A stretch of 64,000 nucleotides of DNA from an uncultured Ignavibacteria bacterium (lineage in GTDB: Bacteria; Bacteroidota; Ignavibacteria; Tepidaquicellales; OLB5): positions 124,001-188,000 of the forward strand of contig CALMYL010000021.1 in assembly GCA_937873695.1 (NCBI GenBank). The letters run 5' to 3'. Positions within the stretch are counted from its first letter, which is position 1, and every line of letters starts with the position of its first letter. Positions 1 to 64,000 of this stretch are shown here, piece after piece. The notes under the pieces are model-generated. The model worked only from the letters and a program-made list of their open reading frames with translations, did no database searches and had not been told where the DNA came from. Position numbers and translations under genes: made by a program.

Positions 1-83
1 TCATAAACATCGATCTCTTTTTCAAATCCTGATAATTGTTTTCGAAGTATCGCCGATACTTCATCTGGTTTTACTTCAGCCAT
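1..83 (-). CDS. atpA: ATP synthase F1 subunit alpha, N-terminal fragment
   Basis: This is the first 27 complete codons of a gene that runs off the left edge. The peptide begins MAEVKPDEVSAILRKQLSGF, the N-terminus usual for F1 alpha subunits, with the ATG at 83. Alpha is the non-catalytic nucleotide-binding subunit of the F1 hexamer. It lies 49 bp downstream of atpH on the same strand, the standard delta-alpha order. Most of the protein is outside the window, so only position and N-terminus support the call. Confidence 0.85.
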   Translation of the reverse strand, partial: MAEVKPDEVSAILRKQLSGFEKEIDVY

Positions 84-132
84 CTCTTTATATTGTTATA
101 TTAGTTTTAATTTTCCTTTTTTATGAACCCGG

Positions 133-684
133 TCAATTATTGATGCTTCCCATTGAGAATTTTTCCCTGAGAAGCTCGAGCTGCCTTTGAATACTGGCAT
201 CTATTATTTTATCATCAACACTTGCAATAAATCCGCCTTTAATAGCCGGATCAACTGAATATGCTGCCTGAATTTCTTTTCCTGTGAATGTTTTCAATTT
301 ATCTGTAAGGGCTTTCTTTTCTCCATCGGTAATTTCGATGGCAGTTTTGACTTTTGCAAGAACTACTCCCTGTTTTTCATTAACCAACGCCGCAAAATCA
401 TCTGCAATGTCATACAATAGATTGATCCTGTTCTTTTCGCAAAGATATACCAGGAAAGTGAGAGTAAGCTCGTTCACTTTTTCTGCAAACATCGCCCTGA
501 AAACTTTAGTTTTCTTTTCCGCTGAAATTACGGGTGTAAGTATGAAGTTGGAAAGTTCTTTAGAACCTTCAATAGATCTTTTTATATCTGAGAGGTCTTT
601 TCTTACATGTTCGACCGATTTACGCTCTTCTGCTGTGGCATAAAGCGCTAAATTGTACTTTCTTGCTACTTTTCTGTTTGTCAT
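133..684 (-). CDS. atpH: ATP synthase F1 subunit delta
   Basis: This 183-residue protein has the size and pattern of the F1 delta (OSCP) subunit, which links the F1 head to the peripheral stalk. An N-terminal helical domain contains the usual stretch around residues 50-90 (FILTPVISAEKKTKVFRAMF, then LTFLVYLCEKNR). The C-terminal part has the conserved GGFIASVDDKIIDASI block near residues 149-164, followed by RQLELLREKF. It starts at an ATG 33 bp after the stop of atpF and precedes atpA. Nothing is unusual in length or composition. Confidence 0.93.
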   Translation of the reverse strand: MTNRKVARKYNLALYATAEERKSVEHVRKDLSDIKRSIEGSKELSNFILTPVISAEKKTKVFRAMFAEKVNELTLTFLVYLCEKNRINLLYDIADDFAALVNEKQGVVLAKVKTAIEITDGEKKALTDKLKTFTGKEIQAAYSVDPAIKGGFIASVDDKIIDASIQRQLELLREKFSMGSINN

Positions 685-717
685 AATAAAAATTTATCCG
701 CTGCGGTAAATATCAAA

Positions 718-1287
718 TCAATTCTGCGGTATTTTGCCGATGAATCCATCGATTATCTTCTTCTGCTTTGCGGCATCAAGATTTTCATCAATAATTTTTC
801 CTGCCGCCTGTACTGCCAGGTTTGCAATCTCATCTTTCAAAGAGTTCATTGCCGCTAATTTTTCGCGTTCAATTTCACTCTTGGCCTGTGCTATCATTCT
901 TGCTGTGTCATCGTTTGTCTTGCTGATAAGATCATTTCGTAATTTTTCCGCAAGTTCTTTTCCTTCAGAAATAACCTTACGTGCGTCTTCATCCGCTTTT
1001 GCAAGAAGCTGTTTGTTTTGAGCAAGTATCTTTTCCGCTTCCTGTTTCAGGTATTCAGCTTTTTCAACTGAATCTCTGATACCCTGTTCTCTGTCATTCA
1101 AAGATTTAAGCAATGGTCCCCATGCATATTTCTTCAGAATGAGAAGAAGAAGGAAAAAGATAATGATCGTCCAGATGAGAAGCCCAGGCTCAACTGAGAG
1201 CAGTGTGTCCTTCTTTTCACCTGTATCATTTGAAATGAAAAGTAATACATTGTAAAATTTTGCTGAAAATATATAAGCTAAAGACAT
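718..1287 (-). CDS. atpF: ATP synthase F0 subunit b
   Basis: This is the peripheral-stalk subunit of 189 residues. One membrane helix lies around residues 35-52 (GLLIWTIIIFFLLLLILKK), and the rest is a long charged amphipathic helix rich in Ala, Glu and Lys, as in b subunits that dimerise as a coiled coil. An AAAGGAT ribosome-binding site sits just upstream of the chosen ATG at 1287. That start leaves an unusually long polar N-terminus of about 30 residues before the membrane helix. Many b subunits begin nearer LLSVEPGLLIW, so an internal start is possible but no better site was seen. Confidence 0.93.
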   Translation of the reverse strand: MSLAYIFSAKFYNVLLFISNDTGEKKDTLLSVEPGLLIWTIIIFFLLLLILKKYAWGPLLKSLNDREQGIRDSVEKAEYLKQEAEKILAQNKQLLAKADEDARKVISEGKELAEKLRNDLISKTNDDTARMIAQAKSEIEREKLAAMNSLKDEIANLAVQAAGKIIDENLDAAKQKKIIDGFIGKIPQN

Positions 1288-1441
1288 AACTATCCTTTGT
1301 TATAAAAATTGTTTTTTGGTGAAGCTCAGCAGATAAAAGAATCTGCCGCTTCGTAATGCGCTGCAGTTTAAGATGGAACAAAAAACCGATATTAACTGCA
1401 CCCGCCCACAAATGCAGGAAGGGCGCAGTTAATCAATTTTT

Positions 1442-1660
1442 TTATTTTCCAGCTAATATAAAGCAGATAACGAGCGCGAAGAGTGTAACACCTTCTACCA
1501 AAGCTGCCGCGATGATCATTGTAGTTCTAACGTCACCGGTTGCTTCAGGCTGTCTGCCGATAGCTTCCATTGCTGAAGCTGCGAGTCTTCCAATTCCAAG
1601 TCCTGCGCCAATAACTGCAAGTCCTGCACCGATTCCAGCTGCTAATGCTGCTAAACTCAT
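1442..1660 (-). CDS. atpE: ATP synthase F0 subunit c
   Basis: This 72-residue proteolipid is a hairpin of two hydrophobic helices joined by the polar loop GRQPEA (residues 35-40), which contacts gamma and epsilon. The ion-carrying carboxylate is Glu56 in AALVEGVTLF. The residue after it is Gly rather than the Ser or Thr used in sodium-binding c rings, so proton coupling is the better guess. A GAAAGGAT site precedes the ATG. It stands between atpB and atpF, with about 100-bp and 155-bp gaps, wider than elsewhere in the operon; c is needed in many copies, but no processing signal was identified. Confidence 0.95.
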   Translation of the reverse strand: MSLAALAAGIGAGLAVIGAGLGIGRLAASAMEAIGRQPEATGDVRTTMIIAAALVEGVTLFALVICFILAGK

Positions 1661-1759
1661 TTGATTTGTATCCTTTCTTAAAAGATTTTGTAGTTAATTA
1701 TATTTGAAGTTTATTTAAATTCCCTGTGAAAAAATCTGTATTAATGTTGAATCTGCTTC

Positions 1760-2590
1760 TTAGTGATCCTGATGTATTGCCATACCGATAAACAATGCTG
1801 AAAGCATTGTGAATATATATGCCTGTAATACTGCTACAAGAATTTCAAGTACATAAATGAACAGTGAAAAACCAATTGATACCGGAATTACAGCGTAACC
1901 CAGCATAAATATGAGTCCGATTAACGCGTAAATTACAATGTGACCTGCTGTCATGTTGGCAAATAGACGAATAGCCAACGCGAATGGTTTTGTAAGTAAT
2001 CCAAGGAATTCAATGATTACCATAATAGGTAATACAAACACCGGAACACCCGGAGGGATCAATCCTTTGAAATAACCGAAGAACCCGTTATTCTTAATGC
2101 CATGAATCTGTGTCATTATGAAAGTGATAAGTGCAAGTCCGGCTGTAACACTGATACTGCTTGTACCGGTTGACATACCCGGGAACAAACTTATTATATT
2201 CACAAACAGAATGAAAAAAAACATTGTAAAAAAGAAGGGGAGGTATTTATCTGAACCGTGACCCATTGACGGTTTGACGACGTCATCACGGACAAAAACC
2301 ATTAACATTTCGAGGAAATTACCAAGACCGGTAGGGTGCTTTCTTTTCTTGTTTGAAGCCGCAGCATAACCGAATAAAATAACCATTAAAATAGCGGCAA
2401 TCATAAGCATAAGGATCTTCATAGAAATGGACAGATCCAGGGTAAATCCGCCTATATGAATTGGCGGTATTGTGAGTACGGGTTTATCAGAAATGTGATG
2501 CATGATCCAGTTCCCGTCTTCGTGGACCTTTTCTACCAATGTTGAATCTACCGGAGCGTGTTGCTGTATAAAAGCAGTAAGTAATCTCAT
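1760..2590 (-). CDS. atpB: ATP synthase F0 subunit a
   Basis: This membrane subunit provides the half channels for ion translocation next to the c ring. It has 276 residues and several hydrophobic helices. The essential arginine is Arg208 in the motif AIRLFANMTAGH, which matches the RLFGN signature of the family. A polar N-terminal extension of about 50 residues contains HEDGNWIMHHISD, similar to subunit a proteins of the Chlorobi and Bacteroidota side. It ends before atpE and begins 5 bp after the AtpI-like gene, so translation is probably coupled to that gene. Confidence 0.94.
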   Translation of the reverse strand: MRLLTAFIQQHAPVDSTLVEKVHEDGNWIMHHISDKPVLTIPPIHIGGFTLDLSISMKILMLMIAAILMVILFGYAAASNKKRKHPTGLGNFLEMLMVFVRDDVVKPSMGHGSDKYLPFFFTMFFFILFVNIISLFPGMSTGTSSISVTAGLALITFIMTQIHGIKNNGFFGYFKGLIPPGVPVFVLPIMVIIEFLGLLTKPFALAIRLFANMTAGHIVIYALIGLIFMLGYAVIPVSIGFSLFIYVLEILVAVLQAYIFTMLSALFIGMAIHQDH

Positions 2591-2595
2591 TTATG

Positions 2596-3042
2596 TTATT
2601 TCAGTGTGGTCTTATTTTGCTGATCCGTTAATGCCGGATCCAAATTATGTTTTTTAACCTGCAATTGTTTTTTGTGCAGGAAGTAAATTTCTATAGAAAT
2701 AAAAAGTGTGTAAAAGAAAAAAACCGAGCCTACAAGGCTCAATGAATCAAGTGTGGTAAATTGAATCAGGATAACAAGAAAAAGCAAAACCAGAATTAAC
2801 CTGACACCCATTCCGCCGAAAACCAGCATCATAAAAGTTTTGGTCGGCTTACCGAAAGCCATTGTGTTAAGTTTATATCCAATAATTGCATTCATAAGGC
2901 TTACGATATACCCAAATACAAATGAATTTATCTGGTTAACAGTAAAATATTTCCAGACCGGGTAACTGCCAAGCACAATCACGATCAAACTTGAAAGCAC
3001 TATGAATTTGAAGAAACCCGGCTGTTTGCTGTTATTTTCCAT
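2596..3042 (-). CDS. AtpI-like small membrane protein of the ATP synthase operon
   Basis: This 148-residue protein has four predicted membrane helices (about residues 12-31, 37-56, 72-92 and 98-120) and a charged C-terminal tail. It sits between an AtpZ-type gene and atpB, the place held by atpI (ATP synthase protein I), which assists c-ring assembly in other bacteria. The sequence itself is weakly conserved, so the AtpI role rests mainly on position and topology. Its start overlaps the end of the upstream gene by 11 bp. Confidence 0.65.
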   Translation of the reverse strand: MENNSKQPGFFKFIVLSSLIVIVLGSYPVWKYFTVNQINSFVFGYIVSLMNAIIGYKLNTMAFGKPTKTFMMLVFGGMGVRLILVLLFLVILIQFTTLDSLSLVGSVFFFYTLFISIEIYFLHKKQLQVKKHNLDPALTDQQNKTTLK

Positions 3043-3319
3043 CTTTACCAGTTTTATTATTTTTGTAATTCACAGATCTCATTAAATTCACAAAACCTGC
3101 AACAGAACCGAATAATACACCGATAATGAGGAAAATATTGCCTGTATTCAGCCATTTATCAAGCCAATATCCTCCCAAAGTACAAAGAACAATTGAAGCA
3201 CCATATTGAAACCCTATTTCGGCATATTGCCAGCCTGAACGGTAAGAATTGGCAACTTTTTTAAATTCTGACGTCTTTTCAGCATCTTTTTTATCAAAAA
3301 TGCCCTTATTTTGCGTCAT
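3032..3319 (-). CDS. atpZ: AtpZ/AtpI-family protein, first gene of the ATP synthase operon
   Basis: This 95-residue protein has a charged N-terminus followed by two hydrophobic helices (about residues 40-56 and 62-80). The residues in between, GGYWLDKWLNT, then FLIIGVLFGSVAGFVN, match the AtpZ/AtpI family (old name: F0F1-ATPase subunit, magnesium-transport related). It opens the operon, with a good TAnnTTTG promoter box about 30 bp upstream, and overlaps the AtpI-like gene by 11 bp. The family is thought to help assembly or supply magnesium; the exact role is not settled. Confidence 0.8.
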   Translation of the reverse strand: MTQNKGIFDKKDAEKTSEFKKVANSYRSGWQYAEIGFQYGASIVLCTLGGYWLDKWLNTGNIFLIIGVLFGSVAGFVNLMRSVNYKNNKTGKDGK

Positions 3320-3346
3320 TTTTTGCCAAATTTTTCAGTGAATTTA

Positions 3347-3377
3347 CAAAAATAACAAGAAATTAAACTAAAATCAA
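3347..3377 (-). promoter_or_regulatory. Candidate promoter of the ATP synthase operon
   Basis: On the minus strand the sequence reads TTG, 20 nt, TATTTTTG. This fits the Bacteroidota housekeeping pattern (-33 TTTG, -7 TAnnTTTG, spacing about 19-21) with one mismatch in the upstream box. It lies 28 bp before the ATG of the atpZ-like gene. No transcript data are available. Confidence 0.5.
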
Positions 3378-3409
3378 TTTAGGAATTTGGTGTGTTAGGG
3401 TAGAAAAAT

Positions 3410-3432
3410 GTCATTCCCGCGAAGGCTGGAAA
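3410..3432 (+). repeat. Degenerate REP-like half palindrome
   Basis: The stretch GTCATTCCCGCGAAGGCTGG resembles the widespread REP type GTCATTCCCGCGAAAGCGGG. One stem position is mismatched (C opposite T), so the hairpin is weakened. When translated it gives MSFPRRLE, which produces a false upstream start for the following gene. Confidence 0.5.
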
Positions 3433-3461
3433 CTACTATATTGGTATTGTATTTACAGGCA

Positions 3462-3953
3462 ATGAAGAAAAAATCAATAAATATAAAATTTCAGATCAGA
3501 AATATATCGTTGCTGATTATTTTATATCTATTTTTATCTATTTTAGTTAATTGTGGTAAAAGTGATCTAAATAATATTCCACAGAATTGCGATAATAAAA
3601 AAATTGATTCATTGATTCAAAGGATAGTTTTTATTCCTGAGGTTTATGCTCCAAGAGAAGGGGTAGACAGCAAATATAGATTTTTGATTCTAAAAATTTT
3701 AAAGTCAAATACTGATTCTTTGTATGGTTTTTCAAAAGTACTTTTTCTTGTATCCAAAGATAGCTCTAAATATAAGGCGGGAACTGTTACTGTTGATAGT
3801 GTAAACTTTAATTCTGATTCTACCAAAGTAAATGTAGAAGTAGGTTATTACATTTTGAATGGATTTCGGAGTTCTACAATTTATGTGAGTTACGAATGGA
3901 ATAAAAATCTTTGTAATTGGTCACTGACAAGTAAAACTGAAGGAATTCATTAA
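3462..3953 (+). CDS. Hypothetical lipoprotein
   Basis: The protein is not recognised. From the ATG at 3462 it has 163 residues, a basic N-terminus, a hydrophobic helix and a lipobox-like ILVNCG, so it is probably a lipoprotein. The mature part is rich in Ser, Asp and beta-type residues with no repeats. An in-frame ATG at 3408 lies inside a REP-like sequence and would add MSFPRRLETT, which I regard as spurious. It is isolated on the plus strand between the ATP synthase operon and envC-like genes. Its low GC content is lower than that of its neighbours, which may hint at recent acquisition. Confidence 0.6.
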   Translation: MKKKSINIKFQIRNISLLIILYLFLSILVNCGKSDLNNIPQNCDNKKIDSLIQRIVFIPEVYAPREGVDSKYRFLILKILKSNTDSLYGFSKVLFLVSKDSSKYKAGTVTVDSVNFNSDSTKVNVEVGYYILNGFRSSTIYVSYEWNKNLCNWSLTSKTEGIH

Positions 3954-4019
3954 GAGATATATAAATGATTGAATTCCCGGCTTATACATAGAAACAAGGC
4001 AAGAGCGAATGGCACATGG

Positions 4020-5195
4020 TCAAAATCGCAGCCATTCCCTTGGATTCACCGGTGTTGAATTCTGCCATAATTCAAAATGCATGGTCTGACCTTCCAGTGT
4101 TTCACCGGATTTACCAATGACCTGGTTCAGTTTGATCACATCACCTGCTTTAACATTTGTTTCACTTAGCGAAGCGTATACTGACCTGAACCCGTTTGCA
4201 TGAGTAATAATAACTATTTTTCCGTAAAAAGGAATCTCACCGAGTATACTTACAGTACCGTTTGCAATAGCGTAAACTTTTGAGCCCCGTGCTATCGAGA
4301 AATCAACTCCGTTATTTAATGATACTGCTAGAGTTTTATTATCTGAAATGTTTCCGAAGTTCGTTGTGATAAGTCCAATATCAACCGGAAGATTGATATT
4401 TCCTCTGACCTGCTGAAGGTTTTCTGAATCATAACTCAGCCTGTTGTTTTTATTTTCTGCAAAGCTTTCCCTGTTCGCTTCAAGGTTGTTCATAAAATTC
4501 CTGATGTTATTCAGTTGTGTTTCATACCTGGAAATTTTTCCGGCAATCAGGTCAGATTCACTTTCAGCGATGCTTTTTAGTGAGCGCAGTTCTTTCAATC
4601 TTGAATCAAGTACAGCTTTTTCGTTTCGTTTTGATTCTATGTAGAATCTTTGCGATGATGTTGAAAGGGTAAGCATTTTCTTCTTTTCTTCAAGTATGAA
4701 TTTTTTCGCCCGAAGTTCTCTAAGTTCTTTTTTCCGGTTCTGTGAAAATTTCTGCAAATATTGATTTCGTCTCAAATACTCATTCGGGGTCTTTGAACTG
4801 AGAAGCAATTCCAGCTCATAATTTTCGCCATGTTTGTATAACGAAACTACCTTCTGCCTGAAGCTGTTCTGGATCCGTTCAACTTCTTCAGCAAGATAGA
4901 TGATCATATTGGTTTCTATGGCTATCTGGTCAGGGGTCATGAATGATTCGTTTTCGTAATTCTTAAGGAAACTGTTAAGCCCGCTAATTGCTGACTCGAC
5001 GCTGTCAATCTGCTGGTTCAGAATAGCTGTTCTGTTTGTGATCTTTGAAATACCGGTTCTGTTTTCATTAATATATTTTTCAACGTTCTCAGCCTGCTTT
5101 TTTTTATCCTGCAGTATTTCTTCATATGTTGCCCCTGTAATTATCAACAGCAGTACAAGAAACAATGAGTATTTAAGAAAAAAGCTTATTCCCAT
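4020..5195 (-). CDS. EnvC-like murein hydrolase activator (coiled coil plus degenerate LytM/M23)
   Basis: The protein has 391 residues with an N-terminal signal or anchor helix (residues 6-22), a long coiled coil (about 25-250) and a C-terminal LytM/M23 domain (about 275-391). The architecture is that of EnvC, which activates cell-wall amidases during division. The zinc-binding residues of active M23 enzymes are mostly gone: the HxGxD site reads NNGVD, YAHLS reads YASLS, and HLHFE reads TMHFE. That points to a non-catalytic activator, as in E. coli EnvC. It overlaps the DUF4292 gene by 10 bp and closes the lpxB operon. Confidence 0.8.
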   Translation of the reverse strand: MGISFFLKYSLFLVLLLIITGATYEEILQDKKKQAENVEKYINENRTGISKITNRTAILNQQIDSVESAISGLNSFLKNYENESFMTPDQIAIETNMIIYLAEEVERIQNSFRQKVVSLYKHGENYELELLLSSKTPNEYLRRNQYLQKFSQNRKKELRELRAKKFILEEKKKMLTLSTSSQRFYIESKRNEKAVLDSRLKELRSLKSIAESESDLIAGKISRYETQLNNIRNFMNNLEANRESFAENKNNRLSYDSENLQQVRGNINLPVDIGLITTNFGNISDNKTLAVSLNNGVDFSIARGSKVYAIANGTVSILGEIPFYGKIVIITHANGFRSVYASLSETNVKAGDVIKLNQVIGKSGETLEGQTMHFELWQNSTPVNPREWLRF

Positions 5196-6001
5196 TTTGT
5201 TACCTTTGCTGATTTCGGGATCCTAATGCTGAATTTGATATCACTTTTGTTGAAAGTCTTGTTAATGTAATCCACATAGACTGATTGTTTTTTGCCGGGG
5301 TTATTTATCTTTATACTGGAAGGGAAATATACAGTTCTGCCTGATGCATTCTCTTCAAAATAATTGCCATAATTAACTTCTACTATAGTCTTCTGATACT
5401 CGTCCAGTGAATTATATTTCTGAACAGTATAAAGTGTAGGATCAATATAGTACATCTGGGTACCGGGTTTTCTTGGGGCAGTAATTGTGTACAAACCGTT
5501 TTCAGATCCGGCATCCAATGAATCTTTATCGCTATCAACAAGCACAAAGCCTCCGCTGAAACCGCTGAGGAGCTCATCAAATGACACTTTGATCCTCAAA
5601 ATAGCGCCGATATTAATATCATTTGTCGGACCAAGTATAGCTTTATTTTCCTGGACATTGTAGTAGATAAAATCATACCTTGTTATGAGAGCCTGAGCAA
5701 TAGAAATACCGAAAGGACCTTCTATCTTCACGAAAACGGAATCGGGTTTTTTGATTCTTACTTCAATCCAGCCCTGACCGGATTGTTCAGGCGAATCAAA
5801 CGCGATGTTACCGGAGGCTTCCATTGTTTCAATGAGCGAGGAATTATTGTTTACCCTTTGTTTGATCTCTTTAACGGGAACCTTATCAAGGTCATTACCC
5901 GCAGAACCCGAACAGGCACTTAAGACCATTCCGGATAGTAGTAATAATATGAGAGCTTTGAATTTATTAATTTTTGTTAGTTTCCTCTCTAAACTTTTCA
6001 A
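5186..6001 (-). CDS. DUF4292 outer-membrane lipoprotein (LolB-like)
   Basis: This 271-residue protein has a signal peptide with lipobox LSAC (Cys30). The mature protein is predicted mostly beta, with phrases such as EASGNIAFDS and GWIEVRIKKPDSVFVKIEGPFG that match the DUF4292 family, whose fold is related to LolB, the acceptor of lipoproteins at the outer membrane. It overlaps the amidotransferase gene upstream by 35 bp and the EnvC-like gene downstream by 10 bp. A role in moving lipoproteins or envelope lipids is inferred from fold family and operon; it is not shown. Confidence 0.78.
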   Translation of the reverse strand: MKSLERKLTKINKFKALILLLLSGMVLSACSGSAGNDLDKVPVKEIKQRVNNNSSLIETMEASGNIAFDSPEQSGQGWIEVRIKKPDSVFVKIEGPFGISIAQALITRYDFIYYNVQENKAILGPTNDINIGAILRIKVSFDELLSGFSGGFVLVDSDKDSLDAGSENGLYTITAPRKPGTQMYYIDPTLYTVQKYNSLDEYQKTIVEVNYGNYFEENASGRTVYFPSSIKINNPGKKQSVYVDYINKTFNKSDIKFSIRIPKSAKVTKWE

Positions 6002-6659
6002 TCAGATTCCTGGAAAAAGCGCTGTCCATATCCGGCATCCTTTCAGGGTGCCATTGTACAGCAAGCAAAAACGGTTTTCCTGATCTGCTTTCCCATTCAA
6101 CAGCCTCAATTATACCGTCATCAGCTTTAGCTGAAACCATTAATCCTTCACCAACCCTATCTATTGCCTGGTGGTGTGAGCTGTTAACTGTGCCTGAGTT
6201 TTGTTGTACCAGGTCATATAACAGCGTATCTTTTTTTACATTAACATTATGGAGCCGGTCTTCTGATGCCGAGATCTTTTTATGATCTGTACCTCTTACG
6301 GTTTCAATATCATTTATCAGGCTGCCGTTAAGTTTGCAATTGATAAGCTGGAGGCCGCGGCATATGCCCAGGACCGGATATTCATTGGAAAGAGCATATT
6401 CCAGCAGTTTAAACTCAAATCCATCTCTTGCGGGAATGTATTCGCTTCTGTTTTTGCCGTCTTCCCAGTCATTGTAAAACTCAGGGAATATATCAACTCC
6501 GCCTGTCAGCAGAAGAGAAGAGCATTTTTGTATATCATCAAAATTATTGGTTTCCCAGTCAAGGATGATGTATGGAAGGTTGTTATCATCAAGCCATTTA
6601 CAGTATTTCGGGAAACTGCTGTTACTTCTGCTTAATCCTATATACTTATTGAGGCTCAT
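5967..6659 (-). CDS. Class I glutamine amidotransferase, peptidase C26 (gamma-glutamyl-GABA hydrolase type)
   Basis: The protein has 230 residues. The nucleophile elbow is VLGICRGLQLIN with Cys100, and the His-Glu pair is in AVQWHPERM near the C-terminus. The middle contains GTVNSSHHQAID, typical of the PuuD/C26 group that hydrolyses gamma-glutamyl amide bonds. The substrate is unknown: PuuD acts on gamma-glutamyl-GABA, but this gene sits in a lipid A/envelope operon. It overlaps lpxK by 4 bp and the DUF4292 gene by 35 bp, so all are probably translated together. Confidence 0.85.
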   Translation of the reverse strand: MSLNKYIGLSRSNSSFPKYCKWLDDNNLPYIILDWETNNFDDIQKCSSLLLTGGVDIFPEFYNDWEDGKNRSEYIPARDGFEFKLLEYALSNEYPVLGICRGLQLINCKLNGSLINDIETVRGTDHKKISASEDRLHNVNVKKDTLLYDLVQQNSGTVNSSHHQAIDRVGEGLMVSAKADDGIIEAVEWESRSGKPFLLAVQWHPERMPDMDSAFSRNLIEKFREETNKN

Positions 6660-7717
6660 TCAGATTTCAGCAAATTATCAATTTCTTTAAATAAATATTC
6701 ACTATTGCTGTTAATTTGCATTTTTATTTTTGTAAAATAAAGTGGAAAGTTAAATAACAGGTTCTTATATGTGTTATTACTTTTTGCTTTTAATACAAGC
6801 TCTGAATTCTTCAGTCTGACGTAATCCTTTTGTGTGGTAAGAATATGTGAGGAGCCGTTTTTCGAGAATGAATTCATCAGGTTTTCCAGTTCAGTATTGG
6901 TAAAATAGTGATGATCAGGGAAAACAATAAATTCATCAATTTTGATATTCAGCTCATTCAGCAATAATTTAAATGAATCAGGTTCGCCAATGCCGCAATA
7001 TACCGTAGCGCTTTTGATATCTTCAACGGGTAAAACGGTGTTATCAATTCCCCGGATACCTTCAAAAACGTAATTACATATAACCTGCGGCATATTTTTC
7101 CGGTTCTCATTCACAGGGTTTTTTTCAAACTTATTGTTTATAACCAGCAGATCAGCCCGTCTGTAGTTCTTGAGCGGTTCCCTTAATTTTCCGGCAGGTA
7201 TCATGTGTTTATCGCTATCAGGATTGAGAATAACAATATCCAGATCGCGGAACAGTTTCCTGTGCTGAAAACCGTCATCTATAATAATGATCTCAGGTTT
7301 AAATTTTGATGCGGCAAACTTCGCTGCTTTTGTTTTGTCATCACCAACAACAAGCAAACCGCCTTCAAGTCCGGAATCTGAAAGATTTTCCAGAAGCATT
7401 AACGCTTCATCGCCGAGATTTTCGGTGTTAAGCTCATGTTTTTCATTCCGGAAACCTGTTTCAACAACCTTTATATCGTCAAATTCACGTTTGTATCCTT
7501 TGCTGACTATTACTGCAAATTTTTTCTTCTTTAAAAGGTATTCAGTAATCAGCTCAACAAAGGGTGTTTTGCCGGTGCCGCCTGCAGAAATATTGCCGAC
7601 AGAAATAATTTTCGGCTCAAGTACCTTTGCTTTTATAATTCCGGAATTATAAAAAAAATTCCTGAAGAAAACTCCCAGCCTGAACAATAAACTTATTGGT
7701 ATTAGAAATATTTTCAT
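6656..7717 (-). CDS. lpxK: Tetraacyldisaccharide 4'-kinase
   Basis: LpxK phosphorylates the 4' position of the tetraacyldisaccharide to form lipid IVA, at the inner membrane. The P-loop is GNISAGGTGKTP (residues 41-52 from the chosen start), with an N-terminal hydrophobic anchor MKIFLIPISLLFRLGVF. The motif IIIDDGFQHRKL, conserved in LpxK, follows. I place the start at the ATG at 7717, which overlaps the lpxB stop as ATGA. A longer reading to 7786 adds 23 residues inside lpxB that are not family-like. The length of 353 residues is normal. Confidence 0.93.
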   Translation of the reverse strand: MKIFLIPISLLFRLGVFFRNFFYNSGIIKAKVLEPKIISVGNISAGGTGKTPFVELITEYLLKKKKFAVIVSKGYKREFDDIKVVETGFRNEKHELNTENLGDEALMLLENLSDSGLEGGLLVVGDDKTKAAKFAASKFKPEIIIIDDGFQHRKLFRDLDIVILNPDSDKHMIPAGKLREPLKNYRRADLLVINNKFEKNPVNENRKNMPQVICNYVFEGIRGIDNTVLPVEDIKSATVYCGIGEPDSFKLLLNELNIKIDEFIVFPDHHYFTNTELENLMNSFSKNGSSHILTTQKDYVRLKNSELVLKAKSNNTYKNLLFNFPLYFTKIKMQINSNSEYLFKEIDNLLKSE

Positions 7718-8865
7718 ATTCCGGCTGTAAGTTTTATCATTTCTGCGGCATTTACAGAAGCTTCTTTGCTTCCAAGTATATCCCAAACTTTCTTCAGCTC
7801 TGTTTTCATCCTTTGGCTGTACGAATCATCTTCCAGAAGCTTCAACATTTCAGAAGCAATATTTGAGGCTGTAAAATCATTCTGAACAAATTCTCTGACG
7901 GCTTCTTTTCCCAGCAGCAGGTTTGCAATACCCAGCTTATCAACTTTCACAATTGGCTTAAGCAGATAGTAGTTCAGCGGGAAAGTCCTGTAAAAGATGA
8001 GGTATGGTGTGCCCAGCAATGTACACTCCATGGTTGAAGTGCCGGCTTTTGTCATAACTGCATCACTGTTGAGAATGAGATCATAAGTTTTATCTTCAGT
8101 AAGGTTATACCCGGTCAATTGTTCCGTAAAATCATCAAAGTGTTTTTTCATACCCGGTGCTATACTGATATTTACTTCAATATCAATTTTTGATCTTATA
8201 GCTTTTATGGCATCCAGCAAAACGGGTAAGTGATGTTTAACTTCATCTTTTCTGCTGCCCGGCAGCACTGTAACTACTTTTTTTGAGGATCTTCGTTCGA
8301 TCTTTGGATTGTGCTTAATGAATTCCCTGATTCTGCTTATCAAAGGGTGACCGGTGAATTCTGCTTTCACACCGTATTTAGCATAGAAATCAACTTCAAA
8401 GGGGAATACAACAAGCATAAGATCTATGTACTTCTTAACTTTGAATACCCTTTTTTCATGCCAGGCCCAAAGTTGGGGAGAGATATAGTAAATGATCTTA
8501 CCGGAATAAAATTTCCTTATTTCTTCTGCGAGTCTTAAATTGAAACCGGGATAATCGACGAGTATAACCGTATCAGGCAGGTTTTGCCTGATGAATTCCG
8601 CTGATTCTTTCAGCGCCCTTTTAAAAAAAGAATATTTTCTTATTACGCCGGCAAAACCCACAGTTGCAAGATCTTTAGTATGATAGATGGCATTGAATCC
8701 TTCAGTTATCATCCTATCTCCGCCCAAACCGCTGAAAAGAATATCGCTTCCGGGAGACTGAATCCGCAGTTCTTTCATTAATGATGAAGCATGCATATCA
8801 CCTGATGATTCACCTGCTGAAATGAATACAGACCTCTTATCCCGAGAACTGTTTTCTTCTTTCAT
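7714..8865 (-). CDS. lpxB: Lipid-A-disaccharide synthase
   Basis: LpxB joins UDP-2,3-diacylglucosamine and lipid X, releasing UDP, in the Raetz pathway. The 383-residue protein shows the family pattern: ISAGESSGDMHASSLMKEL at the N-terminus, LVDYPGFNLRLAE near residue 100, YYISPQLWAWHEKRV near residue 127, TVLPGSRKDEV, and the donor-site segment AGTSTMECTLLGTPYLIFYR near residue 280. It starts 7 bp after the methyltransferase stop and overlaps lpxK by 4 bp. The protein is complete and ordinary. Confidence 0.95.
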   Translation of the reverse strand: MKEENSSRDKRSVFISAGESSGDMHASSLMKELRIQSPGSDILFSGLGGDRMITEGFNAIYHTKDLATVGFAGVIRKYSFFKRALKESAEFIRQNLPDTVILVDYPGFNLRLAEEIRKFYSGKIIYYISPQLWAWHEKRVFKVKKYIDLMLVVFPFEVDFYAKYGVKAEFTGHPLISRIREFIKHNPKIERRSSKKVVTVLPGSRKDEVKHHLPVLLDAIKAIRSKIDIEVNISIAPGMKKHFDDFTEQLTGYNLTEDKTYDLILNSDAVMTKAGTSTMECTLLGTPYLIFYRTFPLNYYLLKPIVKVDKLGIANLLLGKEAVREFVQNDFTASNIASEMLKLLEDDSYSQRMKTELKKVWDILGSKEASVNAAEMIKLTAGI

Positions 8866-8872
8866 TACCGGG

Positions 8873-9457
8873 TTATTGATTTATAAGAAAATAAATAAGG
8901 ACTATCATTAGAATGCTTATAAAAGCTGATTGGAAGGTCCTTTTTTCTGAAACGTAAGCTGCCTTAACATCACGATCAATTTTTGAACGTTTTGAATCAT
9001 CATATGGAGAAAATTTCGGCAGAAACCGGTTAACATTTTCAAAATAATGCAGGTATTTTTCCCCGAATATCTCTTTTAACTCTGCTTCTTCTTCTTTTAT
9101 GATAAAGTAATACTGGAATGAAAAGTACACAATGCTCAGAATTTGAAGGAATGGAACAAGCGAATTTGACATTATACTGATCCCAAAATACATCAGTATA
9201 TTGCCAATGTATAGCGGGTTCCTTACATACGCAAATGGACCCTGGGTAACCAGCCTGGAAGCACCCGGTTTGCTTGTAGTTCTTGTTTCGCTGCCTGCAT
9301 ACGAAACTCCCCAGAATCTGAATATTTCGCCAATTATAACGAACACCACACCTATTGCCATAGTGGTAATAGTAGGACGGGCGAACAGAAGCATAGGGAT
9401 CAGAAATGGAAGGGGAGTATAAGACCTGTATTGAAAGAAAAATTTACCTAATGTCAT
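8873..9457 (-). CDS. Isoprenylcysteine carboxyl methyltransferase-family membrane protein
   Basis: This 194-residue integral membrane protein has a C-terminal ICMT/PEMT-type methyltransferase core: GPFAYVRNPLYIGNILMYFG near residues 73-92 and EEEAELKEIFGEKYLHYFE near residues 121-139, the SAM-binding half of the family. Four or five hydrophobic helices are visible, including one after the core at the C-terminus. Bacterial members methylate small lipophilic or lipid-head substrates, mostly unknown. The gene is directly upstream of lpxB, which suggests but does not prove a lipid-related substrate. Confidence 0.8.
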   Translation of the reverse strand: MTLGKFFFQYRSYTPLPFLIPMLLFARPTITTMAIGVVFVIIGEIFRFWGVSYAGSETRTTSKPGASRLVTQGPFAYVRNPLYIGNILMYFGISIMSNSLVPFLQILSIVYFSFQYYFIIKEEEAELKEIFGEKYLHYFENVNRFLPKFSPYDDSKRSKIDRDVKAAYVSEKRTFQSAFISILMIVLIYFLINQ

Positions 9458-9487
9458 TTAATTTATTTACTTTATATACTGAATAGA

Positions 9488-10213
9488 TTAACCCCGCAAA
9501 AAGACTTCGCGTCTCTTGTTTTTTGCCGAATCTCGTTGTTTAATTCTCCTGCTATCAAGAATACGTTCCAGTTTCTTTTTCACATCACCAAATGTCTGGT
9601 ATTCATGATAAGTGATGTTGTTTTTCCAGCAATATGATGCCAGTGATTTCTTAGCGAAAACAATATCCGCATAGTTGACCGCGCATGCATCAGAAAAACC
9701 ATCCCCAATGAAAACAGAAATTTCATCATCTGCTGTATTGTTCATAAGGATATTCCGCTTGCTGGTACCGCATTTTGTGCAATCTGAATCAGCATTGGGA
9801 AATTCCAGTCCAATACTTTTCATGTCAGCGGAAAACACTATCCTGTTTGCGTAGAAGGGTAAATTCAATCCATTGTTCTTCAGAATTCTGTTTATATAGT
9901 AATCCATACCTTCACTTAGTATCATCAACGGCAGGTTTCTTACATTACAGAATTCAACGAACTGCAGAAACATCGGGTCAAGCCTCTGTGAGTCAATTAT
10001 CCTGTCGAACTCAGCCAGATCAAAATCGACAATTAATGAGCATTCTTTTAAAAAACACTCGCGTGCCCCGATCTTCTGCTTCTCAAAGCTCTTTATGACT
10101 TCAGCCCATTTTTGCTTATCATGAATGAAACGTTCACCCATTTCTATCCATGTATCATAAAGGGTAATTGTTCCGTCAAAATCACTGAATATTTTTATTT
10201 TAGGCTGATCCAA
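9488..10213 (-). CDS. MtnX-like HAD phosphatase
   Basis: The protein has 241 residues and a HAD-IB fold: motif I is FSDFDGTITL (residues 9-18), motif II is MILSEGMDYY, motif III includes a lysine in TSKRNIL, and motif IV is IGDGFSD. The family includes MtnX (2-hydroxy-3-keto-5-methylthiopentenyl-1-phosphate phosphatase) and phosphoserine phosphatases. The CTKCGTSK segment before motif III is a Cys pair often seen in MtnX-like proteins. No other methionine-salvage gene is nearby, so the substrate is open. A basic C-terminal tail (RRIKQRDSAKNKRREV) is unexplained. Confidence 0.8.
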   Translation of the reverse strand: MDQPKIKIFSDFDGTITLYDTWIEMGERFIHDKQKWAEVIKSFEKQKIGARECFLKECSLIVDFDLAEFDRIIDSQRLDPMFLQFVEFCNVRNLPLMILSEGMDYYINRILKNNGLNLPFYANRIVFSADMKSIGLEFPNADSDCTKCGTSKRNILMNNTADDEISVFIGDGFSDACAVNYADIVFAKKSLASYCWKNNITYHEYQTFGDVKKKLERILDSRRIKQRDSAKNKRREVFLRG

Positions 10214-10304
10214 CGAGTAATATCTGTTATTTTAAAAATAATTTTAATTCATTGTTTATTCAAGGTAACAATAAATAAATAAAAAAGCATTTTTGGCAAT
10301 AAAA

Positions 10305-10330
10305 AAAGGAATAAATTGCTTTATTCCTTT
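10305..10330 (-). terminator. Rho-independent terminator
   Basis: AAAGGAATAAA pairs with TTTATTCCTTT across a 4-nt loop, and on the minus strand the stem runs into a T tract. It lies about 100 bp beyond the stop of the small membrane peptide and ends that transcript before the MtnX-like gene. Confidence 0.7.
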
Positions 10331-10431
10331 AAATTGTCAAGCGGAGGTAATCACTTAACGTTTTATGAGGTAATACAAACTTACGAGTCAGATGTGTTTC
10401 ATATTATTTTTGTTCGAATCAGGATCAGAAA

Positions 10432-10542
10432 CTAGAATTTAAAGTAATAATTATAGCATAACACCGCCAAAACAGCCATATTAAGTATTATCATTCCGGT
10501 TGTCAGTTTTTCCAGGGTTTTTATCTTTATAAATGTCATCAT
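10432..10542 (-). CDS. Small membrane peptide, 36 residues
   Basis: A short open frame starts at ATG-ATG (10542/10539) behind an AAAGGAAG ribosome-binding site with good spacing. The peptide has a basic N-terminus (MMTFIKIKTLEK), one hydrophobic helix (about residues 16-30) and the end CYNYYFKF. The frame stays open upstream to 10665, but that part is not protein-like. Its own terminator at 10305-10330 supports a real transcript unit. The function is unknown. Confidence 0.45.
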   Translation of the reverse strand: MMTFIKIKTLEKLTTGMIILNMAVLAVLCYNYYFKF

Positions 10543-10650
10543 AATCTTCCTTTCTGTAATATTATGACGCCGGACAGAACAAAAAGGTTGCATTTGCTGA
10601 TTTGGGAAATAATTTAAGGGAAATTTCAGTTTACATATTCTATTCCTTAC

Positions 10651-10675
10651 AACCGGCAATTTCAAATTGCCGGTT
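10651..10675. terminator. Strong palindrome downstream of the FKBP gene
   Basis: A near-perfect 25-bp inverted repeat has arms starting AACCGGCAATTT and a one-base centre, 26 bp beyond the FKBP stop. There is no T tract on the minus strand, so it may be a 3'-end stabilising hairpin rather than an intrinsic terminator. Confidence 0.4.
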
Positions 10676-10701
10676 GTTCAGGAAGATCTTCGGGTTCGTT
10701 T

Positions 10702-11064
10702 CTATTTTATGCTGATAAGTTCTACATCAAAATGCAGGGTAGCGTTTGGAGGAATAACTCCGCCGGCACCCTGGCTTCCGTAGCCAAGCTCAGATGGAAT
10801 TATGAGCTTTCTTTTGCCTCCAACTTTCATAGTAGCAACGCCTTCATCCCATCCTTTAATAACCTGCCCGATGCCAATTGTGAAAGTAAAAGGTTCATCG
10901 CGGTCTTTTGAACTGTCAAATTTCTTTCCGTTTTCCAGTGTTCCTGTATAATGCACGGTAACTTTTTGTCCGGTATTAGGTGAATCCCCGGTACCGACTG
11001 TTTCATCAATGTACTTTAGCCCTGAAGCTGTTGTTTGTTCTGTTCCTGTCATGTTAATATGCAT
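10702..11064 (-). CDS. FKBP-type peptidyl-prolyl cis-trans isomerase
   Basis: This is a single FKBP domain of about 110 residues. Conserved parts are VTVHYTGTLENGKKFDSS, then PFTFTIGIGQVIKGWDEGV, RKLIIPSELGYG, IPPNATLHFDVELI. It catalyses proline isomerisation in folding. There is no signal peptide, so it is probably cytoplasmic. An AGGAGG site overlaps the first ATG at 11064 with no spacing. The second ATG at 11052 (MTGTEQTT) has an 11-nt spacer and is the likelier start. It is a standalone gene. Confidence 0.92.
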   Translation of the reverse strand: MHINMTGTEQTTASGLKYIDETVGTGDSPNTGQKVTVHYTGTLENGKKFDSSKDRDEPFTFTIGIGQVIKGWDEGVATMKVGGKRKLIIPSELGYGSQGAGGVIPPNATLHFDVELISIK

Positions 11065-11127
11065 CCTCCTGAGAATGCTTTAATTAGATTTTTGATAATC
11101 TTTTGTTTTATCAGTCCTAAGTGCAGA

Positions 11128-12177
11128 TCAATAATCAAGTTTTGAGCTTGAGATGAAGTCAGCAAGCAGGTCAACTGTGAGATCAATATCCTTAAGGCTT
11201 AGTGTTTCCACAGATGTATGCAGGTATCGTGTAGCGACCGAAACTACCCCTATCGCAATTCCGCCTCTGGACTGTGAAATAGGATCTGCATCTGTCCAGG
11301 TATGTCCAAAATCAACATCTATTTGATGTTTCATTTTTTTCTTTTTTGCTGCCGCGATAAGTTCATCTGAGAGTTTATTGTTAGTCCTTACTCCCCGTGT
11401 AATAACCGGCCCTTCCGCGAGTTTTGTTACACCGAATCTTTCCTTTGGAATCTCGGGCTGGTCTGAACAAGGGATAACATCAATTGCAATTGCTGCATTC
11501 GGTTTAAAATTGTATGCGGGATTTCCTGCTCCCCATACGCCTGTTTCTTCCTGAACTGAAGAGACTCCGTAAACAGTGTTTTTAAGGTTTCTGACTTTGG
11601 CAAGCTTTCTGAGAGTTTCTGCTACAATATAAACGCCAATTCTGTTATCCCAACATCTTGAAGTAGCGTTACCGTTAGTCATTTCGCAGAAGTCGCCGCC
11701 AAAAACCACAGGATCGCCGATTGAAACGTATTTTTCGGCATCTTTCCTGTTTTTTGCTCCAATATCAAGCCATATATCGTGCATCTCAATTTTCTTATCT
11801 CTTTGTGCATTGGTAAGCAGATGAATGGAGGTTCTGCCAATTACAGCATCAACTGTACCCCTTTTGTTGAGTATTCTTGCACGGTGTGATGCAAGGATGG
11901 TGGGATCAACTCCTCCTATGGGTCTTACATATATGAAACCATCATCGTTAATGTAGTTGATAATCAGTCCAATCTCATCTGAATGGCCAACTATCATAAT
12001 CGATCTTTCTTTACCCGGGTTGAGGGTTGCAGTCAGATTTCCGTGAATATCTTTTTTAATGTCAGGACAGAATTTTTCAACTTCATCCTTCCATATTTTT
12101 TGTACAGGTTCTTCGAATCCTGAAGGGGCGGGCGTGTTAACCAGGTTAACAAGAAATTGCTTTTGTTCGTTTGTCAT
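11128..12177 (-). CDS. M42-family metallo-aminopeptidase (FrvX/endoglucanase-type)
   Basis: The 349-residue protein has all metal-site motifs of the dinuclear M42 peptidases: VGHSDEIG with His65 and Asp67, RCWDNRIG, the catalytic pair in VQEETGVWGA, AIAIDV, and a C-terminal YLHTSVE. These enzymes form large tetrahedral dodecamers and trim free N-termini of peptides in the cytosol. With the oligopeptide transporter in the same window it fits growth on peptides. Genome annotations often miscall this family as cellulase; nothing here supports glycan binding. Confidence 0.9.
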   Translation of the reverse strand: MTNEQKQFLVNLVNTPAPSGFEEPVQKIWKDEVEKFCPDIKKDIHGNLTATLNPGKERSIMIVGHSDEIGLIINYINDDGFIYVRPIGGVDPTILASHRARILNKRGTVDAVIGRTSIHLLTNAQRDKKIEMHDIWLDIGAKNRKDAEKYVSIGDPVVFGGDFCEMTNGNATSRCWDNRIGVYIVAETLRKLAKVRNLKNTVYGVSSVQEETGVWGAGNPAYNFKPNAAIAIDVIPCSDQPEIPKERFGVTKLAEGPVITRGVRTNNKLSDELIAAAKKKKMKHQIDVDFGHTWTDADPISQSRGGIAIGVVSVATRYLHTSVETLSLKDIDLTVDLLADFISSSKLDY

Positions 12178-12278
12178 AAATTATTTAAATTAAGATGCCA
12201 AATTAAATTAATGAAATGTCATTTAAGAGGGCATTGTTGTAATAAAAAAAAGAAAACCAGGAAAGCCTTTAATCAGTA

Positions 12279-15200
12279 TCAGGAAGCTATCTTCTGGTCG
12301 TTAAACTTAACGTTCACTATTGTTGATATACCCTGTTCTGCCATAGTTACTCCATACATTGAATCGGCAGCTTCCATTGTGCGTTTATTATGTGTAACAA
12401 TAATAAACTGGGTATCCTGCGCGAATTTGCGTATAATTTTTATATACCTGTCAATATTAGCGTCATCAAGCGGAGCATCAACCTCATCAAGTATACAGAA
12501 TGGCGAAGGTTTAACCTGGTAAATGGCAAACAGCAGGGCAATAGCAGTCAGAGTTTTTTCTCCGCCCGAGAGCAGGTCTATTAACTGCGGTCTTTTACCC
12601 CTTGGTTTGGCAATAATATCGATCTTCGCATCAAGCGGGTCAGGATTATCGGGATCAATAACCAGCCTGAGGTCAGATTCATCGCCTTCAAGAAACAGCT
12701 CTTTGAAAATAGCTATGAAATTCTGTCTTATCTGCTCAAATGTTTCTGTGAATTTATTCTGCGCTGTTTTATTTATCTCGTCAATCAGATTAATAAGATC
12801 CTGTTCAGCCTTAACCAGGTCGTTCCTTTCTTCCGAAAGTTTCTCAAGCTCCTGCTTTTCCTGTTCATATAAATTAAGCTCTAACTGACCCGAGCCGCCA
12901 AGAGTACGAAGCTTGTTCTTAAGTCTGTCTACTTCTGCTTTTGCTTTAACAAGGTCAAATATTTCAGAATCTTCAAAAACAGTGTACTCAATATCCAGCT
13001 CATATTCTTCTTTAACCCTGTCTCTGTGTTCTTTTATTTCAAGCCTGTCACGCGTGAGTTTCATTTCATTTTTGTGAATGAAATCTATAATGCTATCGCG
13101 GTTATTACGAAGTTCTTTCTGTTCACTTTCAACTTTATCTACCAGCGAGCGTTTTACTTCGTATTCGCTTCTGATCAGCGCGAAATCTGATTCAATGCCC
13201 GCCTTTTCAATTTCAAGAAGCTTAAGCCTGGGTTTAAGTCCGTTAACTGAGTTTTCGGAGTTGTATGCTTCTATTTCGGCTGAAAGTTTCTTTATTTCCG
13301 ATTCATATTCATTACATTCCAGCGCGCGGGCTTCAATACTGCTCTTTCTTGATTTGATGCTCTCATCCGTTCTGAAATGTTCATTTTCAAGATTTTTGAA
13401 TTCAGCTTTTACTTTGGTAATTTCTATGTTAAATGTGTTATATTCTTCACGCTGTGAAGTAAGTTCATCAGCAAGATTTTCAAGTTCAGTGGTAAAATGC
13501 TCAAGTTCCTTTTCGCGCTGGTATTTCACATTTTCAGCAGATTCAATATCCTGAATCAGAGAATCCATTTTATCGGAAAGCTCTTTATTGGAAATATTCA
13601 GCTCGTCGTTTTCCTGTTTATAATGTGCGATAAGCTTGTTTGTCTCATTTTTGCTGAATTGCAGCTGCTGAAGCTTATTTTCGGCATTAAGTACCTGCGC
13701 TCTTTTTTCCTGTATCCTGTTCTGTCTTATATCAACATCAATTGCGGCGTAACTGCTTTTTAATTCGCTTAAATTTCTGCTGTCAGAACTGATGCTCTCT
13801 TCTATTTCATTAATCTGTTTCTGCAGGTCTGCAATAAGTTTTTCTCTCCCTATTTTTAGAGATTCAATATTAGTTTTGCTTCCGGCACGAAGAAAACTAT
13901 TGGTAATAATATCACCATCAAGCGTAATGAATTTAATGAAATTATCGCTGGATAGTTTCCTGGCAATATCTATGTTTTCAACAATTACAAATTCATCAAG
14001 CAGGTATTTATAAAGCATAAAGTACTCGTCGGGGCATTTAACAAACCTGTCTGCCCACCCGTAAACACCCTCATGACCCAGTATTTCAGGAAATTCTTCC
14101 TGGAATATATTCATTGTTGTATTGTAAAGCTTATCCTTGATTATAAAAGTAACTTTTCCCTTTTGGTCCCGGGTCAGTATCTTAATGAAATTTTCGGCAG
14201 CATCAAGGTTTTCTACAATGAGATAATTAGAAATTTCACCAAGTGCAGTTTCAATCGCAATTTTGAATTTATCTTCAACTTCCAGTTTGTCAATCACTAC
14301 AAATCCGGCTTTTTCGTTCTTTTCTTTTACAAGGTGTTTGATGCCTTCAGAGTAATCGTCAAAATTTTCAAGCAGGTTGGTCTGGAATTCGATCTTGTTT
14401 TTCAGCTTGTCAGCTTCATGCTGCCTGTAGATAATATCCTTTTCGAGCCTGGAAAGTTCTTCCCTCAGATTTTCCTTAAGCTTCTTCTGTTCGCTGAATT
14501 CAGAAGTCATTAATGTAAGCTCTTCTTTAAGGCTTTTCAGTGAAGTCTCGGCATCTCTCAGGCTCTGGTCATATCCGGCAACTTTGTTAATATTAACTAT
14601 ATTATCTTCGGCAAGTTTACTGCATCTGGAAATCTGGTCTTCAAGCCTGTTTTTTATTATCTCATATTCGCTTCTTTTTTCCTGCAGCGCTTTTGATGAT
14701 GAAGCATGTTTTGAAGTGAGATCTTTCAGTTCTTCCTTGCTTACTTTAACTTTCTGTTCGGTCTCGTCAAGGCTGGTTTTTTTTGTTATCCTGGAGCCTT
14801 CCATCAATTCAGTTGTATTCTTCAATACAACTATCTTATCTTCAATTTCGGTTTTTCTTATGCTAAGCCGTTCTATCTCGGCTTCGATCTCTATTTTTTC
14901 CCTTTTAAAACGCTCAATATTTTCATCAAGATACTTTATCCGCTGCTCTGCGATAGAGATTGCGGTCTGTAACTCATTAATGTTCAGGTTAATGTTATTG
15001 AGCTTTTCTCTTGAATCATTTAACCTGGATTCAGTAAAGGTAAGTTCAGATTTATATTTGTCGATAATGCTTTCATTTTCGTTAAGGCTATGCTGCAGTT
15101 TTTCGCGTTCTGTTTCTTTGATCTTCAGTTCGCCTTCAATGCTCTTTGTTTCATCCAGAAGTTTAGAAAGCGCTCTTGTATGATACTCTATTTCGATCTC

Positions 15201-15869
15201 CTTAAGCTTAACACTCACTTCTTTGGCTTCCTGCTGCTTCTGGGCAATGCGCTCGTATGCGTTTACAGTACGCTGACGGTTCCTTATTTCAATATTTGCC
15301 TCATTGATATTCTCACGGGCAACTTCCAGCTTATAGAGTGCCTCGCGCCGGCGTTCTTTGTATTTAGTTATCCCTGAAGCCTCTTCGAAGAGTTTTCTTC
15401 TATCCTGTGTGCGGTGCGAAAGTATTTCGTTCACCATTTTCAGCTCAATCACAGAATAAGCATCAGAGCCCATACCGGTATCCATAAACAGGGCTGTAAT
15501 ATCCTTTAATCTGCAATTGACCCCATTGAGCATATAATTGCTGGCGCCATCTCTGAAACAGCGGCGAGTTATCTTTATTTCTGTGTATTCACTGGGGAGG
15601 ATACCTTTAGTGTTCTGGACGGTAAGAGAAACTTCCGCGTAGCCCAGGGGTTTACGGTTCTTGGTTCCGTTGAAAATGACATTTTCCATTGTGGAACTTC
15701 TGAGAACGCTTGCTTTTTGTTCACCAATTGCCCAGCGTACGGCATCAACAATATTTGTTTTGCCGCAGCCATTTGGTCCAACAATTGCCGTCATGCCAGC
15801 ATCAAAATCTACTGCAATCTTATCAGCAAAAGACTTAAACCCGAAAATTTCAAGTTTACTTAAATACAA
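12279..15869 (-). CDS. smc: Chromosome segregation protein SMC
   Basis: The protein has 1196 residues, the normal length. The N-terminal ATPase half has Walker A GPNGCGKTN (residues 31-39); the C-terminal half has LLSGGEKTLTAIALLFA and Walker B FCILDEVDAPLDD. Long coiled coils flank a hinge near residues 500-680, which contains the GFVVIDKLEVEDKFKIAIET stretch. It folds and segregates the chromosome as a dimer with ScpA and ScpB, which are not in this window. The start codon is TTG at 15869; the family-typical N-terminus YLSKLEIFGFKSFADK begins immediately after it and no ATG fits. Confidence 0.95.
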   Translation of the reverse strand: MYLSKLEIFGFKSFADKIAVDFDAGMTAIVGPNGCGKTNIVDAVRWAIGEQKASVLRSSTMENVIFNGTKNRKPLGYAEVSLTVQNTKGILPSEYTEIKITRRCFRDGASNYMLNGVNCRLKDITALFMDTGMGSDAYSVIELKMVNEILSHRTQDRRKLFEEASGITKYKERRREALYKLEVARENINEANIEIRNRQRTVNAYERIAQKQQEAKEVSVKLKEIEIEYHTRALSKLLDETKSIEGELKIKETEREKLQHSLNENESIIDKYKSELTFTESRLNDSREKLNNINLNINELQTAISIAEQRIKYLDENIERFKREKIEIEAEIERLSIRKTEIEDKIVVLKNTTELMEGSRITKKTSLDETEQKVKVSKEELKDLTSKHASSSKALQEKRSEYEIIKNRLEDQISRCSKLAEDNIVNINKVAGYDQSLRDAETSLKSLKEELTLMTSEFSEQKKLKENLREELSRLEKDIIYRQHEADKLKNKIEFQTNLLENFDDYSEGIKHLVKEKNEKAGFVVIDKLEVEDKFKIAIETALGEISNYLIVENLDAAENFIKILTRDQKGKVTFIIKDKLYNTTMNIFQEEFPEILGHEGVYGWADRFVKCPDEYFMLYKYLLDEFVIVENIDIARKLSSDNFIKFITLDGDIITNSFLRAGSKTNIESLKIGREKLIADLQKQINEIEESISSDSRNLSELKSSYAAIDVDIRQNRIQEKRAQVLNAENKLQQLQFSKNETNKLIAHYKQENDELNISNKELSDKMDSLIQDIESAENVKYQREKELEHFTTELENLADELTSQREEYNTFNIEITKVKAEFKNLENEHFRTDESIKSRKSSIEARALECNEYESEIKKLSAEIEAYNSENSVNGLKPRLKLLEIEKAGIESDFALIRSEYEVKRSLVDKVESEQKELRNNRDSIIDFIHKNEMKLTRDRLEIKEHRDRVKEEYELDIEYTVFEDSEIFDLVKAKAEVDRLKNKLRTLGGSGQLELNLYEQEKQELEKLSEERNDLVKAEQDLINLIDEINKTAQNKFTETFEQIRQNFIAIFKELFLEGDESDLRLVIDPDNPDPLDAKIDIIAKPRGKRPQLIDLLSGGEKTLTAIALLFAIYQVKPSPFCILDEVDAPLDDANIDRYIKIIRKFAQDTQFIIVTHNKRTMEAADSMYGVTMAEQGISTIVNVKFNDQKIAS

Positions 15870-16030
15870 TTATATAATAGAATTATTAAATACAGAACAT
15901 CAATAAATTAAAATGTTCCCAAGATCGTATTCTCTGAGAAAAAACGGGAAAAAGCCTGAAGTCTCTTAACACAAAATTAATGATTTTTTATGTAAAATAC
16001 AGAAATAATTCTCCCTGAAGCGTAATATTA

Positions 16031-18601
16031 TTACAGCTTTAAAAAAGTCATGACAAGTCTGAAATAATCAAACACAAACCTGGTAGTGTTGAGATAAAAA
16101 ATTGTTCCTCCCAGAATAAGAACAACAGAAAGAACCCCGTATGCATAAACCTTGACAAAAAACGTATCAAAGAGGAGGTAAGTACCTTTCAGGATCCTGT
16201 ACAAAGATATCAGGTAAAGAAATCCTGCAACCGCAAGGCCTATGATAACAAAATCTGTGTTAGCCTGCAGTATCCTGATGTAGAACGTACCAATTGCCAG
16301 AAGCAGTATTGTTGGGAGGAGCCCCCATACTGTAATGGTGTAAATATTATTAAAGCCTACCCTGTATTTGATAGTAAGCGAGAACAGCCAGATTACAACC
16401 GTTATGAAAAAGATCTTTATAAACGAAATTGCGGCAAGCGCGCCCACAAGCTTCACCGGATTGGAAATGAACTGATCGGCATAGATCTTCACTATATCAT
16501 TTGATAAAACAACCGAAAGCATAATATCCAGAAGCTGTGAATCCTTCCAGAAATACAATAAATTTGCAAAGAAAAGTCCGCTTCCGATCGAGATAATTAT
16601 TGCCAGCAAAACATTATGAAAAGTGGGGATAAGATTCTGTTCTCTTACATCGGTATAAAATATAAATGGCCTGAATATTGCTCTCCACACATTTTCTCGG
16701 AACCTTCTTACACTGTTTGCAAGGTAAATGAACAGAATAAAGCAGATTAGGCCGGTAAATACAAAGGCCAGCGGTGCTTCTCTGGAAAACGTGCCAATAT
16801 TAAGATTAGGTATATCTTCATCCAGGAATTCTTTTCTTAAAATTATCGCAGGCGGTCTTTGTTCGCGGAACAATGTATATAGACCGCTTGTACGCATATA
16901 CTGGTTTGTCTGATCAGGATATTTCAGGTTTGGCACATCTGAATTCCAGTCAGTGAATGACTGAAAGAAGCCGCCCATAAGAGGCGAAGCCTTGCTAACC
17001 TTGATGAAATCAACAATGAATTTTGACTGTGATTCCAGTGAAGATGGGTCACTGTACCCCGAAGTATTTGAAGGATTAATTATCTTGCCGTAATTGGAAA
17101 TAAAAAGCTTATCCTTTTTCAGCTTCATATCAGGAGCTGCATTTTTCAGCAGGCTAAGATCGTTATCGTAAAAATTAATGCCCACAATATCAACAAGGTC
17201 TCTGCACTTATCTTCGTAATAGCTGCGTGTTGAATAGTAAAGAAGCCTGTTATCCAGATTTCTTGCTGCTGCGACCATACGTTTTACATAGGTTTGACCT
17301 GCTGTCCCCGTTACATCAAAATCATTTCCAAGGCCAAAGGCAAAAATGCATGGGTTATTCTTATGAGAGAGTATAACTTCGTTCAGCTGATTTTCTGCCA
17401 GCTGAAGAAAATTTTCGGATTCAAGTATTGAAGATGGAACTGTATATACAGGAATCTCTTCCATCACAAGCAGGCCATATTTATTGCACACATCTATTAA
17501 ATAAGAACCGGCAGGCCTGCCGTATATTTTGATGATATTACATCCAAGAGATTTTATAAGTTTAATATCTCTTTCAATATCGCTGTAATTTGCGCATATG
17601 CCTGAGGCGCCGAATTCTTCAATGTAATTAATTCCTTTAAACTTGAACTCATTGTTGTTCAGCACCAGGCTGCCCTGTTTGCGAACAAGCTCATATAAAC
17701 CAAAATCAGAACTGTATACATCAACAACCTGCTCGCCTTGTGTAATTGTGACCCGCAGTTTGTACAGGTAAGGATATTCAGGTGACCAGTAAACCGGACC
17801 GTTGAGCTCAAACTTATTGACTGCCTGGATAGTTGAATTTGATGAAACGGAAAACTGAACAGCATCGCTGGAAGCTTTTACAGTACCCGAGCTGTCAAGA
17901 AGTTCTGTTTTTACTGAAAATTTCCTGTCACTTCCCAGGAACCTGTCTATATCGGTTGCGCTTATGGTAACTGTATTCCGGATATCTGCATTAAAATTGA
18001 TATCAATTTCGGACTGGAGATTTGAATTTTTTATATAGACTTTTGGCACGGCAACAATATAAATATCCCGGTATATGCCGCCATAGTTCTTTGGATAGTT
18101 TGCGGTGTTCTTTAAGGGAATGGTCCTTGAAGCATCAAGAGCGTTATCTATTTTTATTTCAATAATATTGCCTGACTCTTTGATAAGACCTTCAGCAATT
18201 GAGGCCGAAAAAGGAGTGAAACCTCCTTCGTGTTTAACAATGAAACTGCCGTTGATCTTGATCTCAGCCTGATAATTGATGCCGTCACAATATATAATGA
18301 AATTCCAGTCATTGGGTGATTCAAGCCCGGTACTGAACATCCTTGAAACAGTAACCTTGCCTTTGAAATCATAGCAAAAGGGAACAGATATCTGAGAAGC
18401 GCTATTGTACTGCGATGAGAAATCCCATTGACCGTTGAGGTTAATAAGCTTTCTATAATCGTTTTGCAGAGTTTGCTGAAATGTCAGCGGAATATCGGTT
18501 GAGTTGCGGCTTATAAGCCTGTTTTGAGAGAACAAATCAGCACATAATATCAGGCTTAGCCATACAAATATCTTTAAATAACGAGCCGCTATCTTTATCA
18601 A
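16031..18601 (-). CDS. Catalytically degenerate GH2-like protein fused to a polytopic membrane domain
   Basis: The protein has 856 residues. After a signal peptide (about 1-25) come the three regions of a GH2 glycosidase: sugar-binding jelly roll, Ig-like domain and TIM barrel (about 320-600). Both catalytic glutamates are replaced: the acid/base site reads GLGND (Asp427 in place of Glu) and the nucleophile site reads FISNYG (Asn503 in place of Glu). From about residue 608 to the end there are six or seven membrane helices resembling a Yip1-type domain. The barrel would lie on the outer face of the inner membrane. Enzyme activity is unlikely; a sugar-sensing or scaffolding role is inferred. 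The gene stands alone with its own putative operator. Confidence 0.75.
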   Translation of the reverse strand: MIKIAARYLKIFVWLSLILCADLFSQNRLISRNSTDIPLTFQQTLQNDYRKLINLNGQWDFSSQYNSASQISVPFCYDFKGKVTVSRMFSTGLESPNDWNFIIYCDGINYQAEIKINGSFIVKHEGGFTPFSASIAEGLIKESGNIIEIKIDNALDASRTIPLKNTANYPKNYGGIYRDIYIVAVPKVYIKNSNLQSEIDINFNADIRNTVTISATDIDRFLGSDRKFSVKTELLDSSGTVKASSDAVQFSVSSNSTIQAVNKFELNGPVYWSPEYPYLYKLRVTITQGEQVVDVYSSDFGLYELVRKQGSLVLNNNEFKFKGINYIEEFGASGICANYSDIERDIKLIKSLGCNIIKIYGRPAGSYLIDVCNKYGLLVMEEIPVYTVPSSILESENFLQLAENQLNEVILSHKNNPCIFAFGLGNDFDVTGTAGQTYVKRMVAAARNLDNRLLYYSTRSYYEDKCRDLVDIVGINFYDNDLSLLKNAAPDMKLKKDKLFISNYGKIINPSNTSGYSDPSSLESQSKFIVDFIKVSKASPLMGGFFQSFTDWNSDVPNLKYPDQTNQYMRTSGLYTLFREQRPPAIILRKEFLDEDIPNLNIGTFSREAPLAFVFTGLICFILFIYLANSVRRFRENVWRAIFRPFIFYTDVREQNLIPTFHNVLLAIIISIGSGLFFANLLYFWKDSQLLDIMLSVVLSNDIVKIYADQFISNPVKLVGALAAISFIKIFFITVVIWLFSLTIKYRVGFNNIYTITVWGLLPTILLLAIGTFYIRILQANTDFVIIGLAVAGFLYLISLYRILKGTYLLFDTFFVKVYAYGVLSVVLILGGTIFYLNTTRFVFDYFRLVMTFLKL

Positions 18602-18643
18602 TTGGAAAATCGCTAAAATTTGGGGAAAATTTTCAGAAATATT

Positions 18644-18674
18644 ACTCCTATGGAGTCATTTCACTGCAAATATA
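18644..18674 (-). promoter_or_regulatory. Candidate promoter and palindromic operator of the GH2-membrane fusion gene
   Basis: On the minus strand a TATATTTG box (18667-18674, TAnnTTTG type) is followed by the 13-bp palindrome ACTCCATAGGAGT at 18644-18656, which would lie at the transcription start or just after it, about 43 bp before the ATG. A repressor or other dimeric regulator could bind there. No matching regulator was identified in the window. Confidence 0.35.
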
Positions 18675-18734
18675 TTAATAATAGAGAGCAAAATAAAGGG
18701 ATTACCAGGTAAATCCGGGCAAATCTGGAAAGCA

Positions 18735-19136
18735 CTATAAGAACTTATTTCTTTCCTTGGGCGTTGGCACTCTGCAAGTGGATTTTTTTCCAAACCATTT
18801 GTACCTATACTTCGCGACTATATCATAAACAATATTCCTTATAAATGGAGGGATAAGAAGCAGAGGATAAAGAAGGTTGTACGGAAAGCCAAGCATTCCT
18901 GCGACTTTTAAAGCTGCAGTAGATTTTTTGTAATATGCGTTTCCGTCAATAAGTATAAATGATTCAATGTTCTCATGATCAATATTCAATTCTTTCTGCA
19001 GCCTTACGCCAATATCAGATTGCAGCGCGACAAAACGAAAGATATCCTTCTTATCGCGGGTAATAAAAAAATTGACGGAGCCGTTGCATATGTTGCACAC
19101 TCCGTCAAATAAAATTATTTTGTGATCGCTGCTCAA
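18735..19136 (-). CDS. DCC-family (DUF393) thiol-disulfide oxidoreductase-like protein
   Basis: This 133-residue protein starts with the family signature LFDGVCNICNGSVNFFI, including the DxxCxxC motif (Asp11, Cys14, Cys17) that gives the DCC family its name. The rest fits the family length: FVALQSDIG, then a hydrophobic segment LLYPLLLIPPFIRNIVYD and YRYKWFGKK. A redox role is inferred from the CxxC motif; substrates are unknown. It is followed (downstream on the same strand) by the GH2 fusion gene 134 bp away and preceded by a GNAT gene. Confidence 0.88.
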   Translation of the reverse strand: MSSDHKIILFDGVCNICNGSVNFFITRDKKDIFRFVALQSDIGVRLQKELNIDHENIESFILIDGNAYYKKSTAALKVAGMLGFPYNLLYPLLLIPPFIRNIVYDIVAKYRYKWFGKKSTCRVPTPKERNKFL

Positions 19137-19192
19137 TAAATTCTAAAATTGCTTTGGTTGGAAATAATTCAGCGGGTATTAACCGCAATAGA

Positions 19193-19672
19193 CTAAAGAG
19201 TGAGCCTGTAATATTCCCAGTTCGAAAGCGGTGTTGCGCCAATTTTATTATAGAAAGCGATTGCGTCAATATTCCAGTCAAGTACAGCCCATTCAACTCT
19301 TCCGCAGCCCATATCATTTGCTATTTCAATCAGTCTATCGAAAAATAACTTGCCAATACCGGTATTGCGCCTGCTTTGAGTAATGAAAATATCTTCCAGG
19401 AACAATGTTTTCTTCGCAAGGAAAGATGAGTATGATTCAAAATAAATTGCATAACCAAGTATTTCTTTGCCTTCTTTGGCTACCAGCATATTAATAAGTC
19501 TTTTTTTGCCGAATGTATCCTTGAATAACCTTCTCACAGCAATATCATCCGGGCCTTCAAGTTTTTCAAATGCTGCCAGTTCTTTTACCAAATCAATGAT
19601 CTTATCGAAATCGCCCTTTTTTGCTTTTTTTATTTTAATTTTTGGTTCTTTTTCTCTTTTAGTTTTAGCCAT
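19193..19672 (-). CDS. GNAT-family N-acetyltransferase
   Basis: This is a single GNAT domain of 159 residues preceded by a very basic N-terminus (MAKTKREKEPKIKIKKAKKG). Acetyl-CoA binding is shown by the segment LEDIFITQSRRNTGIGKLF with the Q/RxxGxG/A loop. The end, RVEWAVLDWNIDAIAFYNKI, is close to the diamine (spermidine/spermine) acetyltransferase subgroup. The acceptor is not known. A TAnnTTTG box lies 23 bp upstream and a SD-like AGGAG precedes the ATG. Confidence 0.87.
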   Translation of the reverse strand: MAKTKREKEPKIKIKKAKKGDFDKIIDLVKELAAFEKLEGPDDIAVRRLFKDTFGKKRLINMLVAKEGKEILGYAIYFESYSSFLAKKTLFLEDIFITQSRRNTGIGKLFFDRLIEIANDMGCGRVEWAVLDWNIDAIAFYNKIGATPLSNWEYYRLTL

Positions 19673-19694
19673 AAAATATTAGTCTCCTGTAATA

Positions 19695-19702
19695 CAAAAT
19701 TA
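19695..19702 (-). promoter_or_regulatory. Candidate -7 box for the GNAT gene
   Basis: The minus strand reads TAATTTTG followed by TATTAC, a TAnnTTTG match 23 bp before the ATG. No clear -33 TTTG was seen. Confidence 0.35.
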
Positions 19703-19766
19703 TTTACTTATTTTTTAATTTGATATTCATTAATATTACTCAATATTAAAGTAAAATTTCTGAAAA

Positions 19767-21398
19767 ATGAAGTATTTTATTGTATTTTTGATGCTTTTTT
19801 CATGCAGTGCAGCCGTTTATTCACAATACGGAAATTCTGAAGCTGAAGCCAGAGTTCCGGTAACTTTTCCTTCAAAAGGCACTTTTGAAGGTGACTATAC
19901 CAGCGCGATTTTTATGAATAAAAATCTTTCCGTTAACACAGCTCCGCAGAATGAACCATCTATAAGGATAAGCAGAGTAAACCCGAATTACGTTGTAGCT
20001 GCCTGGCGTGATTTCAGGCTTGGATACATTGAACCTGCAATTGTAAGAAGGATCGGCTATACCTATTCCACTGACGGGGGTTCAACATGGGCACCATCTC
20101 AGCTTCTCCCTGACCCAAATCCAGATCACACATCTCAGAGTGACCCGGTGATAACAACAGACTCACAGGGAAGTTTTTACATATCCAGTACTTCCAGGAA
20201 GCCTGTTACAGGCTACAACCGTGATATGCTTCTTTACAAATCGACCAACAACGGACAGACATTTTTTCTGCATTCAATCGCAGTGCCGGGTTCAGGCGGA
20301 GCGGGCGAAGATAAAGAGTGGATTTTCTGCGATCCTGTTATGACCAATACAACATATGATAATATTTTTATATCATGGACAAGTTTCGGTCCGCAGCCCG
20401 GAATTAAATTCCGTAAATCTACCAATGGAGGATTGAATTGGTCATCAACCGTAAATATTGGCGATAATACTTCCGGTCAGGGATCTAACATTTGTTCAGG
20501 TACAGGCAATCAGATTTATGTTGTCTGGGATGCCGGCGGAATCAGGTTTGATAAGTCTACAAACGGCGGTACAAGTTTTGGATCAGATTACCAGTTAAGC
20601 AATGTTTCAACAACAAACGGTTTTCCTTTTATATGCTGTGATTATTCAAACAACTCAACCAGAGGAAATGTGTATGTTATTTGGGATGATATGCGCGGAG
20701 GTAATTCTGATGTCTGGTTCCAGCGCTCAACCAACGGCGGCGCAAACTGGCTTGCTTCGCCGGTTAGGGTAAATGATGTAACAACCAATAACCAGTACTG
20801 GCCGGTCATACAATGTGATAATAACGGCATTCTTTACGCAATGTATTATGATACAAGGGCTGGTGCTTCCATGGTAAACACATATGTTGCTTACTCAACT
20901 GATGCGGGAACAACGTGGTCTAACCAATTGATGAGTGATTCTTCGTTCACCGCTACGCCGGTAGGCGGCACCAGCGGTGATGTGAGATATGGTGATTACA
21001 TACAAATAGATGCATACAACGGCAAAGTAATTCCTGTGTGGACAGATGACAGGAAAGGTACGCCAAATCAGGAGATCTATACGGCAAATCTTTCAGGATT
21101 GCTGCCGGTGAATCCGCTGAGCACTGAAGTGCCGCGAAGTTTTGCATTATATCAGAACTATCCGAATCCATTTAATCCGGTTACCAGGATAAATTTTGAT
21201 ATTCCTGTTTCTTCGTTTGTCAGTCTGAAACTTTTTGATATACTTGGCAGGGAAGTAAAAATACTTGTGGCTCAGAACCTGAATGCCGGGAAGTTCTATA
21301 CTGAAGTTGATGGTTCAGCCTTATCAGGGGGTGTATATTTTTATAAACTGGAAGCAGGCAATTTCACTGAAAGTAAAAAGCTGGTTCTGATCAAGTAA
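19767..21398 (+). CDS. Secreted Asp-box (BNR/sialidase-like) repeat protein with T9SS sorting tail
   Basis: The 543-residue protein has a signal peptide (MKYFIVFLMLFSCSAAVYSQ) and a predicted beta-propeller marked by at least five Asp-box motifs (STDGGSTW, STNGGLNW, STNGGTSF, STNGGANW, STDAGTTW). The last 85 residues or so are a type A T9SS sorting domain: YQNYPNPFNPVTRINFDIP, a GREV turn and the end KKLVLIK. It is therefore exported and anchored or released at the cell surface. Asp boxes occur in sialidases but also in many non-enzymes; no FRIP motif or catalytic set was seen, so a substrate is not claimed. Confidence 0.85.
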   Translation: MKYFIVFLMLFSCSAAVYSQYGNSEAEARVPVTFPSKGTFEGDYTSAIFMNKNLSVNTAPQNEPSIRISRVNPNYVVAAWRDFRLGYIEPAIVRRIGYTYSTDGGSTWAPSQLLPDPNPDHTSQSDPVITTDSQGSFYISSTSRKPVTGYNRDMLLYKSTNNGQTFFLHSIAVPGSGGAGEDKEWIFCDPVMTNTTYDNIFISWTSFGPQPGIKFRKSTNGGLNWSSTVNIGDNTSGQGSNICSGTGNQIYVVWDAGGIRFDKSTNGGTSFGSDYQLSNVSTTNGFPFICCDYSNNSTRGNVYVIWDDMRGGNSDVWFQRSTNGGANWLASPVRVNDVTTNNQYWPVIQCDNNGILYAMYYDTRAGASMVNTYVAYSTDAGTTWSNQLMSDSSFTATPVGGTSGDVRYGDYIQIDAYNGKVIPVWTDDRKGTPNQEIYTANLSGLLPVNPLSTEVPRSFALYQNYPNPFNPVTRINFDIPVSSFVSLKLFDILGREVKILVAQNLNAGKFYTEVDGSALSGGVYFYKLEAGNFTESKKLVLIK

Positions 21399-21420
21399 TA
21401 TATAAATTTGTGTTTTTTAT

Positions 21421-21455
21421 AAAGCAACCCCATTCACAGGGGTTGCTTTTTTTTT
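21421..21455 (+). terminator. Rho-independent terminator
   Basis: AAGCAACCCC and GGGGTTGCTT form a 10-bp stem with a 7-nt loop, followed by a long T run. It lies 23 bp after the Asp-box gene, so the GH81 gene downstream has its own promoter. Confidence 0.9.
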
Positions 21456-21507
21456 CAGATATAGTCATATTACATGCTTATTAAGCAATTTTCCGGAGGA
21501 TGGCACA

Positions 21508-24186
21508 TTGAAATTTTTACAGATTGTCTTGTTTGTTTCAGTTTTGGTTCTTAATAGTTATTCGCAGTGGAATTATGGTTCACCTTTTTCAACTGTCCAG
21601 CAGCAGTCTACGTGGCAGCAGGTTGTAAGCAAAGTACCCATAACAGGCAATACTATATTAGATAGTTTAACTGCACCTTACCCAACCAACGCCTGGTTTA
21701 ATTTATTTTTTCTATACGGAACAGCGTACCCGAATCCCCAGGGGACAATAGGACAGAATTTCACATGGGTAAATCCGTATAACATAGGCTCCGGTTATAA
21801 TTATATAGGATATTCAAATCCGCGTGCTTTGCTGGGCATAAATTATAAACCGTTTGCGGTAACAACTACCGGCGGCAGCTTCCCAACGGTTAACTGGGAT
21901 AACGGCGCTTATATGTACTTCGGAACAACGAATCCGGCAAATTTTACACCTATAATACGTAATGACTACACTGATCTCTCTGTGACAGTTAAGTTCTATA
22001 ACACAACCAACACAAATAATTATTATTACGCACCAATTGTCCGGGGAATGCCTTATGTAACAATGTTCTATAATAACGTTACGCCGGCCGTGTATTTTCC
22101 GTCGCCTGCAGTATGGAAAGTTAATGACGTAATCGCAGGTGCCAATCAAACTTTTACCGGTACTGAGTTCAAAGTGCAGACGGTTGTAGGAGATCCTAAT
22201 TTATACAGGTCTCAAACCTGGATGCTTTTCAGTTCACAATCAATTACGCTTCAGTTCAGCCAGGCGGCACAAACACTTGGCTTGATAGGAACTTCAAATT
22301 TTACCGGTTATATAAGAGCCGCGCATTTAACTTATGCCAATGACCCTAATGCCTCAGATACGACAAGCCGCAAATCACTGCTTCGTTCATATGCAAAATT
22401 TGTACCTTTGAGAGGTGAAGTCGGCGCATCAATTCCTAACGGAAGCAGTACTGCCACGTTAAACTTCAATTACACACGTTATAATGAAGGTTCTCTATTG
22501 GGTGATTCATTATTAATGATGGCTTTGCCGCATCATGTTGATATTTTGCCCGGAGGAAGCACAACAAACATACTGAAGTACCAGGTTTTGAAAGGTACAA
22601 TGAGCGAAGTTAAAACAAAAACATGGAGCATGACAGAACAGCTTCCGGGCTATTCATGGAGCCCGCGTTCCGGCGGACTTGCCAATGTTCCGTTGCAGTG
22701 GTGCGATACACTGAAATACTATGTAAACGGAGATCTTGTAAATTTTAACAGGCAGTATCAATGGATGGATATATACAGTGCAGCTAAATCATTGGCCAAG
22801 CTGGGCAGAATTATTGAAATAGCAGATGAACTCTATGAAAGAGATCAGACAAGATATGCCGCAATGCAGCCGCTGGCTGCCACTATGCGTGATTCATTGC
22901 AGATATTTTTGGGCAAATGGCTAAACGGCAACAGCTCAATATTCTATAATGGTGTGCCGTATCAGAAGGATTCTTTACTGTATGATACAAAATTCAGAGG
23001 GATTATTTCAAGCCGCTCACATGACTCGCTTAACCTCAACAATGGAATCGATTTTGGCAGCGCACTGTATAATGATCATCATTTCCATTACGGCTATTTG
23101 CTTTACGCTGCAGCAGTTGTTGCAAAGAAAAATTCTTCGTGGTTTACGGCCAATAGTAATTACTACTCAAATCGCGTTGTTGATCTTGCCCGCGAAATAG
23201 CCAATCCAAGCAGAAGCGATAATTATTTTGCATTGCAGCGTTACAAAGACTGGTATGACGGTAACTCATGGGCAAACGGACTGGTACCTTATGGCGGCGG
23301 TAAGAACCAGGAAAGCTCCAGCGAAGCTGCCAATGCGTGGTATGGCTTGTATCTTTTCGGGCTGGCAATGAATAATGCGGCTCCCAATACTCAGTACAGC
23401 AATATGCTGAACCAGGGACAATTAATGCTTTCGCAGGAAGTAAGGGCAACACAGAAATATTATTATGCAAATCAAACCAACCCTGTTTACCCGGCAGTAT
23501 ATACTGATCAATTTAAAACCGTTACAAATCTTTACCAGGGCAGGATAGATGCGAGCACATTTTTCGGCTCGGTTAATTATTACGCCACGGGAATCCAGGT
23601 AATTCCTGTTACACCGGTGACAGAACAATTCTGGAGCAATATTGCATTTGCCAAACAGGTATATGATTACTCTCCAAATGGTCTGCGAAACACACCTTGT
23701 TTTGATTCGACAAATACAAACACAACAGTGTGGAACTGGACCACTATAAATGTGGGAATTCAGGCAACGGCTTACCCGCAAACTGCGCTGAATTTCTGGA
23801 AATTTTACGGGCATACAAACACAAATTTTGATAACGGTTCAAGCCAGTCAAATGTTATGTACTGGATCTTAACAAGAAATCACAACACTATTGGCGTGAG
23901 TCCAATTTCAAATGAAATTCCCGGGGAGTTCAGGCTGTATCAGTGTTATCCCAATCCATTTAACCCTGGTACTGCCATTAAGTTTGATATCTCCAAAACA
24001 TCTAATGTAAAATTAGTTGTTTATGATGCACTTGGCAGACAGGTTGAAGAGCTTGTAAATGGCGAGCTGAAAGCGGGCTCTTACAAAGCAGAATGGAATG
24101 CTTCTCAGTTCAGCAGCGGTGTGTACTTCTATAGTTTAATTTCAGGAGATTTTGTTCAAACCAAAAAAATGGTACTAGTAAAATAA
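21508..24186 (+). CDS. GH81 endo-1,3-beta-glucanase with T9SS sorting tail
   Basis: The 892-residue protein has a signal peptide (about 1-19), then a GH81 domain to about residue 790. Family landmarks are PYPTNAWFNLFF near the N-terminus, NDHHFHYGYLLYAAAVV (Asp523) and GGGKNQESSSEAANAWYGL with Glu602 and Glu606; all catalytic positions are kept. GH81 enzymes cut internal beta-1,3-glucan bonds (laminarin, fungal or algal glucan). The C-terminal 80 residues are a T9SS tail (YQCYPNPFNPGTAIKFDIS). The start is TTG at 21508 with GGAGGA 7 nt upstream; no ATG fits. Confidence 0.93.
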   Translation: MKFLQIVLFVSVLVLNSYSQWNYGSPFSTVQQQSTWQQVVSKVPITGNTILDSLTAPYPTNAWFNLFFLYGTAYPNPQGTIGQNFTWVNPYNIGSGYNYIGYSNPRALLGINYKPFAVTTTGGSFPTVNWDNGAYMYFGTTNPANFTPIIRNDYTDLSVTVKFYNTTNTNNYYYAPIVRGMPYVTMFYNNVTPAVYFPSPAVWKVNDVIAGANQTFTGTEFKVQTVVGDPNLYRSQTWMLFSSQSITLQFSQAAQTLGLIGTSNFTGYIRAAHLTYANDPNASDTTSRKSLLRSYAKFVPLRGEVGASIPNGSSTATLNFNYTRYNEGSLLGDSLLMMALPHHVDILPGGSTTNILKYQVLKGTMSEVKTKTWSMTEQLPGYSWSPRSGGLANVPLQWCDTLKYYVNGDLVNFNRQYQWMDIYSAAKSLAKLGRIIEIADELYERDQTRYAAMQPLAATMRDSLQIFLGKWLNGNSSIFYNGVPYQKDSLLYDTKFRGIISSRSHDSLNLNNGIDFGSALYNDHHFHYGYLLYAAAVVAKKNSSWFTANSNYYSNRVVDLAREIANPSRSDNYFALQRYKDWYDGNSWANGLVPYGGGKNQESSSEAANAWYGLYLFGLAMNNAAPNTQYSNMLNQGQLMLSQEVRATQKYYYANQTNPVYPAVYTDQFKTVTNLYQGRIDASTFFGSVNYYATGIQVIPVTPVTEQFWSNIAFAKQVYDYSPNGLRNTPCFDSTNTNTTVWNWTTINVGIQATAYPQTALNFWKFYGHTNTNFDNGSSQSNVMYWILTRNHNTIGVSPISNEIPGEFRLYQCYPNPFNPGTAIKFDISKTSNVKLVVYDALGRQVEELVNGELKAGSYKAEWNASQFSSGVYFYSLISGDFVQTKKMVLVK

Positions 24187-24200
24187 TTCAGCTAAGTTAA

Positions 24201-24228
24201 CCCGGCAATTATGTATTGCCGGGCTTTT
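24201..24228 (+). terminator. Rho-independent terminator
   Basis: CCCGGCAAT and ATTGCCGGG form a 9-bp stem with a 5-nt loop, then CTTTTAA. It ends the GH81 transcript. The in-frame ATG at 24211 lies in its loop and is not used as the next gene's start. Confidence 0.8.
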
Positions 24229-24243
24229 AATTTCAAAACTATT

Positions 24244-25704
24244 ATGAAAATCATTTCCGGAGCTGCGTTTTTAATCTTAATTTGTACAGGTTCTTTATTT
24301 TCGCAGAACGATCCTTTTAAAACAGCCATTGATTCACTTTTCAGGGTGCATTACAGTGATACATCAGTTGGAGTATCTATTGGTGTTGTATATTATAATC
24401 CAAATACCAACGAATATTTGAGAAGGCTGTTTTATTATGGTGAAAAGAACAGGGCAACCCACGAAGCGCCTGACAGCAATACAGTTTACCAGATCGGCTC
24501 AGTAACAAAAACATTTACAGCGATGGTAATGGCACATATGTTAAGGTATAATATGTCCAGCCGGTGGGATCTTATCGAAAATTATCTTCCTGATACACTC
24601 AGAGTGCCGTATTGGGTAAATGGCAATGATACTACAAGAATAAACCTGCTGGAGCTGGTAACGCATTTTTCCGGATTGGTTGATGAACCTCCGGGGACAT
24701 CTTACCCGTATACTTTAAACAGAATGTTCCGGTATTTGGATACATGTAATTTAGTTACAAAGCCTGATTCCTTATGGACATACAGCAATTTGGGCTTTGC
24801 CACGCTTGCAACAGGATTAACAATGCATGCGGGGCGTGATTCAATTGAACAATTATTTCAGCAGTTTATAACGGATTCACTTGGAATGCCTGATACCAAA
24901 ATTACCCGGACACTTTCAATGATACTGCGTTCCGCAAAAGGATATGTGAAGAATAATTCAGGCGTATGGGTAGCCGCTGACAGCAACAAATCAACATGGC
25001 CGGCATTTGACGGAGCCGGAGCGATACGCTCCACAATTAAAGATATGACGCGCTACCTGGAATACCAGATGAAACTTCTCAACTCAAGTTTGAATCCGCT
25101 GCTTGACACAATGCATAAGCATATCAAAAGAATTAATCCCGGTCAGCCAACCCAAAGGTGGCAGGGTATGGCATGGGCATCCAACAGGCTGAATTTTCAG
25201 CTCAATAATCCCTGGATTCAGTTTAAAGATGGCGGGACTCCGGGATATAACAGTTTCATTACTTTCTATAATGATTCACTCACCGGTGTAAAAGGCGGGG
25301 TTGTGATCCTTTCAAATTCCGGAAGCTCGCAGACCTTTAATAATCCGGCATATATAGAAGCTTTATCGATGAATATATTGACTTACCTGCATACTGAACA
25401 TACAAGTATAGGGATTGAACCCATAAACAATATTATACCTAAAACATTTTCATTACGGCAGAATTATCCAAATCCGTTTAATCCAAAAACAGTTATAAAC
25501 TTTTCTGTTCCGCAGGCATCTAATGTAAAACTATCTGTTTTTGATGCCGCAGGCGGTGAAATTTCGGTTTTGATTAATTCAGAGCTTAAGGCAGGGGTTT
25601 ATGAAATTAACTGGAATGCTGAGAATCTCCCCAGTGGTGCATATTTCTGCAAACTCAGCTCAGGCAAGTATACCGAAACCATAAAAATGGTTCTGATTAA
25701 ATAA
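24244..25704 (+). CDS. Secreted class C beta-lactamase-type serine hydrolase with T9SS sorting tail
   Basis: From the ATG at 24244 it has 486 residues and a signal peptide ending LFSQ. The penicillin-binding/class C fold is shown by SVTK (Ser86, Lys89), YSNLGFATLA (YxN motif) and GGTPGYNSF in place of the KTG/HxG triad. The family covers esterases, D-aminopeptidases and beta-lactamases; the real substrate is unknown. The last 85 residues are a T9SS tail (RQNYPNPFNPKTVINFSVP) ending IKMVLIK, so it acts outside the cell, like the two genes before it. A longer start at 24211 is rejected because it overlaps the terminator. Confidence 0.88.
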   Translation: MKIISGAAFLILICTGSLFSQNDPFKTAIDSLFRVHYSDTSVGVSIGVVYYNPNTNEYLRRLFYYGEKNRATHEAPDSNTVYQIGSVTKTFTAMVMAHMLRYNMSSRWDLIENYLPDTLRVPYWVNGNDTTRINLLELVTHFSGLVDEPPGTSYPYTLNRMFRYLDTCNLVTKPDSLWTYSNLGFATLATGLTMHAGRDSIEQLFQQFITDSLGMPDTKITRTLSMILRSAKGYVKNNSGVWVAADSNKSTWPAFDGAGAIRSTIKDMTRYLEYQMKLLNSSLNPLLDTMHKHIKRINPGQPTQRWQGMAWASNRLNFQLNNPWIQFKDGGTPGYNSFITFYNDSLTGVKGGVVILSNSGSSQTFNNPAYIEALSMNILTYLHTEHTSIGIEPINNIIPKTFSLRQNYPNPFNPKTVINFSVPQASNVKLSVFDAAGGEISVLINSELKAGVYEINWNAENLPSGAYFCKLSSGKYTETIKMVLIK

Positions 25705-25724
25705 GTGCGCATGTTTTTAAGAAT

Positions 25725-25756
25725 GGGAATACAGTCAGGCTCCTTCCTGTGTTCCC
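25725..25756 (+). terminator. Hairpin after the serine hydrolase gene, weak terminator
   Basis: GGGAATACAG pairs with CTGTGTTCCC (one G-U pair) over a 12-nt loop. T-rich sequence (TTTTGAGGTTTTTTA) follows but does not directly abut the stem. Confidence 0.45.
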
Positions 25757-25847
25757 GAATTTTGAGGTTTTTTATGTTGTTTCGTTTTATGATATTTGTT
25801 AACAGATAATTCAGATGTTATTTACTTAATAATAAGGAGCATCAGGT

Positions 25848-27779
25848 ATGAAAAACAAAGCAATTATTTCAGCTTTAGTTCTTATAGTTATATCAGCATT
25901 ATTTATCTCTTGCGGTAAATCCACAAAACCCAAAAAACAAATTGATACAAAACCTGTTTCTATAAAACAGTTTGATACTCCCCCTGGCGCAGATCCATCA
26001 GTAACGCCTGAGCAGGGCGGAAAAGGCTTTACAGGTGAAGGCTGGCAAACAGCAGTTAATTATAATGTACCAGGAGATTCAAATGCTATAAAAGGCGGAT
26101 CATTTACAATGAGGATACCGGACTTCCCTAATACATTAAGAAATATGGGTAAGGATGCCAATTCATATGTTAATAATCTAATGGAATATGGGTTAATTTA
26201 TGAAGGTTTGTTAAACCAGGATCCGGTTACTGAAGAATGGATTCCCGGTTTAGCTACACACTGGAAAGTATCGGACGATAAAAAAACATTCTGGTACAGG
26301 ATAAACCCGGATGCAAGATGGGCAGACGGCAAGCCTGTAACTGCAGAAGATGTTGTGGCAACATGGAAAATGCTTGTCGACCCGGGAATTCTTGAAGCTT
26401 ACTCAAACATTCTTTACGGTACATATGAACAGCCAGTTGCAGAAAGTAAATATATAGTATCAGTAAAGACAAAAGAAGAGAACTGGAGGCAGTTCCTTTA
26501 TTTTTCAGGTTCAATGAGAATATTACCTGCTCACTATATTGGTAATATTAAAGGATCGGAATATCTTGAAAAGTTCCAGTTCGAAATGATACCCGGTTCA
26601 GGACCATATGCTTTGCTGAAAGAAGATATCAATAAAGGTCAGTCAGTAACATTCCGCAGAAGGAGCGATTATTGGGCTGAGAAAGAGAGATTCAATATTG
26701 GTTCAAATAACTTTGATGCTATTAAACTGGACGTTATTCAGGATGAATCACTTGCATTCGAAAAATTCAAAAAGGGTGATATAGATGTATACGCGGTTAA
26801 CCGCGCACAGTGGTGGGCTGAAAGATTTGATTTTGATGAATTTAAACGCGGACTGGTTGCAAGGTACAGGGTATTTAACGAAAATCCAAACGGTGTACAG
26901 GGTCTTGTATTCAATATGCGCAAGCCCCCGTTTGATGATATAAGAATAAGAAAAGCTGTAACATATTTATGGGATAGAAAGAAATTCAACGAAAAACTTT
27001 TCTTTGATTCATACATGCCTGAATATTCATATTACCCCGGTTCTGTTTATGAAAATCCTGATAATCCAAAGATCGGTTTCAGCCTTGATTCAGCAAGAAT
27101 GCTGCTTGAAGAAGCCGGATGGAAAGAAAAGAACTCAGACGGCTATTTAGTAAAAGGCGGAAAAGTATTTGAACTTGACCTTCCGTTTGATGGCGGTCCG
27201 GGGCAGGAAAGATATTTAACAATTTTCCAGGAAGACCTGAAAAAAGCAGGAATAAAACTCAATCTCAAACAGATTGACGGAACAACAAGGTTCAAGCTTG
27301 GCAATGAAAGGAATTTTACAATACTTGTTACAGCATGGACCGGGCTCAGGATCCCGAATCCGGAGAGTTCCCTCAAATCAAACACCGCAGATGCGCCTAA
27401 TACTACAAACTGGCCGGGAATCAAAGATGCAAGAATAGACGAACTTTGTGATCTTTACAACAAGACTTATGATAAAAAAGAGAGAGTCAAAATAGTAAGA
27501 GAAATTGACGGTATCGCAAGCAACTACTTCGGTTATGGATTTGGCTGGTATGCTCCTTACCAGAGAATTGCTTTCCACAATAAGTTCTCATATCCTGAAT
27601 GGATTCTTCCAAGAACGAGCGATTACCTCTTTACATGTGTATTATGGTATTATGACCCTGAAAAAGCGGCTGAATATGATGCAGTGAAGTCTGATCCGCA
27701 GAAGAAGATAGAAGTTAAGGAAGTTGACCAGAAGTACTGGCTGAAAGTGAAAGAGCAGGAAGAAGCATCAGGGAAATAG
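25848..27779 (+). CDS. Oligopeptide ABC transporter substrate-binding lipoprotein, YejA-like
   Basis: This 643-residue family 5 extracellular binding protein has a lipobox ending SC at Cys22. Family features are WIPGLATHWKVSDDKKTFWY, the VTAEDVVATWKML stretch and the middle part GVQGLVFNMRKPPFDDIRIRKAV. The length and the N-terminal GGSFTMRIPDFPNTLR are closer to YejA than to OppA or DppA. It captures oligopeptides in the periplasm for the permeases encoded next. A good AAGGAG site precedes the ATG. A terminator separates it from the permease genes, which would let binding protein be made in excess. Confidence 0.9.
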   Translation: MKNKAIISALVLIVISALFISCGKSTKPKKQIDTKPVSIKQFDTPPGADPSVTPEQGGKGFTGEGWQTAVNYNVPGDSNAIKGGSFTMRIPDFPNTLRNMGKDANSYVNNLMEYGLIYEGLLNQDPVTEEWIPGLATHWKVSDDKKTFWYRINPDARWADGKPVTAEDVVATWKMLVDPGILEAYSNILYGTYEQPVAESKYIVSVKTKEENWRQFLYFSGSMRILPAHYIGNIKGSEYLEKFQFEMIPGSGPYALLKEDINKGQSVTFRRRSDYWAEKERFNIGSNNFDAIKLDVIQDESLAFEKFKKGDIDVYAVNRAQWWAERFDFDEFKRGLVARYRVFNENPNGVQGLVFNMRKPPFDDIRIRKAVTYLWDRKKFNEKLFFDSYMPEYSYYPGSVYENPDNPKIGFSLDSARMLLEEAGWKEKNSDGYLVKGGKVFELDLPFDGGPGQERYLTIFQEDLKKAGIKLNLKQIDGTTRFKLGNERNFTILVTAWTGLRIPNPESSLKSNTADAPNTTNWPGIKDARIDELCDLYNKTYDKKERVKIVREIDGIASNYFGYGFGWYAPYQRIAFHNKFSYPEWILPRTSDYLFTCVLWYYDPEKAAEYDAVKSDPQKKIEVKEVDQKYWLKVKEQEEASGK

Positions 27780-27796
27780 AAATGAATCTGGCATAT

Positions 27797-27832
27797 GCTG
27801 CCTTTATTTTAAGATAAAGGCAGCAGTTTTTT
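27797..27832 (+). terminator. Terminator between binding-protein and permease genes
   Basis: GCTGCCTTTAT pairs with ATAAAGGCAGC over a 6-nt loop and is followed by AGTTTTTT. It lies 18 bp after the binding-protein stop. Partial read-through into the permeases is likely. Confidence 0.85.
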
Positions 27833-27945
27833 CATTCAAACCCTCAGAATCAAAAAGAAAACACAAACAAAACACCGGTAACAGACCAGTCGTTAAAAAA
27901 GCGCTAAAGTGCTGTTTATAAAATGCCGGAAATTATTATAATCAT

Positions 27946-28986
27946 ATGACATCATATTTTATACGCAGGTTCCTTTTAATTATTCCAACTTTCCTGGGTA
28001 TAACCCTGATCACATTCTTCATTTTGCAGATAGTTCCCGGAGGTCCGCTTGAAAGGGAATTGCTGAAACTGAGAATGGGCGGACAGATGCAGGGCGGTGA
28101 AGTTGGTACTTCAGGACAGAATGTTTCCGGCGGAATTGAAATTCCGGAATCTGCTTTACAGGAAATGAAGAAGTTTTACGGGTTCGATCTGCCTATACAT
28201 GAACGCTATTTCAGGTGGCTTGGCAATATGTTAACGCTGGACCTGGGTAATTCCTATGTTTACGCGGAGCCTGTCTGGGATGTGATAATCTCACGGTTCC
28301 CGGTATCAATTTATTTCGGGCTAATAGGTTTTATACTCACTTACCTGATTTGTATACCGCTGGGTGTTTTTAAAGCCGTTAAGAACGGCAGTAAGTTCGA
28401 TTTCGTTTCATCTATTCTTGTATTCATGGGATATTCTATCCCGGGATGGGCATTTGGTACCATAATGCTAGTTATATTCGGCGGCGGCAGCCTGTGGGAT
28501 GTGTTCCCGCTCGGAGGGTTCCGTTCTGAAGATTTTGAAAGCCTGACATTCTGGGGACAGATAACAGATCAGTTTTATCATACAGTACTTCCGGTTGCTT
28601 CATATTTAGTAGGAAGTTTTGCTACTCTCACAATACTTACCAAGAATTCTGTAATTGAGAATCTAAGCCAGGATTATATCAGGACAGCTTTTGCAAAAGG
28701 TCTTTCAGAAAAACGGGTAATTTTTAAACATGCATTGCGTAACTCGCTAATTCCGCTTGCTACCGGATTAGGTCACTTCTTATCGCTCATACTTGCCGGC
28801 AGCTTTCTTATCGAAACGGTTTTTAACATTAACGGAATGGGTTTGCTGGGCTTCAGGTCAATAGAGCAGCGAGACTACCCCGTAACAATGGGCATACTTG
28901 TCATATCCTCATTCCTTCTTTTGATAGGAAATATTATTTCGGATATGCTTTACGCGATATTTGACCCCAGGATAAGATTTAAGTAA
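27946..28986 (+). CDS. ABC transporter permease, YejB-like
   Basis: The 346-residue membrane protein starts MTSYFIRRFLLIIPTFLGIT and has about six helices. The periplasmic loop after helix 1 has the Gly-rich insert LRMGGQMQGGEVGTSG, and the core has LTILTKNSVIENLSQDYIRTAFAKGLSE (the EAA-type coupling loop) and RDYPVTMGIL. Both the insert and the NGMGLLGFRSI segment resemble E. coli YejB rather than DppB. It forms the membrane channel with the next gene. There is a clear 58-bp gap to the next gene and no terminator. Confidence 0.9.
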   Translation: MTSYFIRRFLLIIPTFLGITLITFFILQIVPGGPLERELLKLRMGGQMQGGEVGTSGQNVSGGIEIPESALQEMKKFYGFDLPIHERYFRWLGNMLTLDLGNSYVYAEPVWDVIISRFPVSIYFGLIGFILTYLICIPLGVFKAVKNGSKFDFVSSILVFMGYSIPGWAFGTIMLVIFGGGSLWDVFPLGGFRSEDFESLTFWGQITDQFYHTVLPVASYLVGSFATLTILTKNSVIENLSQDYIRTAFAKGLSEKRVIFKHALRNSLIPLATGLGHFLSLILAGSFLIETVFNINGMGLLGFRSIEQRDYPVTMGILVISSFLLLIGNIISDMLYAIFDPRIRFK

Positions 28987-29044
28987 AGAAAATAATTTCA
29001 GCCGGTCAGGATTTTGAATAAATAAAGAGTATAACTTCTTAAAT

Positions 29045-30112
29045 ATGAAGAAGGAAAAAAACAAAGATAAAGTATCAATATCGATCTTCAGGAAACGCTG
29101 GAGGAAGTTCAGAGGTATCAAGCGGGGCTATTATGCGTTCTTAGCGCTTGTATTTATGTACGGAATTTCATTTTTGCTGCCGCTATTTATTAATCATACG
29201 GCAATAATGGTGAAGTACAATGGTGAGTACTATTTCCCCTTGTTCAAAAGCGGAATATACGAACCGGCAGTTTTCGGGCAGGAAGGATACGGCGAAACCA
29301 ATTACCGAAGGCTAAAGGAAACATTCAGCAACGACGCAAGCGATAACTGGGTTTTGATGCCCATTTATCCGTTCAGCCCGAATGAAAACCTGCTTGATGA
29401 AACAGAGGGATCTCCGCCGCACCCGCCATCTGCAAAACACATCTTCGGCACTGATGACAGGGCCAGGGATGTTTTTGCAAGAACTATGTACGGTTTTAAT
29501 ATTTCAATTTCGTTTGCGCTGGTTGTAACTTTTTTTGCCTATTTGATAGGTGTATCAATTGGGGCAATGCTTGGATTTTTCAGCGGAAAAGTTGATATCT
29601 TCGGACAGCGTATAATTGAGATATGGAGTACACTTCCGTTCCTGTATGTAATGATAATAGTAAGTTCTATATTACAGCCAAATTTCATTTTGCTGGTTTT
29701 CATTTTAACGGCTTTCAGCTGGATGGGTATTACTTATTATGTAAGGGGTGAGTTCTATAGAGAAAAAGCCAGGGATTATGTTTCTGCAGCTGTTTCTCTG
29801 GGCGCAAAGAACAGGACAATTATATTTAAACACATTTTACCCAATTCTTTAACGCCGGTGATATCATTTGCGCCGTTTGCTATTGTAGCCGATATCAGCG
29901 CGCTGGTATCACTTGACTTCCTTGGATTCGGGCTGCCGCCGCCAACACCCAGCTGGGGACAGCTTGTAAGGCAGGGTATGACGGATATTAATAACTGGTG
30001 GCTTGTCGCGGTTCCGCTTGGCGCGATGTTCTTGACGCTGATAGCAATTGTATTTATCGGCGAAGCCATCAGAGAAGCGTTTGATCCGAAAGTTTATTCA
30101 AGGCTGAGGTAA
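29045..30112 (+). CDS. ABC transporter permease, YejE-like
   Basis: This 355-residue permease has a long periplasmic stretch (about residues 45-140, with YNGEYYFPLFKSG) before HIFGTDDRARDVFARTMYG, which is typical of YejE. The coupling loop is RGEFYREKARDYVSAAVSLGA and the end is IGEAIREAFDPK. Six helices are expected. It pairs with the YejB-like permease. The stop at 30112 is followed after 4 bp by the ATPase start, so translation is coupled. Confidence 0.9.
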   Translation: MKKEKNKDKVSISIFRKRWRKFRGIKRGYYAFLALVFMYGISFLLPLFINHTAIMVKYNGEYYFPLFKSGIYEPAVFGQEGYGETNYRRLKETFSNDASDNWVLMPIYPFSPNENLLDETEGSPPHPPSAKHIFGTDDRARDVFARTMYGFNISISFALVVTFFAYLIGVSIGAMLGFFSGKVDIFGQRIIEIWSTLPFLYVMIIVSSILQPNFILLVFILTAFSWMGITYYVRGEFYREKARDYVSAAVSLGAKNRTIIFKHILPNSLTPVISFAPFAIVADISALVSLDFLGFGLPPPTPSWGQLVRQGMTDINNWWLVAVPLGAMFLTLIAIVFIGEAIREAFDPKVYSRLR

Positions 30113-30116
30113 TTTT

Positions 30117-31220
30117 ATGAAGAAACTTGTTGAAGTTAAAAATTTACGGACTTATTTCTTTGTTGAAGCCACTGATAAACAGCTTGAGGCTCACACAGAA
30201 TACATGAAAGAAGAATTTCTTAAGAAATTCTACACCGAAGATAAAAAGCTTAAAGGGAAATTTCCCGCAAAAGCAGTGGATGATGTCTCTTTTGATATTC
30301 ATGAAGGCGAAGTATTGGCTATTGTAGGAGAGTCAGGTTCCGGTAAATCGGTTACCGCTTACTCACTAACCCGCCTGGTACCTGACCCGCCCGGAAAGAT
30401 TGTTGCCGGCGAAGTGATGTTTAAGGGTGTAGATATGCTTAAGCTGAGCTATGAAGAAATGAAGAAGTACCGCGGCTATGAAATAGCTATGATATTCCAG
30501 GAGCCAATGACCTCGCTTAACCCGGTTATGAAAATTGGCGAGCAGATAACTGAAGTTATATTGACCCATGAAAAGATCACGAAACAGGAAGCAGAATTGA
30601 AGGCGATAGAAATGATAGAAGCTGTAGGCATTCCCGATGCTGCCAAAAGAATGAAGGACTATCCGCACCAGTTCAGCGGGGGAATGAGACAGAGGGTTAT
30701 GATAGCGATGGCGCTGGCATGCAATCCTTCTTTGCTGATAGCTGATGAACCCACTACCGCACTTGATGTTACAATACAGGCACAGATACTTGAGCTGATG
30801 ATAAAGATAAAAAAACAGCGTGAGGATTCCGCAATACTGCTTATTACGCATAACCTTGGTATTGTAGCTGAAATAAGTGACAGGGTTATAGTTATGTACG
30901 GCGGTAAGATCCAGGAAATTGGAGATATCTTCGGGATATTCAATGACCCGAAGCATCCGTATACAAAAGGTCTGCTGCAGTCACTGCCTGACCCGTATAA
31001 AGATACACACGAAGAGCTGAAGGCTATTCCCGGAATTATTCCGCATATTCTTGAGCTTCCAAAAGGATGCAAGTTCTGTACCAGGTGCACAGAAGCTGTG
31101 CAGTTCTGCACTGAAGTTGAGCCTGAACTTGTAGAAATTTCTCCCGGAAGATCAGTAAGGTGCCATTTGATCTCAAACCCGGAAGCTATGCTGAATTCTC
31201 CAAAAATAAATGTTTCCTGA
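30117..31220 (+). CDS. Oligopeptide ABC transporter ATPase 1 (OppD/DppD family)
   Basis: The 367-residue ATPase has Walker A GESGSGKS (residues 71-78), Q-loop FQEPMTSLNPV, signature FSGGMRQRVMIAMALAC, Walker B LLIADEPTTALDV and the C-terminal oligopeptide domain with CKFCTRCTEAVQFC, a Cys cluster that binds an iron-sulfur cluster in some DppD proteins. An extra charged stretch of about 34 residues (17-50, KQLEAHTEYMKEEFLKKFY and following) interrupts the usual first beta strands; it is absent from ordinary family members and its role is unknown. Confidence 0.9.
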   Translation: MKKLVEVKNLRTYFFVEATDKQLEAHTEYMKEEFLKKFYTEDKKLKGKFPAKAVDDVSFDIHEGEVLAIVGESGSGKSVTAYSLTRLVPDPPGKIVAGEVMFKGVDMLKLSYEEMKKYRGYEIAMIFQEPMTSLNPVMKIGEQITEVILTHEKITKQEAELKAIEMIEAVGIPDAAKRMKDYPHQFSGGMRQRVMIAMALACNPSLLIADEPTTALDVTIQAQILELMIKIKKQREDSAILLITHNLGIVAEISDRVIVMYGGKIQEIGDIFGIFNDPKHPYTKGLLQSLPDPYKDTHEELKAIPGIIPHILELPKGCKFCTRCTEAVQFCTEVEPELVEISPGRSVRCHLISNPEAMLNSPKINVS

Positions 31221-31266
31221 AATTGAGACATTTTTCAAAAAAAAGAAAAGTTTCCAAAGTTAAGTT

Positions 31267-32271
31267 ATGAATAACGGCAATATATTAGAAGTAAAAGATC
31301 TGCGAGTTAAATTTCCTGTACATGGGGGAGTTTTTCTTGGTAAAGTTGCAGAAGTTAAGGCTGTTGACGGAGTTAGTTTTGTAATGGAGCAGGGTGAAAC
31401 CCTGGGTATTGTAGGTGAATCCGGCTGCGGGAAATCAACTTTGGGTAAAGCTATTATAAACATACTGAAATTTTCTTCGCCTGATGTTGAAATTACCGGT
31501 GAAGTGCTGCTTAATACCGGCAATGAAATGATAGATCTGACAAAACTTTCACGTAATGATATCAGGAAGTACAGGGGTTTGGTCCAGATGATATTCCAGG
31601 ACCCGTATTCATCTCTTAACGCAAGACTGACTGTTGGACAGATTATTGAAGAACCGATGCTGTATCATACTAACATGCCTAAGAATGAACGGCTTGAGAG
31701 GATTTCTATGCTGCTTGAAAAAGTAGGCTTACAGCCTGAGCAGTCAAAACGGTACCCGCATGAGTTTTCAGGGGGACAGAGGCAGAGGATCGGGATAGCA
31801 AGAGCGCTTGCAACGAACCCAAAGCTGATTATTGCCGATGAACCTGTATCAGCGCTTGATGTATCAATCCAGGCGCAGGTTATTAACCTTATGCAGGAAC
31901 TGCAGAAGGAATTTGACCTGAGCATTATGTTTATAGCGCATGATCTATCGGTGGTTGAGCATATCAGCTCTAAAATAGCGGTAATGTACCTAGGAAGCAT
32001 AGTGGAAGTGGGCCCGGGAAGGGAAGTATACCATAACCCAAAACATCCGTACAGCAAAGCCCTGCTATCAGCAGTGCCGCTGCCGAATCCCAAATTCAGG
32101 AATAAAGAACGGATTGTATTAAAAGGCGATGTGCCTACACCGCTAAGAAAGCCCAGCGGCTGCGGTTTCAGAACACGCTGCCCTATTGCTCAGCCGGTTT
32201 GCGCGGATGCAGTTCCGCCATTAGAAGAGAAATCTCCGGGTCATACGGCCGCATGTCCGTTTGTATCATAA
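31267..32271 (+). CDS. Oligopeptide ABC transporter ATPase 2 (OppF/DppF family)
   Basis: This 334-residue ATPase has Walker A GESGCGKS (residues 50-57), a Q-loop in MIFQDPYSSLNAR, signature FSGGQRQRIGIARALAT, Walker B IIADEPVSALDV and the H-loop AHDLSVVEH. The C-terminal oligopeptide domain contains CGFRTRCPIAQPVC. It forms a heterodimer with the preceding ATPase to power the YejB/YejE-like channel. In E. coli the YejF ATPase is one fused chain; here the two halves are separate genes. It is the last gene of the operon. Confidence 0.92.
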   Translation: MNNGNILEVKDLRVKFPVHGGVFLGKVAEVKAVDGVSFVMEQGETLGIVGESGCGKSTLGKAIINILKFSSPDVEITGEVLLNTGNEMIDLTKLSRNDIRKYRGLVQMIFQDPYSSLNARLTVGQIIEEPMLYHTNMPKNERLERISMLLEKVGLQPEQSKRYPHEFSGGQRQRIGIARALATNPKLIIADEPVSALDVSIQAQVINLMQELQKEFDLSIMFIAHDLSVVEHISSKIAVMYLGSIVEVGPGREVYHNPKHPYSKALLSAVPLPNPKFRNKERIVLKGDVPTPLRKPSGCGFRTRCPIAQPVCADAVPPLEEKSPGHTAACPFVS

Positions 32272-32290
32272 TAGAATAGAGTTACCATAA

Positions 32291-32319
32291 AAAAAACCCC
32301 GGCAATGCCGGGGTTTTTT
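32291..32319. terminator. Bidirectional terminator
   Basis: AAAAAACCCCGGCA and TGCCGGGGTTTTTT form a 14-bp perfect stem. It serves the ABC operon (plus) and, because both flanks are A/T tracts, also the lipoprotein gene converging from the right. Confidence 0.92.
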
Positions 32320-32356
32320 ATTATCTATTGTTTCCCTTTTTGTTGCGAAGCCGGGA

Positions 32357-33220
32357 TTACTCACTCACATACTTCGAAAGATTTATAACAGGACTCTGTA
32401 TCCCAATATTCGGAACTCCCATCACCTGCCCTGATTGAACAACAGTACCAAGTATCAGACTTTCAGTCTGATTAAATGAATTTGTTTTTTTATACTGTAC
32501 TATCCACAGATCAGCCGGGAAACCTGTCAGATTTGTGATAAACACAGGCAGATTCAATGTACCGGCCGCTGGCATAAGTATCATGTTCCTTGTTTGATTT
32601 GTACCGGTAGAAAAGAATACATTCCCGTTCAGAGAACTTGTATCCGGAATGAAACTCTCATCGAATTTAATTATCGGGTTTGTAGTTGCCGCCAGATTGA
32701 CTGAAGCATCGCTATTGAGTAATGTTGAAGTAAACGTTGCTATAAAGATATTTTGTGAAATTATCACATCAAGTGCGCCTGATATCATACTGCGCGCAGA
32801 TGTATCCTGAATCAGATTAACCAACTGATCTACTGTGAAAAGCGCAGTAAGCTCAATGCAGTCATTGGCAGTGGGCAGCGGATTTGGGGTATATATCCTG
32901 AGCGATGTATCATTGGATGCCCTGAATACGTACAGCCATGCGCCAATTGAATCAGGGTTTGTTGCCGTGCCCAAAAGCGAAAGCTCTGTTTTGCCGTTTG
33001 CTTTAACATTTTTGCCCATTATTAAAACCAACTTTGTGTTTGAGCCGTGATTACGTATTGCCTGAGCGTAAGCAGAGTCAAGCCTATCCTTTGCGGTTAC
33101 TTCTGTGGTTGTGGCATTATTGATTATTGTGGTTATATCATCGCCGCAGGCTGAAAACTGGAATGAGAGAACCGTAATTGCTGAAATTAAAAAAAGAGGT
33201 AAAATTAAGCGTTTTAACAT
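32357..33220 (-). CDS. Hypothetical lipoprotein
   Basis: From the ATG at 33220 the protein has 287 residues with a lipobox ending FSAC (SACGDD). The mature part has no recognised domain. It is rich in Asn, Thr and Ser, and includes a beta-type C-terminal half with PAGTLNLPVFITNLTGFPADLW. A longer reading to 33262 adds 14 residues before the lipoprotein signal and is unlikely. It converges with the ABC operon at a shared terminator. The function is unknown. Confidence 0.7.
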   Translation of the reverse strand: MLKRLILPLFLISAITVLSFQFSACGDDITTIINNATTTEVTAKDRLDSAYAQAIRNHGSNTKLVLIMGKNVKANGKTELSLLGTATNPDSIGAWLYVFRASNDTSLRIYTPNPLPTANDCIELTALFTVDQLVNLIQDTSARSMISGALDVIISQNIFIATFTSTLLNSDASVNLAATTNPIIKFDESFIPDTSSLNGNVFFSTGTNQTRNMILMPAAGTLNLPVFITNLTGFPADLWIVQYKKTNSFNQTESLILGTVVQSGQVMGVPNIGIQSPVINLSKYVSE

Positions 33221-33321
33221 ATTTTTTTGTTTAGTTTGTACTATTGTTACCCTATAAAACAAAGATAATAAGATTATGATTCTAAAATCTATGACAATTG
33301 TGTAAATATTTGTATCCAGTC

Positions 33322-33357
33322 TTTCCCGATTTACCCCTTTGGGACGAAAGCGGGAAA
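33322..33357. repeat. Degenerate palindromic repeat (REP-like)
   Basis: TTTCCCG and CGGGAAA flank an inner CCC-TTT-GGG hairpin in the 265-bp gap between two genes. It is a nested inverted repeat of the TTCCCG...CGGGAA class also seen near 3410. The rest of this gap holds no gene I can support. Confidence 0.4.
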
Positions 33358-33476
33358 CTCCATTTCTGAAGAAAGATAGAGCTAAAAAATATAAGTATAA
33401 TACTTCCCGACACTTTCCTTTACAAAATGTAATTAAAGTTCTTTTTGACAGAAAATTGCTCTGAGTAATAACTGAG

Positions 33477-33496
33477 GTCCCCGCCTACGCGGGGAC
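33477..33496. repeat. Perfect REP-like palindrome overlapping a gene end
   Basis: GTCCCCGC, a CTAC loop and GCGGGGAC form a perfect 8-bp stem. The stop codon of the adjacent methyltransferase (TAG at 33485-33487) and its last few codons lie inside it, so insertion of this element has set the C-terminus of that protein. Confidence 0.6.
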
Positions 33497-34249
33497 TAGT
33501 AAAGAAACATAAATGTTCGTATCATACAAAAACTCAATTCTACCATTCATCTGGTTCTTCTCAAATATTTCATTTAGCTCGGCAAGCATTGGTTCATATA
33601 ACGGACTATTATATTGGGGAGTGTATGATGAAGATAGCAGCCTGCCGGTTACACCGGCGAGATCGAATACCTGCTTATTGGGGAAAGTTTTCTTTATGAA
33701 ACCGCTTTCAAAGAATTCATTCAGCTTCTTTTCATCAATATTTTCATGTCTCACGTTTTTATAATCGGTGCCGTATTTAAGCAGCAGTTTTTCGTATTCA
33801 ACCAAAAACGGATTCCCATCAAGTATTCGTTCATTCCATATTAAACATACTCTGCCTGAAGGTTTAAGTATCCTATTAAATTCAATTTTCACTTTCGGGA
33901 TATCAAACCAATGGAAAGCCTGCGCGCATATAATCAGATCAATTGAGTTATCGGGTAATGTTGTATCCTCGGCAGTTGCATTAATGCTTCTAAAATTACT
34001 ATAAGCAGAAAGTAATTTCTCCGCTGCTTCGCGCATTGCGTCGTTGGGTTCGACCCCATATATGGTGTTGCCTTTCTTCAGGAACAGCTCCGCTGATATT
34101 CCCGTGCCTGAACCGATATCCGCAATGACTGAATCAGATTTAAGAATACCCTCAGATTTAAGGTATTCAATAATATCTGCCGGATATGAAGGGCGGTATT
34201 TGATGTAATTTTCTACACGGTCGGTAAAGCGGGTTGTGGATGAAGTCAT
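33485..34249 (-). CDS. Class I SAM-dependent methyltransferase
   Basis: From the ATG at 34249 (preceded by AAAGGTAA) the protein has 254 residues. The SAM site is VIADIGSGTGISAELFLKKG, followed by IYGVEPNDAMR and LIICAQAFHWFDIPKV, the pattern of the Methyltransf_11 group (Tam/UbiE-like); FxDRVENYIKYRPSYP at the start is common in these proteins. The substrate is unknown. The last residues (LVPA) are encoded by a palindromic repeat. It follows the WG-repeat gene with only 2 bp between them, so both probably share a transcript. Confidence 0.85.
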   Translation of the reverse strand: MTSSTTRFTDRVENYIKYRPSYPADIIEYLKSEGILKSDSVIADIGSGTGISAELFLKKGNTIYGVEPNDAMREAAEKLLSAYSNFRSINATAEDTTLPDNSIDLIICAQAFHWFDIPKVKIEFNRILKPSGRVCLIWNERILDGNPFLVEYEKLLLKYGTDYKNVRHENIDEKKLNEFFESGFIKKTFPNKQVFDLAGVTGRLLSSSYTPQYNSPLYEPMLAELNEIFEKNQMNGRIEFLYDTNIYVSLLVPA

Positions 34250-34251
34250 TG

Positions 34252-36144
34252 TTACCTTTCTAATAATGATTGTAAATTGAATAATCCGGGATTTCTCCAA
34301 AATTGAGCGGGATTAACTTTCCCTTCAATTTCATTACTGTAAATATATTTTATTTTTTTATTTTCATCGTAAATCTTAAGCATTGCTCTTATTTTAGTCT
34401 TTAGTTCACCGGAATATTCGGGCACAGAATATTTTCTTATTGATTTATATCTTATTTTAGTATCATTATAACTGTTGCCGCAGGTACTACTTGGAAAGGC
34501 TTCAATATTTTTCCAGTTACCAAACTTATCCTTTGCCTGTAAGACCATGTATAGGGCATTATCAACACCCGGAACGCTGATATGCCAATCACAATCATTA
34601 ATTAAATATAAGGTGTTACCTTTATTTTTATTATTAAAAAGGGTTTTATCTTTTGTCAAAAGCAATGAAATATTGTTATCTATATAGGATAAGTCTTCCT
34701 GTAAATCATCAATATTTGTATTATATAAAGGAATCCACCCAGAATTATATTTGCCGTCAGTAAACCATGTCATTAATTGATAATCAATATCCAGGGACTG
34801 AGCTTTATCTGTTTCTGGAATTTTCTTTTCCCAAACAACTTTCATTTCCTTATTGATATACATAGTTTTGCCGGATTTTCTTACTAACACCAATCCATGA
34901 AAAAAACCCTTATAATCAATTTGATCATATTCAGGTCTCAAAATGATATTACCATTTAGATCAGATATTCCCAAAGTATATTTAAACCTGTCTGTTTCTC
35001 CATAAGTGTCATTGATATAACTACCAAAAATAAACTGAAAATTTTTATTCATCATTTGGTAGAAGTCGAATGATGGTTCAAGAATAAATTTCAGAGTTGA
35101 ATCTATAATTCCATATTTCCCAGAGTCTTTTCCCTTTCTTGCAAATTTATATGAAGAAATTTTATTCCAATCATCCCTGAATACTATATTACCAGTCAAT
35201 TTTCCTTCTTTATTAATCTGAAAATATCTGTCAGTGCTGTCTCTGTAATAAATTTTACCGTTCATATATTGTAATTTGAAGTCATCTGGCTTTTTAGCAG
35301 TCAAATTACCATTAAAATCCATTATACCGCTGTATTTCATACTATCCAGAGAGATAATGTTCTTTTTATATGATGTGTAATAATATTCTTTTACAATAAA
35401 AACGCTGTCCTCTGAAACCGGACTGTGAATTAAAAATCCCGGCGCGTTAACTCTGGAAAATATTAACCTGCCTTTTAAGTCAATAATACCGCTCGAAGAC
35501 CTGGAGTTTTCACCCGGATTCTCACTATTCCAGTTGACAACGGAAAAACCGTTGTGGAATTCTGAAATATCATAGTAAACTCCGAAAGGAACTATCATAT
35601 TGCCGTTGGAATTTATTGCAGCGAATGGCCCGTTATAATTATTGACAATATAGATACCTTCGCTCATATCAGAAATTTGATTATATATGGTATCAATTAT
35701 TATATTACCATTAAGCTTTACAACTCCCCAATTATTTTCAGATGATCTGACTTTAACTAATGAACCGGTATAATTTTTAATTTCGGTTGTAATAAAATTG
35801 ATTTTTAATTTACCGGTTTTATCTATAATATTTGCGTTTCCGTCAATGTAAATTTTTGCTAAGCCCTCTTTAAATGATTCAGCATAATCATAAACAGCAG
35901 GTAAAACATATTTCCCGGTTACATCAATATATCCGTAATATCCGTTTTCTCTTACGGGTGCTAAACCTTCAGAAAATTCTCCGGCACCTTTGAATTTTGG
36001 TGGAATGACAACTGCTCCGGTTGAATCGATATAACCGTATAAACCATTTTCATAGATCTTAAATAATGGTTTATAGCTATCCTGCGCAAATATTAAATTG
36101 CTGAAAATGAATAATGAAAATAAGAGATTTGTGATTGTTCTCAT
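34252..36144 (-). CDS. Secreted WG-repeat protein
   Basis: The 630-residue protein has a signal peptide (MRTITNLLFSLFIFSNLIFAQ) and about ten WG-type repeats, for example YGYIDSTGAVVIPPKF, then YGYIDVTGKYVLPAVYD and YGIIDSTLKFILEPSFD, spread over residues 25-430. The last 150 residues are a different domain with Cys (CDWHISVPGVD, STCGNSYN). WG repeats form beta-rich scaffolds of unknown role in many bacteria. The gene is AT-rich, and it is divergent from gltX across a 154-bp gap. Confidence 0.83.
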   Translation of the reverse strand: MRTITNLLFSLFIFSNLIFAQDSYKPLFKIYENGLYGYIDSTGAVVIPPKFKGAGEFSEGLAPVRENGYYGYIDVTGKYVLPAVYDYAESFKEGLAKIYIDGNANIIDKTGKLKINFITTEIKNYTGSLVKVRSSENNWGVVKLNGNIIIDTIYNQISDMSEGIYIVNNYNGPFAAINSNGNMIVPFGVYYDISEFHNGFSVVNWNSENPGENSRSSSGIIDLKGRLIFSRVNAPGFLIHSPVSEDSVFIVKEYYYTSYKKNIISLDSMKYSGIMDFNGNLTAKKPDDFKLQYMNGKIYYRDSTDRYFQINKEGKLTGNIVFRDDWNKISSYKFARKGKDSGKYGIIDSTLKFILEPSFDFYQMMNKNFQFIFGSYINDTYGETDRFKYTLGISDLNGNIILRPEYDQIDYKGFFHGLVLVRKSGKTMYINKEMKVVWEKKIPETDKAQSLDIDYQLMTWFTDGKYNSGWIPLYNTNIDDLQEDLSYIDNNISLLLTKDKTLFNNKNKGNTLYLINDCDWHISVPGVDNALYMVLQAKDKFGNWKNIEAFPSSTCGNSYNDTKIRYKSIRKYSVPEYSGELKTKIRAMLKIYDENKKIKYIYSNEIEGKVNPAQFWRNPGLFNLQSLLER

Positions 36145-36298
36145 TACATAATAAGTTTGTAAAATATAATATGTAATGCCGGATTTTTCAATTCATTTAT
36201 AATTATGAATTTCCTGTTATATTTCCCAATTTTAAGCAATATTTGTAGGAATCATTGTCAATTTCATTCATTTTTAGCTAAAATTTCAGGATCATTTA

Positions 36299-37735
36299 AT
36301 GAATAACGAAGTACGCGTACGTTTTGCACCATCACCAACGGGTTATCTGCATCTGGGCAGTCTGAGGACAGCCCTTTTTAATTATTTATTTGCAAGACAC
36401 CATAGTGGAAAGTTTATTTTGCGTATCGAAGATACTGACCAATCACGTAAGGTTGAAGGCGCAGTTGAGAACCTGATAAATATACTGAATGAAATGGGCC
36501 TGAACTACAATGAGGGTCCGGGTGTTGGCGGCGAGTTTGGTCCGTACTTTCAGTCAGAGCGGCTGGATATATACAAAAAGTATTGCGATGAGCTTCTGGC
36601 AAGCGGTCACGCTTATTACGCATTTGAAACTGCTGAAGAGCTGGATGAAATGCGCAAAGTGCAGCAGATGCAGGGCAAGCAGACAATGTATGACCGCAGG
36701 GCAAGAGTACTGACCGAAAATGAAGTAAAAGAAAAATTAGCTTCGGGGATTCCCTACGTAATTAGATTAAAAGTACCAATGGATACTGAAATAAGATTCA
36801 CTGATATTATCCGCGGTAATGTTAAGATAGATACGAACCTTGTGGATGACCAGGTATTGCTGAAGAGCGATGGCTTTCCCACATATCATTTGGCAAATGT
36901 GATTGATGACCATTTCATGAAGATCACTCATATAATAAGGGGTGAAGAATGGCTTACATCTGTACCCAAACATATCATACTTTATAATGCTTTTGGCTGG
37001 GAATTGCCGCAAATGGCGCACGTACCGCTGATACTCAACCCCGATAAATCCAAGCTTTCAAAGCGCCAGGGCGATGTTGCAACCGAAGATTATTTAAAAA
37101 AGGGCTACCTGAAGGAAGCTTTGCTGAACTTTATGACATTACTTGGTTGGAACCCGGGGGATGGTGAAGAGAAAGAAATATTCACCAAAGCTGAGCTCAT
37201 TGAAAAATTCACTATTGAACGGGTTAATTCCGCCGGGGCAGTATTCAATGTTGAAAAGCTTAACTGGATGAACGGGGAGTATATCAAGAATTATGATATT
37301 GATGCATTGACTGAATTGGTCATTCCATATTTGAATGCGGGTGGTATTGATACAAGCGATCTGGTAAAGACTAAAAGAGTTGTATCAGCTATCAAAAATT
37401 ATATCAGCAAGCTTGATGAGGCCGCGGAGCAGGCAAAAGTATATTATAACGAAGTAATCCTGAACGCGGAACAAAATGCGATAGTAAATAGTGAAACTTC
37501 AAAACAGGTTTTTGCATTATTGCTATCAAAAATAGAGCAATTACTTGAAATTTCTACCGATAATTTTAAACCAACTTTAAGTGAAGTACAGAAGGAATCA
37601 GGGGTAAAGGGGAAAAACCTGTTTATGCCTGTAAGGCTTGCCCTGACGGGCGAAGAACACGGGCCCGAGCTTGGACTGATTGCTTATGTTTTGGGCAAAG
37701 ATGAGGTATTGAAAAGATTAAAGGTATTTTTGTAA
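36299..37735 (+). CDS. gltX: Glutamate-tRNA ligase
   Basis: The 478-residue enzyme charges tRNA-Glu with glutamate. The HIGH signature is PSPTGYLHLGSLRT (residues 11-24) and the KMSKS loop is KLSKRQG. The middle has IRGEEWLTSVPKHIILY and the C-terminal anticodon-binding domain runs to the end, with GKNLFMPVRLALTGEEHGPEL. It is complete and normal. A tRNA-Glu gene lies elsewhere in this window at 49.6 kb. A small mobile element begins 9 bp after its stop codon. Confidence 0.96.
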   Translation: MNNEVRVRFAPSPTGYLHLGSLRTALFNYLFARHHSGKFILRIEDTDQSRKVEGAVENLINILNEMGLNYNEGPGVGGEFGPYFQSERLDIYKKYCDELLASGHAYYAFETAEELDEMRKVQQMQGKQTMYDRRARVLTENEVKEKLASGIPYVIRLKVPMDTEIRFTDIIRGNVKIDTNLVDDQVLLKSDGFPTYHLANVIDDHFMKITHIIRGEEWLTSVPKHIILYNAFGWELPQMAHVPLILNPDKSKLSKRQGDVATEDYLKKGYLKEALLNFMTLLGWNPGDGEEKEIFTKAELIEKFTIERVNSAGAVFNVEKLNWMNGEYIKNYDIDALTELVIPYLNAGGIDTSDLVKTKRVVSAIKNYISKLDEAAEQAKVYYNEVILNAEQNAIVNSETSKQVFALLLSKIEQLLEISTDNFKPTLSEVQKESGVKGKNLFMPVRLALTGEEHGPELGLIAYVLGKDEVLKRLKVFL

Positions 37736-37743
37736 CTTTGAGA

Positions 37744-37778
37744 GTTTTGTCTCTGGAATGCATTGACTGTGTCAATGC
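37744..37778 (-). repeat. Left end hairpin of the REPtron
   Basis: Read on the minus strand it starts GCATTGACACAGTCAATGC and continues ATTCCAGAGACAAAAC. The stem is 8 bp with a 3-nt loop. The right end is an inverted copy with two compensated base pairs changed. Confidence 0.7.
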
Positions 37779-37856
37779 GAATTATGTTTTCCCGTTTTTA
37801 TATTTGATTAATAAGAATAAGTTTCGAACTATACTCATTCGATTTAGAGGATCTTC

Positions 37857-38403
37857 TTGGAAACACTTAAAAAATACAAACATAATCCACCGCATTTATT
37901 CAGTCCACGAACAAAGTATTTTATTACGGGATCAATTTATGGCAAAATAGACTTGCTAAAATCACCGGAATGTAAACAAAAAACTTCTTGAATACATAAT
38001 TCGTTCTACTGATAATTTTGAATGGAGTTTGGAAGATTGGGTTATACTTAATAATCATTATCATTTGATGCTGGAATCACCAGAAAATCCGTCTACTTTG
38101 GGAAAAATGATGGGAAATATATATCGATATTCAGCAATCTGGATAAATAAAAATGTAGATTTTAAAAAAGAATTTGATAAAATTTGGCATAATTACTGGG
38201 ATAAATGTCTCACATTCGAAAGCTCATACTTTGCAAGGTTGAATTATATTTGTTTTAATCCCGTCAAACACAGCTTAGTTGAAGATCCGGTTAATTGGGA
38301 ATATGGAAGTTATTATCATAGGTACAATGAAGAAAAGGAATATTTACAAAAGATCAATAAGAAATATCCGCACAAGAATATAAAGATTGATGACAATTTT
38401 TGA
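37857..38403 (+). pseudogene. RAYT (REP-associated Y1 tyrosine transposase), frameshifted
   Basis: Two frames make one IS200/RAYT-type protein of about 181 residues. The first part (TTG at 37857, with AGAGGA upstream) contains YFITGSIYGK, and the second has the histidine motif NNHYHLML and YRYSAIWINK with candidate catalytic Tyr. One extra A in an A6 run (37978-37983) breaks the frame, giving a TGA at 37989; removing one A restores KLLEYIIRSTDNFEW in the family pattern. The core motifs are kept, so the damage is recent, or a base-calling error. RAYTs spread REP hairpins by single-strand transfer. Confidence 0.8.
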
Positions 38404-38439
38404 AGATAATCTTTAGAATTTTCGGTAAGTTCAAGATAT

Positions 38440-38473
38440 GCATCAACACAGTTGATGCAATCCAGAGCAAAAC
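38440..38473 (+). repeat. Right end hairpin of the REPtron
   Basis: It starts GCATCAACACAGTTGATGC and continues AATCCAGAGCAAAAC. It is an inverted copy of the left end. The stem differs at two positions per arm, each matched by the opposite arm, so the hairpin itself is under selection. Confidence 0.7.
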
Positions 38474-38538
38474 CATTATCTTTTTGTGTAAATTATTTAA
38501 ATGGAAGAAATTTTATAATAATATTATACATATAAAAC

Positions 38539-39066
38539 ATGAATACAATTAAACTTATTTTAATTATTGTCATTTCCGCAGTATTTTTTTCCTGCGGCAA
38601 AAAGGATGAAGCGCCAAAGGTTGAAAACCAGAGCTCTACACAAAACGTTCAGCCTAATACCCAGAATAATTCCTCAATTGATAACGGGAGAAGGTGGTGG
38701 ATCGGGCGATATTCTTTTGACGAATCAGCAAAGAATGTTTCAGGCGATGGCGCGCAGACATGGAGCTACATTTTAGATGTTAAACCGCTGGATGATGAGA
38801 ACATGATCGCTTCCCTTCAGATAGATGGTTTCCAGACAATGACAAGACTTGAAGCAAAAGTTAACGCTACTGCTATGGATATTGAGTTTATTTTTGATAA
38901 ATACGGCAAAGAAAATATGTTTGAAAATTATAAAAAGGGCGACAGGCTTTTTGCAATGATGAGAAATACTGATAATGTTGTAATGACAAACTGGGATAAG
39001 CTGAAACCCAATGTTATTGATAACCAGGAAAGCGGCAAAGTAATGTTCAGGAAAATTGCTTTGTAG
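38539..39066 (+). CDS. Hypothetical lipoprotein
   Basis: The 175-residue protein has a lipobox ending FSCG (SCGKKD), then an Asn/Gln/Ser-rich linker (about residues 25-48) and a compact domain with WWIGRYSFDESAKN and WSYILDVKPLDDENM. The pattern YSF/YEF...WxYxL recurs in small lipocalin-like lipoproteins of Bacteroidota, but I cannot assign a family with confidence. It ends 46 bp before a clear terminator, so it is a monocistronic unit between the REPtron and the cytochrome gene. Confidence 0.75.
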   Translation: MNTIKLILIIVISAVFFSCGKKDEAPKVENQSSTQNVQPNTQNNSSIDNGRRWWIGRYSFDESAKNVSGDGAQTWSYILDVKPLDDENMIASLQIDGFQTMTRLEAKVNATAMDIEFIFDKYGKENMFENYKKGDRLFAMMRNTDNVVMTNWDKLKPNVIDNQESGKVMFRKIAL

Positions 39067-39112
39067 ATTTGTGTAGTTTTGTAAAACATTTCGTTAAATG
39101 ATTTTTCTGCAG

Positions 39113-39142
39113 GACTCCCGGAAATATTCGGGAGTCTTTTTT
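39113..39142 (+). terminator. Rho-independent terminator
   Basis: GACTCCCG and CGGGAGTC form an 8-bp stem with an 8-nt loop, followed by TTTTTT. It ends the preceding lipoprotein transcript. Confidence 0.9.
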
Positions 39143-39270
39143 ATTTGTTAATATTTCAGGTCCTTCTGCCGCGGATAAGTATCATAATGCTTTATGCTTT
39201 ATATCATTTGAATATTTTGTGATTTCAGATAATTTTGATATTATTTTGAATCCAACTTAATCTGAATATC

Positions 39271-40137
39271 ATGTACAGGGCTATCAGTTCGGCAATATTA
39301 ATGTTATCCATACTAATAATCAGCGGATGCGGTGAAGACCCGGTAACAGTAGTAACGGTACCGCCATATGATATTGCCAGCGCTTCAAGAGGCGGTATGA
39401 TGTTTGATAAATTTTGGAGCGCAGAAACCGGATTTAACCAAAATGATACGAATATGGCTTTGTTCAATACCAGACCTGATTTTTTCAGGTGCAGCCATTG
39501 CCACGGATGGGATAACCTGGGCAGATTCGGCGGTTATATTGGCAGAGGCCCTAATAACAACAGACCCAATGTTGCAGGTATGAATTTGTATTCTATTATA
39601 CAGAACAAATCACCCCAGGAGCTTTTCAACACATTGAATTCTTCGGTAAGCAGAAGGGATATCACTTTTAGTTTTTTGGGGTACGTTCCCGGTGATCCTA
39701 ATGATTCAGCACACAAGATGCCCAATTACGGGCAAATATTGACGTATGAGCAGATGTGGGACCTTGTTAAGTTTCTAAAAGAAGGCGCTATAGATGTAAC
39801 AAAATTGTATGATGCCTCATATTCCGGTACATATCCAAACGGGACGGCAAGTTTTTATAATCTCGGCAGAGACGGAAGTTCCTCTGAAGGTACATTGTAT
39901 TATTCTCAAAATTGCTCTGCCTGCCATGGGGTTAACGGAACCTCAATACTTATCGGGAACATGACCGCAGGTCAGTTTACAAGAAATTATCCGTATGAAG
40001 TTCAGCACAAGGTTAAATACGGACAGCTGGGGACATCAATGACAGGAGATTTTGAAGTCTCACTTTTGCAGCTTAAGAACCTCTTCAGGGCGCTTTCAGA
40101 TACGGCCGCGTTTCCGGATAACACAGAAGCAAAATAG
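39271..40137 (+). CDS. Dihaem cytochrome c lipoprotein
   Basis: The 288-residue protein has a lipobox ending ISGC (Cys20) and two haem c sites: CSHCH (Cys74, Cys77, His78) and CSACH (Cys215, Cys218, His219). The second is followed by GVNGTSI and matches a class I cytochrome c domain; the first has a longer insert before the next helix. It would carry electrons in the periplasm or on the outer membrane. A terminator-like hairpin follows. It is next to a small membrane gene on the other strand (40309-40668). No haem-copper oxidase genes are nearby. Confidence 0.88.
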   Translation: MYRAISSAILMLSILIISGCGEDPVTVVTVPPYDIASASRGGMMFDKFWSAETGFNQNDTNMALFNTRPDFFRCSHCHGWDNLGRFGGYIGRGPNNNRPNVAGMNLYSIIQNKSPQELFNTLNSSVSRRDITFSFLGYVPGDPNDSAHKMPNYGQILTYEQMWDLVKFLKEGAIDVTKLYDASYSGTYPNGTASFYNLGRDGSSSEGTLYYSQNCSACHGVNGTSILIGNMTAGQFTRNYPYEVQHKVKYGQLGTSMTGDFEVSLLQLKNLFRALSDTAAFPDNTEAK

Positions 40138-40174
40138 ATGTTTTAAAACCCCGAATATCTCCTTTAATTGTTCG

Positions 40175-40207
40175 AAAAAAAAAGTGCATCTAAAACCGAT
40201 GCACTTT
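40175..40207 (-). terminator. Rho-independent terminator for the converging membrane gene
   Basis: AAAGTGCATC and GATGCACTTT form a 10-bp stem. The minus strand runs into a 9-T tract, so it ends the transcript from 40668; it may also end the cytochrome transcript. Confidence 0.75.
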
Positions 40208-40308
40208 CAGCTGACGAATAATGAAACAAACAAAATCAAAAATGAAAAACAAGTTGAATCTGATGCGGAAGAATAAAATAAATGAAGCTAAAACCTATAT
40301 TGAACAGA

Positions 40309-40668
40309 TCATTTCCTTCTTGTGAATACATTTTTAAGCCAATGGCTGTGGGTGTAAAGATGCAGAGCGAAAAACAGCAAAAAAATTACAGTAAGCGTCA
40401 GATGCAAATTCTTCCACTCTACTTCGTTCAGCTGCAGTAAACTCCAGTCTCCGTTTGTACCTTCTGCCAGCATGATAATTCCCGTTATCAACATTCCTGT
40501 AAAGGTCAGCATAGAACAGATCTTACATGTTCTGGATGCAGGGAGAATATTTTTCGCTGTTATGGAAAGTTCTGATTCGCCGGTCAATTCGGCTTTTTTC
40601 TTAAACTGTGAAACGGCGTGAATGATTATTGCAGTTACAAGTATCAGAAATATAAACAGGAAATACAT
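40309..40668 (-). CDS. Small DUF4405-like membrane protein
   Basis: The 119-residue protein has helices at about 2-18, 50-69 and 88-106. The ending WKNLHLTLTVIFLLFFALHLYTHSHWL has the two-His spacing of DUF4405, a cytochrome b561-like family. The segment SRTCKICSMLTF contributes a CxxC in front of the second helix. Haem binding through these His residues is inferred only. It converges with the dihaem cytochrome c gene at a shared terminator and has a TAnnTTTG box about 100 bp upstream. Confidence 0.65.
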   Translation of the reverse strand: MYFLFIFLILVTAIIIHAVSQFKKKAELTGESELSITAKNILPASRTCKICSMLTFTGMLITGIIMLAEGTNGDWSLLQLNEVEWKNLHLTLTVIFLLFFALHLYTHSHWLKNVFTRRK

Positions 40669-40765
40669 AATTCACATCCTTTCTTAGATCATCTTTTTCC
40701 TGTACTCTGCGATATGTATCACTTGTATGCCCATCAGCCTGCAAATATGAGCCTTCGTTACAATA

Positions 40766-40773
40766 CAAAATTA
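40766..40773 (-). promoter_or_regulatory. Candidate -7 box for the DUF4405-like gene
   Basis: The minus strand reads TAATTTTG then TATTG, a TAnnTTTG match, with a TTTG 15 nt upstream of it. This would give a leader of about 90 nt. Confidence 0.35.
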
Positions 40774-40851
40774 TACAATGGTTTACGTCAAAACAGTGAA
40801 AAAAATTCCGGTCAAAAAAGGACTGATATAAAAATCATAACCACATATGAC

Positions 40852-40882
40852 AAAAAAAGCACAAGCTGTGAACTTGTGCTTT
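40852..40882 (-). terminator. Rho-independent terminator
   Basis: AAAGCACAAG and CTTGTGCTTT form a 10-bp stem with a 7-nt loop, running into a T tract on the minus strand. It ends the lipoprotein gene at 40906. Confidence 0.88.
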
Positions 40883-40905
40883 ATAACAAATTTCGCTGCA
40901 AATGC

Positions 40906-41268
40906 CTAACTTCCCCCTGTGACAAAATAGTAGTAGTTTTCCGACCAGTAGATCTTTCCTCCGACAGTTCTGCCGGCTTTCCAGTAATAAGCACCGTAAA
41001 TACTAAGAGGATCTGTTACTGTATATGAATTCCCTGTCACAGTAAACACAACCGGATTACTGAACGATGGATTGACATCAAGCCATATGACATCCGCTGT
41101 ACCTGACCATTCAAAAGTAGTGTGAATTGATACGTTCGTATCATTGTTGTAAGGCTTCAGCAAAACCGGAGGCGCATTGCTTATCGGTTTGCTGTCGGTT
41201 ACCGAATCGCATCCTTCATACAGAAAAGCAAATACAACTAAAACGAATAAAAAACCAGCAAATTTCAT
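40906..41268 (-). CDS. Hypothetical lipoprotein with an Ig-like domain
   Basis: From the ATG at 41268 (preceded by AGGGGAAG) the protein has 120 residues and a lipobox ending YEGC. The mature part, with SNAPPVLLKPYNNDTNVSIHT, then FEWSGTADVIWLDV and YYWKAGRTVGGKIYWS, is the pattern of a fibronectin/Ig-like domain of the kind often attached to secreted proteins in this group. Here it stands alone. A longer reading to 41325 is not supported by a ribosome-binding site. Confidence 0.75.
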   Translation of the reverse strand: MKFAGFLFVLVVFAFLYEGCDSVTDSKPISNAPPVLLKPYNNDTNVSIHTTFEWSGTADVIWLDVNPSFSNPVVFTVTGNSYTVTDPLSIYGAYYWKAGRTVGGKIYWSENYYYFVTGGS

Positions 41269-41478
41269 ATACTTCCCCTGTAGATTGATTGTAATCAAAT
41301 ATAGTTGATCAAAACCCCAAAACAAGTATAGTTTATCCTGTATAGATTAACTTGTTTATGTTAGTAACGAACGCTATCGGTAATCATTTTCTTCCTACAG
41401 GTCTTGGCGTTATTCTTGCTGAATTTCTTTAATTTTAAGGAATTTTTTATTATTTTGTACTAATAACCACAAATAAAT

Positions 41479-41970
41479 ATGAAGAACGAACCTGATTTTA
41501 ATATAGATAAAGCTCATCGCTGGTTTGGAGTTGAATTCAATAACGCAATTTTTCCTTTACTTGAAAAGGAAAACAGAACTGATGAAGAAACCCAGCAAAT
41601 GATCCAGATGGCCTTCGCATCAACTCTGCATTGGAGCAGGTTTTCAGGCTGTAAGATCGAAAACAGGGCCAGAGGAGAAAATATGATAGCCACTGTACTT
41701 ACTTATGCAGGGATGAAGGACGCATCAATTTTTTATGCCAAAAGAAATCATGATATTGTTTTCAGCAATCTTGATGGCGTTGCTGATTTTGATATTTCTT
41801 ACGCATTGATGATCATGGCACGCGCATACGCGCTTAATGAGAGATTTGCCGAAGCTGAACAGTTTTACCAGCAATGTCTTGATTCAATTGATGAAATAAA
41901 GGATGAAGAAGATAAGAAAATTGTGCAGTCTGATCTAAATAACGGACCCTGGTACGGATTAAATGAATAG
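41479..41970 (+). CDS. Hypothetical TPR-like protein
   Basis: The 163-residue protein is helical, without signal peptide. The C-terminal half (DISYALMIMARAYALNERFAEAEQFYQQCLDSI) is TPR-like. It starts NIDKAHRWFGVEFNNAIFPLLEKENRTDEE, which is not familiar to me. I could not assign a family. The ATG follows ACAAATAAAT with no strong Shine-Dalgarno site. The gene is isolated, with about 270 bp of AT-rich sequence with no visible feature before the desaturase. Confidence 0.7.
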   Translation: MKNEPDFNIDKAHRWFGVEFNNAIFPLLEKENRTDEETQQMIQMAFASTLHWSRFSGCKIENRARGENMIATVLTYAGMKDASIFYAKRNHDIVFSNLDGVADFDISYALMIMARAYALNERFAEAEQFYQQCLDSIDEIKDEEDKKIVQSDLNNGPWYGLNE

Positions 41971-42243
41971 ACCTGAATTTAGCTTTAAGTAATTGTAAAA
42001 TTTTAATTTATTGCTGCACCTAAGCTGATTTACCTGCATTTATAATCATTGAGCATCAAAATACGCCTGATTTTGCCGGAAGTTGATTTTGTAACTTGAA
42101 ATTATGCTTGCAAAAATATAACTTACACTTATTAAGTCACCGGAGCAATACATTCTGAGAATTAATATTATACCAAATCCATCCCGATTAATCTGCAGAT
42201 CCGATTTTTCTTGCCCGCATTTACCAATAATAAATAAAATTTT

Positions 42244-43152
42244 ATGCTAAGATACAAAGCAGACATAAAAACTCTGATCTACATGTTTTTAACTTCAGCC
42301 CTGTTAGTACTTCAATGGACTGAAATAGGGGTTCATCCTGTCACATACATTATATATTGTTTTCTTTCGGTCTCAGTGGCGGTTATAACTCATAATCACA
42401 ATCATGTCAGGATATGGAAATCGGATTTTTTGAATACACTGCAGGATTGGTGGCTCACAGTTTTCTATGGTTTCCCTGTCTTTGCATGGATACCCACACA
42501 CAATAAAAATCACCATAAGATGAATAATCGCCCGGGTGACTATACTATTACCTACAGGTTCAGTGAAAAGAACAATCTAGTGACCCTGCTCACATATCCA
42601 ACAATAAGCGGTTTTTACCAGCAGAAGGCGATCAGGGACTATTTAAAGCAGCAATTCAGTACAAATAAAAAGAGATTTTTGCTCTCAATATCGCAGTATG
42701 TTATACTTGTATTATGGATTGCAGCAGCGCTGTTAATTGACTGGAGGAAAGCACTATACTTTGTAATCATTCCGCAGCAGATATCTTTGTTCAGTGTTTT
42801 GATCTTCAATTATGTGCAGCATGTACATGCTAACGAAGAATCCAAGTGGAACCATTCCAGGAATTTTACCGGTTTTCTGAATTTTCTGTTGTTCAATAAC
42901 GGCTTGCACACAGTGCATCATGAAACCGCAGGCTTACACTGGAGCCAGGTGCCCGAAGAACATAAAAAAATCGAACATTTGATCGATGACTCACTGAAAG
43001 AAAGAAGTTTCTGGTGGTATATTTTCAGGAATTACGTATTAGGATTGTTTAGCAGCAGGTACAAAACAGATTCAATGAGACTTAGGCGCATAGAAGCAGA
43101 AAGAATAGCCCGTGAAGAACAAATGCAAAATAATACTCCGGTTCCGGCCTGA
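42244..43152 (+). CDS. Membrane fatty acid desaturase
   Basis: The 302-residue protein has four hydrophobic segments and the histidine clusters of the di-iron membrane desaturases: HNHNH (residues 50-54), HNKNHH (86-91), and HTVHH (222-226), with HVHANEESKWNHS (193-204) as an extra His-rich part. It would place double bonds in fatty acyl chains of the inner membrane. The C-terminal 40 residues are charged and may be cytoplasmic. It stands alone with a terminator after it. Confidence 0.9.
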   Translation: MLRYKADIKTLIYMFLTSALLVLQWTEIGVHPVTYIIYCFLSVSVAVITHNHNHVRIWKSDFLNTLQDWWLTVFYGFPVFAWIPTHNKNHHKMNNRPGDYTITYRFSEKNNLVTLLTYPTISGFYQQKAIRDYLKQQFSTNKKRFLLSISQYVILVLWIAAALLIDWRKALYFVIIPQQISLFSVLIFNYVQHVHANEESKWNHSRNFTGFLNFLLFNNGLHTVHHETAGLHWSQVPEEHKKIEHLIDDSLKERSFWWYIFRNYVLGLFSSRYKTDSMRLRRIEAERIAREEQMQNNTPVPA

Positions 43153-43180
43153 ATATTTGATCAATAATTTTTATTTAAGA

Positions 43181-43213
43181 AACACTCTTTCCGCATGGTG
43201 AGAGTGTTTTTTT
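43181..43213 (+). terminator. Rho-independent terminator
   Basis: AACACTCT and AGAGTGTT form an 8-bp stem with a 12-nt loop, followed by a 7-T run, 28 bp after the desaturase stop. Confidence 0.85.
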
Positions 43214-43312
43214 GTTATTGGATACTTCATAATCCAGTTGTTCAAATTTTAGATACTATTAATATTTATTTAATTTTATATTGTAACAGGTTCAAAAATA
43301 ATAATTTATCAT

Positions 43313-44404
43313 ATGAATAATATTGCTGATAATGAGATAAAGGCTTTGCCGAAAAAGTTCAAAGGATTAAAACACCTTATCGGGAATACACCTTTGCTGG
43401 AGATAAAATTCAGTTATAAAGGAAAACCGCGGAAGCTGTACGCGAAGTCAGAAAACCTTAATATGACCGGAAGTATTAAAGACCGTATGGCACTGTACAT
43501 TCTGAAAAAGGCGTATCAATGCGGGGCAATAAATCCGGGTGACCTGATAGTAGAAGCTACAAGCGGTAACACCGGCATTTCTTTTTCTGCTATCGGCAGG
43601 GCATTGGGTCACCCGGTAACAATTTTTATGCCTGACTGGATGAGCAGGGAAAGGGTAGACCTTATGTCCAGCATGGGCGCAAAAATACATCCTGTTACCA
43701 GAGAGCAGGGCGGTTTTTTGGGAAGTATTAAACTGACCGAAGAACATGCCCGGGAAAATGAAAATGTCTTTTTGCCATGCCAGTTTTCTAATGAGGCAAA
43801 TTGTGAAGCTCATTATGAAAATACCGGACCTGAGATCTGGTGGCAGCTAATGTTCCGCTCACTGAAACCGGATGCATTCTGTGCCGGAGTAGGTACCGGT
43901 GGTACTATAATGGGAGTCGGGAGACGATTGAAAGAACTGCATCCCCGGGTGATGATACATCCTATCGAACCGGCAGAATCGCCAACATTAACAACCGGGC
44001 ATAAAGTCGGTTCACACCGTATACAGGGAATATCAGATGAATTTATCCCGGCAATAATGGAGCTTGATAAAACAGATAAGGTAATCCCGGTTCATGATGG
44101 TGATGCTATTATCATGGCACAAAAACTCTCTGCTGAACTGGGTCTTGCTGTCGGGATCTCCTCCGGCGCAAATTTTATTGGCGCACTTATGGCACAGAAC
44201 GAACTTGGGGGTGACGCAATTGTTGCAACGGTATTTCCGGATTCAAATAAAAAATACTTAAGCACAGATCTGCTGAGAAATGAGCCTGTTAAGGATACTT
44301 ATCTTTCAAAGGATATAGAACTTGAGGATTTCGACGCAATGAAGCGTGTTTGTCATACCTGCTGTGATTTTGATGAATGCGAGCAGAAAGTATTTAAGAA
44401 GTGA
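43313..44404 (+). CDS. PLP-dependent cysteine synthase/cystathionine beta-synthase homologue
   Basis: The 363-residue beta-family PLP enzyme has the catalytic lysine in [18 protein letters not shown], the phosphate loop TSGNTG and the glycine loop [12 protein letters not shown]. This places it with CysK/CysM, which make cysteine from O-acetylserine and sulfide. The match to PRDSP-type loops is loose, so a related beta-replacement reaction is possible. The C-terminal tail (residues about 340-363) has four Cys in [13 protein letters not shown], which ordinary CysK lacks; metal or cluster binding is possible. No partner cysE is nearby. Confidence 0.88.
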
Positions 44405-44441
44405 GCACCTCTTAGCGGTTGTTTCCATGAATTCTGTATCT

Positions 44442-44470
44442 AAAAGCGGCACAGTGCCGCTTTTGTTGTT
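44442..44470 (+). terminator. Rho-independent terminator
   Basis: AAAAGCGGCAC and GTGCCGCTTTT form an 11-bp stem with a 1-nt centre (AAAGCGGCACAGTGCC), 37 bp after the cysteine synthase stop. Confidence 0.75.
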
Positions 44471-44545
44471 TCCAAATTTTACAGATTTGGTATCAGATCA
44501 ACACAGACCAAAAAAGTCCGAAATCAGTCTTTAAGTCATTTTTCT

Positions 44546-44569
44546 TTTGGTTTAACATCGTTAATTTTG
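44546..44569 (+). promoter_or_regulatory. Candidate promoter of the activase gene
   Basis: The plus strand reads TTTG, 12 nt, TAATTTTG, followed by TACTTAATCAC. The -7 box fits TAnnTTTG and lies 17 bp before the ATG of the activase. The spacing to TTTG is shorter than usual. Confidence 0.35.
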
Positions 44570-44586
44570 TACTTAATCACAAAAAA

Positions 44587-47500
44587 ATGATAAAAGCTTC
44601 GGTAGGAATTTGTATCGGAGCGAGCAGTATATCAATAGTCCGGGCTCACCGGGAAACCGAATCCATCCAGATTGAAGATGTAAAGATTATTCCCCATGAA
44701 GGGAATCCCAGAAAGATCCTTGAGGATTTCTTTTCTGACAGCGTTAATGAAGGGGTAAATGTAACAGTAACCGGACGAAAGTTCAGGTATCTTGTAAACG
44801 CGGAATCAATATCTGAGCCCGAAGCACTTGAAGAAGCCCTTGCTTATTTGAAATTAAACGGTAAATGCGACGCAGTTGCGTCGCTAGGCGGCGAAAATTT
44901 TATTGTCTACTGCATTAATAACAGCGGCGGGATAGACAATGTACTTTCAGGAAATAAATGTGCATCCGGTACCGGTGAATTTTTCCTGCAGCAGATCAGA
45001 AGAATGAACCTGGGTCTGGATCAAGCCCTTTGCCTTGCTAATGAAGAAAAGTACTATACAGTATCAGGAAGATGCAGTGTTTTCTGCAAAAGTGATTGCA
45101 CGCACGCACTGAATAAAGGTGTCGAAAAGGGTCTTGTTGTATCAGGATTATGTAAGATGATAGCTGATAAGACTATTGAACTGCTCGCTAAGCAGAAATC
45201 AGGAAAGGTATTGCTGATCGGGGGCGTATCACGAAACAAAACTGTTGTAAGATTCATAAAGGAAAAATACCCCGAATCATTGGTTATCCCTGAAAGTCCA
45301 TACTTTGAAGCTTTGGGGGCCGCAGTAAAAGGGTTGAAAAAAGGAAATCATATTGATCAGAATAATATTTTCAGAGAAAATGAAAAGACTTTCAGCGAGC
45401 TTGCCCCTTTGAGCTCAGCTGAAGAACGGGTTATTTTCAAGAGTATGGTGAAGGCCGAACCTATGCCGGGTGATGAGTGTGTTTTAGGTCTTGATGTCGG
45501 TTCCACGACGACAAAAGCAGTGATTATAAGGGTCAGGGATTCTGCTTTGATAGCAGATACTTATTTGCGTACAAATGGCAATCCGGTGCAGGCTTCAGTT
45601 AACTGCTACATGGCGCTAAGAGAGCAGCTAAGTGTGCCTTTAACTATAACCGGTTTGGGAACCACAGGATCCGGCAGGCATATTTCAGCACTTCATGCAA
45701 TGACGCATGGAGTAGTAAATGAAATTATTGCGCATGCAGTTGCTGCCGCTCATTTTGATAAAGACGTTGACACGATCTTTGAAATTGGCGGTCAGGATGC
45801 CAAGTACACACATTTGACGAACGGGATAGCAAGTGATTATGCTATGAATGAAGCATGTTCGGCAGGTACCGGCTCCTTTCTTGAAGAATCAGCAAAGGAA
45901 ACACTGAATATCAGTTATACTGATATTGCAGAAATAGCGCTGAAGGCGGATAGCCCGCTGAATTTTAATGACCAGTGTGCCGCGTTCATTTCAAGCGATA
46001 TTAAGACTGCAAGTCACGAAGGAGCAGCCAGAGAAAACATAGTTGCCGGATTGGTTTATTCTATTTGCATGAATTATGTAAACAGGGTAAAAGGCAACAG
46101 ACCTACAGGAAAAAAGATCTTTATGCAGGGAGGTGTCTGCTATAACCGCGCAGTACCGTATGCGATGAGTAATCTTGTTGACAAACAGATAATTGTACCT
46201 CCTGAACCCGGGTTGATGGGAGCTTTTGGTGTGGCATTAGAAGTTATGAACAGAATAAATCTGGGATTTCTTGATAAAGGCAGTTTTGTACTGAACGAAC
46301 TAATAGAAAGAAAATTCGGGCACGTAAAGGACTTTATCTGTCAGGGCGGCAGCGAACGCTGCGATCGCAAATGTAAGATTGCTGTCATAAAAGTCGGCGA
46401 TAAAAAGTATCCGTTCGGTGGTGCATGCAGCAAATACTACAACAAAAGAACCAACACAGGATCAGAACCGGGTAAATATAATTATGTCAGATTGAGGCAG
46501 AACATGGTGTTTGAAAATCATGGAATTATCAATGATCCTGATGAAATGAATTATTCCGGGAAACTTTACAGCGGGGAAAAAAGCAGTAAGCAGATATTAA
46601 GAAGTTCTGTTCTGAATGACAATCAGCCTTCAATTGGTATTATTAAAAGCTTCCAGGTAAACACTCTTTTTCCGCTGTACAGCAAATTTTTTACCCTCCT
46701 GGGGTTCAATATTCTGCTTCCTGATAGTATCGACTCAGAAGGGATGGATAAAATGTCCTCATCTTTCTGTTACCCTGTAGAAATTGCGTATGGAATGTTT
46801 CAGAACCTTGTGAAGAAAAAACCTGATTACATCTTTATGCCGCATATTACTGAAATGGACTATGATAACGGGCATAAATATAAGCGGCTTTGCGTATTTG
46901 TTCAGGGGGAGAGCTATTATCTCAGATCTGCCTACAGTGATGAAAAAATACCGCCGGTTATTTCTCCAATATTGAACTTTAAAGACAAAAGGGAAAATGT
47001 TAGAAAAGCATTCCGCGGAATTGCATTACAACTAGGTAGACCTGCTTCGCTTGGTGAATATGCATTTGATGAAGCCTGGAAACAATTTACAGATATGCAG
47101 GCGAATTACAAGCTTTTGGGCAGAAGAGCTTTGGCTGAGCTTGAAAGTGACCCTACAAAGTTTGGTATCGTGCTTTTTGGGAGACCCTATAATGCATTTG
47201 CTCCCGAGGCTAACCTGAATATTCCACATAAGTTCGCATCGAAGAACATAGTTGTGATACCTCACGATTTCCTGCCAAATGAAAAGTATCATTCATACGA
47301 CAACATGTACTGGTACAGCGGTCAGCAGATCCTGAGATCTGCCAGGTTCACAAAAGAACATGACCAGTTATTTGGCGTGTATGTTACAAATTTTTCATGC
47401 GGACCCGATTCCTTTTTGTTGTCTTATTTCAGGAATATTATGGGAACCAAACCTTCACTGACGCTTGAACTTGACAGTCATTCTGCTGATGTAGGCGTTG

Positions 47501-48990
47501 ATACAAGGATAGATGCGGCATTGGATATTATACGTAACTATGTTGAGCTGAAGAAGCAGGGTTTGATAGAAGAAAAACCGGCAGGCGAAGCGCCCCTTTC
47601 AATAATTTCGAGAAATAAAAGAACACTGATAGTTGACAGTGAGCGAAAGGAACATGAACTGACTTCTCCGGAAATTGAAATTGTCATTCCTTCAATGGGT
47701 AAATTCAGTACAGAAGCATTTTCCGCAATTTGCCGTTCTGCAGGTATGAATTCGAGCTCACTGCCAATACCGACAGCAGAAACTCTTAAATCCGGAAGGG
47801 GGAATACAAGCTGCAAAGAGTGTTTGCCTTTTATTCTGACTACCGGCTCATTGGTTGAATATTGCAGTGATAGAAATTGCATTGGTGATGAAAAATTGAA
47901 GAATAATTCCCGAAGTATAATAAAGAACGGAAAGAAAGTACTTTTCTTTATGCCTCATGGTTACGGTCCGTGCAGACAGGGGCAATATTATATTTCTCTT
48001 AAAGATATTATAACTAACCTGAAACTTAAAGATATAGGTATCCTTTCAATGGATGATGAGGCTTCTTTTGAAGATCTTGGAACGGATTTCTTTATCAAAG
48101 GCTGGCTTGCAATATCAATTGCGGATGTTATACATGATATTGAGAGCGTGATTCAGTCTCTTGCAGTTAATAAACTAGCTGCGCTAGATATACTATACGA
48201 TGAGTGGAGTAAAATACTGCTTGCACTGGAAACCGAGAACAGAAAAGGAATTTTCAGACAGCTCAAAGTATCAGCGCAGAAACTTGCTTTAGTAAAATTG
48301 AAAAAACCCGTGGAAGAAGCAAAAGTGATTTCACTGATCGGGGAGATCTATGTCCGAAAAGAACAGTTTTCGAGGGGTGAACTTGTTAAGACACTGGTTG
48401 AAAGAGGATTTGTTGTAAGGACTGCGCCCATTTCTGAATACGTGTATTACAGCAATTATCTGATTAAGAACGGGATAGTTGAAAGCAATGATCTAAAAGG
48501 CAGACTGCAGATAGCGATTAAAGATAAGTATCAGAGATACTTTGAAAAAAAGATCAAGAATATTTTTTCAATTACAGGGCTGTTTAAGCCTGAAATGGTT
48601 GATATAGAAAAAACAATAGATTACGCAGGCGGACTGATCTCTGATAAACTAGTGGGTGAAACGATCCTGACAACCGGACTTGCACTGCGGGATATTCTTG
48701 ATGAAGCATGCGGAGTAATTTCTATCGGACCGTTTAACTGTATGCCCAGCCGCCTTTCAGAAGCCATATTGAATAAGGAAATGACTCTGGAAGGAAAGTA
48801 TAAGAACGGTAAGTTGAAACGGAACGGCTACCCTGAAGACCTTTCCTCTCTTCCTTTTTTGTATATTGAAACCGACGGAAATCCGTTTCCCCAAATTACG
48901 CAATCACGCCTGGAGATCTTCATGCTGCAGGCAGAAAAGCTTCACAAGGCAATGAAATTACACAAGCAGCCGGTCATTACTGCAATTTAA
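44587..48990 (+). CDS. 2-hydroxyacyl-CoA dehydratase activase, fused multi-domain (BadF/BcrA type, DUF2229)
   Basis: The 1467-residue protein has two BadF/BadG/BcrA/BcrD ATPase domains in tandem. The first (about 1-260) has KCASGTGEFF and RCSVFCKSDC; the second (about 295-560) has the clearer LGLDVGSTTTKAVII, GGQDAKYT, ACSAGTGSFLEES and QCAAFISSD. Both keep the two Cys that hold the bridging [4Fe-4S] cluster. From about 570 to the end are DUF2229 and an HgdB-like half with CKECLPFIL. This family drives electrons into (R)-2-hydroxyacyl-CoA dehydratases or benzoyl-CoA-type reductases at the cost of ATP. No dehydratase subunit gene is in the window, so the client enzyme is unknown. Confidence 0.88.
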   Translation: MIKASVGICIGASSISIVRAHRETESIQIEDVKIIPHEGNPRKILEDFFSDSVNEGVNVTVTGRKFRYLVNAESISEPEALEEALAYLKLNGKCDAVASLGGENFIVYCINNSGGIDNVLSGNKCASGTGEFFLQQIRRMNLGLDQALCLANEEKYYTVSGRCSVFCKSDCTHALNKGVEKGLVVSGLCKMIADKTIELLAKQKSGKVLLIGGVSRNKTVVRFIKEKYPESLVIPESPYFEALGAAVKGLKKGNHIDQNNIFRENEKTFSELAPLSSAEERVIFKSMVKAEPMPGDECVLGLDVGSTTTKAVIIRVRDSALIADTYLRTNGNPVQASVNCYMALREQLSVPLTITGLGTTGSGRHISALHAMTHGVVNEIIAHAVAAAHFDKDVDTIFEIGGQDAKYTHLTNGIASDYAMNEACSAGTGSFLEESAKETLNISYTDIAEIALKADSPLNFNDQCAAFISSDIKTASHEGAARENIVAGLVYSICMNYVNRVKGNRPTGKKIFMQGGVCYNRAVPYAMSNLVDKQIIVPPEPGLMGAFGVALEVMNRINLGFLDKGSFVLNELIERKFGHVKDFICQGGSERCDRKCKIAVIKVGDKKYPFGGACSKYYNKRTNTGSEPGKYNYVRLRQNMVFENHGIINDPDEMNYSGKLYSGEKSSKQILRSSVLNDNQPSIGIIKSFQVNTLFPLYSKFFTLLGFNILLPDSIDSEGMDKMSSSFCYPVEIAYGMFQNLVKKKPDYIFMPHITEMDYDNGHKYKRLCVFVQGESYYLRSAYSDEKIPPVISPILNFKDKRENVRKAFRGIALQLGRPASLGEYAFDEAWKQFTDMQANYKLLGRRALAELESDPTKFGIVLFGRPYNAFAPEANLNIPHKFASKNIVVIPHDFLPNEKYHSYDNMYWYSGQQILRSARFTKEHDQLFGVYVTNFSCGPDSFLLSYFRNIMGTKPSLTLELDSHSADVGVDTRIDAALDIIRNYVELKKQGLIEEKPAGEAPLSIISRNKRTLIVDSERKEHELTSPEIEIVIPSMGKFSTEAFSAICRSAGMNSSSLPIPTAETLKSGRGNTSCKECLPFILTTGSLVEYCSDRNCIGDEKLKNNSRSIIKNGKKVLFFMPHGYGPCRQGQYYISLKDIITNLKLKDIGILSMDDEASFEDLGTDFFIKGWLAISIADVIHDIESVIQSLAVNKLAALDILYDEWSKILLALETENRKGIFRQLKVSAQKLALVKLKKPVEEAKVISLIGEIYVRKEQFSRGELVKTLVERGFVVRTAPISEYVYYSNYLIKNGIVESNDLKGRLQIAIKDKYQRYFEKKIKNIFSITGLFKPEMVDIEKTIDYAGGLISDKLVGETILTTGLALRDILDEACGVISIGPFNCMPSRLSEAILNKEMTLEGKYKNGKLKRNGYPEDLSSLPFLYIETDGNPFPQITQSRLEIFMLQAEKLHKAMKLHKQPVITAI

Positions 48991-49084
48991 AGAGCAGCTA
49001 TAATACATATAGGGCACTGGTTAGTGATTATTGAGGTATGCAAAACTACTATGATGAATGTATTAAGTATTCAGTTTGGCTGCA

Positions 49085-49546
49085 ATAAGTAAATGAGGTC
49101 GAGCGTGCGACCCTGCTTCAGCAGGGAAGTCCCGTATCATGCGCCTGCCTGCCGCAGGCAGGGGATTAACCAATTAAAAAAGCAGTACGAACTACTGCCT
49201 TTTTTGTAGCGCGTATAACGCCTTTGGCGTCACTATCGCGAGGAAGAACCCGTAACAGATAAGTATGAGGGCGCGCGTGCGACAATGCTTCTGCAGGGAA
49301 GTCACGTATCATGCGCCTGCCTGCCGCAGGCAGGGGATTAACCAATTAAAAAAGCGGTACAAAGTACCGCTTTTTGTAGCGCGTATAACGCCTTTGGCGT
49401 CACTATCGCGAGGAAGAACCCGTAACAGATAAGTATGAGGGCGCGCGTGCGACAATGCTTCAGCAGGGAAGTCACGTATCATGCGCCTGCCTGCCGCACG
49501 CAGGGGATTAACCAATAAAAAAAGCGGTACAAAGTACCGCTTTTTG

Positions 49547-49550
<4 letters not shown>
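49085..49550. repeat. Tandem array of three 170-bp units downstream of tRNA-Glu
   Basis: Unit A is partial and diverged (49085-49210); B (49211-49380) and C (49381-49550) repeat at exactly 170 bp and differ at about three sites. Each has a palindrome CCTGCCTGC-C-GCAGGCAGG (one arm mutated in C) and a GCGGTAC/GTACCGC hairpin with flanking A/T tracts. Each also has TAGCGCGTA, GAACCCGTA and TTAACCAATTA in the order in which they occur in the adjacent tRNA. No coding frame is credible. It fills most of the 557-bp gap between the activase and the tRNA; the first 90 bp of the gap show nothing. Confidence 0.85.
49515..49545 (-). terminator. Terminator of the tRNA-Glu gene
   Basis: The minus strand has GCGGTAC-TTT-GTACCGC immediately after the tRNA, followed by a 9-T tract. 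Copies of it exist in both other array units. Confidence 0.85.
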
Positions 49551-49620
<70 letters not shown>

Positions 49621-49629
49621 TTAATTATA

Positions 49630-49637
49630 CAAATATA
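49630..49637 (-). promoter_or_regulatory. Candidate -7 box for tRNA-Glu
   Basis: The minus strand reads TATATTTG 9 bp before the tRNA 5' end, a TAnnTTTG match. A TTTG lies 13 nt further upstream, shorter than the usual spacing. Confidence 0.4.
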
Positions 49638-49679
49638 AATATAAACAAATCAAACAGACAGGAAAAAACATTTGCAGAT

Positions 49680-52600
49680 TTAATTGCCGGAAACTATCGC
49701 CTCAAATCTGGCTGTAAACTTTTCGGGCAGAACTTCATCATATTCACGTTTGTAACTTTTCAACAGCTGTGAATATCTGACTTTTGCTATTTGCGGACGG
49801 TTAATTTTTATCATTGATCTTATCAGATATTCATGCCCTGAAAGATTTAACTTGTCAAATTTCAGCAGATTTTCTGAATATTGAAGTACTTCATCGTGTT
49901 CTTCATTATTGAACAGAATGCGTAAAAGATCTTCACTCATGGAAATAAAATATGACCTGTATTTTGATCTTAATTCTTCACACCACGTATCATAGTTCCC
50001 TTCAAGAAAGTCTCCTTTATACATTTCAACAGCTTGTTTCAGATATTTTAGTTTTGAACCAGGGTCTTTTAAGGAATTCAGCTGTCTGTACAATTTTTCA
50101 AACTCAATAGAATCGGCGTAATATGTAAAATTATCGCTAATTGAAAGCAGCTTATCTTCATAATTTATCAAAGCCGGAATCATTGCATACGTTCCCTCTT
50201 TTTTATTTTTGGCTGATGAAGTTCCATTTTTCTGATTACCTGAAATCTTTTTTTTGTTTTCATTTAATCCTTCGTTTGTTATTCTTATCAGGTTTCTGAA
50301 TTTGGAAATAACCTGGTGAAAGATATTATCAGCACTTTCAAGCGGGGTATCAGGATAAAACAGGTCGATCAGCTTATCTTTTGTAATCGATCTGCCCGGT
50401 TCTAGCATTAGATAAATGAAGATGTATTTCCATTTCTTTTTAGACCACGATGGATCCGCAACTATATTACCCCTGATCCTGACCTCACTTCTGCCAAGCA
50501 GATCAAGCTGAATATCTATCAAGGATTCATTTTGTTTGAGCAATCTGCTTCTGCTATCGGTTGATAGCCACTGGGAATTCAGCTTATCAAGAAACGCGGA
50601 TTTCTGGAGTTTTATGTAGGAAATGGAGAGCTGGTTTGAGACAGCGAAATCAAAAAGCTGTCTGTAATTGCATATTTCTCTCTGTATAAACGAATTATAC
50701 TCTTTTTCTTCTGAAGTCTTCAGAACTTCGCTGAGATAAAGCATTGCCATTTCATATTTCCCGGATCTTAAATAAAAGTCTGCCAAATGAAATGAAATCT
50801 GAATTTTACTGTATGTCATTTTCCTTTCAGCGTAGAATTTATAGGCATCCTGCATTACTGCTTCAATTTCGGGATTCTCACCTGATCTTGAAAGCAGAAA
50901 TGCTTTGCATACAGAAAACTGAATTCTTTCAAGCTCATTATTTTCATTTAAATATCTGAAGGCAAGGTCATAATATTCTTCAGCTTTTCCCATTTTATTC
51001 AATGAATAGTAACTATCGCCTATAAGTGAATAACTAAGGAAAATATAATACTTATGATTAAGTTCAGATGCGATCCTGTTCATTTCTTCAAGAAGCCTGA
51101 TGCTTTCTTCGTAATCACCGAATTCATACCTAAATGCCTGGCAGGCGAGTAAGTATGTTATTCTGAAGATCGGTATTGAAATATTTCCGGAAACTGATCT
51201 TGCTTCTTCCAGATATTCAGCTGCCTTTACAAATTTTCCTGATTGCGAATACAGTAATACTAAGTTGCAGATAGTTTCGTATCTTCCAAAGATTTTTTCC
51301 GTGTTTTTAATTGCTCTTTCATAATACGATATTGATTTTGAGTAATCTCCTCTTATAAGAAATATGTGTCCAAAAAGGTTAAAAAGCTCCTGCTTCACAT
51401 CAGCGGCACCCTTTGGAGGGTATTCTTCAGAATTGATTATACCTGATGCTGAATTCAGCAGCACTAGAGATTTATCATATTCTGAATTCTGGTAATATGC
51501 ATAAGCGCTTAAAAAGAGTAACTTTGCTTTGCTTAAAGAATCAACATTTATGCTATCAGCACCCTGTAATAAATTGATTGATTCACTCACTCTGCCTAAA
51601 CTGATAAGGTTTCTTGATTTAGATATGATGCATTTTACAAGAAACTCATTGTCATCTGAATCGTTCAGCAATTTTATTGCTTTATCAAGTAAAGGAAGGG
51701 ATTCTTCAATATTACCGGCAAAGAATTTAAGCAATAAAGCCCGCAAATAAAGGAGTTTATATTCCTTATTCACCAGTTCACTTCCCAGATCGTCAAGCCA
51801 TTTCCACAACACTTCAAAAAGGCCTCTTTCAAAAATTTGCTGGAAATTGTTCATTATAATTACTGAAGCTCTTTCCAACTCACCTGATAGAATTGAATAG
51901 TTGACTGCTTCTATTACCTGGCCGCTGCTTTCAAAATAGTTTGCGGCTTTTTTCAGGAAATTTTTAATTTCCTTTTTGCTGAATAATTTCCTGATTTTAT
52001 CATTCAGGAATCTTCTGAAAAGTTCCTGGTAGCTGTATGATTCTGAATGATCATTAGCATCAGGTGAATTTATGTGTATAAATATATTCTGATTGAGCAG
52101 ATCTTGAATTAGGTTAGCACTGTTTGAGATATTCAGTAGATTATCGCATAGTTCAGGAGTAAATGCTTCCAGCAGCGATGAAAAGAGCAGGAAATTCTGA
52201 GATTCAGAACTTAGTGTGCTGAAAATATCTTCAGAAAAATAATTAAATATGTCATCAAGGACTTTTATCTTATCGAATTTGATTCCAGGAAATGAACTGC
52301 CATAACTTTGGAGTATTAAGTGTAAGCCTGTTATCCAGCCATTAAGACTTAATGAAAGCGACATTATCTCCTTTTCGGATATGTCGAGCGCGTAAAGTTC
52401 ATTAACAAGTATGCAGGTTTCCTGTTCATTAAACGCAAGATCCTTCGTACCAATTTTCAGCAGATTTCTTTTGGCATTTAGTATTCCGGTATTAAGATCG
52501 GGTATTTTTCGGGAGGTCATAATGAAATGAATATTTGAAGGCAGGTTCGCAAAAAGGGCTTCAAAAAGCAGTCTCATCCAATTGGAATCGGCAATATTAC

Positions 52601-53030
52601 CGATATCGTCCAGTACAATGTAAACATCTTCATTAAATACTTCAATCAGGTCATTCTGTATCGCCGATGCTATATCACTTATAATTATGTGTTTATGTGA
52701 ATCAAAAATGAGCTTTTCGCGGTAATCATCTATCAGCAGAAGTGTTGATTTACCGAATGAGCTTTCGAGCTTTTTTATTGAAAGTACAAGGTAATTTATG
52801 AATAAATAAAAATTGGACATTTCCTGATGAATATTGAGCCAGGAGTACTTCAAATTTCGATTAATCAGAAATTCCAGTGCCAAAGTACTCTTTCCATATC
52901 CCGCAGGGGCACAGATCAGTAGTAAATTCCTGTCTTTGTTTCTGTTAAGTTTTTCTATCAAATCTTTTCTGTCAACAATTTTTCCTGAAGATTTGAATGG
53001 TTGGAGCCTGCTTTGCAGAAAATTATTCAA
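49680..53030 (-). CDS. Large MalT/SARP-like transcriptional regulator
   Basis: The 1116-residue protein combines a STAND-type ATPase (P-loop APAGYGKST at residues 41-49, Walker B VYIVLDDIGNI), a long TPR-like helical middle (about 350-800), a winged-helix DNA-binding part (about 830-920, WKYIFIYLMLEPGRSITKDKL) and a C-terminal bacterial transcriptional activator (BTAD) domain with YKGDFLEGNYDTWCEELR. MalT-type ATPases switch on ligand binding. The start is TTG at 53030; an in-frame stop lies just upstream and no ATG fits. It is divergent from two T9SS-type genes, which it may control. Confidence 0.85.
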   Translation of the reverse strand: MNNFLQSRLQPFKSSGKIVDRKDLIEKLNRNKDRNLLLICAPAGYGKSTLALEFLINRNLKYSWLNIHQEMSNFYLFINYLVLSIKKLESSFGKSTLLLIDDYREKLIFDSHKHIIISDIASAIQNDLIEVFNEDVYIVLDDIGNIADSNWMRLLFEALFANLPSNIHFIMTSRKIPDLNTGILNAKRNLLKIGTKDLAFNEQETCILVNELYALDISEKEIMSLSLSLNGWITGLHLILQSYGSSFPGIKFDKIKVLDDIFNYFSEDIFSTLSSESQNFLLFSSLLEAFTPELCDNLLNISNSANLIQDLLNQNIFIHINSPDANDHSESYSYQELFRRFLNDKIRKLFSKKEIKNFLKKAANYFESSGQVIEAVNYSILSGELERASVIIMNNFQQIFERGLFEVLWKWLDDLGSELVNKEYKLLYLRALLLKFFAGNIEESLPLLDKAIKLLNDSDDNEFLVKCIISKSRNLISLGRVSESINLLQGADSINVDSLSKAKLLFLSAYAYYQNSEYDKSLVLLNSASGIINSEEYPPKGAADVKQELFNLFGHIFLIRGDYSKSISYYERAIKNTEKIFGRYETICNLVLLYSQSGKFVKAAEYLEEARSVSGNISIPIFRITYLLACQAFRYEFGDYEESIRLLEEMNRIASELNHKYYIFLSYSLIGDSYYSLNKMGKAEEYYDLAFRYLNENNELERIQFSVCKAFLLSRSGENPEIEAVMQDAYKFYAERKMTYSKIQISFHLADFYLRSGKYEMAMLYLSEVLKTSEEKEYNSFIQREICNYRQLFDFAVSNQLSISYIKLQKSAFLDKLNSQWLSTDSRSRLLKQNESLIDIQLDLLGRSEVRIRGNIVADPSWSKKKWKYIFIYLMLEPGRSITKDKLIDLFYPDTPLESADNIFHQVISKFRNLIRITNEGLNENKKKISGNQKNGTSSAKNKKEGTYAMIPALINYEDKLLSISDNFTYYADSIEFEKLYRQLNSLKDPGSKLKYLKQAVEMYKGDFLEGNYDTWCEELRSKYRSYFISMSEDLLRILFNNEEHDEVLQYSENLLKFDKLNLSGHEYLIRSMIKINRPQIAKVRYSQLLKSYKREYDEVLPEKFTARFEAIVSGN

Positions 53031-53075
53031 TTCGTGTTTTTTTCTTTCTGATCTTAATTTATATAATCAGGAACA

Positions 53076-53519
53076 ATGATGAAATACCGGATATCCTTAA
53101 TTCACGGTATAAATAATGATAAGGTTTGCGGTAAGGATAAAAAATATATTTGTATCAACAAAACAATCATAAATTCTACGGAAATGAACTACACAACAGC
53201 AAACGAAATAGTACACAAAAATTACTCTGAAAACCTGAATTTACCTGAAGATTTCCGGTTATATCAGAATTTTCCACAATCATTTTACAGAATAACCCGG
53301 ATTGCCTTTGAAATACCGCGTCAGAGCAATGTCAGAATTGCGGTTTATGATGTATTTGGAAGGGATGTTGATACTTTGCTGAATAAACAACTAAAAGCAG
53401 GAAGCTACGAGATCAAATGGAATGCCTCAAATCTAACCGCAGGTATATATTATTACAAGATTTATGCTGATGAATTTGTTGATGCAAAGAAAATTTTGCT
53501 GCTTAAGAAAACTAATTGA
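53076..53519 (+). CDS. Orphan T9SS C-terminal sorting-domain protein
   Basis: The 147-residue protein is little more than a type A T9SS tail: residues 60-147 contain FRLYQNFPQSFYRITRIAFEI, then VYDVFGRDVDTLL and KAGSYEIKWNASNLTAGIYYYKI. The usual NPFNP core is altered to PQSFYR. The first 60 residues show no signal peptide and no cargo domain, so export is doubtful as written. It may be a remnant of a larger cargo protein or an unusual carrier. It starts 45 bp from the divergent regulator and lies before an SBBP-repeat T9SS gene. The ATG-ATG at 53076 follows CAGGAACA. Confidence 0.75.
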   Translation: MMKYRISLIHGINNDKVCGKDKKYICINKTIINSTEMNYTTANEIVHKNYSENLNLPEDFRLYQNFPQSFYRITRIAFEIPRQSNVRIAVYDVFGRDVDTLLNKQLKAGSYEIKWNASNLTAGIYYYKIYADEFVDAKKILLLKKTN

Positions 53520-53629
53520 ATTCATTATTTTAATTTAAATAAAAATAAACCATATTAAAAGGAATAATTAGAAATGCTAAACAAAATATTTTTATATGTT
53601 TTAGTATTTATCCGAAACAAAGGTAAAAA

Positions 53630-55336
53630 GTGAAAAAGATATTTATTGGAATTGTGATTATGCTTTCAATCCGGATGGTGAGCACAGAAATATTCTCTCA
53701 GCCGGCAATTGAGTGGATAGCACGCTATAATAGCTTATTGGATAGCACGGATGTTGCAGTGGATATGAAGGCTGATAATTCCGGAAATACATATGTAACC
53801 GGATACAGTTATACGATACTGGGATTATTGAAAGCAGCCGTAACTATCAGCTATGATTCCAATGGAAACCAGCGCTGGAGATCAGAATATAATCAGCTGC
53901 TTGACGATGAAACTTCTGCAATAGTTCTGGATAATACGCAGCAATATTTATATGTGACAGGTTCTACAAACGGACTGCTTGGCTTGCTGCCATCTGATTT
54001 TCTACTAATTAAATATCGCGCATCAGATGGAGAACAAATGTGGGCCAGAACGTACAGTCAATCTCTTCTTGGGGATGACAAATCAATCGCAATAGTTGTA
54101 GATAGTCAGAATAATCCTGTAATCACAGGAATAAGCCAGGGATTTTTGCTTTTACTTACACCATATGATTATGCGACGGTGAAGTATGATCAAAACGGCA
54201 ACCAGTTATGGGTTAGCAGATACAATGGACCCGGAAATGGAGAGGATAAACCCACAGACCTTGCGGTTGATAGCCAGAATAACATTATAGTTACCGGCGG
54301 AAGTACCGGAAATAATTCAGGTGAAGATTTTGCAACTGTGAAGTACAATTCTTCAGGAACTGAAGTCTGGGTTCAGAGATATAACGGTCCCGGTAATAAC
54401 GAAGACCGCGCATATGCAATTGTAGTCGATAATTCAGATAATATTGCAGTAACAGGAAGCAGTTCAGGTTCAGGCTCGGACCAGGATTATGCAACGTTAA
54501 AATACAATTCCACAGGCAGCCAGTTGTGGGTGCAGCGGTACAACGGCCCCGGAAATAACGAAGACCGCGCTTATGCAATTGTGGTGGATAATTCTGATAA
54601 CATAATTGTTTCAGGATTCAGCCGTACAGGTACTACAGCCGAAAGTGAAAACTATACGACAATTATGTACAACAATAGCGGAATACAGCAGTGGGTTACC
54701 CATTATGACGGAACCGGCTTCAATCAGGATAGAGCATATGCAATTGTAGTAGATAATTCTGACAATATATTTGTTACCGGCTCAAGCCGGTCAACCGGAG
54801 CAGCAGGTTCTGAGGACTATGCTACTCTGAAATACAGCAATACAGGAGGTCAGTTATGGGTTACGAGATATAACGGAACAGGTAACAATGAAGACCGTGC
54901 TTACGCTATAGTAGTTGATAACTCAGATAATGTATATGTAACCGGCTCCAGCAGGAATAGCTCACTAACAGGTTCCGAAGACTACCTTTCTATAAAATAC
55001 TCTGCAAACGAACTTGTAACTCTGCCCCCGGGTGAAGTTCGGGTACCTTCGGAATCTGCTTTATTCCAGAATTTTCCAAATCCGTTTAATCCTGTAACCG
55101 TTATAAGTTATGATCTTGCCGCAGAGAGCCGTATTACACTTAGAATTTATAATTCACTGGGTAAAGAGATCTTTTCTGCAGTTAATGACTTTAAAACTGC
55201 GGGCAGTTACAATTATCGCTGGGATGCCGGGAATCTGCCAAGCGGCGTATATTTCTACAGATTGGACGCAATAAGTAATACCGCAGGTCATTACAAAGTT
55301 TTTTCCCAAACAAAAAAACTGCTGTTGATTAAATAA
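53630..55336 (+). CDS. SBBP-repeat surface protein with T9SS sorting tail
   Basis: The 568-residue protein has a signal peptide and about eight beta-propeller (SBBP) repeats such as EDRAYAIVVDNSDNIAVTGS. Four consecutive repeats (nucleotides about 54360-54960, period 159-165 nt) are near-identical in DNA as well as protein. The tail FQNFPNPFNPVTVISYDLA to KKLLLIK is a type A T9SS domain. The start is GTG at 53630 behind AAAGGTAAAAA. The beta-propeller blades suggest a surface binding protein; no enzyme motif is present. Confidence 0.88.
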   Translation: MKKIFIGIVIMLSIRMVSTEIFSQPAIEWIARYNSLLDSTDVAVDMKADNSGNTYVTGYSYTILGLLKAAVTISYDSNGNQRWRSEYNQLLDDETSAIVLDNTQQYLYVTGSTNGLLGLLPSDFLLIKYRASDGEQMWARTYSQSLLGDDKSIAIVVDSQNNPVITGISQGFLLLLTPYDYATVKYDQNGNQLWVSRYNGPGNGEDKPTDLAVDSQNNIIVTGGSTGNNSGEDFATVKYNSSGTEVWVQRYNGPGNNEDRAYAIVVDNSDNIAVTGSSSGSGSDQDYATLKYNSTGSQLWVQRYNGPGNNEDRAYAIVVDNSDNIIVSGFSRTGTTAESENYTTIMYNNSGIQQWVTHYDGTGFNQDRAYAIVVDNSDNIFVTGSSRSTGAAGSEDYATLKYSNTGGQLWVTRYNGTGNNEDRAYAIVVDNSDNVYVTGSSRNSSLTGSEDYLSIKYSANELVTLPPGEVRVPSESALFQNFPNPFNPVTVISYDLAAESRITLRIYNSLGKEIFSAVNDFKTAGSYNYRWDAGNLPSGVYFYRLDAISNTAGHYKVFSQTKKLLLIK

Positions 55337-55362
55337 ACAAAATATGAAAAATTGCAGGGTAA

Positions 55363-55391
55363 ACAAGGGGGCAGATAACGTGCCCCCTTGT
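55363..55391. terminator. Strong hairpin between converging genes
   Basis: ACAAGGGGGCA and TGCCCCCTTGT form an 11-bp stem with a 7-nt loop between the SBBP gene and the acyl-CoA synthetase gene. T tracts are weak on both sides, so it may be a transcript end of either direction. Confidence 0.6.
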
Positions 55392-55479
55392 CATTACTTC
55401 ACAATTTGAAGGTATGCAAAACAGATCTATATTTTTCTGCCGGTATACAACCGGTAATTTCTTTTCAAGCAATACAAAT

Positions 55480-57585
55480 TCAGGAGATCTTAATTCTCGA
55501 ATCAAGTATGCTGCATTTTTCCTTTTCATCAAAAAACACAAACGGATTAAGGTCAATTTCAGAGAATTCAGGGAAATCATTACTGAGTTGTGAAAGCCTG
55601 AGCAGGCTTTCCTGTATGTAATTAAGATCAACTGCTTTTCTGCCCCGAACCCCGCTCAGCATTTCAAAACTTTTTATAGAACGGATCATCGCATTAGCTT
55701 CTACATCATTTATGGGGACAAGTTTGAAATTAACATCCTTAAAAACTTCTACAAATATACCGCCTAAACCAAACATAATCATGCTTCCTGCTTTTGCATC
55801 CTTCGTGATGCCAAGGATCGTTTCAACTCCGCCTGATACGTACGGCTGTATCATAAATTTCTCCAGAAGGTGACCCGCATTGTGGCTTGTTAGCCTTTCC
55901 ACTATCCTGTCAGCTGATCTCAGCAGTTCATCCGCATTGTGAATATCAACTTCCACTCCTCCCATATCTGACTTATGAATCAGTTTCTTACCAACCGCCT
56001 TGAGTACTACAGGATATTTGATCTTATCAGATATCTGAATAAGCTCAAATGTATTTTTTGCGAAAACAGAACCGATTATGGGCAAACCATAAGCCTTTAA
56101 AACCCCTGAAACATCTTCTGAACTAAGATAGATCCCGCTTTTGTTTTTATACTTATTTATGATCTTCTTAACAGTCTTTCTATCGGCATCAAATTCACTA
56201 TATAGTCCGGCCGGACGCTCTTTCCATTTTCTGTAAGATAACATCTTAGAAATAGCGCGGGCGGCGTTTTCGGGAAATCTGTAAATCGGGGGGTGTACAG
56301 GGTTCACTTCTTTTAATCGCGGAATAACGACATCCTGAGACATCATTACCAGCATTACGGTTTTATGAGTACCTTTTACTGCATCACAAATTGCTGAAGC
56401 AATCTCAAGCGTATCAAGCATCAACGGGGGGCCAACAACAACTATCAGTGAATCAATATTTTCATCATCAAGAATCAGCTTTGAAGCCTGCGCATAGGTT
56501 TTTGCGTCTGCCGGCGGCAAAACATCTACAGGGTTAAACACTGATGCTTCACGGGGAGCTATCTTTTTCAGAGCTGTACGGGTTTTCCGGCTCAGCTCAG
56601 GAATGCTCAAACCGCAGTTTGCGCATTCATCCACTGCTAAAATTGCAGGTCCGCCGGCGTTAGTGAGAATACCAACCCTGTTTCCCGAAGGCAGATTAGC
56701 CATATCAAACGCGCGGGCAATATCAAACATTTCATCTGTTGTGTTTACTCTTATGACTCCGCTTTGCTCAAGAAAAGCATCAACAACCGCATCACTGGAA
56801 GCCAAAGCACCTGTATGGGAAGAAGCAGCTTTCATTCCTGCTTTTGTTCGCGCGGATTTGATAGCAATTACCGGTTTTGTCTTTGTTATCTCACGGGTTA
56901 GCTCCATAAAAAGTCTGGGATTTCCAAATGACTCAAGATATAGAGTGATCACCTTTATATCGTCATTGTGCCACCAATAGTCAAGAATTGTATTACCGGA
57001 TACATCTGCCTTATTTCCTATGCTTACAAACTGCGCCAGTCCTATATCGTTCTGCTGAACAGTCTTTAAGATGGCTGCTCCCAGGGCGCCGCTCTGTGAA
57101 ACAAACCCTATACCGCCGGGAACCGGGGTACCCTGAACAAAAGTACAGTTGAGTCTGACATCAGGATGAGTATTAATAAGACCCATACAATTTGGGCCAA
57201 TCAAACGCATTCCGTATTTCCTGATCTTTGAAACCAGCTCTGCTTCCAAAATGGCTCCTTCTTTACCTGTTTCCCTGAAGCCTGCAGTTATGACCACGAC
57301 CGAATGTATCTTCTTTTTGTGGCAGTCGTCTATAGCCTGAAGAACAAATTCTTTTGAGACCATAATTACTGCTAAATCTATTTCTTCATGTATGCTTTTT
57401 ACATTCGGATACGCCTTCATTGAGTGCACTGAATGCGATTTTGGATTTACCGGATAAATACAGCCTTTGTACCCGTATTTAACCAGATTGCTGATAAGCT
57501 CAAAACTTAAGGTGCCTTTTTTAGATGAAGCGCCAATAACTGCTATTGAACCCGGGTAAAAGGTTTTATCAAGTGGTGTGAGCAT
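55480..57585 (-). CDS. Acetate/acyl-CoA ligase (ADP-forming), fused alpha-beta
   Basis: The 701-residue enzyme has a CoA-binding domain (about 1-130, VIGASSKKGTLSFEL), a succinyl-CoA-ligase-like domain with the phosphorylated histidine His257 in AASSHTGALASSDAV, and a C-terminal ATP-grasp domain (about 470-701, KYPVVLKAVGKKLIHKSDMGG and SEIDLNPFVFF). It converts acyl-CoA, ADP and phosphate to acid, CoA and ATP, or the reverse. A GAPREASVFNPVDVLPPADAK-like stretch matches the fused bacterial form. Its place near the 2-oxoacid:ferredoxin oxidoreductase suggests that it makes ATP from branched-chain acyl-CoA. Confidence 0.9.
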   Translation of the reverse strand: MLTPLDKTFYPGSIAVIGASSKKGTLSFELISNLVKYGYKGCIYPVNPKSHSVHSMKAYPNVKSIHEEIDLAVIMVSKEFVLQAIDDCHKKKIHSVVVITAGFRETGKEGAILEAELVSKIRKYGMRLIGPNCMGLINTHPDVRLNCTFVQGTPVPGGIGFVSQSGALGAAILKTVQQNDIGLAQFVSIGNKADVSGNTILDYWWHNDDIKVITLYLESFGNPRLFMELTREITKTKPVIAIKSARTKAGMKAASSHTGALASSDAVVDAFLEQSGVIRVNTTDEMFDIARAFDMANLPSGNRVGILTNAGGPAILAVDECANCGLSIPELSRKTRTALKKIAPREASVFNPVDVLPPADAKTYAQASKLILDDENIDSLIVVVGPPLMLDTLEIASAICDAVKGTHKTVMLVMMSQDVVIPRLKEVNPVHPPIYRFPENAARAISKMLSYRKWKERPAGLYSEFDADRKTVKKIINKYKNKSGIYLSSEDVSGVLKAYGLPIIGSVFAKNTFELIQISDKIKYPVVLKAVGKKLIHKSDMGGVEVDIHNADELLRSADRIVERLTSHNAGHLLEKFMIQPYVSGGVETILGITKDAKAGSMIMFGLGGIFVEVFKDVNFKLVPINDVEANAMIRSIKSFEMLSGVRGRKAVDLNYIQESLLRLSQLSNDFPEFSEIDLNPFVFFDEKEKCSILDSRIKIS

Positions 57586-57608
57586 AAATTCCCGTAGTTT
57601 AGATATTT

Positions 57609-57938
57609 TTAATTTATAAATTCTGCTTCATAACCGGCACCAATAACCGCATTAAGTATTGATTGTTCGTCGGTTTTTTCGTCATCAAATATCACAGTAA
57701 TAATTTTTGTCTCCAGGTCTATATCTAGACTCTTGATACCCTGCAGCTGATTTATTGATTTTGTGATACTTCTTTTGCATGCGTCACAGCTCATTTCTGT
57801 GCATTTAATCTTTACAGATCTTTGTGTTACTTCAGTTTCTGTCAGTGTCATTTGTTTTGATATGTTAAAGTTAATAGTATTAGGAAAAATTGAAGCGCCA
57901 ATAAACATTGCGGTAAAAAATAATTTTGTTTTTTTCAT
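57609..57938 (-). CDS. Secreted heavy-metal-associated (HMA) domain protein
   Basis: The 109-residue protein has a signal-like hydrophobic N-terminus (about 5-25) and one HMA domain (about 40-109) with metal motif MSCDACKRS (Cys51, Cys54) and the usual beta-alpha-beta pattern IKSLDIDLETKIITVIF. It resembles copper chaperones and MerP. Its start overlaps the stop of the barrel gene as ATGA. The secretion signal is predicted by eye only. A periplasmic metal-carrier role is inferred. Confidence 0.8.
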   Translation of the reverse strand: MKKTKLFFTAMFIGASIFPNTINFNISKQMTLTETEVTQRSVKIKCTEMSCDACKRSITKSINQLQGIKSLDIDLETKIITVIFDDEKTDEQSILNAVIGAGYEAEFIN

Positions 57939-58894
57939 TTTACAGAAGGTATATAATATGTGAAATTTATATTAAAAGTTGTTGAGCCCTGAGCGTTCAT
58001 ACCCATACCATCTCCCGGCAATCCTGTCTTTACAGATGTAGTTATTCTGAACGGAACCCAAGGATAATATGTGTAAGCCAGAACTAATGCAGAACTTCGT
58101 TCGTTAGAATTATCAATTTCAGTACCGTTGGTTTTGTAATTGTTCTGAAAAAAACCCGAAGCAGTGAGCGAAAATGAGTGAAAGCTGTTTATTATATAAT
58201 TAGCAGTTAAAGAATAATTAAATTTTTCGCCTGCCTGTTTTCTGTATTCATAAGTAATTGGTTCACCAAAGTAGCTCGAATATTTCTTTTCAAAACTATG
58301 CTGCCAGCTCAGGTCACCCAGAATCTGCAATTTGTTGCGAAGAATTGTCTTTGTAACTGAAATTCCAAGTGTTGTGGAATAAAATCCTTTGCCGGTAATA
58401 TCCACATCATTTTCAGCATTTTCCTCTGAACTGCCTGTAGGCAAAGTTAATCCGAAAGTTATCGCCAGATAAGGAAGAGTTTTATCAAGTTTCAGTTTCT
58501 TTCCCTCTTTCTTTGGCTGAAATTCATGGAATATTTCAAACCTTCCTCCAATTGCCAGATCGCCAATACCTGAACCATTTTGCTTCAGCCCGGGAATATT
58601 GCTGTTATTAAAAACGAATGGCAGTGATACTGCAAATTGAATATGGCGGTTCAGCCTGTAAGCTGAATTCATGGCGATCTTGAACTGGCTTTGCGAGTAA
58701 TTATTAGATAACCACTTGCCTTCTTTATCCCATACACCGTTGAACTGGTCACGTGAGAATCCTATGTTAAACAACGCAAGTCCATCAAGTGATAGAACAG
58801 CAAGATCACCGGTGCCACCACCGCAGCTATTGCAGGTATAAACGGGTGATTCTAACAATATAATGCAGGTTAAAATTATTAGTATTATTTTCAT
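57935..58894 (-). CDS. Predicted outer-membrane beta-barrel protein
   Basis: The 319-residue protein has a signal peptide and, after it, CNSCGGGTGDLAVLSLDG, which holds a CxxC, followed by many amphipathic beta strands (AYRLNRHIQFAVSLPFVF, then PYLAITFGLTLPTGSSEE) and an end at FNINFTYYIPSVK. This is typical of outer-membrane barrels of about 12-14 strands. It lies between the lipoprotein and HMA genes with a 1-bp gap and a 4-bp overlap, so all three are co-translated. Metal transport is suggested only by the HMA neighbour. Confidence 0.75.
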   Translation of the reverse strand: MKIILIILTCIILLESPVYTCNSCGGGTGDLAVLSLDGLALFNIGFSRDQFNGVWDKEGKWLSNNYSQSQFKIAMNSAYRLNRHIQFAVSLPFVFNNSNIPGLKQNGSGIGDLAIGGRFEIFHEFQPKKEGKKLKLDKTLPYLAITFGLTLPTGSSEENAENDVDITGKGFYSTTLGISVTKTILRNKLQILGDLSWQHSFEKKYSSYFGEPITYEYRKQAGEKFNYSLTANYIINSFHSFSLTASGFFQNNYKTNGTEIDNSNERSSALVLAYTYYPWVPFRITTSVKTGLPGDGMGMNAQGSTTFNINFTYYIPSVK

Positions 58895-58895
58895 C

Positions 58896-59705
58896 TTAAT
58901 TTACCTGTAAAATGAATTTAGGCGCAGGTGTTGGTGTAATAAAATTACCGTTTACTTTTATTGAATCATATAAGAACCATTCGCCAGGCATGTTGAAATT
59001 TACAGTCCCTTTATATCTGCCATTTGAAATCCAGGTGGGGTCAATATTATTACTTGTACCGTGACCCATTGTCTCCATCCAGGGTCTGATGAACATTTCA
59101 GCATTGTTGATCTCGGTGTAGCTGGTCAAATCTGTTGTTTCATGCAGCATAACATCCATATCGTTCAAACCTACAACCGGGGCAGAGGGTGAAATTAAAG
59201 TCAGGAAGTATGTTCTTTCGGTTACGGAATTATCCCAACCGGCGATTTTTGTTGATGAAGAGTAAACCAGATCAATTATTGAAGAATCTGCGGTGTATGC
59301 ATCATTACAATTGAAGTTTGCTGCCCAAAATGCGGCCGTATCATACATGATAAATACAGCATAACCAGTGTACATGCCCTTTTCTGAGTTATATAAATAT
59401 TTTTCGGGCACAGGTATTGAGTGACTTGGTCCGCCAATTCCATGGTACATAGTTGGTTTAAACTTCACGAACCCCTGGTTCTGCTCTGAATTGTTAACAT
59501 AAACTCTGAAGCCAAGATTGTTGTACCCATAAATGAAATTTGTACCTGAAGTACTGTAAACTTCAAATTTGTTCAGGCCGCTTTCTGTAGTGAATATCTT
59601 AATGTAATCTGACTGAGCAGGAGGGTCATTTGTGACCGGATTATCTCCGCCGCAATGATAGAACACTATTGCGGCAATAAACAGGATGAAGTAGTTTTTA
59701 TTCAT
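58896..59705 (-). CDS. Hypothetical lipoprotein of the HMA-barrel operon
   Basis: The 269-residue protein has a lipobox ending YHCG (CGGDNP). The mature part begins SDYIKIFTTESGLNKFEVYS and includes a His-Gly-containing stretch MYHGIGGPSHSIPVPEK and ETMGHGTSNNIDP, then GEWFLYDSIKVNGNF at the end. The ending resembles the YtkA/FixH-type domains found beside copper genes, but this is a weak match. It starts the operon on the minus strand. Confidence 0.7.
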   Translation of the reverse strand: MNKNYFILFIAAIVFYHCGGDNPVTNDPPAQSDYIKIFTTESGLNKFEVYSTSGTNFIYGYNNLGFRVYVNNSEQNQGFVKFKPTMYHGIGGPSHSIPVPEKYLYNSEKGMYTGYAVFIMYDTAAFWAANFNCNDAYTADSSIIDLVYSSSTKIAGWDNSVTERTYFLTLISPSAPVVGLNDMDVMLHETTDLTSYTEINNAEMFIRPWMETMGHGTSNNIDPTWISNGRYKGTVNFNMPGEWFLYDSIKVNGNFITPTPAPKFILQVN

Positions 59706-59821
59706 ATTTTAATTTCCTCTGTTACAATAATGAGGATAAAATTCATTTTGTCAAATGACATAAGTCAATAAAAACACATAAATTTATGACATATAAACTA
59801 TTGAAAATATTTTACTTACAA

Positions 59822-59848
59822 CAAAAAACCCGGCTAAACCGGGTCTTT
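59822..59848 (-). terminator. Rho-independent terminator of the oxidoreductase operon
   Basis: ACCCGG and CCGGGT form a 6-bp GC-rich stem with a 5-nt loop, followed on the minus strand by a T-rich tract. It lies 26 bp after the gamma-subunit stop. Confidence 0.7.
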
Positions 59849-59873
59849 TGTTTGGAAATTTTCAATTTTCTCT

Positions 59874-60440
59874 TTAAAAAGCTTCCCCTAAACTGATCAT
59901 TTCTTTTTCAACAAGTTCTGCGCCCCTGTTTAAAGCAGCCTCGTTTATTGGAAGGAGATTGTGATATCTTTCCGGCAAAACCTTTTTGAGTGCTTCCATA
60001 ATGGATCTGATCTTAACAACCGGTTTTCTTTCAAGGTATGCGCCAAGCATTATCATGTTAAGTATTTTACTGTTTTTCATTTTTACTGCTTCTGTTGCAG
60101 CAGGTATTCCAATTACTTCAATATCTGTTCTTGTGCTTGGTTTAAAAATATTTGATGATTCGTATATAATCAACCCGCCCGGTTTGATCCTGGATTCAAA
60201 CTTCTCCATAGATGGCTGATTCAATATGATGCCTGAATCAAATTCTGAAATTATGGGTGAGCTAATTTTGGTATCAGATAAAATTGCTATGCAGTTTGCA
60301 GTACCGCCGCGCATTTCCGGACCATATGATGGCATCCAGGATATTTCCTTATTTTCAACCATACCTGCATATGCAAGCGTCATTCCCATAGAAAGGACAC
60401 CCTGTCCTCCAAATCCGGCTACTATGAGTTCTTCTAACAT
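59874..60440 (-). CDS. 2-oxoacid:ferredoxin oxidoreductase subunit gamma
   Basis: The 188-residue protein starts MLEELIVAGFGGQGVLSMGMTLAYAG, the gamma-domain (POR/VOR/KOR) signature. It is the fourth gene of a four-gene unit (delta-alpha-beta-gamma) and starts 2 bp after the beta stop. The complex oxidises 2-oxoacids with CoA to acyl-CoA and reduces ferredoxin. The gamma subunit completes the CoA-binding side. It is complete. Confidence 0.93.
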   Translation of the reverse strand: MLEELIVAGFGGQGVLSMGMTLAYAGMVENKEISWMPSYGPEMRGGTANCIAILSDTKISSPIISEFDSGIILNQPSMEKFESRIKPGGLIIYESSNIFKPSTRTDIEVIGIPAATEAVKMKNSKILNMIMLGAYLERKPVVKIRSIMEALKKVLPERYHNLLPINEAALNRGAELVEKEMISLGEAF

Positions 60441-60442
60441 GA

Positions 60443-61348
60443 TTATTTTACCTCCTCAAGTAATTTCAGGTCTTCGCCTTTTGGTAATTTTATATCTCCC
60501 AGCGGAAAAGTTTTTATCATTTCGTCATCAATGAATTTGCTTGCTTCAATTGGTGTCATTTTCCAGTTAGAAGGGCAATTGCCGATTATCTCAACAAAGC
60601 TTGTTCCTTTTTTCAGTTTCTGGTATCTGAAAGCGTTCATCAGCGCCTTTTTTGCCTTTCTTACTGCAGTTGCTGAGTTCACAGCCTGCCTGGTAACATA
60701 AAATGCACCGGGTAAATGACTGATAAGTTCAGATACCCTGATAGGTTCGCCGTAATCCATGACATCTCTTCCGAAAGGACTAGTAGTGGTTTTCATTCCA
60801 ACCAGACTGGTTGGCGCCATCTGTCCGCTAGTCATTCCGTAAACGGCATTGTTCATAAATACGATGGTGATATTTTCACCCCGGTTTATTGTGTGCAGTG
60901 TTTCTGCAATGCCAATAGCGGCCAGGTCACCATCGCCCTGGTAGGTAAAAACATACCTGTCAGGCATAAGTCTCTTTATTCCCGTAGCGGTGGCACATGC
61001 TCTGCCGTGAGCCGCTTCAGACATATCAATATTCATATAATCGTACGCAAAAACCGCACAGCCAACAGGGGCTACGCCTATTGTTTCTTCCTGAATACCC
61101 AGTTCATCTACCACTTCCATCACCAGTTTGTGTACCAGGCTGTGTGCGCATCCCGGGCAATAGTGCATAGAAACATCAACCATTGTCTTAGGTCTGTGAT
61201 AAACCATTTCATATTCTTCATCCAGACATCTTGGTTTATCCGGTAATACGGCTTCAGTAATTTCTTTTTCAGAGGTTGTTTTTTCAGCTTTTGTATCTTT
61301 AGCAGTAATTAGCTGTTCTTCAACCAGTAAATGTTCTTCAGAGCGCAT
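60443..61348 (-). CDS. 2-oxoacid:ferredoxin oxidoreductase subunit beta
   Basis: The 301-residue subunit carries the thiamine diphosphate and one [4Fe-4S] cluster. Landmarks are MHYCPGCAHSLVHKLV, the TPP motif TYQGDGDLAAIGIAETLH...NN and FMNNAVYGMTSGQMAPTS. An N-terminal charged extension of about 50 residues (LVEEQLITAKDTKAEKTTSE) is unusual. It overlaps alpha by 11 bp and gamma follows by 2 bp. The VorA/KorB family fits; substrate choice cannot be read from this subunit alone. Confidence 0.93.
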   Translation of the reverse strand: MRSEEHLLVEEQLITAKDTKAEKTTSEKEITEAVLPDKPRCLDEEYEMVYHRPKTMVDVSMHYCPGCAHSLVHKLVMEVVDELGIQEETIGVAPVGCAVFAYDYMNIDMSEAAHGRACATATGIKRLMPDRYVFTYQGDGDLAAIGIAETLHTINRGENITIVFMNNAVYGMTSGQMAPTSLVGMKTTTSPFGRDVMDYGEPIRVSELISHLPGAFYVTRQAVNSATAVRKAKKALMNAFRYQKLKKGTSFVEIIGNCPSNWKMTPIEASKFIDDEMIKTFPLGDIKLPKGEDLKLLEEVK

Positions 61349-62408
61349 GATTTTTCTTGATTAGATTTTCTAATTTATTTACTATTTCATCCGGGTTAGG
61401 TAACATGCCGCCAAGTCTACCGTAGAATTCAACAGGTACCTTACCGTTGACCGCCAGTTTCACATCTTCTATCATCTGACCGGAATTCAATTCAACTGTA
61501 AGCATAAGTTTCATTTTGTCAGCAAGTAAGTTCAGTTTTTCAGAGGGGAATGGGAACAAAGTGATTGGCCGCAACAATCCCACTTTTATTCCTTTCTCAC
61601 GTGCCATGTTCACAGCTTTGTGGCATATCCTTGCGCATAATCCATATGCTACCATCAGGTACTCAGCGTCTTCTGTATTTATCTCTTCGAATCTAACTTC
61701 ATTTTTCTTTACCTCTTCATACTTTGCTATCAGTTTTTCATTGTGCTTCTCAAGCATTTCCGGTTTAATGTGCAGAGAAGTGATATAATTTCTTTCTCTG
61801 GTGGCCGGTTTGCCAACTGTTGCCCATGGTTTATCAACTTTATTTGGTTTAAATTTTCCAAATGTAACTTTTTCCATCATTTGCCCAATAGCGCCATCAC
61901 TTAAGATCAAAACCGGGTTTCTGTATTTATCAGCAAGATCGAATCCCAGGAATACAAAATCAGCCATTTCCTGAACAGATGAAGGTGCGAGTACAATTAA
62001 TCTGTAATCACCATGTCCACCGCCTTTGGTTGACTGGAAATAGTCACCCTGACCGGGCTGAATTGTCCCAAGTCCCGGACCGGCGCGGTTGACATTCACT
62101 ATAAGGCACGGCAGTTCAGCGCCGGCAATATATGATATTCCTTCCTGCATTAAACTTATACCCGGTGATGATGAACTTGTCATTGAACGGAAGCCCGCGC
62201 CCGCAGCACCGTATATCATATTGATGGACGCAACTTCACTTTCTGCCTGTAATACTACTCCGCCTCTTCCGGGCATTTCTTTGGCGAGGTATTCCAGCAC
62301 TTCTGACTGAGGAGTTATTGGGTAACCAAAATAAGCATCACAGCCGGCCTGTATTGCGGCTTCTGCCAACGCTTCGTTACCTTTCATTAATTTAGTTTCC
62401 ATCTTCAT
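61338..62408 (-). CDS. 2-oxoacid:ferredoxin oxidoreductase subunit alpha (VorB-type)
   Basis: The 356-residue subunit starts with KLMKGNEALAEAAIQAGCDAYFGYPITPQSEVLEYLA, and continues SSSSPGISLMQEGISYIAGAELP and GPGLGTIQPGQGDYFQS, the pattern of VorB-type alpha subunits, whose substrates are 2-oxoisovalerate and other branched-chain 2-oxoacids. 2-oxoglutarate is possible. It pairs with the beta subunit below it to form the active site. The start is the first ATG at 62408; a second ATG two codons later is equally possible. Confidence 0.9.
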   Translation of the reverse strand: MKMETKLMKGNEALAEAAIQAGCDAYFGYPITPQSEVLEYLAKEMPGRGGVVLQAESEVASINMIYGAAGAGFRSMTSSSSPGISLMQEGISYIAGAELPCLIVNVNRAGPGLGTIQPGQGDYFQSTKGGGHGDYRLIVLAPSSVQEMADFVFLGFDLADKYRNPVLILSDGAIGQMMEKVTFGKFKPNKVDKPWATVGKPATRERNYITSLHIKPEMLEKHNEKLIAKYEEVKKNEVRFEEINTEDAEYLMVAYGLCARICHKAVNMAREKGIKVGLLRPITLFPFPSEKLNLLADKMKLMLTVELNSGQMIEDVKLAVNGKVPVEFYGRLGGMLPNPDEIVNKLENLIKKNHAL

Positions 62409-62428
62409 AAAAATTAGAGTTAAAATTG

Positions 62429-62803
62429 TTAAATATAATCCATATGACTTAAATCATCGTAAGCGGGTGAGGTTATGATTGCCTTTATTTCTTCCTTAAT
62501 ATTCTTCGGAGTGATATCTTCGCGTTTCGCATTCTTTTTCGGGTTAGTTCTGTAGACAGTAATGATCGCATCGGGACAAACCAGTGCGCAGTTTACACAG
62601 CCTGTGCAAAGGTCGTTATTAGCAATTATATACCGGTAACCTTTTATGTTAATAGTATCAGAAAGTGTCAGAGCATTTTCTTTGCATGCCGTCCTGCAAA
62701 GCTCACATCCTTTGCATTTTGAAATTTCAATTTCCACCATGCCTTTAACTTTTCTTTCTTTTACCGGGGAAGTTTTTTCTGGTGATTTAGCAGTTGTATC
62801 CAT
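62429..62803 (-). CDS. 2-oxoacid:ferredoxin oxidoreductase delta subunit (ferredoxin)
   Basis: The 124-residue protein has two [4Fe-4S] motifs, CKGCELCRTACKENA and CTGCVNCALVCPDA, in a dicluster ferredoxin arrangement. The N-terminus is Lys/Pro-rich (MDTTAKSPEKTSPVKERKVK) and the C-terminus basic then acidic. As the first gene of the operon it supplies the electron-accepting delta subunit of the complex. It starts 20 bp before alpha. An ATTTTTGTATAA box about 30 bp upstream is close to the TAnnTTTG pattern with one mismatch. Confidence 0.93.
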   Translation of the reverse strand: MDTTAKSPEKTSPVKERKVKGMVEIEISKCKGCELCRTACKENALTLSDTINIKGYRYIIANNDLCTGCVNCALVCPDAIITVYRTNPKKNAKREDITPKNIKEEIKAIITSPAYDDLSHMDYI

Positions 62804-63306
62804 TTTTTTGATTTTAAATGGTTAGAAATTATACAAAAATGCCACAGAAACCCCCAAAATCCTATTACCTGTATCATATGGAAATATGATATTTATCACA
62901 AATTTTGAATGAAAAAATTGAAATTTGGCGTAATTTTTTGGACAAAAAAATAATGGGACCCGGATATGAGTCCCATTAATTGAAAGGTTGTACCTTATGA
63001 TAAAAAAGACCGGGATTCCGTATTATAGATCAGTTCGCATTTGAACCAGGCTTTTTTTCCGGAAAAGTCATTTCAACCCATTGAATGACTTGTAGTAGAT
63101 TTTCTTAGAGTTATTTAAATTATTAAATGTACCCGTCGAAGCCTTTTTCGCTCGTTTAAGAGAGCATTTCTTTCAGAATCTCAACGATCTTTCCTGCGCT
63201 ACAAAAATGATAAATTTAATTTCCTAAAAAAATAATCTGCATCATTTCAGGATATGATTTTTATCCATTTTGATATACCGGATTATTTTTATCAATAGCT
63301 TTTGAT
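62804..63306 (-). other. Gene-poor spacer with hairpins, possible small RNA or decayed gene
   Basis: No credible gene is seen in these 503 bp. On the minus strand there are two structured parts. At 63065-63091 an 11-bp stem (one bulge) with a CCCA loop is formed by AAGTCATTTCAA and TTGAATGACTT. At 62944-62978 a terminator (TAATGGGAC/GTCCCATTA) is followed by seven T. A short open stretch ending SRSFLS (frame stop at 62998) hints at a gene remnant. An independent transcript starting near 63240 is possible. Confidence 0.3.
62944..62978 (-). terminator. Rho-independent terminator, no gene assigned
   Basis: TAATGGGAC pairs with GTCCCATTA over a 10-nt loop and the minus strand continues with a 7-T run. 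The nearest upstream gene on this strand ends 329 bp away, so an unannotated transcript probably ends here. Confidence 0.8.
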
Positions 63307-63501
63307 CTATCTCTTTCTGCCCCTGCCTATGCCAAGGGGCTGATCTTCTTCCTCTTTGTATTCAATGAGGAATGAAAGCAAAAGCCAAAGAACCCCCACT
63401 GCCGTAACAAAAATACCGTAAGATGCATTAATAATGATCAATATTATTCCCAAAATTATGAAAAATGAAGGCAATATTATTGACAAAAATAATGTGCGCA
63501 T
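63307..63501 (-). CDS. Small membrane protein
   Basis: From the ATG at 63501, which follows an ideal GAGGAGG site with 5-nt spacing, the protein has 64 residues. Two hydrophobic helices (about 3-23 and 26-44) are followed by a charged tail ending GRGRKR. A longer reading to 63579 lacks a ribosome-binding site. The family is not recognised. It follows the DUF1761 gene by 86 bp on the same strand. Confidence 0.7.
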   Translation of the reverse strand: MRTLFLSIILPSFFIILGIILIIINASYGIFVTAVGVLWLLLSFLIEYKEEEDQPLGIGRGRKR

Positions 63502-63586
63502 AATAACCTCCTCTAATATGTTATTACTCTTACTTAATAAAACAGCATAACAGATATTAAAGTTCAGTAATGCAGGCAAATCTCTT

Positions 63587-64000
63587 TTACCAAATTGCCA
63601 GGAATCCCCCCATAATTGTAATAGATATCAATTGGTAGATAATGAACAGAAGGTACAGCATTTTAGGCCTGCTTTCATACATATAACCGGGTATCACTGT
63701 TGTGACGACGAAGCCAAGCCATACCCAGAAGCCGATCATAACGCCCTGGGAGAAGGTATTCACCATACTGAACTTGACAAGGTGTGCCAGCACATAAGCG
63801 AACACAAGTGAAGCTATGGTGTTAACAACATATGTCATTCCCATTGATGCTGAAGAGAAACCCTGTTTCAGCTCTTCTTCAGTTTTGCCCATTGAGCGCA
63901 TCCACAGTTTACCTGTAACGAGCGGCGAGTACCATAATGCGCCGAGCGCCATATTAATTATGCCGGCAATAATAACCGGCACCAGATTCAGATTAGGATC
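63587..64000 (-). CDS. DUF1761 membrane protein, 5' end outside the window
   Basis: The protein has four membrane helices and the DUF1761 signature IINMALGALWYSPLVTGKLWMRSMGKT. The open frame continues past a GTG at 63982 to the window edge (DPNLNLVPVII), and family members normally begin about here (MNPNLN-type), so the true start is most likely one or two codons beyond 64000. DUF1761 proteins are small integral membrane proteins of unknown function. The C-terminus IMGGFLAIW is complete. Confidence 0.85.
   Translation of the reverse strand, partial: DPNLNLVPVIIAGIINMALGALWYSPLVTGKLWMRSMGKTEEELKQGFSSASMGMTYVVNTIASLVFAYVLAHLVKFSMVNTFSQGVMIGFWVWLGFVVTTVIPGYMYESRPKMLYLLFIIYQLISITIMGGFLAIW

Follow-up and report, generated by a model that had tools for sequence, protein, structure and literature searches.

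The window analysed here is a stretch of 64,000 nucleotides from an uncultured Ignavibacteria bacterium, in which one gene encodes a protein that combines the fold of glycoside hydrolase family 2 (GH2) with a C-terminal membrane domain and carries neither of the two catalytic glutamates. This raises the question of what such a protein does and how it came about. With a probability of roughly 0.55, we regard it as an ancient, vertically kept pseudoenzyme that acts as a periplasm-facing, non-hydrolytic membrane receptor or scaffold. The features of the locus are given in Table 1.

Fold, catalytic positions and membrane domain

Residues ~37-606 of the AlphaFold model (mean pLDDT 88.6) were superposed on GH2 enzymes by Foldseek and VIA-align, the best VIA-align match being the beta-galacturonidase 6ncw (Z 36.9, rmsd 2.3, 528 residues, model residues 37-595). 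The window protein is thus a complete GH2 fold as far as the predicted model goes. Pfam detected the immunoglobulin-like domain and the barrel, and Glyco_hydro_2_N scored 27.6 bits against a cut-off of 28. Across the family alignment A1, the three GH2 domains were found at E ≤ 1 in 49/49 (barrel), 48/49 (immunoglobulin-like) and 47/49 (jelly roll) sequences. A TTG start (18599-18601 in the window) was assigned in the window and in 12 of 12 close relatives (L002-L013) by a script that prefers ATG; many family members beyond these start with ATG, TTG being a conserved weak start.

The sequence-only reading had claimed that GLGND (residues 423-427) stands in place of the acid/base motif SLGNE and FISNYG (residues 500-505) in place of the nucleophile motif SEYG or TEYG. 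Alignment with GH2 structures bore this out, as phmmer paired GND with GNE of PDB 4ypj and 8q2h, and ISNYG with the nucleophile segment of 6ncy. The 105 family members were then aligned jointly with 20 ordinary GH2 proteins of the same phylum, which were the top-scoring non-family hits and not a random draw. Glu occupied position 427 in 10/105 family members compared to 20/20 comparators, and position 503 in 12/105 compared to 20/20. Both glutamates were present in all 20 comparators and in none of the 105 family members, of which 22 kept exactly one. Mispairing of the catalytic positions is ruled out by the Glu found in 20/20 comparators at each site, and it follows from these counts that no other pair of glutamates occupies the catalytic places. 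The count covers sequences of at least 700 aa with a membrane-profile hit; contig-end pieces (L034, L036, L037, L128 and pieces in G001, G006 and G039), the membrane-only L035 and the frame-broken copy of G095 were left out, and several same-class members from the phylum draw, mainly of families f10, f14, f17 and f18, are absent from it.

That the family is non-catalytic is well supported, and judging from its sequences no GH2 hydrolytic activity is to be expected. The single Glu in 22/105 members counts against our reading insofar as it leaves room for odd chemistry there. One could accordingly imagine that the protein is still an enzyme which works through other residues or the single Glu, for example by transglycosylation or a substrate-assisted route, and the glutamates kept at the nucleophile or the acid/base position would fit this. 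However, the states of positions 427 and 503 differ widely between close families (D, G, N, S, P, R, K, Y and others), so that these places hold no conserved alternative pair, and we consider such an enzyme very improbable.

A loop past the nucleophile strand contains two residues that set the family apart: Asn512 was found in 96/105 family members versus 0/20 comparators, and Gly515 in 105/105 versus 1/20. Since both directly follow the old nucleophile strand, what used to be the active-site face may now serve another purpose. The majority of the other invariant ectodomain residues are conserved in ordinary GH2 proteins too, which speaks for upkeep of the fold no less than for a new binding site and counts against our reading.

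The sequence-only reading had also described a polytopic, Yip1-like membrane domain behind the barrel that tethers the protein to the membrane. Six transmembrane helices are indeed predicted, TM1 at residues 611-630 and five further helices at 660-684, 715-741, 762-780, 784-811 and 815-841. The segment between TM1 and TM2 is net positive in 105/105 family members, which by the positive-inside rule would place the GH2 part outside the cytosol, presumably facing the periplasm. Pfam Yip1 (PF04893) did not match the window protein itself and matched 21 of 29 aligned family membrane domains at E ≤ 1; among ten domains scanned closely, nine matched, mostly near end to end, and two exceeded the cut-off of 28.6 bits. 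The Yip1-like assignment of the window domain therefore rests on its relatives. When the membrane-domain model was compared to the PDB, no hit was obtained at E ≤ 0.001, an absence which proves nothing, and the matches listed included no entry identified as Yip1.

Table 1. Position of the pseudoenzyme gene, its parts and its surroundings in the window
Feature	Position	Strand	Basis or remark
Gene, GH2-fold pseudoenzyme with Yip1-like membrane domain	16031..18601	minus	856 aa, TTG start; orthologues aligned
Putative N-terminal signal peptide, aa 1-26	18524..18601	minus	single model helix 2-20; hydropathy
GH2 N-terminal jelly-roll (sugar-binding) domain, ~aa 40-186	18044..18484	minus	Pfam Glyco_hydro_2_N
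GH2 immunoglobulin-like domain, ~aa 188-302	17696..18040	minus	Pfam PF00703, 51.9 bits
GH2 TIM barrel, ~aa 303-600	16802..17695	minus	Pfam PF02836, 59 bits; structural alignment
Asp427 codon at acid/base Glu position	17321..17323	minus	phmmer and joint alignment
Asn503 codon at nucleophile Glu position	17093..17095	minus	phmmer and joint alignment
Loop past nucleophile strand, Asn512-Gln525	17027..17068	minus	family-specific Asn512, Gly515
Predicted membrane domain, aa 606-856: TM1, basic cytosolic segment, five Yip1-like TM helices	16034..16786	minus	model, hydropathy, Pfam on relatives
Promoter-like element TATATTTG	18667..18674	minus	conserved in all ten aligned genus loci
Upstream promoter-like element CCTTTATTTT	18690..18699	minus	core CTTTATTTT invariant in ten loci
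Palindrome ACTCC-ATA-GGAGT	18644..18656	minus	inside ~22-base insertion; listed as stem; 3/10 loci
smc, next gene downstream	12279..15869	minus	Pfam SMC_N, SMC_hinge; class-wide adjacency
M42 aminopeptidase, operon context	11128..12177	minus	
HAD-family phosphatase, operon context	9488..10213	minus	
PEMT/ICMT-family membrane methyltransferase, operon context	8873..9457	minus	
lpxB, operon context	7714..8865	minus	
lpxK, operon context	6656..7786	minus	
M23 peptidase with N-terminal coiled coil (EnvC-like by eye), end of same-strand run	4020..5195	minus	Pfam M23

Descent and distribution of the family

In a tree calculated without the two catalytic columns, all 105 family members were set apart by a single branch (SH-aLRT 100). 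At least five state changes at the nucleophile and at least ten at the acid/base position are required on this tree, which was built by a quick method and has some long branches, the direction of change being inferred. Among genus members, dN/dS was 0.01-0.04 where computable, whether for the ectodomain, for the barrel by itself or for the membrane part, a rough figure as dS is near or past saturation. The family is under strong purifying selection. Low dN/dS and an uninterrupted frame in nearly all relatives rule out a local pseudogene or a sequencing error. One copy that looks broken, with the gene split over three overlapping frames, was seen in a 2.2 Mb single-contig genome (L230; G095, f15).

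The gene was detected in 58 of 59 relatives, and in a profile draw of the phylum (395 genomes) the same fusion was present in 96 of the 98 same-class genomes listed. Full-length matches outside the class belonged to families f25, f28, f43 and f55 of this draw, and the named records among the family matches are mostly Ignavibacteria. Within the genus, a GH2 barrel profile matched 11 of 13 genomes, each at the present gene, the second match in G006 being a fragment of the same gene on another contig. As the genus yielded no second GH2 barrel gene, a decayed paralogue of a metabolic GH2 enzyme in the same genome is ruled out. The catalytic loss is thus no local accident, and the best reading is that it is ancient and vertically kept. 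This class-wide conservation had escaped the sequence-only reading, as had the link to smc and the lipid A genes and the existence of shortened relatives in another class.

These shortened relatives were matched in 42 of 60 genomes of the class of G073, which at a guess is Rhodothermia-like. In an alignment of 20 of those 42 (A6), the two beta domains are absent, and what remains is a decayed barrel with the membrane part. Pfam recognised GH2 in 1/20 of these sequences at E 0.033 and Yip1 in 0/20, and hhalign aligned A6 with the long family at E 4.2e-38 over 487 columns that cover the barrel and the membrane domain. With the A6 profile, proteins of ~460-800 aa were found in many further families of the phylum draw, including f27, f32, f36, f44, f46 and f47. 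In three proteins of f36 (L251, L253 and L254, ~475 aa) the last part of the barrel is gone too. G052 encodes the membrane domain alone (294 aa), with smc next downstream.

The shortened barrels of the second class and the membrane-only protein of G052 would also suit the idea that function resides in the membrane domain, the GH2 part being a relic retained for folding or spacing. We find this doubtful, as the ectodomain is under the same constraint as the membrane part at genus level and keeps its full length in almost the entire class. In favor of a receptor or scaffold, the membrane-only copy of G052 still stands before smc, and the short forms retain the barrel together with the membrane domain.

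Gene neighbourhood and upstream region

To describe the gene neighbourhood, 92 loci were surveyed, three of which lie at a contig edge and two of which (L037 and L054) are halves of one G050 gene. In 73 of the 89 loci with a downstream neighbour, smc followed directly on the same strand, the two open frames often being separated by a stop codon only. The usual order past smc is M42 peptidase, HAD phosphatase, PEMT/ICMT methyltransferase, lpxB, an acyltransferase (named by eye) and lpxK. Beyond lpxK, the window has a C26 peptidase, a DUF4292 lipoprotein and the M23 peptidase; the lipoprotein and the coiled-coil M23 peptidase (window 4020-6001) close the gene run of the pseudoenzyme. Two secreted proteins of 543 and 892 aa with YPNPFNP-type C-terminal sorting tails are encoded at 19767-24186 of the window, the larger one being GH81 glucanase-like by eye.

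In the remaining 16 of 89 loci, which belong to several families, smc was not adjacent, and neighbours such as hrcA-dnaJ, SAICAR synthetase with ftsW, GCS2 or Ppx/GppA were found instead. In L031, hrcA is next and dnaJ close; genes of 356-380 aa at that place in other f14/f15 loci (L140, L152 and others) may correspond. No copy of the pseudoenzyme gene was found in G257, where smc is present. Both observations count against our reading. G012 and G207 gave hits for neither gene, which fits a single lost or unassembled stretch. In the class with the short forms, smc adjacency was seen for G073 and G125 only, which likewise counts against our reading, and among 18 smc-bearing genomes lacking the fusion or the link, G073 alone was positive for a Yip1-like or barrel-membrane gene before smc.

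From gene order, a functional tie of the family to SMC may exist. We give even odds to the view, compatible with our reading of the protein, that the link is inherited gene order only and carries no functional meaning. The other operon genes also keep their order and the link was lost in the 16 loci mentioned, but the smc pair outlasts the rest of the operon, lipid A genes included, in f28, f43 and f55, and it also occurs in f33 of another class.

The lipid A genes bear on a further explanation, by which the Yip1-like part would transport or flip an envelope precursor, with the GH2 part as its ancillary ectodomain, just as 4F2hc and rBAT accompany amino-acid transporters. lpxB and lpxK share the operon in many families, the membrane domain persists alone in G052, and a 2019 review of Yip1 proteins, in its accessible parts, proposes that prokaryotic members may act as transporters or receptors (PMC6682643). 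In contrast, the membrane model matched no transporter fold in the PDB at E ≤ 0.001, and the f28, f43 and f55 loci lack neighbouring lipid A genes while smc is still there. A transporter is conceivable, albeit unlikely.

For the receptor or scaffold that we favor, the following course of events is proposed. A secreted GH2 glycosidase would have lost its acid/base and nucleophile Glu, and TM1 and the five-helix Yip1-like domain would have fixed the dead GH2 part to the inner membrane. There it may bind, without cutting, an envelope ligand, be it a glycan, a glycolipid or a protein partner; sugar binding or sensing, as supposed by the sequence-only reading, would be one form of this. The Yip1-like part and the conserved basic cytosolic segment might relay the state of the ligand or hold an envelope complex together, and the operon place with smc and the lipid A genes could reflect coordination of envelope growth with the cell cycle. 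We put forward only tentatively, and with little confidence, that the receptor is as old as the phylum and arose from a captured glycosidase, that the dead GH2 part senses, outside the inner membrane, the state of envelope glycans or of lipid A and, via the Yip1-like domain and the basic segment, tunes SMC-driven segregation or the envelope genes of the same operon, and that in a sister class the glycosidase shrank past recognition by Pfam.

Upstream of the gene, CTTTATTTT and, further down, ATATATTTG are invariant 5' of the start codon in 10/10 genus loci. These elements resemble the Bacteroidota promoter, TATATTTG being similar to its -7 consensus TAnnTTTG. Promoter-like matches in the region (18) were about as many as in shuffled sequences (mean 14.8, sd 4.0), so that it is conservation which argues for a promoter here. 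A palindromic operator had been proposed just downstream of it. The palindrome does lie downstream of the promoter-like element, but as a family feature the operator finds no support: the insertion that contains it, between this element and the start codon, is confined to 3/10 genus loci, those of the window and its two closest relatives. Across these three loci the loop varies (ATA or TTT) and the arms are unchanged.

Comparison with known systems

The family has the three-domain fold in common with GH2 beta-glucuronidases and beta-galacturonidases (PDB 6ncw, 5z1a, 6jz1), whereas the window protein lacks both catalytic Glu and is fused to a polytopic membrane domain. A membrane domain of five helices is likewise typical of prokaryotic members of the Yip1 family (PF04893), whose profile matches relatives of the window protein, the window member being undetected by itself. 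In the accessible parts of the 2019 review, no function is reported for prokaryotic Yip1 proteins, and a GH2-fold fusion is not mentioned (PMC6682643). As far as the literature on bacterial Yip1 proteins, GH2 and glycoside-hydrolase pseudoenzymes was accessible, it contained no report of a GH2-Yip1 fusion; the accessible literature on Ignavibacteria, smc and gene neighbourhood likewise contained nothing on a pseudoenzyme-smc pair.

To prokaryotic Yip1 proteins, the family adds an ectodomain whose fold is known, an almost universal presence in one class and smc as central neighbour, so that a role becomes testable. Further, the path from enzyme to receptor-like protein is documented at class scale with living intermediates (one Glu left, barrel only, membrane domain only), and a name can be given to many proteins otherwise annotated as beta-galactosidase or left blank.

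Membrane-anchored pseudo-glycosidases with a non-catalytic ectodomain that serves as co-receptor or chaperone are known from animals, namely 4F2hc and rBAT (GH13-like) and Klotho (GH1-like). Heparanase-2, in the part of the literature accessible to us, is described as a secreted glycosidase fold without catalysis. Like these proteins, the present family has a glycosidase fold without catalysis; they differ from it in that they belong to other GH families and another kingdom, and have no Yip1-like domain and no link to smc. Taken together, the data suggest that a former enzyme turned into a conserved receptor or scaffold of the membrane in almost every Ignavibacteria genome checked, and the family extends the known membrane-anchored pseudo-glycosidases, among which it is unusual in its age, its near-universality in a bacterial class and its smc neighbourhood.

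Follow-up and report, generated by a model that had tools for sequence, protein, structure and literature searches.

A frameshifted RAYT gene between inverted hairpins beside gltX, probable source or former source of a genus-wide REP population with TGGAN feet in Ignavibacteria

Introduction

The REPtrons of E. coli, Stenotrophomonas and Pseudomonas (Bertels groups 2 and 3) consist of a single-copy HUH-Y1 gene, the RAYT, located between inverted REPs, with many further REPs elsewhere in the genome, a REP family of its own for each RAYT and compensated changes in the stems. Known REPs carry GT[AG]G at the foot position (PMC6006769, PMC8266576), and in E. coli the W94-Q95 region of the enzyme contacts this guide (PMC6006769). 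TnpAREP subclass 2.8, reported mainly in Cyanobacteria, combines GT[AG]G feet with an HYH motif, W[YH] and a proline-rich N-terminus (PMC6006769). A literature search for RAYT together with Ignavibacteria found nothing.

Here, we analyzed a window of 64,000 nucleotides from an uncultured Ignavibacteria bacterium (contig CALMYL010000021.1, positions 124,001 to 188,000) which contains a RAYT gene beside gltX. The system works as a REPtron with a REPIN- or BIME-like population and differs from the described systems by a non-canonical guide common to several phyla and by doublet arms that consistently differ. It shares with canonical REPtrons all the features listed above except that the foot is TGGAN instead of GT[AG]G, that the WQ guide-contact motif is replaced by WH-NYW with one residue fewer and that the RAYT is frameshifted. 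Subclass 2.8 resembles it in the NHYH motif, WH, a proline-rich start (NPPH) and occurrence in unrelated phyla, whereas the TGGAN feet and the Y-motif variants YIWFNP, YVHQNP and YVHLNP set it apart. E. coli BIMEs (y-z1, y-z2) are a partial parallel, being likewise head-to-head doublets of two different REP types, but the doublets described here use many stem combinations instead of two fixed types and have perfect stems without a conserved bulge. REPINs of Pseudomonas fluorescens SBW25 are also inverted REP doublets dispersed as a unit; they fold into a single long symmetric hairpin whose compensation runs across the arms, whereas here compensation occurs within each arm and the arms are not complementary to each other. 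TIRtrons/TIRYT (PMC3733652) likewise place a Y1 gene between inverted repeats; the present locus differs from them in lacking the GGGGWSAS motif and in having ends that are hairpins with many genomic copies.

Results

The two arms flanking the RAYT gene (GTTTTGTCTCTGGAATGCATTGACTGTGTCAATGC on the left and GCATCAACACAGTTGATGCAATCCAGAGCAAAAC on the right, Table 1) are inverted copies of a single element. Both have the loop ACA and the common tail A-N-TCCAGAG...CAAAAC, and their stems, GCATTGAC/GTCAATGC and GCATCAAC/GTTGATGC, differ in two base pairs, both of which are compensated. Allowing up to three mismatches, the window holds exactly two hairpin units at a chance expectation of 0.00. An earlier note on this DNA had described inverted hairpin copies with compensated stem differences around a RAYT-type gene beside gltX, which the sequence confirms, and had placed the element 9 bp from the gltX stop, where we measured a gap of 8 bp (stop at 37735). 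The RAYT-like character of the gene is borne out by models and motifs, but its frame is broken by a +1 shift that the note had missed.

Table 1. Features of the gltX locus in window coordinates.
Feature	Position	Strand	Remarks
gltX (glutamyl-tRNA synthetase)	36299..37735	+	upstream neighbour; the REPtron of three species lies in its 3' spacer
Left REP arm	37744..37778	-	minus-strand reading GCATTGAC-ACA-GTCAATGC, then ATTCCAGAGACAAAAC
Left arm foot TGGA	37754-37757 region	plus-strand reading	5' of hairpin
RAYT, probable TTG start	about 37857	+	
RAYT, N-terminal part	37858..37983	+	ETLKKYKHNPPHLF...KSPECKQK; unshifted frame closes at TGA 37990
A6 run with +1 frameshift breaking the RAYT frame	37978..37983	+	third-position-biased substitutions in both halves against the G002 and G010 orthologs
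RAYT, C-terminal part	37984..38403	+	NHYH (HUH-type), KIWHNYW, catalytic-Tyr motif LNYICFNPVKH
Right REP arm	38440..38473	+	GCATCAAC-ACA-GTTGATGC, then AATCCAGAGCAAAAC
Right arm foot TGGAT		minus-strand reading	5' of hairpin
Small lipoprotein-like gene	38539..39066	+	downstream neighbour; adjoins gltX in REPtron-free species

The shift lies in an A6 run and splits the protein into ETLKKYKHNPPH...KQK and LLEYII...HYH..., with the N-terminal 41 codons in a different frame from the remainder. Orthologs were found in Ignavibacteria bacterium UBA2360 (G002) and Ignavibacteria MAG_28 (G010). Y1_Tnp was detected above its cut-off, while NCBIfam REP_Tyr_transpos (NF047646, cut-off 80 bits) matched the orthologs with 91.8 and 99 bits and the window fragment with 73 bits, below the cut-off because the gene is broken. 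The HUH motif, the catalytic tyrosine, the single Y1 domain and the REP_Tyr_transpos match of the orthologs place the protein among RAYT/TnpAREP enzymes, with E. coli TnpAREP (PDB 4er8) as a solved relative (E 4e-6 with the G002 ortholog). Relative to that ortholog, substitutions by codon position number 8/10/18 in the N-terminal part and 20/15/56 in the C-terminal part, a bias indicating that the window RAYT was under protein-level selection until recently. We prefer a plain mutation, or what may be a sequencing error, over programmed frameshifting since the gene would need a +1 shift and the A6 run lacks an in-frame canonical -1 heptamer. The G010 ortholog is intact; the G002 ortholog seems to have lost its last residues by a frameshift, the continuation KKLYPCDNLLEDDNF lying in another frame. 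Given the broken window gene, the hairpin population of this genome is probably no longer fed by it.

The order gltX, REPtron, lipoprotein gene is common to three species, with the RAYT flanked in each by inverted REPs of the same family; 2 family hairpins surround the gene in the window, 8 in G002 and about 9 in G010. One close RAYT copy is present per genome, always at the gltX site. In nine further genomes of the genus that cover the site, the lipoprotein gene comes immediately after gltX (the G005 contig ends at the site and is outside this count). They include G011, whose gltX is 93% identical, and G009, assembled in 2 contigs and still carrying 17 hairpins. No close RAYT was found in G009, G008 or G003 (17-41 hairpins each), all with an empty gltX site, and the linkage of RAYT and hairpin is therefore not universal. 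The empty sites imply either repeated loss of the REPtron or its repeated gain at a single site, and the hairpin-bearing genomes among them that hairpins outlive the gene. Comparing empty and filled site pairs yielded no exact insertion boundary, the spacers being too diverged. A second gltX-like gene, 37-40% identical, occurs at G000 C17:244701-245537 and at one place in most genomes of the genus.

Read foot first from 5' to 3', the hairpin unit is TTGGAN-T-GC[stem-loop]GC. The pattern given in the earlier note matched 27 places of the 3.78-Mb genome with up to three mismatches, compared with 0 for the reversed-pattern control, and a looser pattern gave about 45 units; leaving the four inner stem pairs free, 200 units were listed across six genomes. 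The pattern was present in 10 of 13 genomes of the genus and in none of 26 genomes outside it. Stop-free stretches of at least 120 codons hold 6 of the 27 copies but 84% of random positions nearby, so that, as in other REPtrons, the dispersed REPs without a gene are mainly intergenic. Stem base pairs 1-3 and 7-8 hardly vary, while pairs 4-6 alternate between T-A and C-G, T-A and C-G, and G-C, A-T and C-G, respectively, nearly always with compensation. Among 31 sequences from the genus, 99.6% of stem cells are paired, double-sided changes occur at 4 of 8 stem pairs and double-sided cells number 29 compared with 9.4 +/- 2.3 in shuffles; structures slid along the sequence were 12-43% paired.

Most of what the earlier note proposed about the hairpins thus held up: the structure and not only the sequence has been kept, the whole-genome search it called for returned further copies mostly between genes, and related RAYT neighbourhoods, namely those at the gltX site of two other species, contain clusters of the same hairpin, so that neither of the two outcomes it had named as refuting was obtained. 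What it took for a common place of such elements beside gltX is one orthologous REPtron site in three species. The proposal that the hairpin ends are the RAYT's own REP substrate draws support, by linkage, from the genomic copies and from conservation at orthologous RAYTs. In some arms of L013, L021, L011 and L085 (near 1-60, gltX downstream stretch), an insert of 20-25 nt, rich in GCCCGGC/CTGCC, takes the place of the loop while the outer stem is preserved, as seen in both G000 and G002. In G010, a 40-bp tandem array of REPs with identical stems on one strand (C5, L075:4350-4561) ends in one inverted REP with a different stem.

Seven other Y1 genes of the window's genome are without the family hairpin, most being flanked by different hairpin or inverted-repeat families. 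Four of these Y1 genes (L028, L029, L030 and L031 on C12, C23, C20 and C23) have DHxH motifs, and L028-L030 also carry Y..NQ(K/E)HH, the motif of TnpA subclass 1.2, which is reported to be without REPs (PMC6006769). L028, L029 and L031 lie amid hairpin families of their own and L030 amid other inverted repeats; the L028 hairpins have alternating stems (TGAYGCC/CGACCCC) and about 17 copies in the genome. The eighth Y1 gene, L035, has imperfect inverted repeats, but a stem scan found no clear perfect hairpin there.

Across the six genomes, 45 head-to-head doublets with spacers of 0-28 bp were identified. In none of them were the two stems identical, while random pairing within genomes predicts 12.5 (P<1e-5, with 0 of 100,000 permutations reaching so low a count; shared descent makes the doublets non-independent, so this P value overstates their independence). 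With duplicates removed, the count was 0 of 41 compared with 11.2 expected, and a chance origin of the arm difference was rejected by the permutation. In this test L025 and L027, the ends of G000 contigs C16 and C30, were counted once; they are identical around the same doublet and probably one place assembled twice. Doublet loops were identical in 14 of 41 cases compared with 14.4 expected, which indicates that the stem alone is involved and led us to reject a loop difference as part of the rule. Same-strand neighbours had identical stems in 6 of 7 cases. Doublets with spacers of 15-28 bp also always differ, and outside the genus the arms differ in 15 of 16 non-overlapping doublets, the exception being L121; two apparently identical cases, L119 and L120, arise from reading one hairpin on both strands and were left out of the count.

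Single-stranded folding predictions gave two small hairpins on a junction for nearly all short-spacer doublets, with G002 C2 205973 as the one listed exception, and so without the long inter-arm hairpin of SBW25-type REPINs. The predicted folds are usually closed by pairing of the feet TGGAG/CTCCA. Hypothetical doublets with identical arms are predicted to form a single rod of 23-24 bp.

A scan of 84,980 species with a three-sequence alignment as query found 38 relatives with WHNYW; this motif was part of the query and thus selected for, the foot was not. On hairpins beside 36 related RAYTs, TGGA occurred 70 times in the 5' flank compared with 2.6 in shuffles, at 20 of 36 loci from Ignavibacteria, KSB1, Chloroflexi/Anaerolineales, Verrucomicrobia, Kiritimatiellales, Lentisphaerae and others. 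GTAG showed no comparable enrichment at the same RAYT-flanking hairpins, and those flanking the remaining seven Y1 genes in the genome of the window have almost no TGGA feet. We hypothesize that the change of foot and the change of the guide-contact region to WH-NYW are linked. An arginine equivalent to E. coli R104 was considered as the foot switch and rejected as L103 and L127 keep it yet have TGGA feet. The hairpins at L119 and L120 have a GGA-like foot on both sides, like the 'double foot' REPs of subclass 2.4.

Discussion

The locus is very likely a REPtron, with an HUH/Y1 RAYT/TnpAREP gene between inverted cognate REPs, and the source or former source of the genus-wide REP population, which would have spread as single hairpins and head-to-head doublets. 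If it acts like TnpAREP of E. coli, the RAYT would bind a folded single strand in which TGGAN, in place of GTAG, forms the foot 5' of the hairpin, make a cut next to the hairpin and join it elsewhere, thereby copying or moving REPs and doublets into intergenic DNA; cleavage, mobility and cognate pairing are what we infer here. Stem sequence would drift freely provided that pairing is kept. A self-mobile IS200/IS605-like insertion sequence, or a MITE or TIR transposon moving as a unit, would fit the inverted ends with GTTTTG/CAAAAC termini and the fact that many relatives, the near G011 among them, have an empty site. Such an element is very unlikely as the close RAYT stays at one copy and a fixed site per genome while the hairpin alone has many copies, the ends of IS200/IS605 are not inverted copies of one hairpin and the IS200 model scored 25-27 bits against a cut-off of 55; IS200/IS605 membership is largely refuted. 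The position of hairpins directly after gene ends and their intergenic bias would also suit a role in intrinsic termination or mRNA stability at gltX and other genes, with the transposase as an unrelated neighbour. This is very unlikely, given that a 9-nt foot with an invariant TCC is superfluous for a terminator, units are found in either orientation and also as inverted doublets, hairpin clusters surround the RAYT in three species, and related RAYTs of other phyla, whose neighbours are unrelated, are flanked by this foot too.

The arm difference may result from enzyme recognition of two hairpins, from avoidance of an unstable palindrome or from ancestry. In case of recognition, arms would be kept different so that the junction presents two enzyme-readable hairpins and not one inter-arm rod. 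Ancestry only, i.e. copying of one y/z-like doublet with a GA-type and a CAA-type arm and no selection against identical arms, would explain why 35 of 41 distinct doublets join a GA-type with a CA/CC-type arm and finds a parallel in E. coli BIMEs, which combine y with z1 or z2 (PMC8266576). We consider it rather doubtful, since all six GA x GA doublets differ too, pairings are diverse and species-specific (TTGA/TCAA, CTGA/TCAA, TTGA/TCCA, TTGA/CCGA), arms also differ in Chloroflexi and Lentisphaerae where the stems are unrelated, and most same-strand neighbours have identical stems. In bacteria, long palindromes are unstable, and spacers of 0-2 bp are common, so that identical arms would create a near-perfect long palindrome. 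Difference kept because a perfect 50-bp palindrome is prone to cruciform formation and SbcCD cleavage, and not for any need of the transposase, is nonetheless unlikely: doublets with 15-28-bp spacers always differ although instability should be weaker there, and the long symmetric hairpins of P. fluorescens REPINs persist (PMC3116915). As a broader and tentative proposal, which we hold to be possible but somewhat short of an even chance, a RAYT clade across phyla exchanged the GT[AG]G guide for TGGAN along with the motif change (WQ to WH, with a one-residue deletion), selection prevents the two stems of a doublet from becoming complementary so that two separate hairpins form on the strand, and the arm difference is a general rule of REP doublets that would also explain E. 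coli y and z.

The way in which REPs and their doublets spread has yet to be explained. In a clade whose guide differs and whose stems vary freely, both recognition elements have been swapped naturally, which makes the guide code of these domesticated transposases directly testable. The arm-difference rule further offers an easy way to find out whether the working substrate consists of a pair of small hairpins or of a single long one, a choice on which current models are silent.
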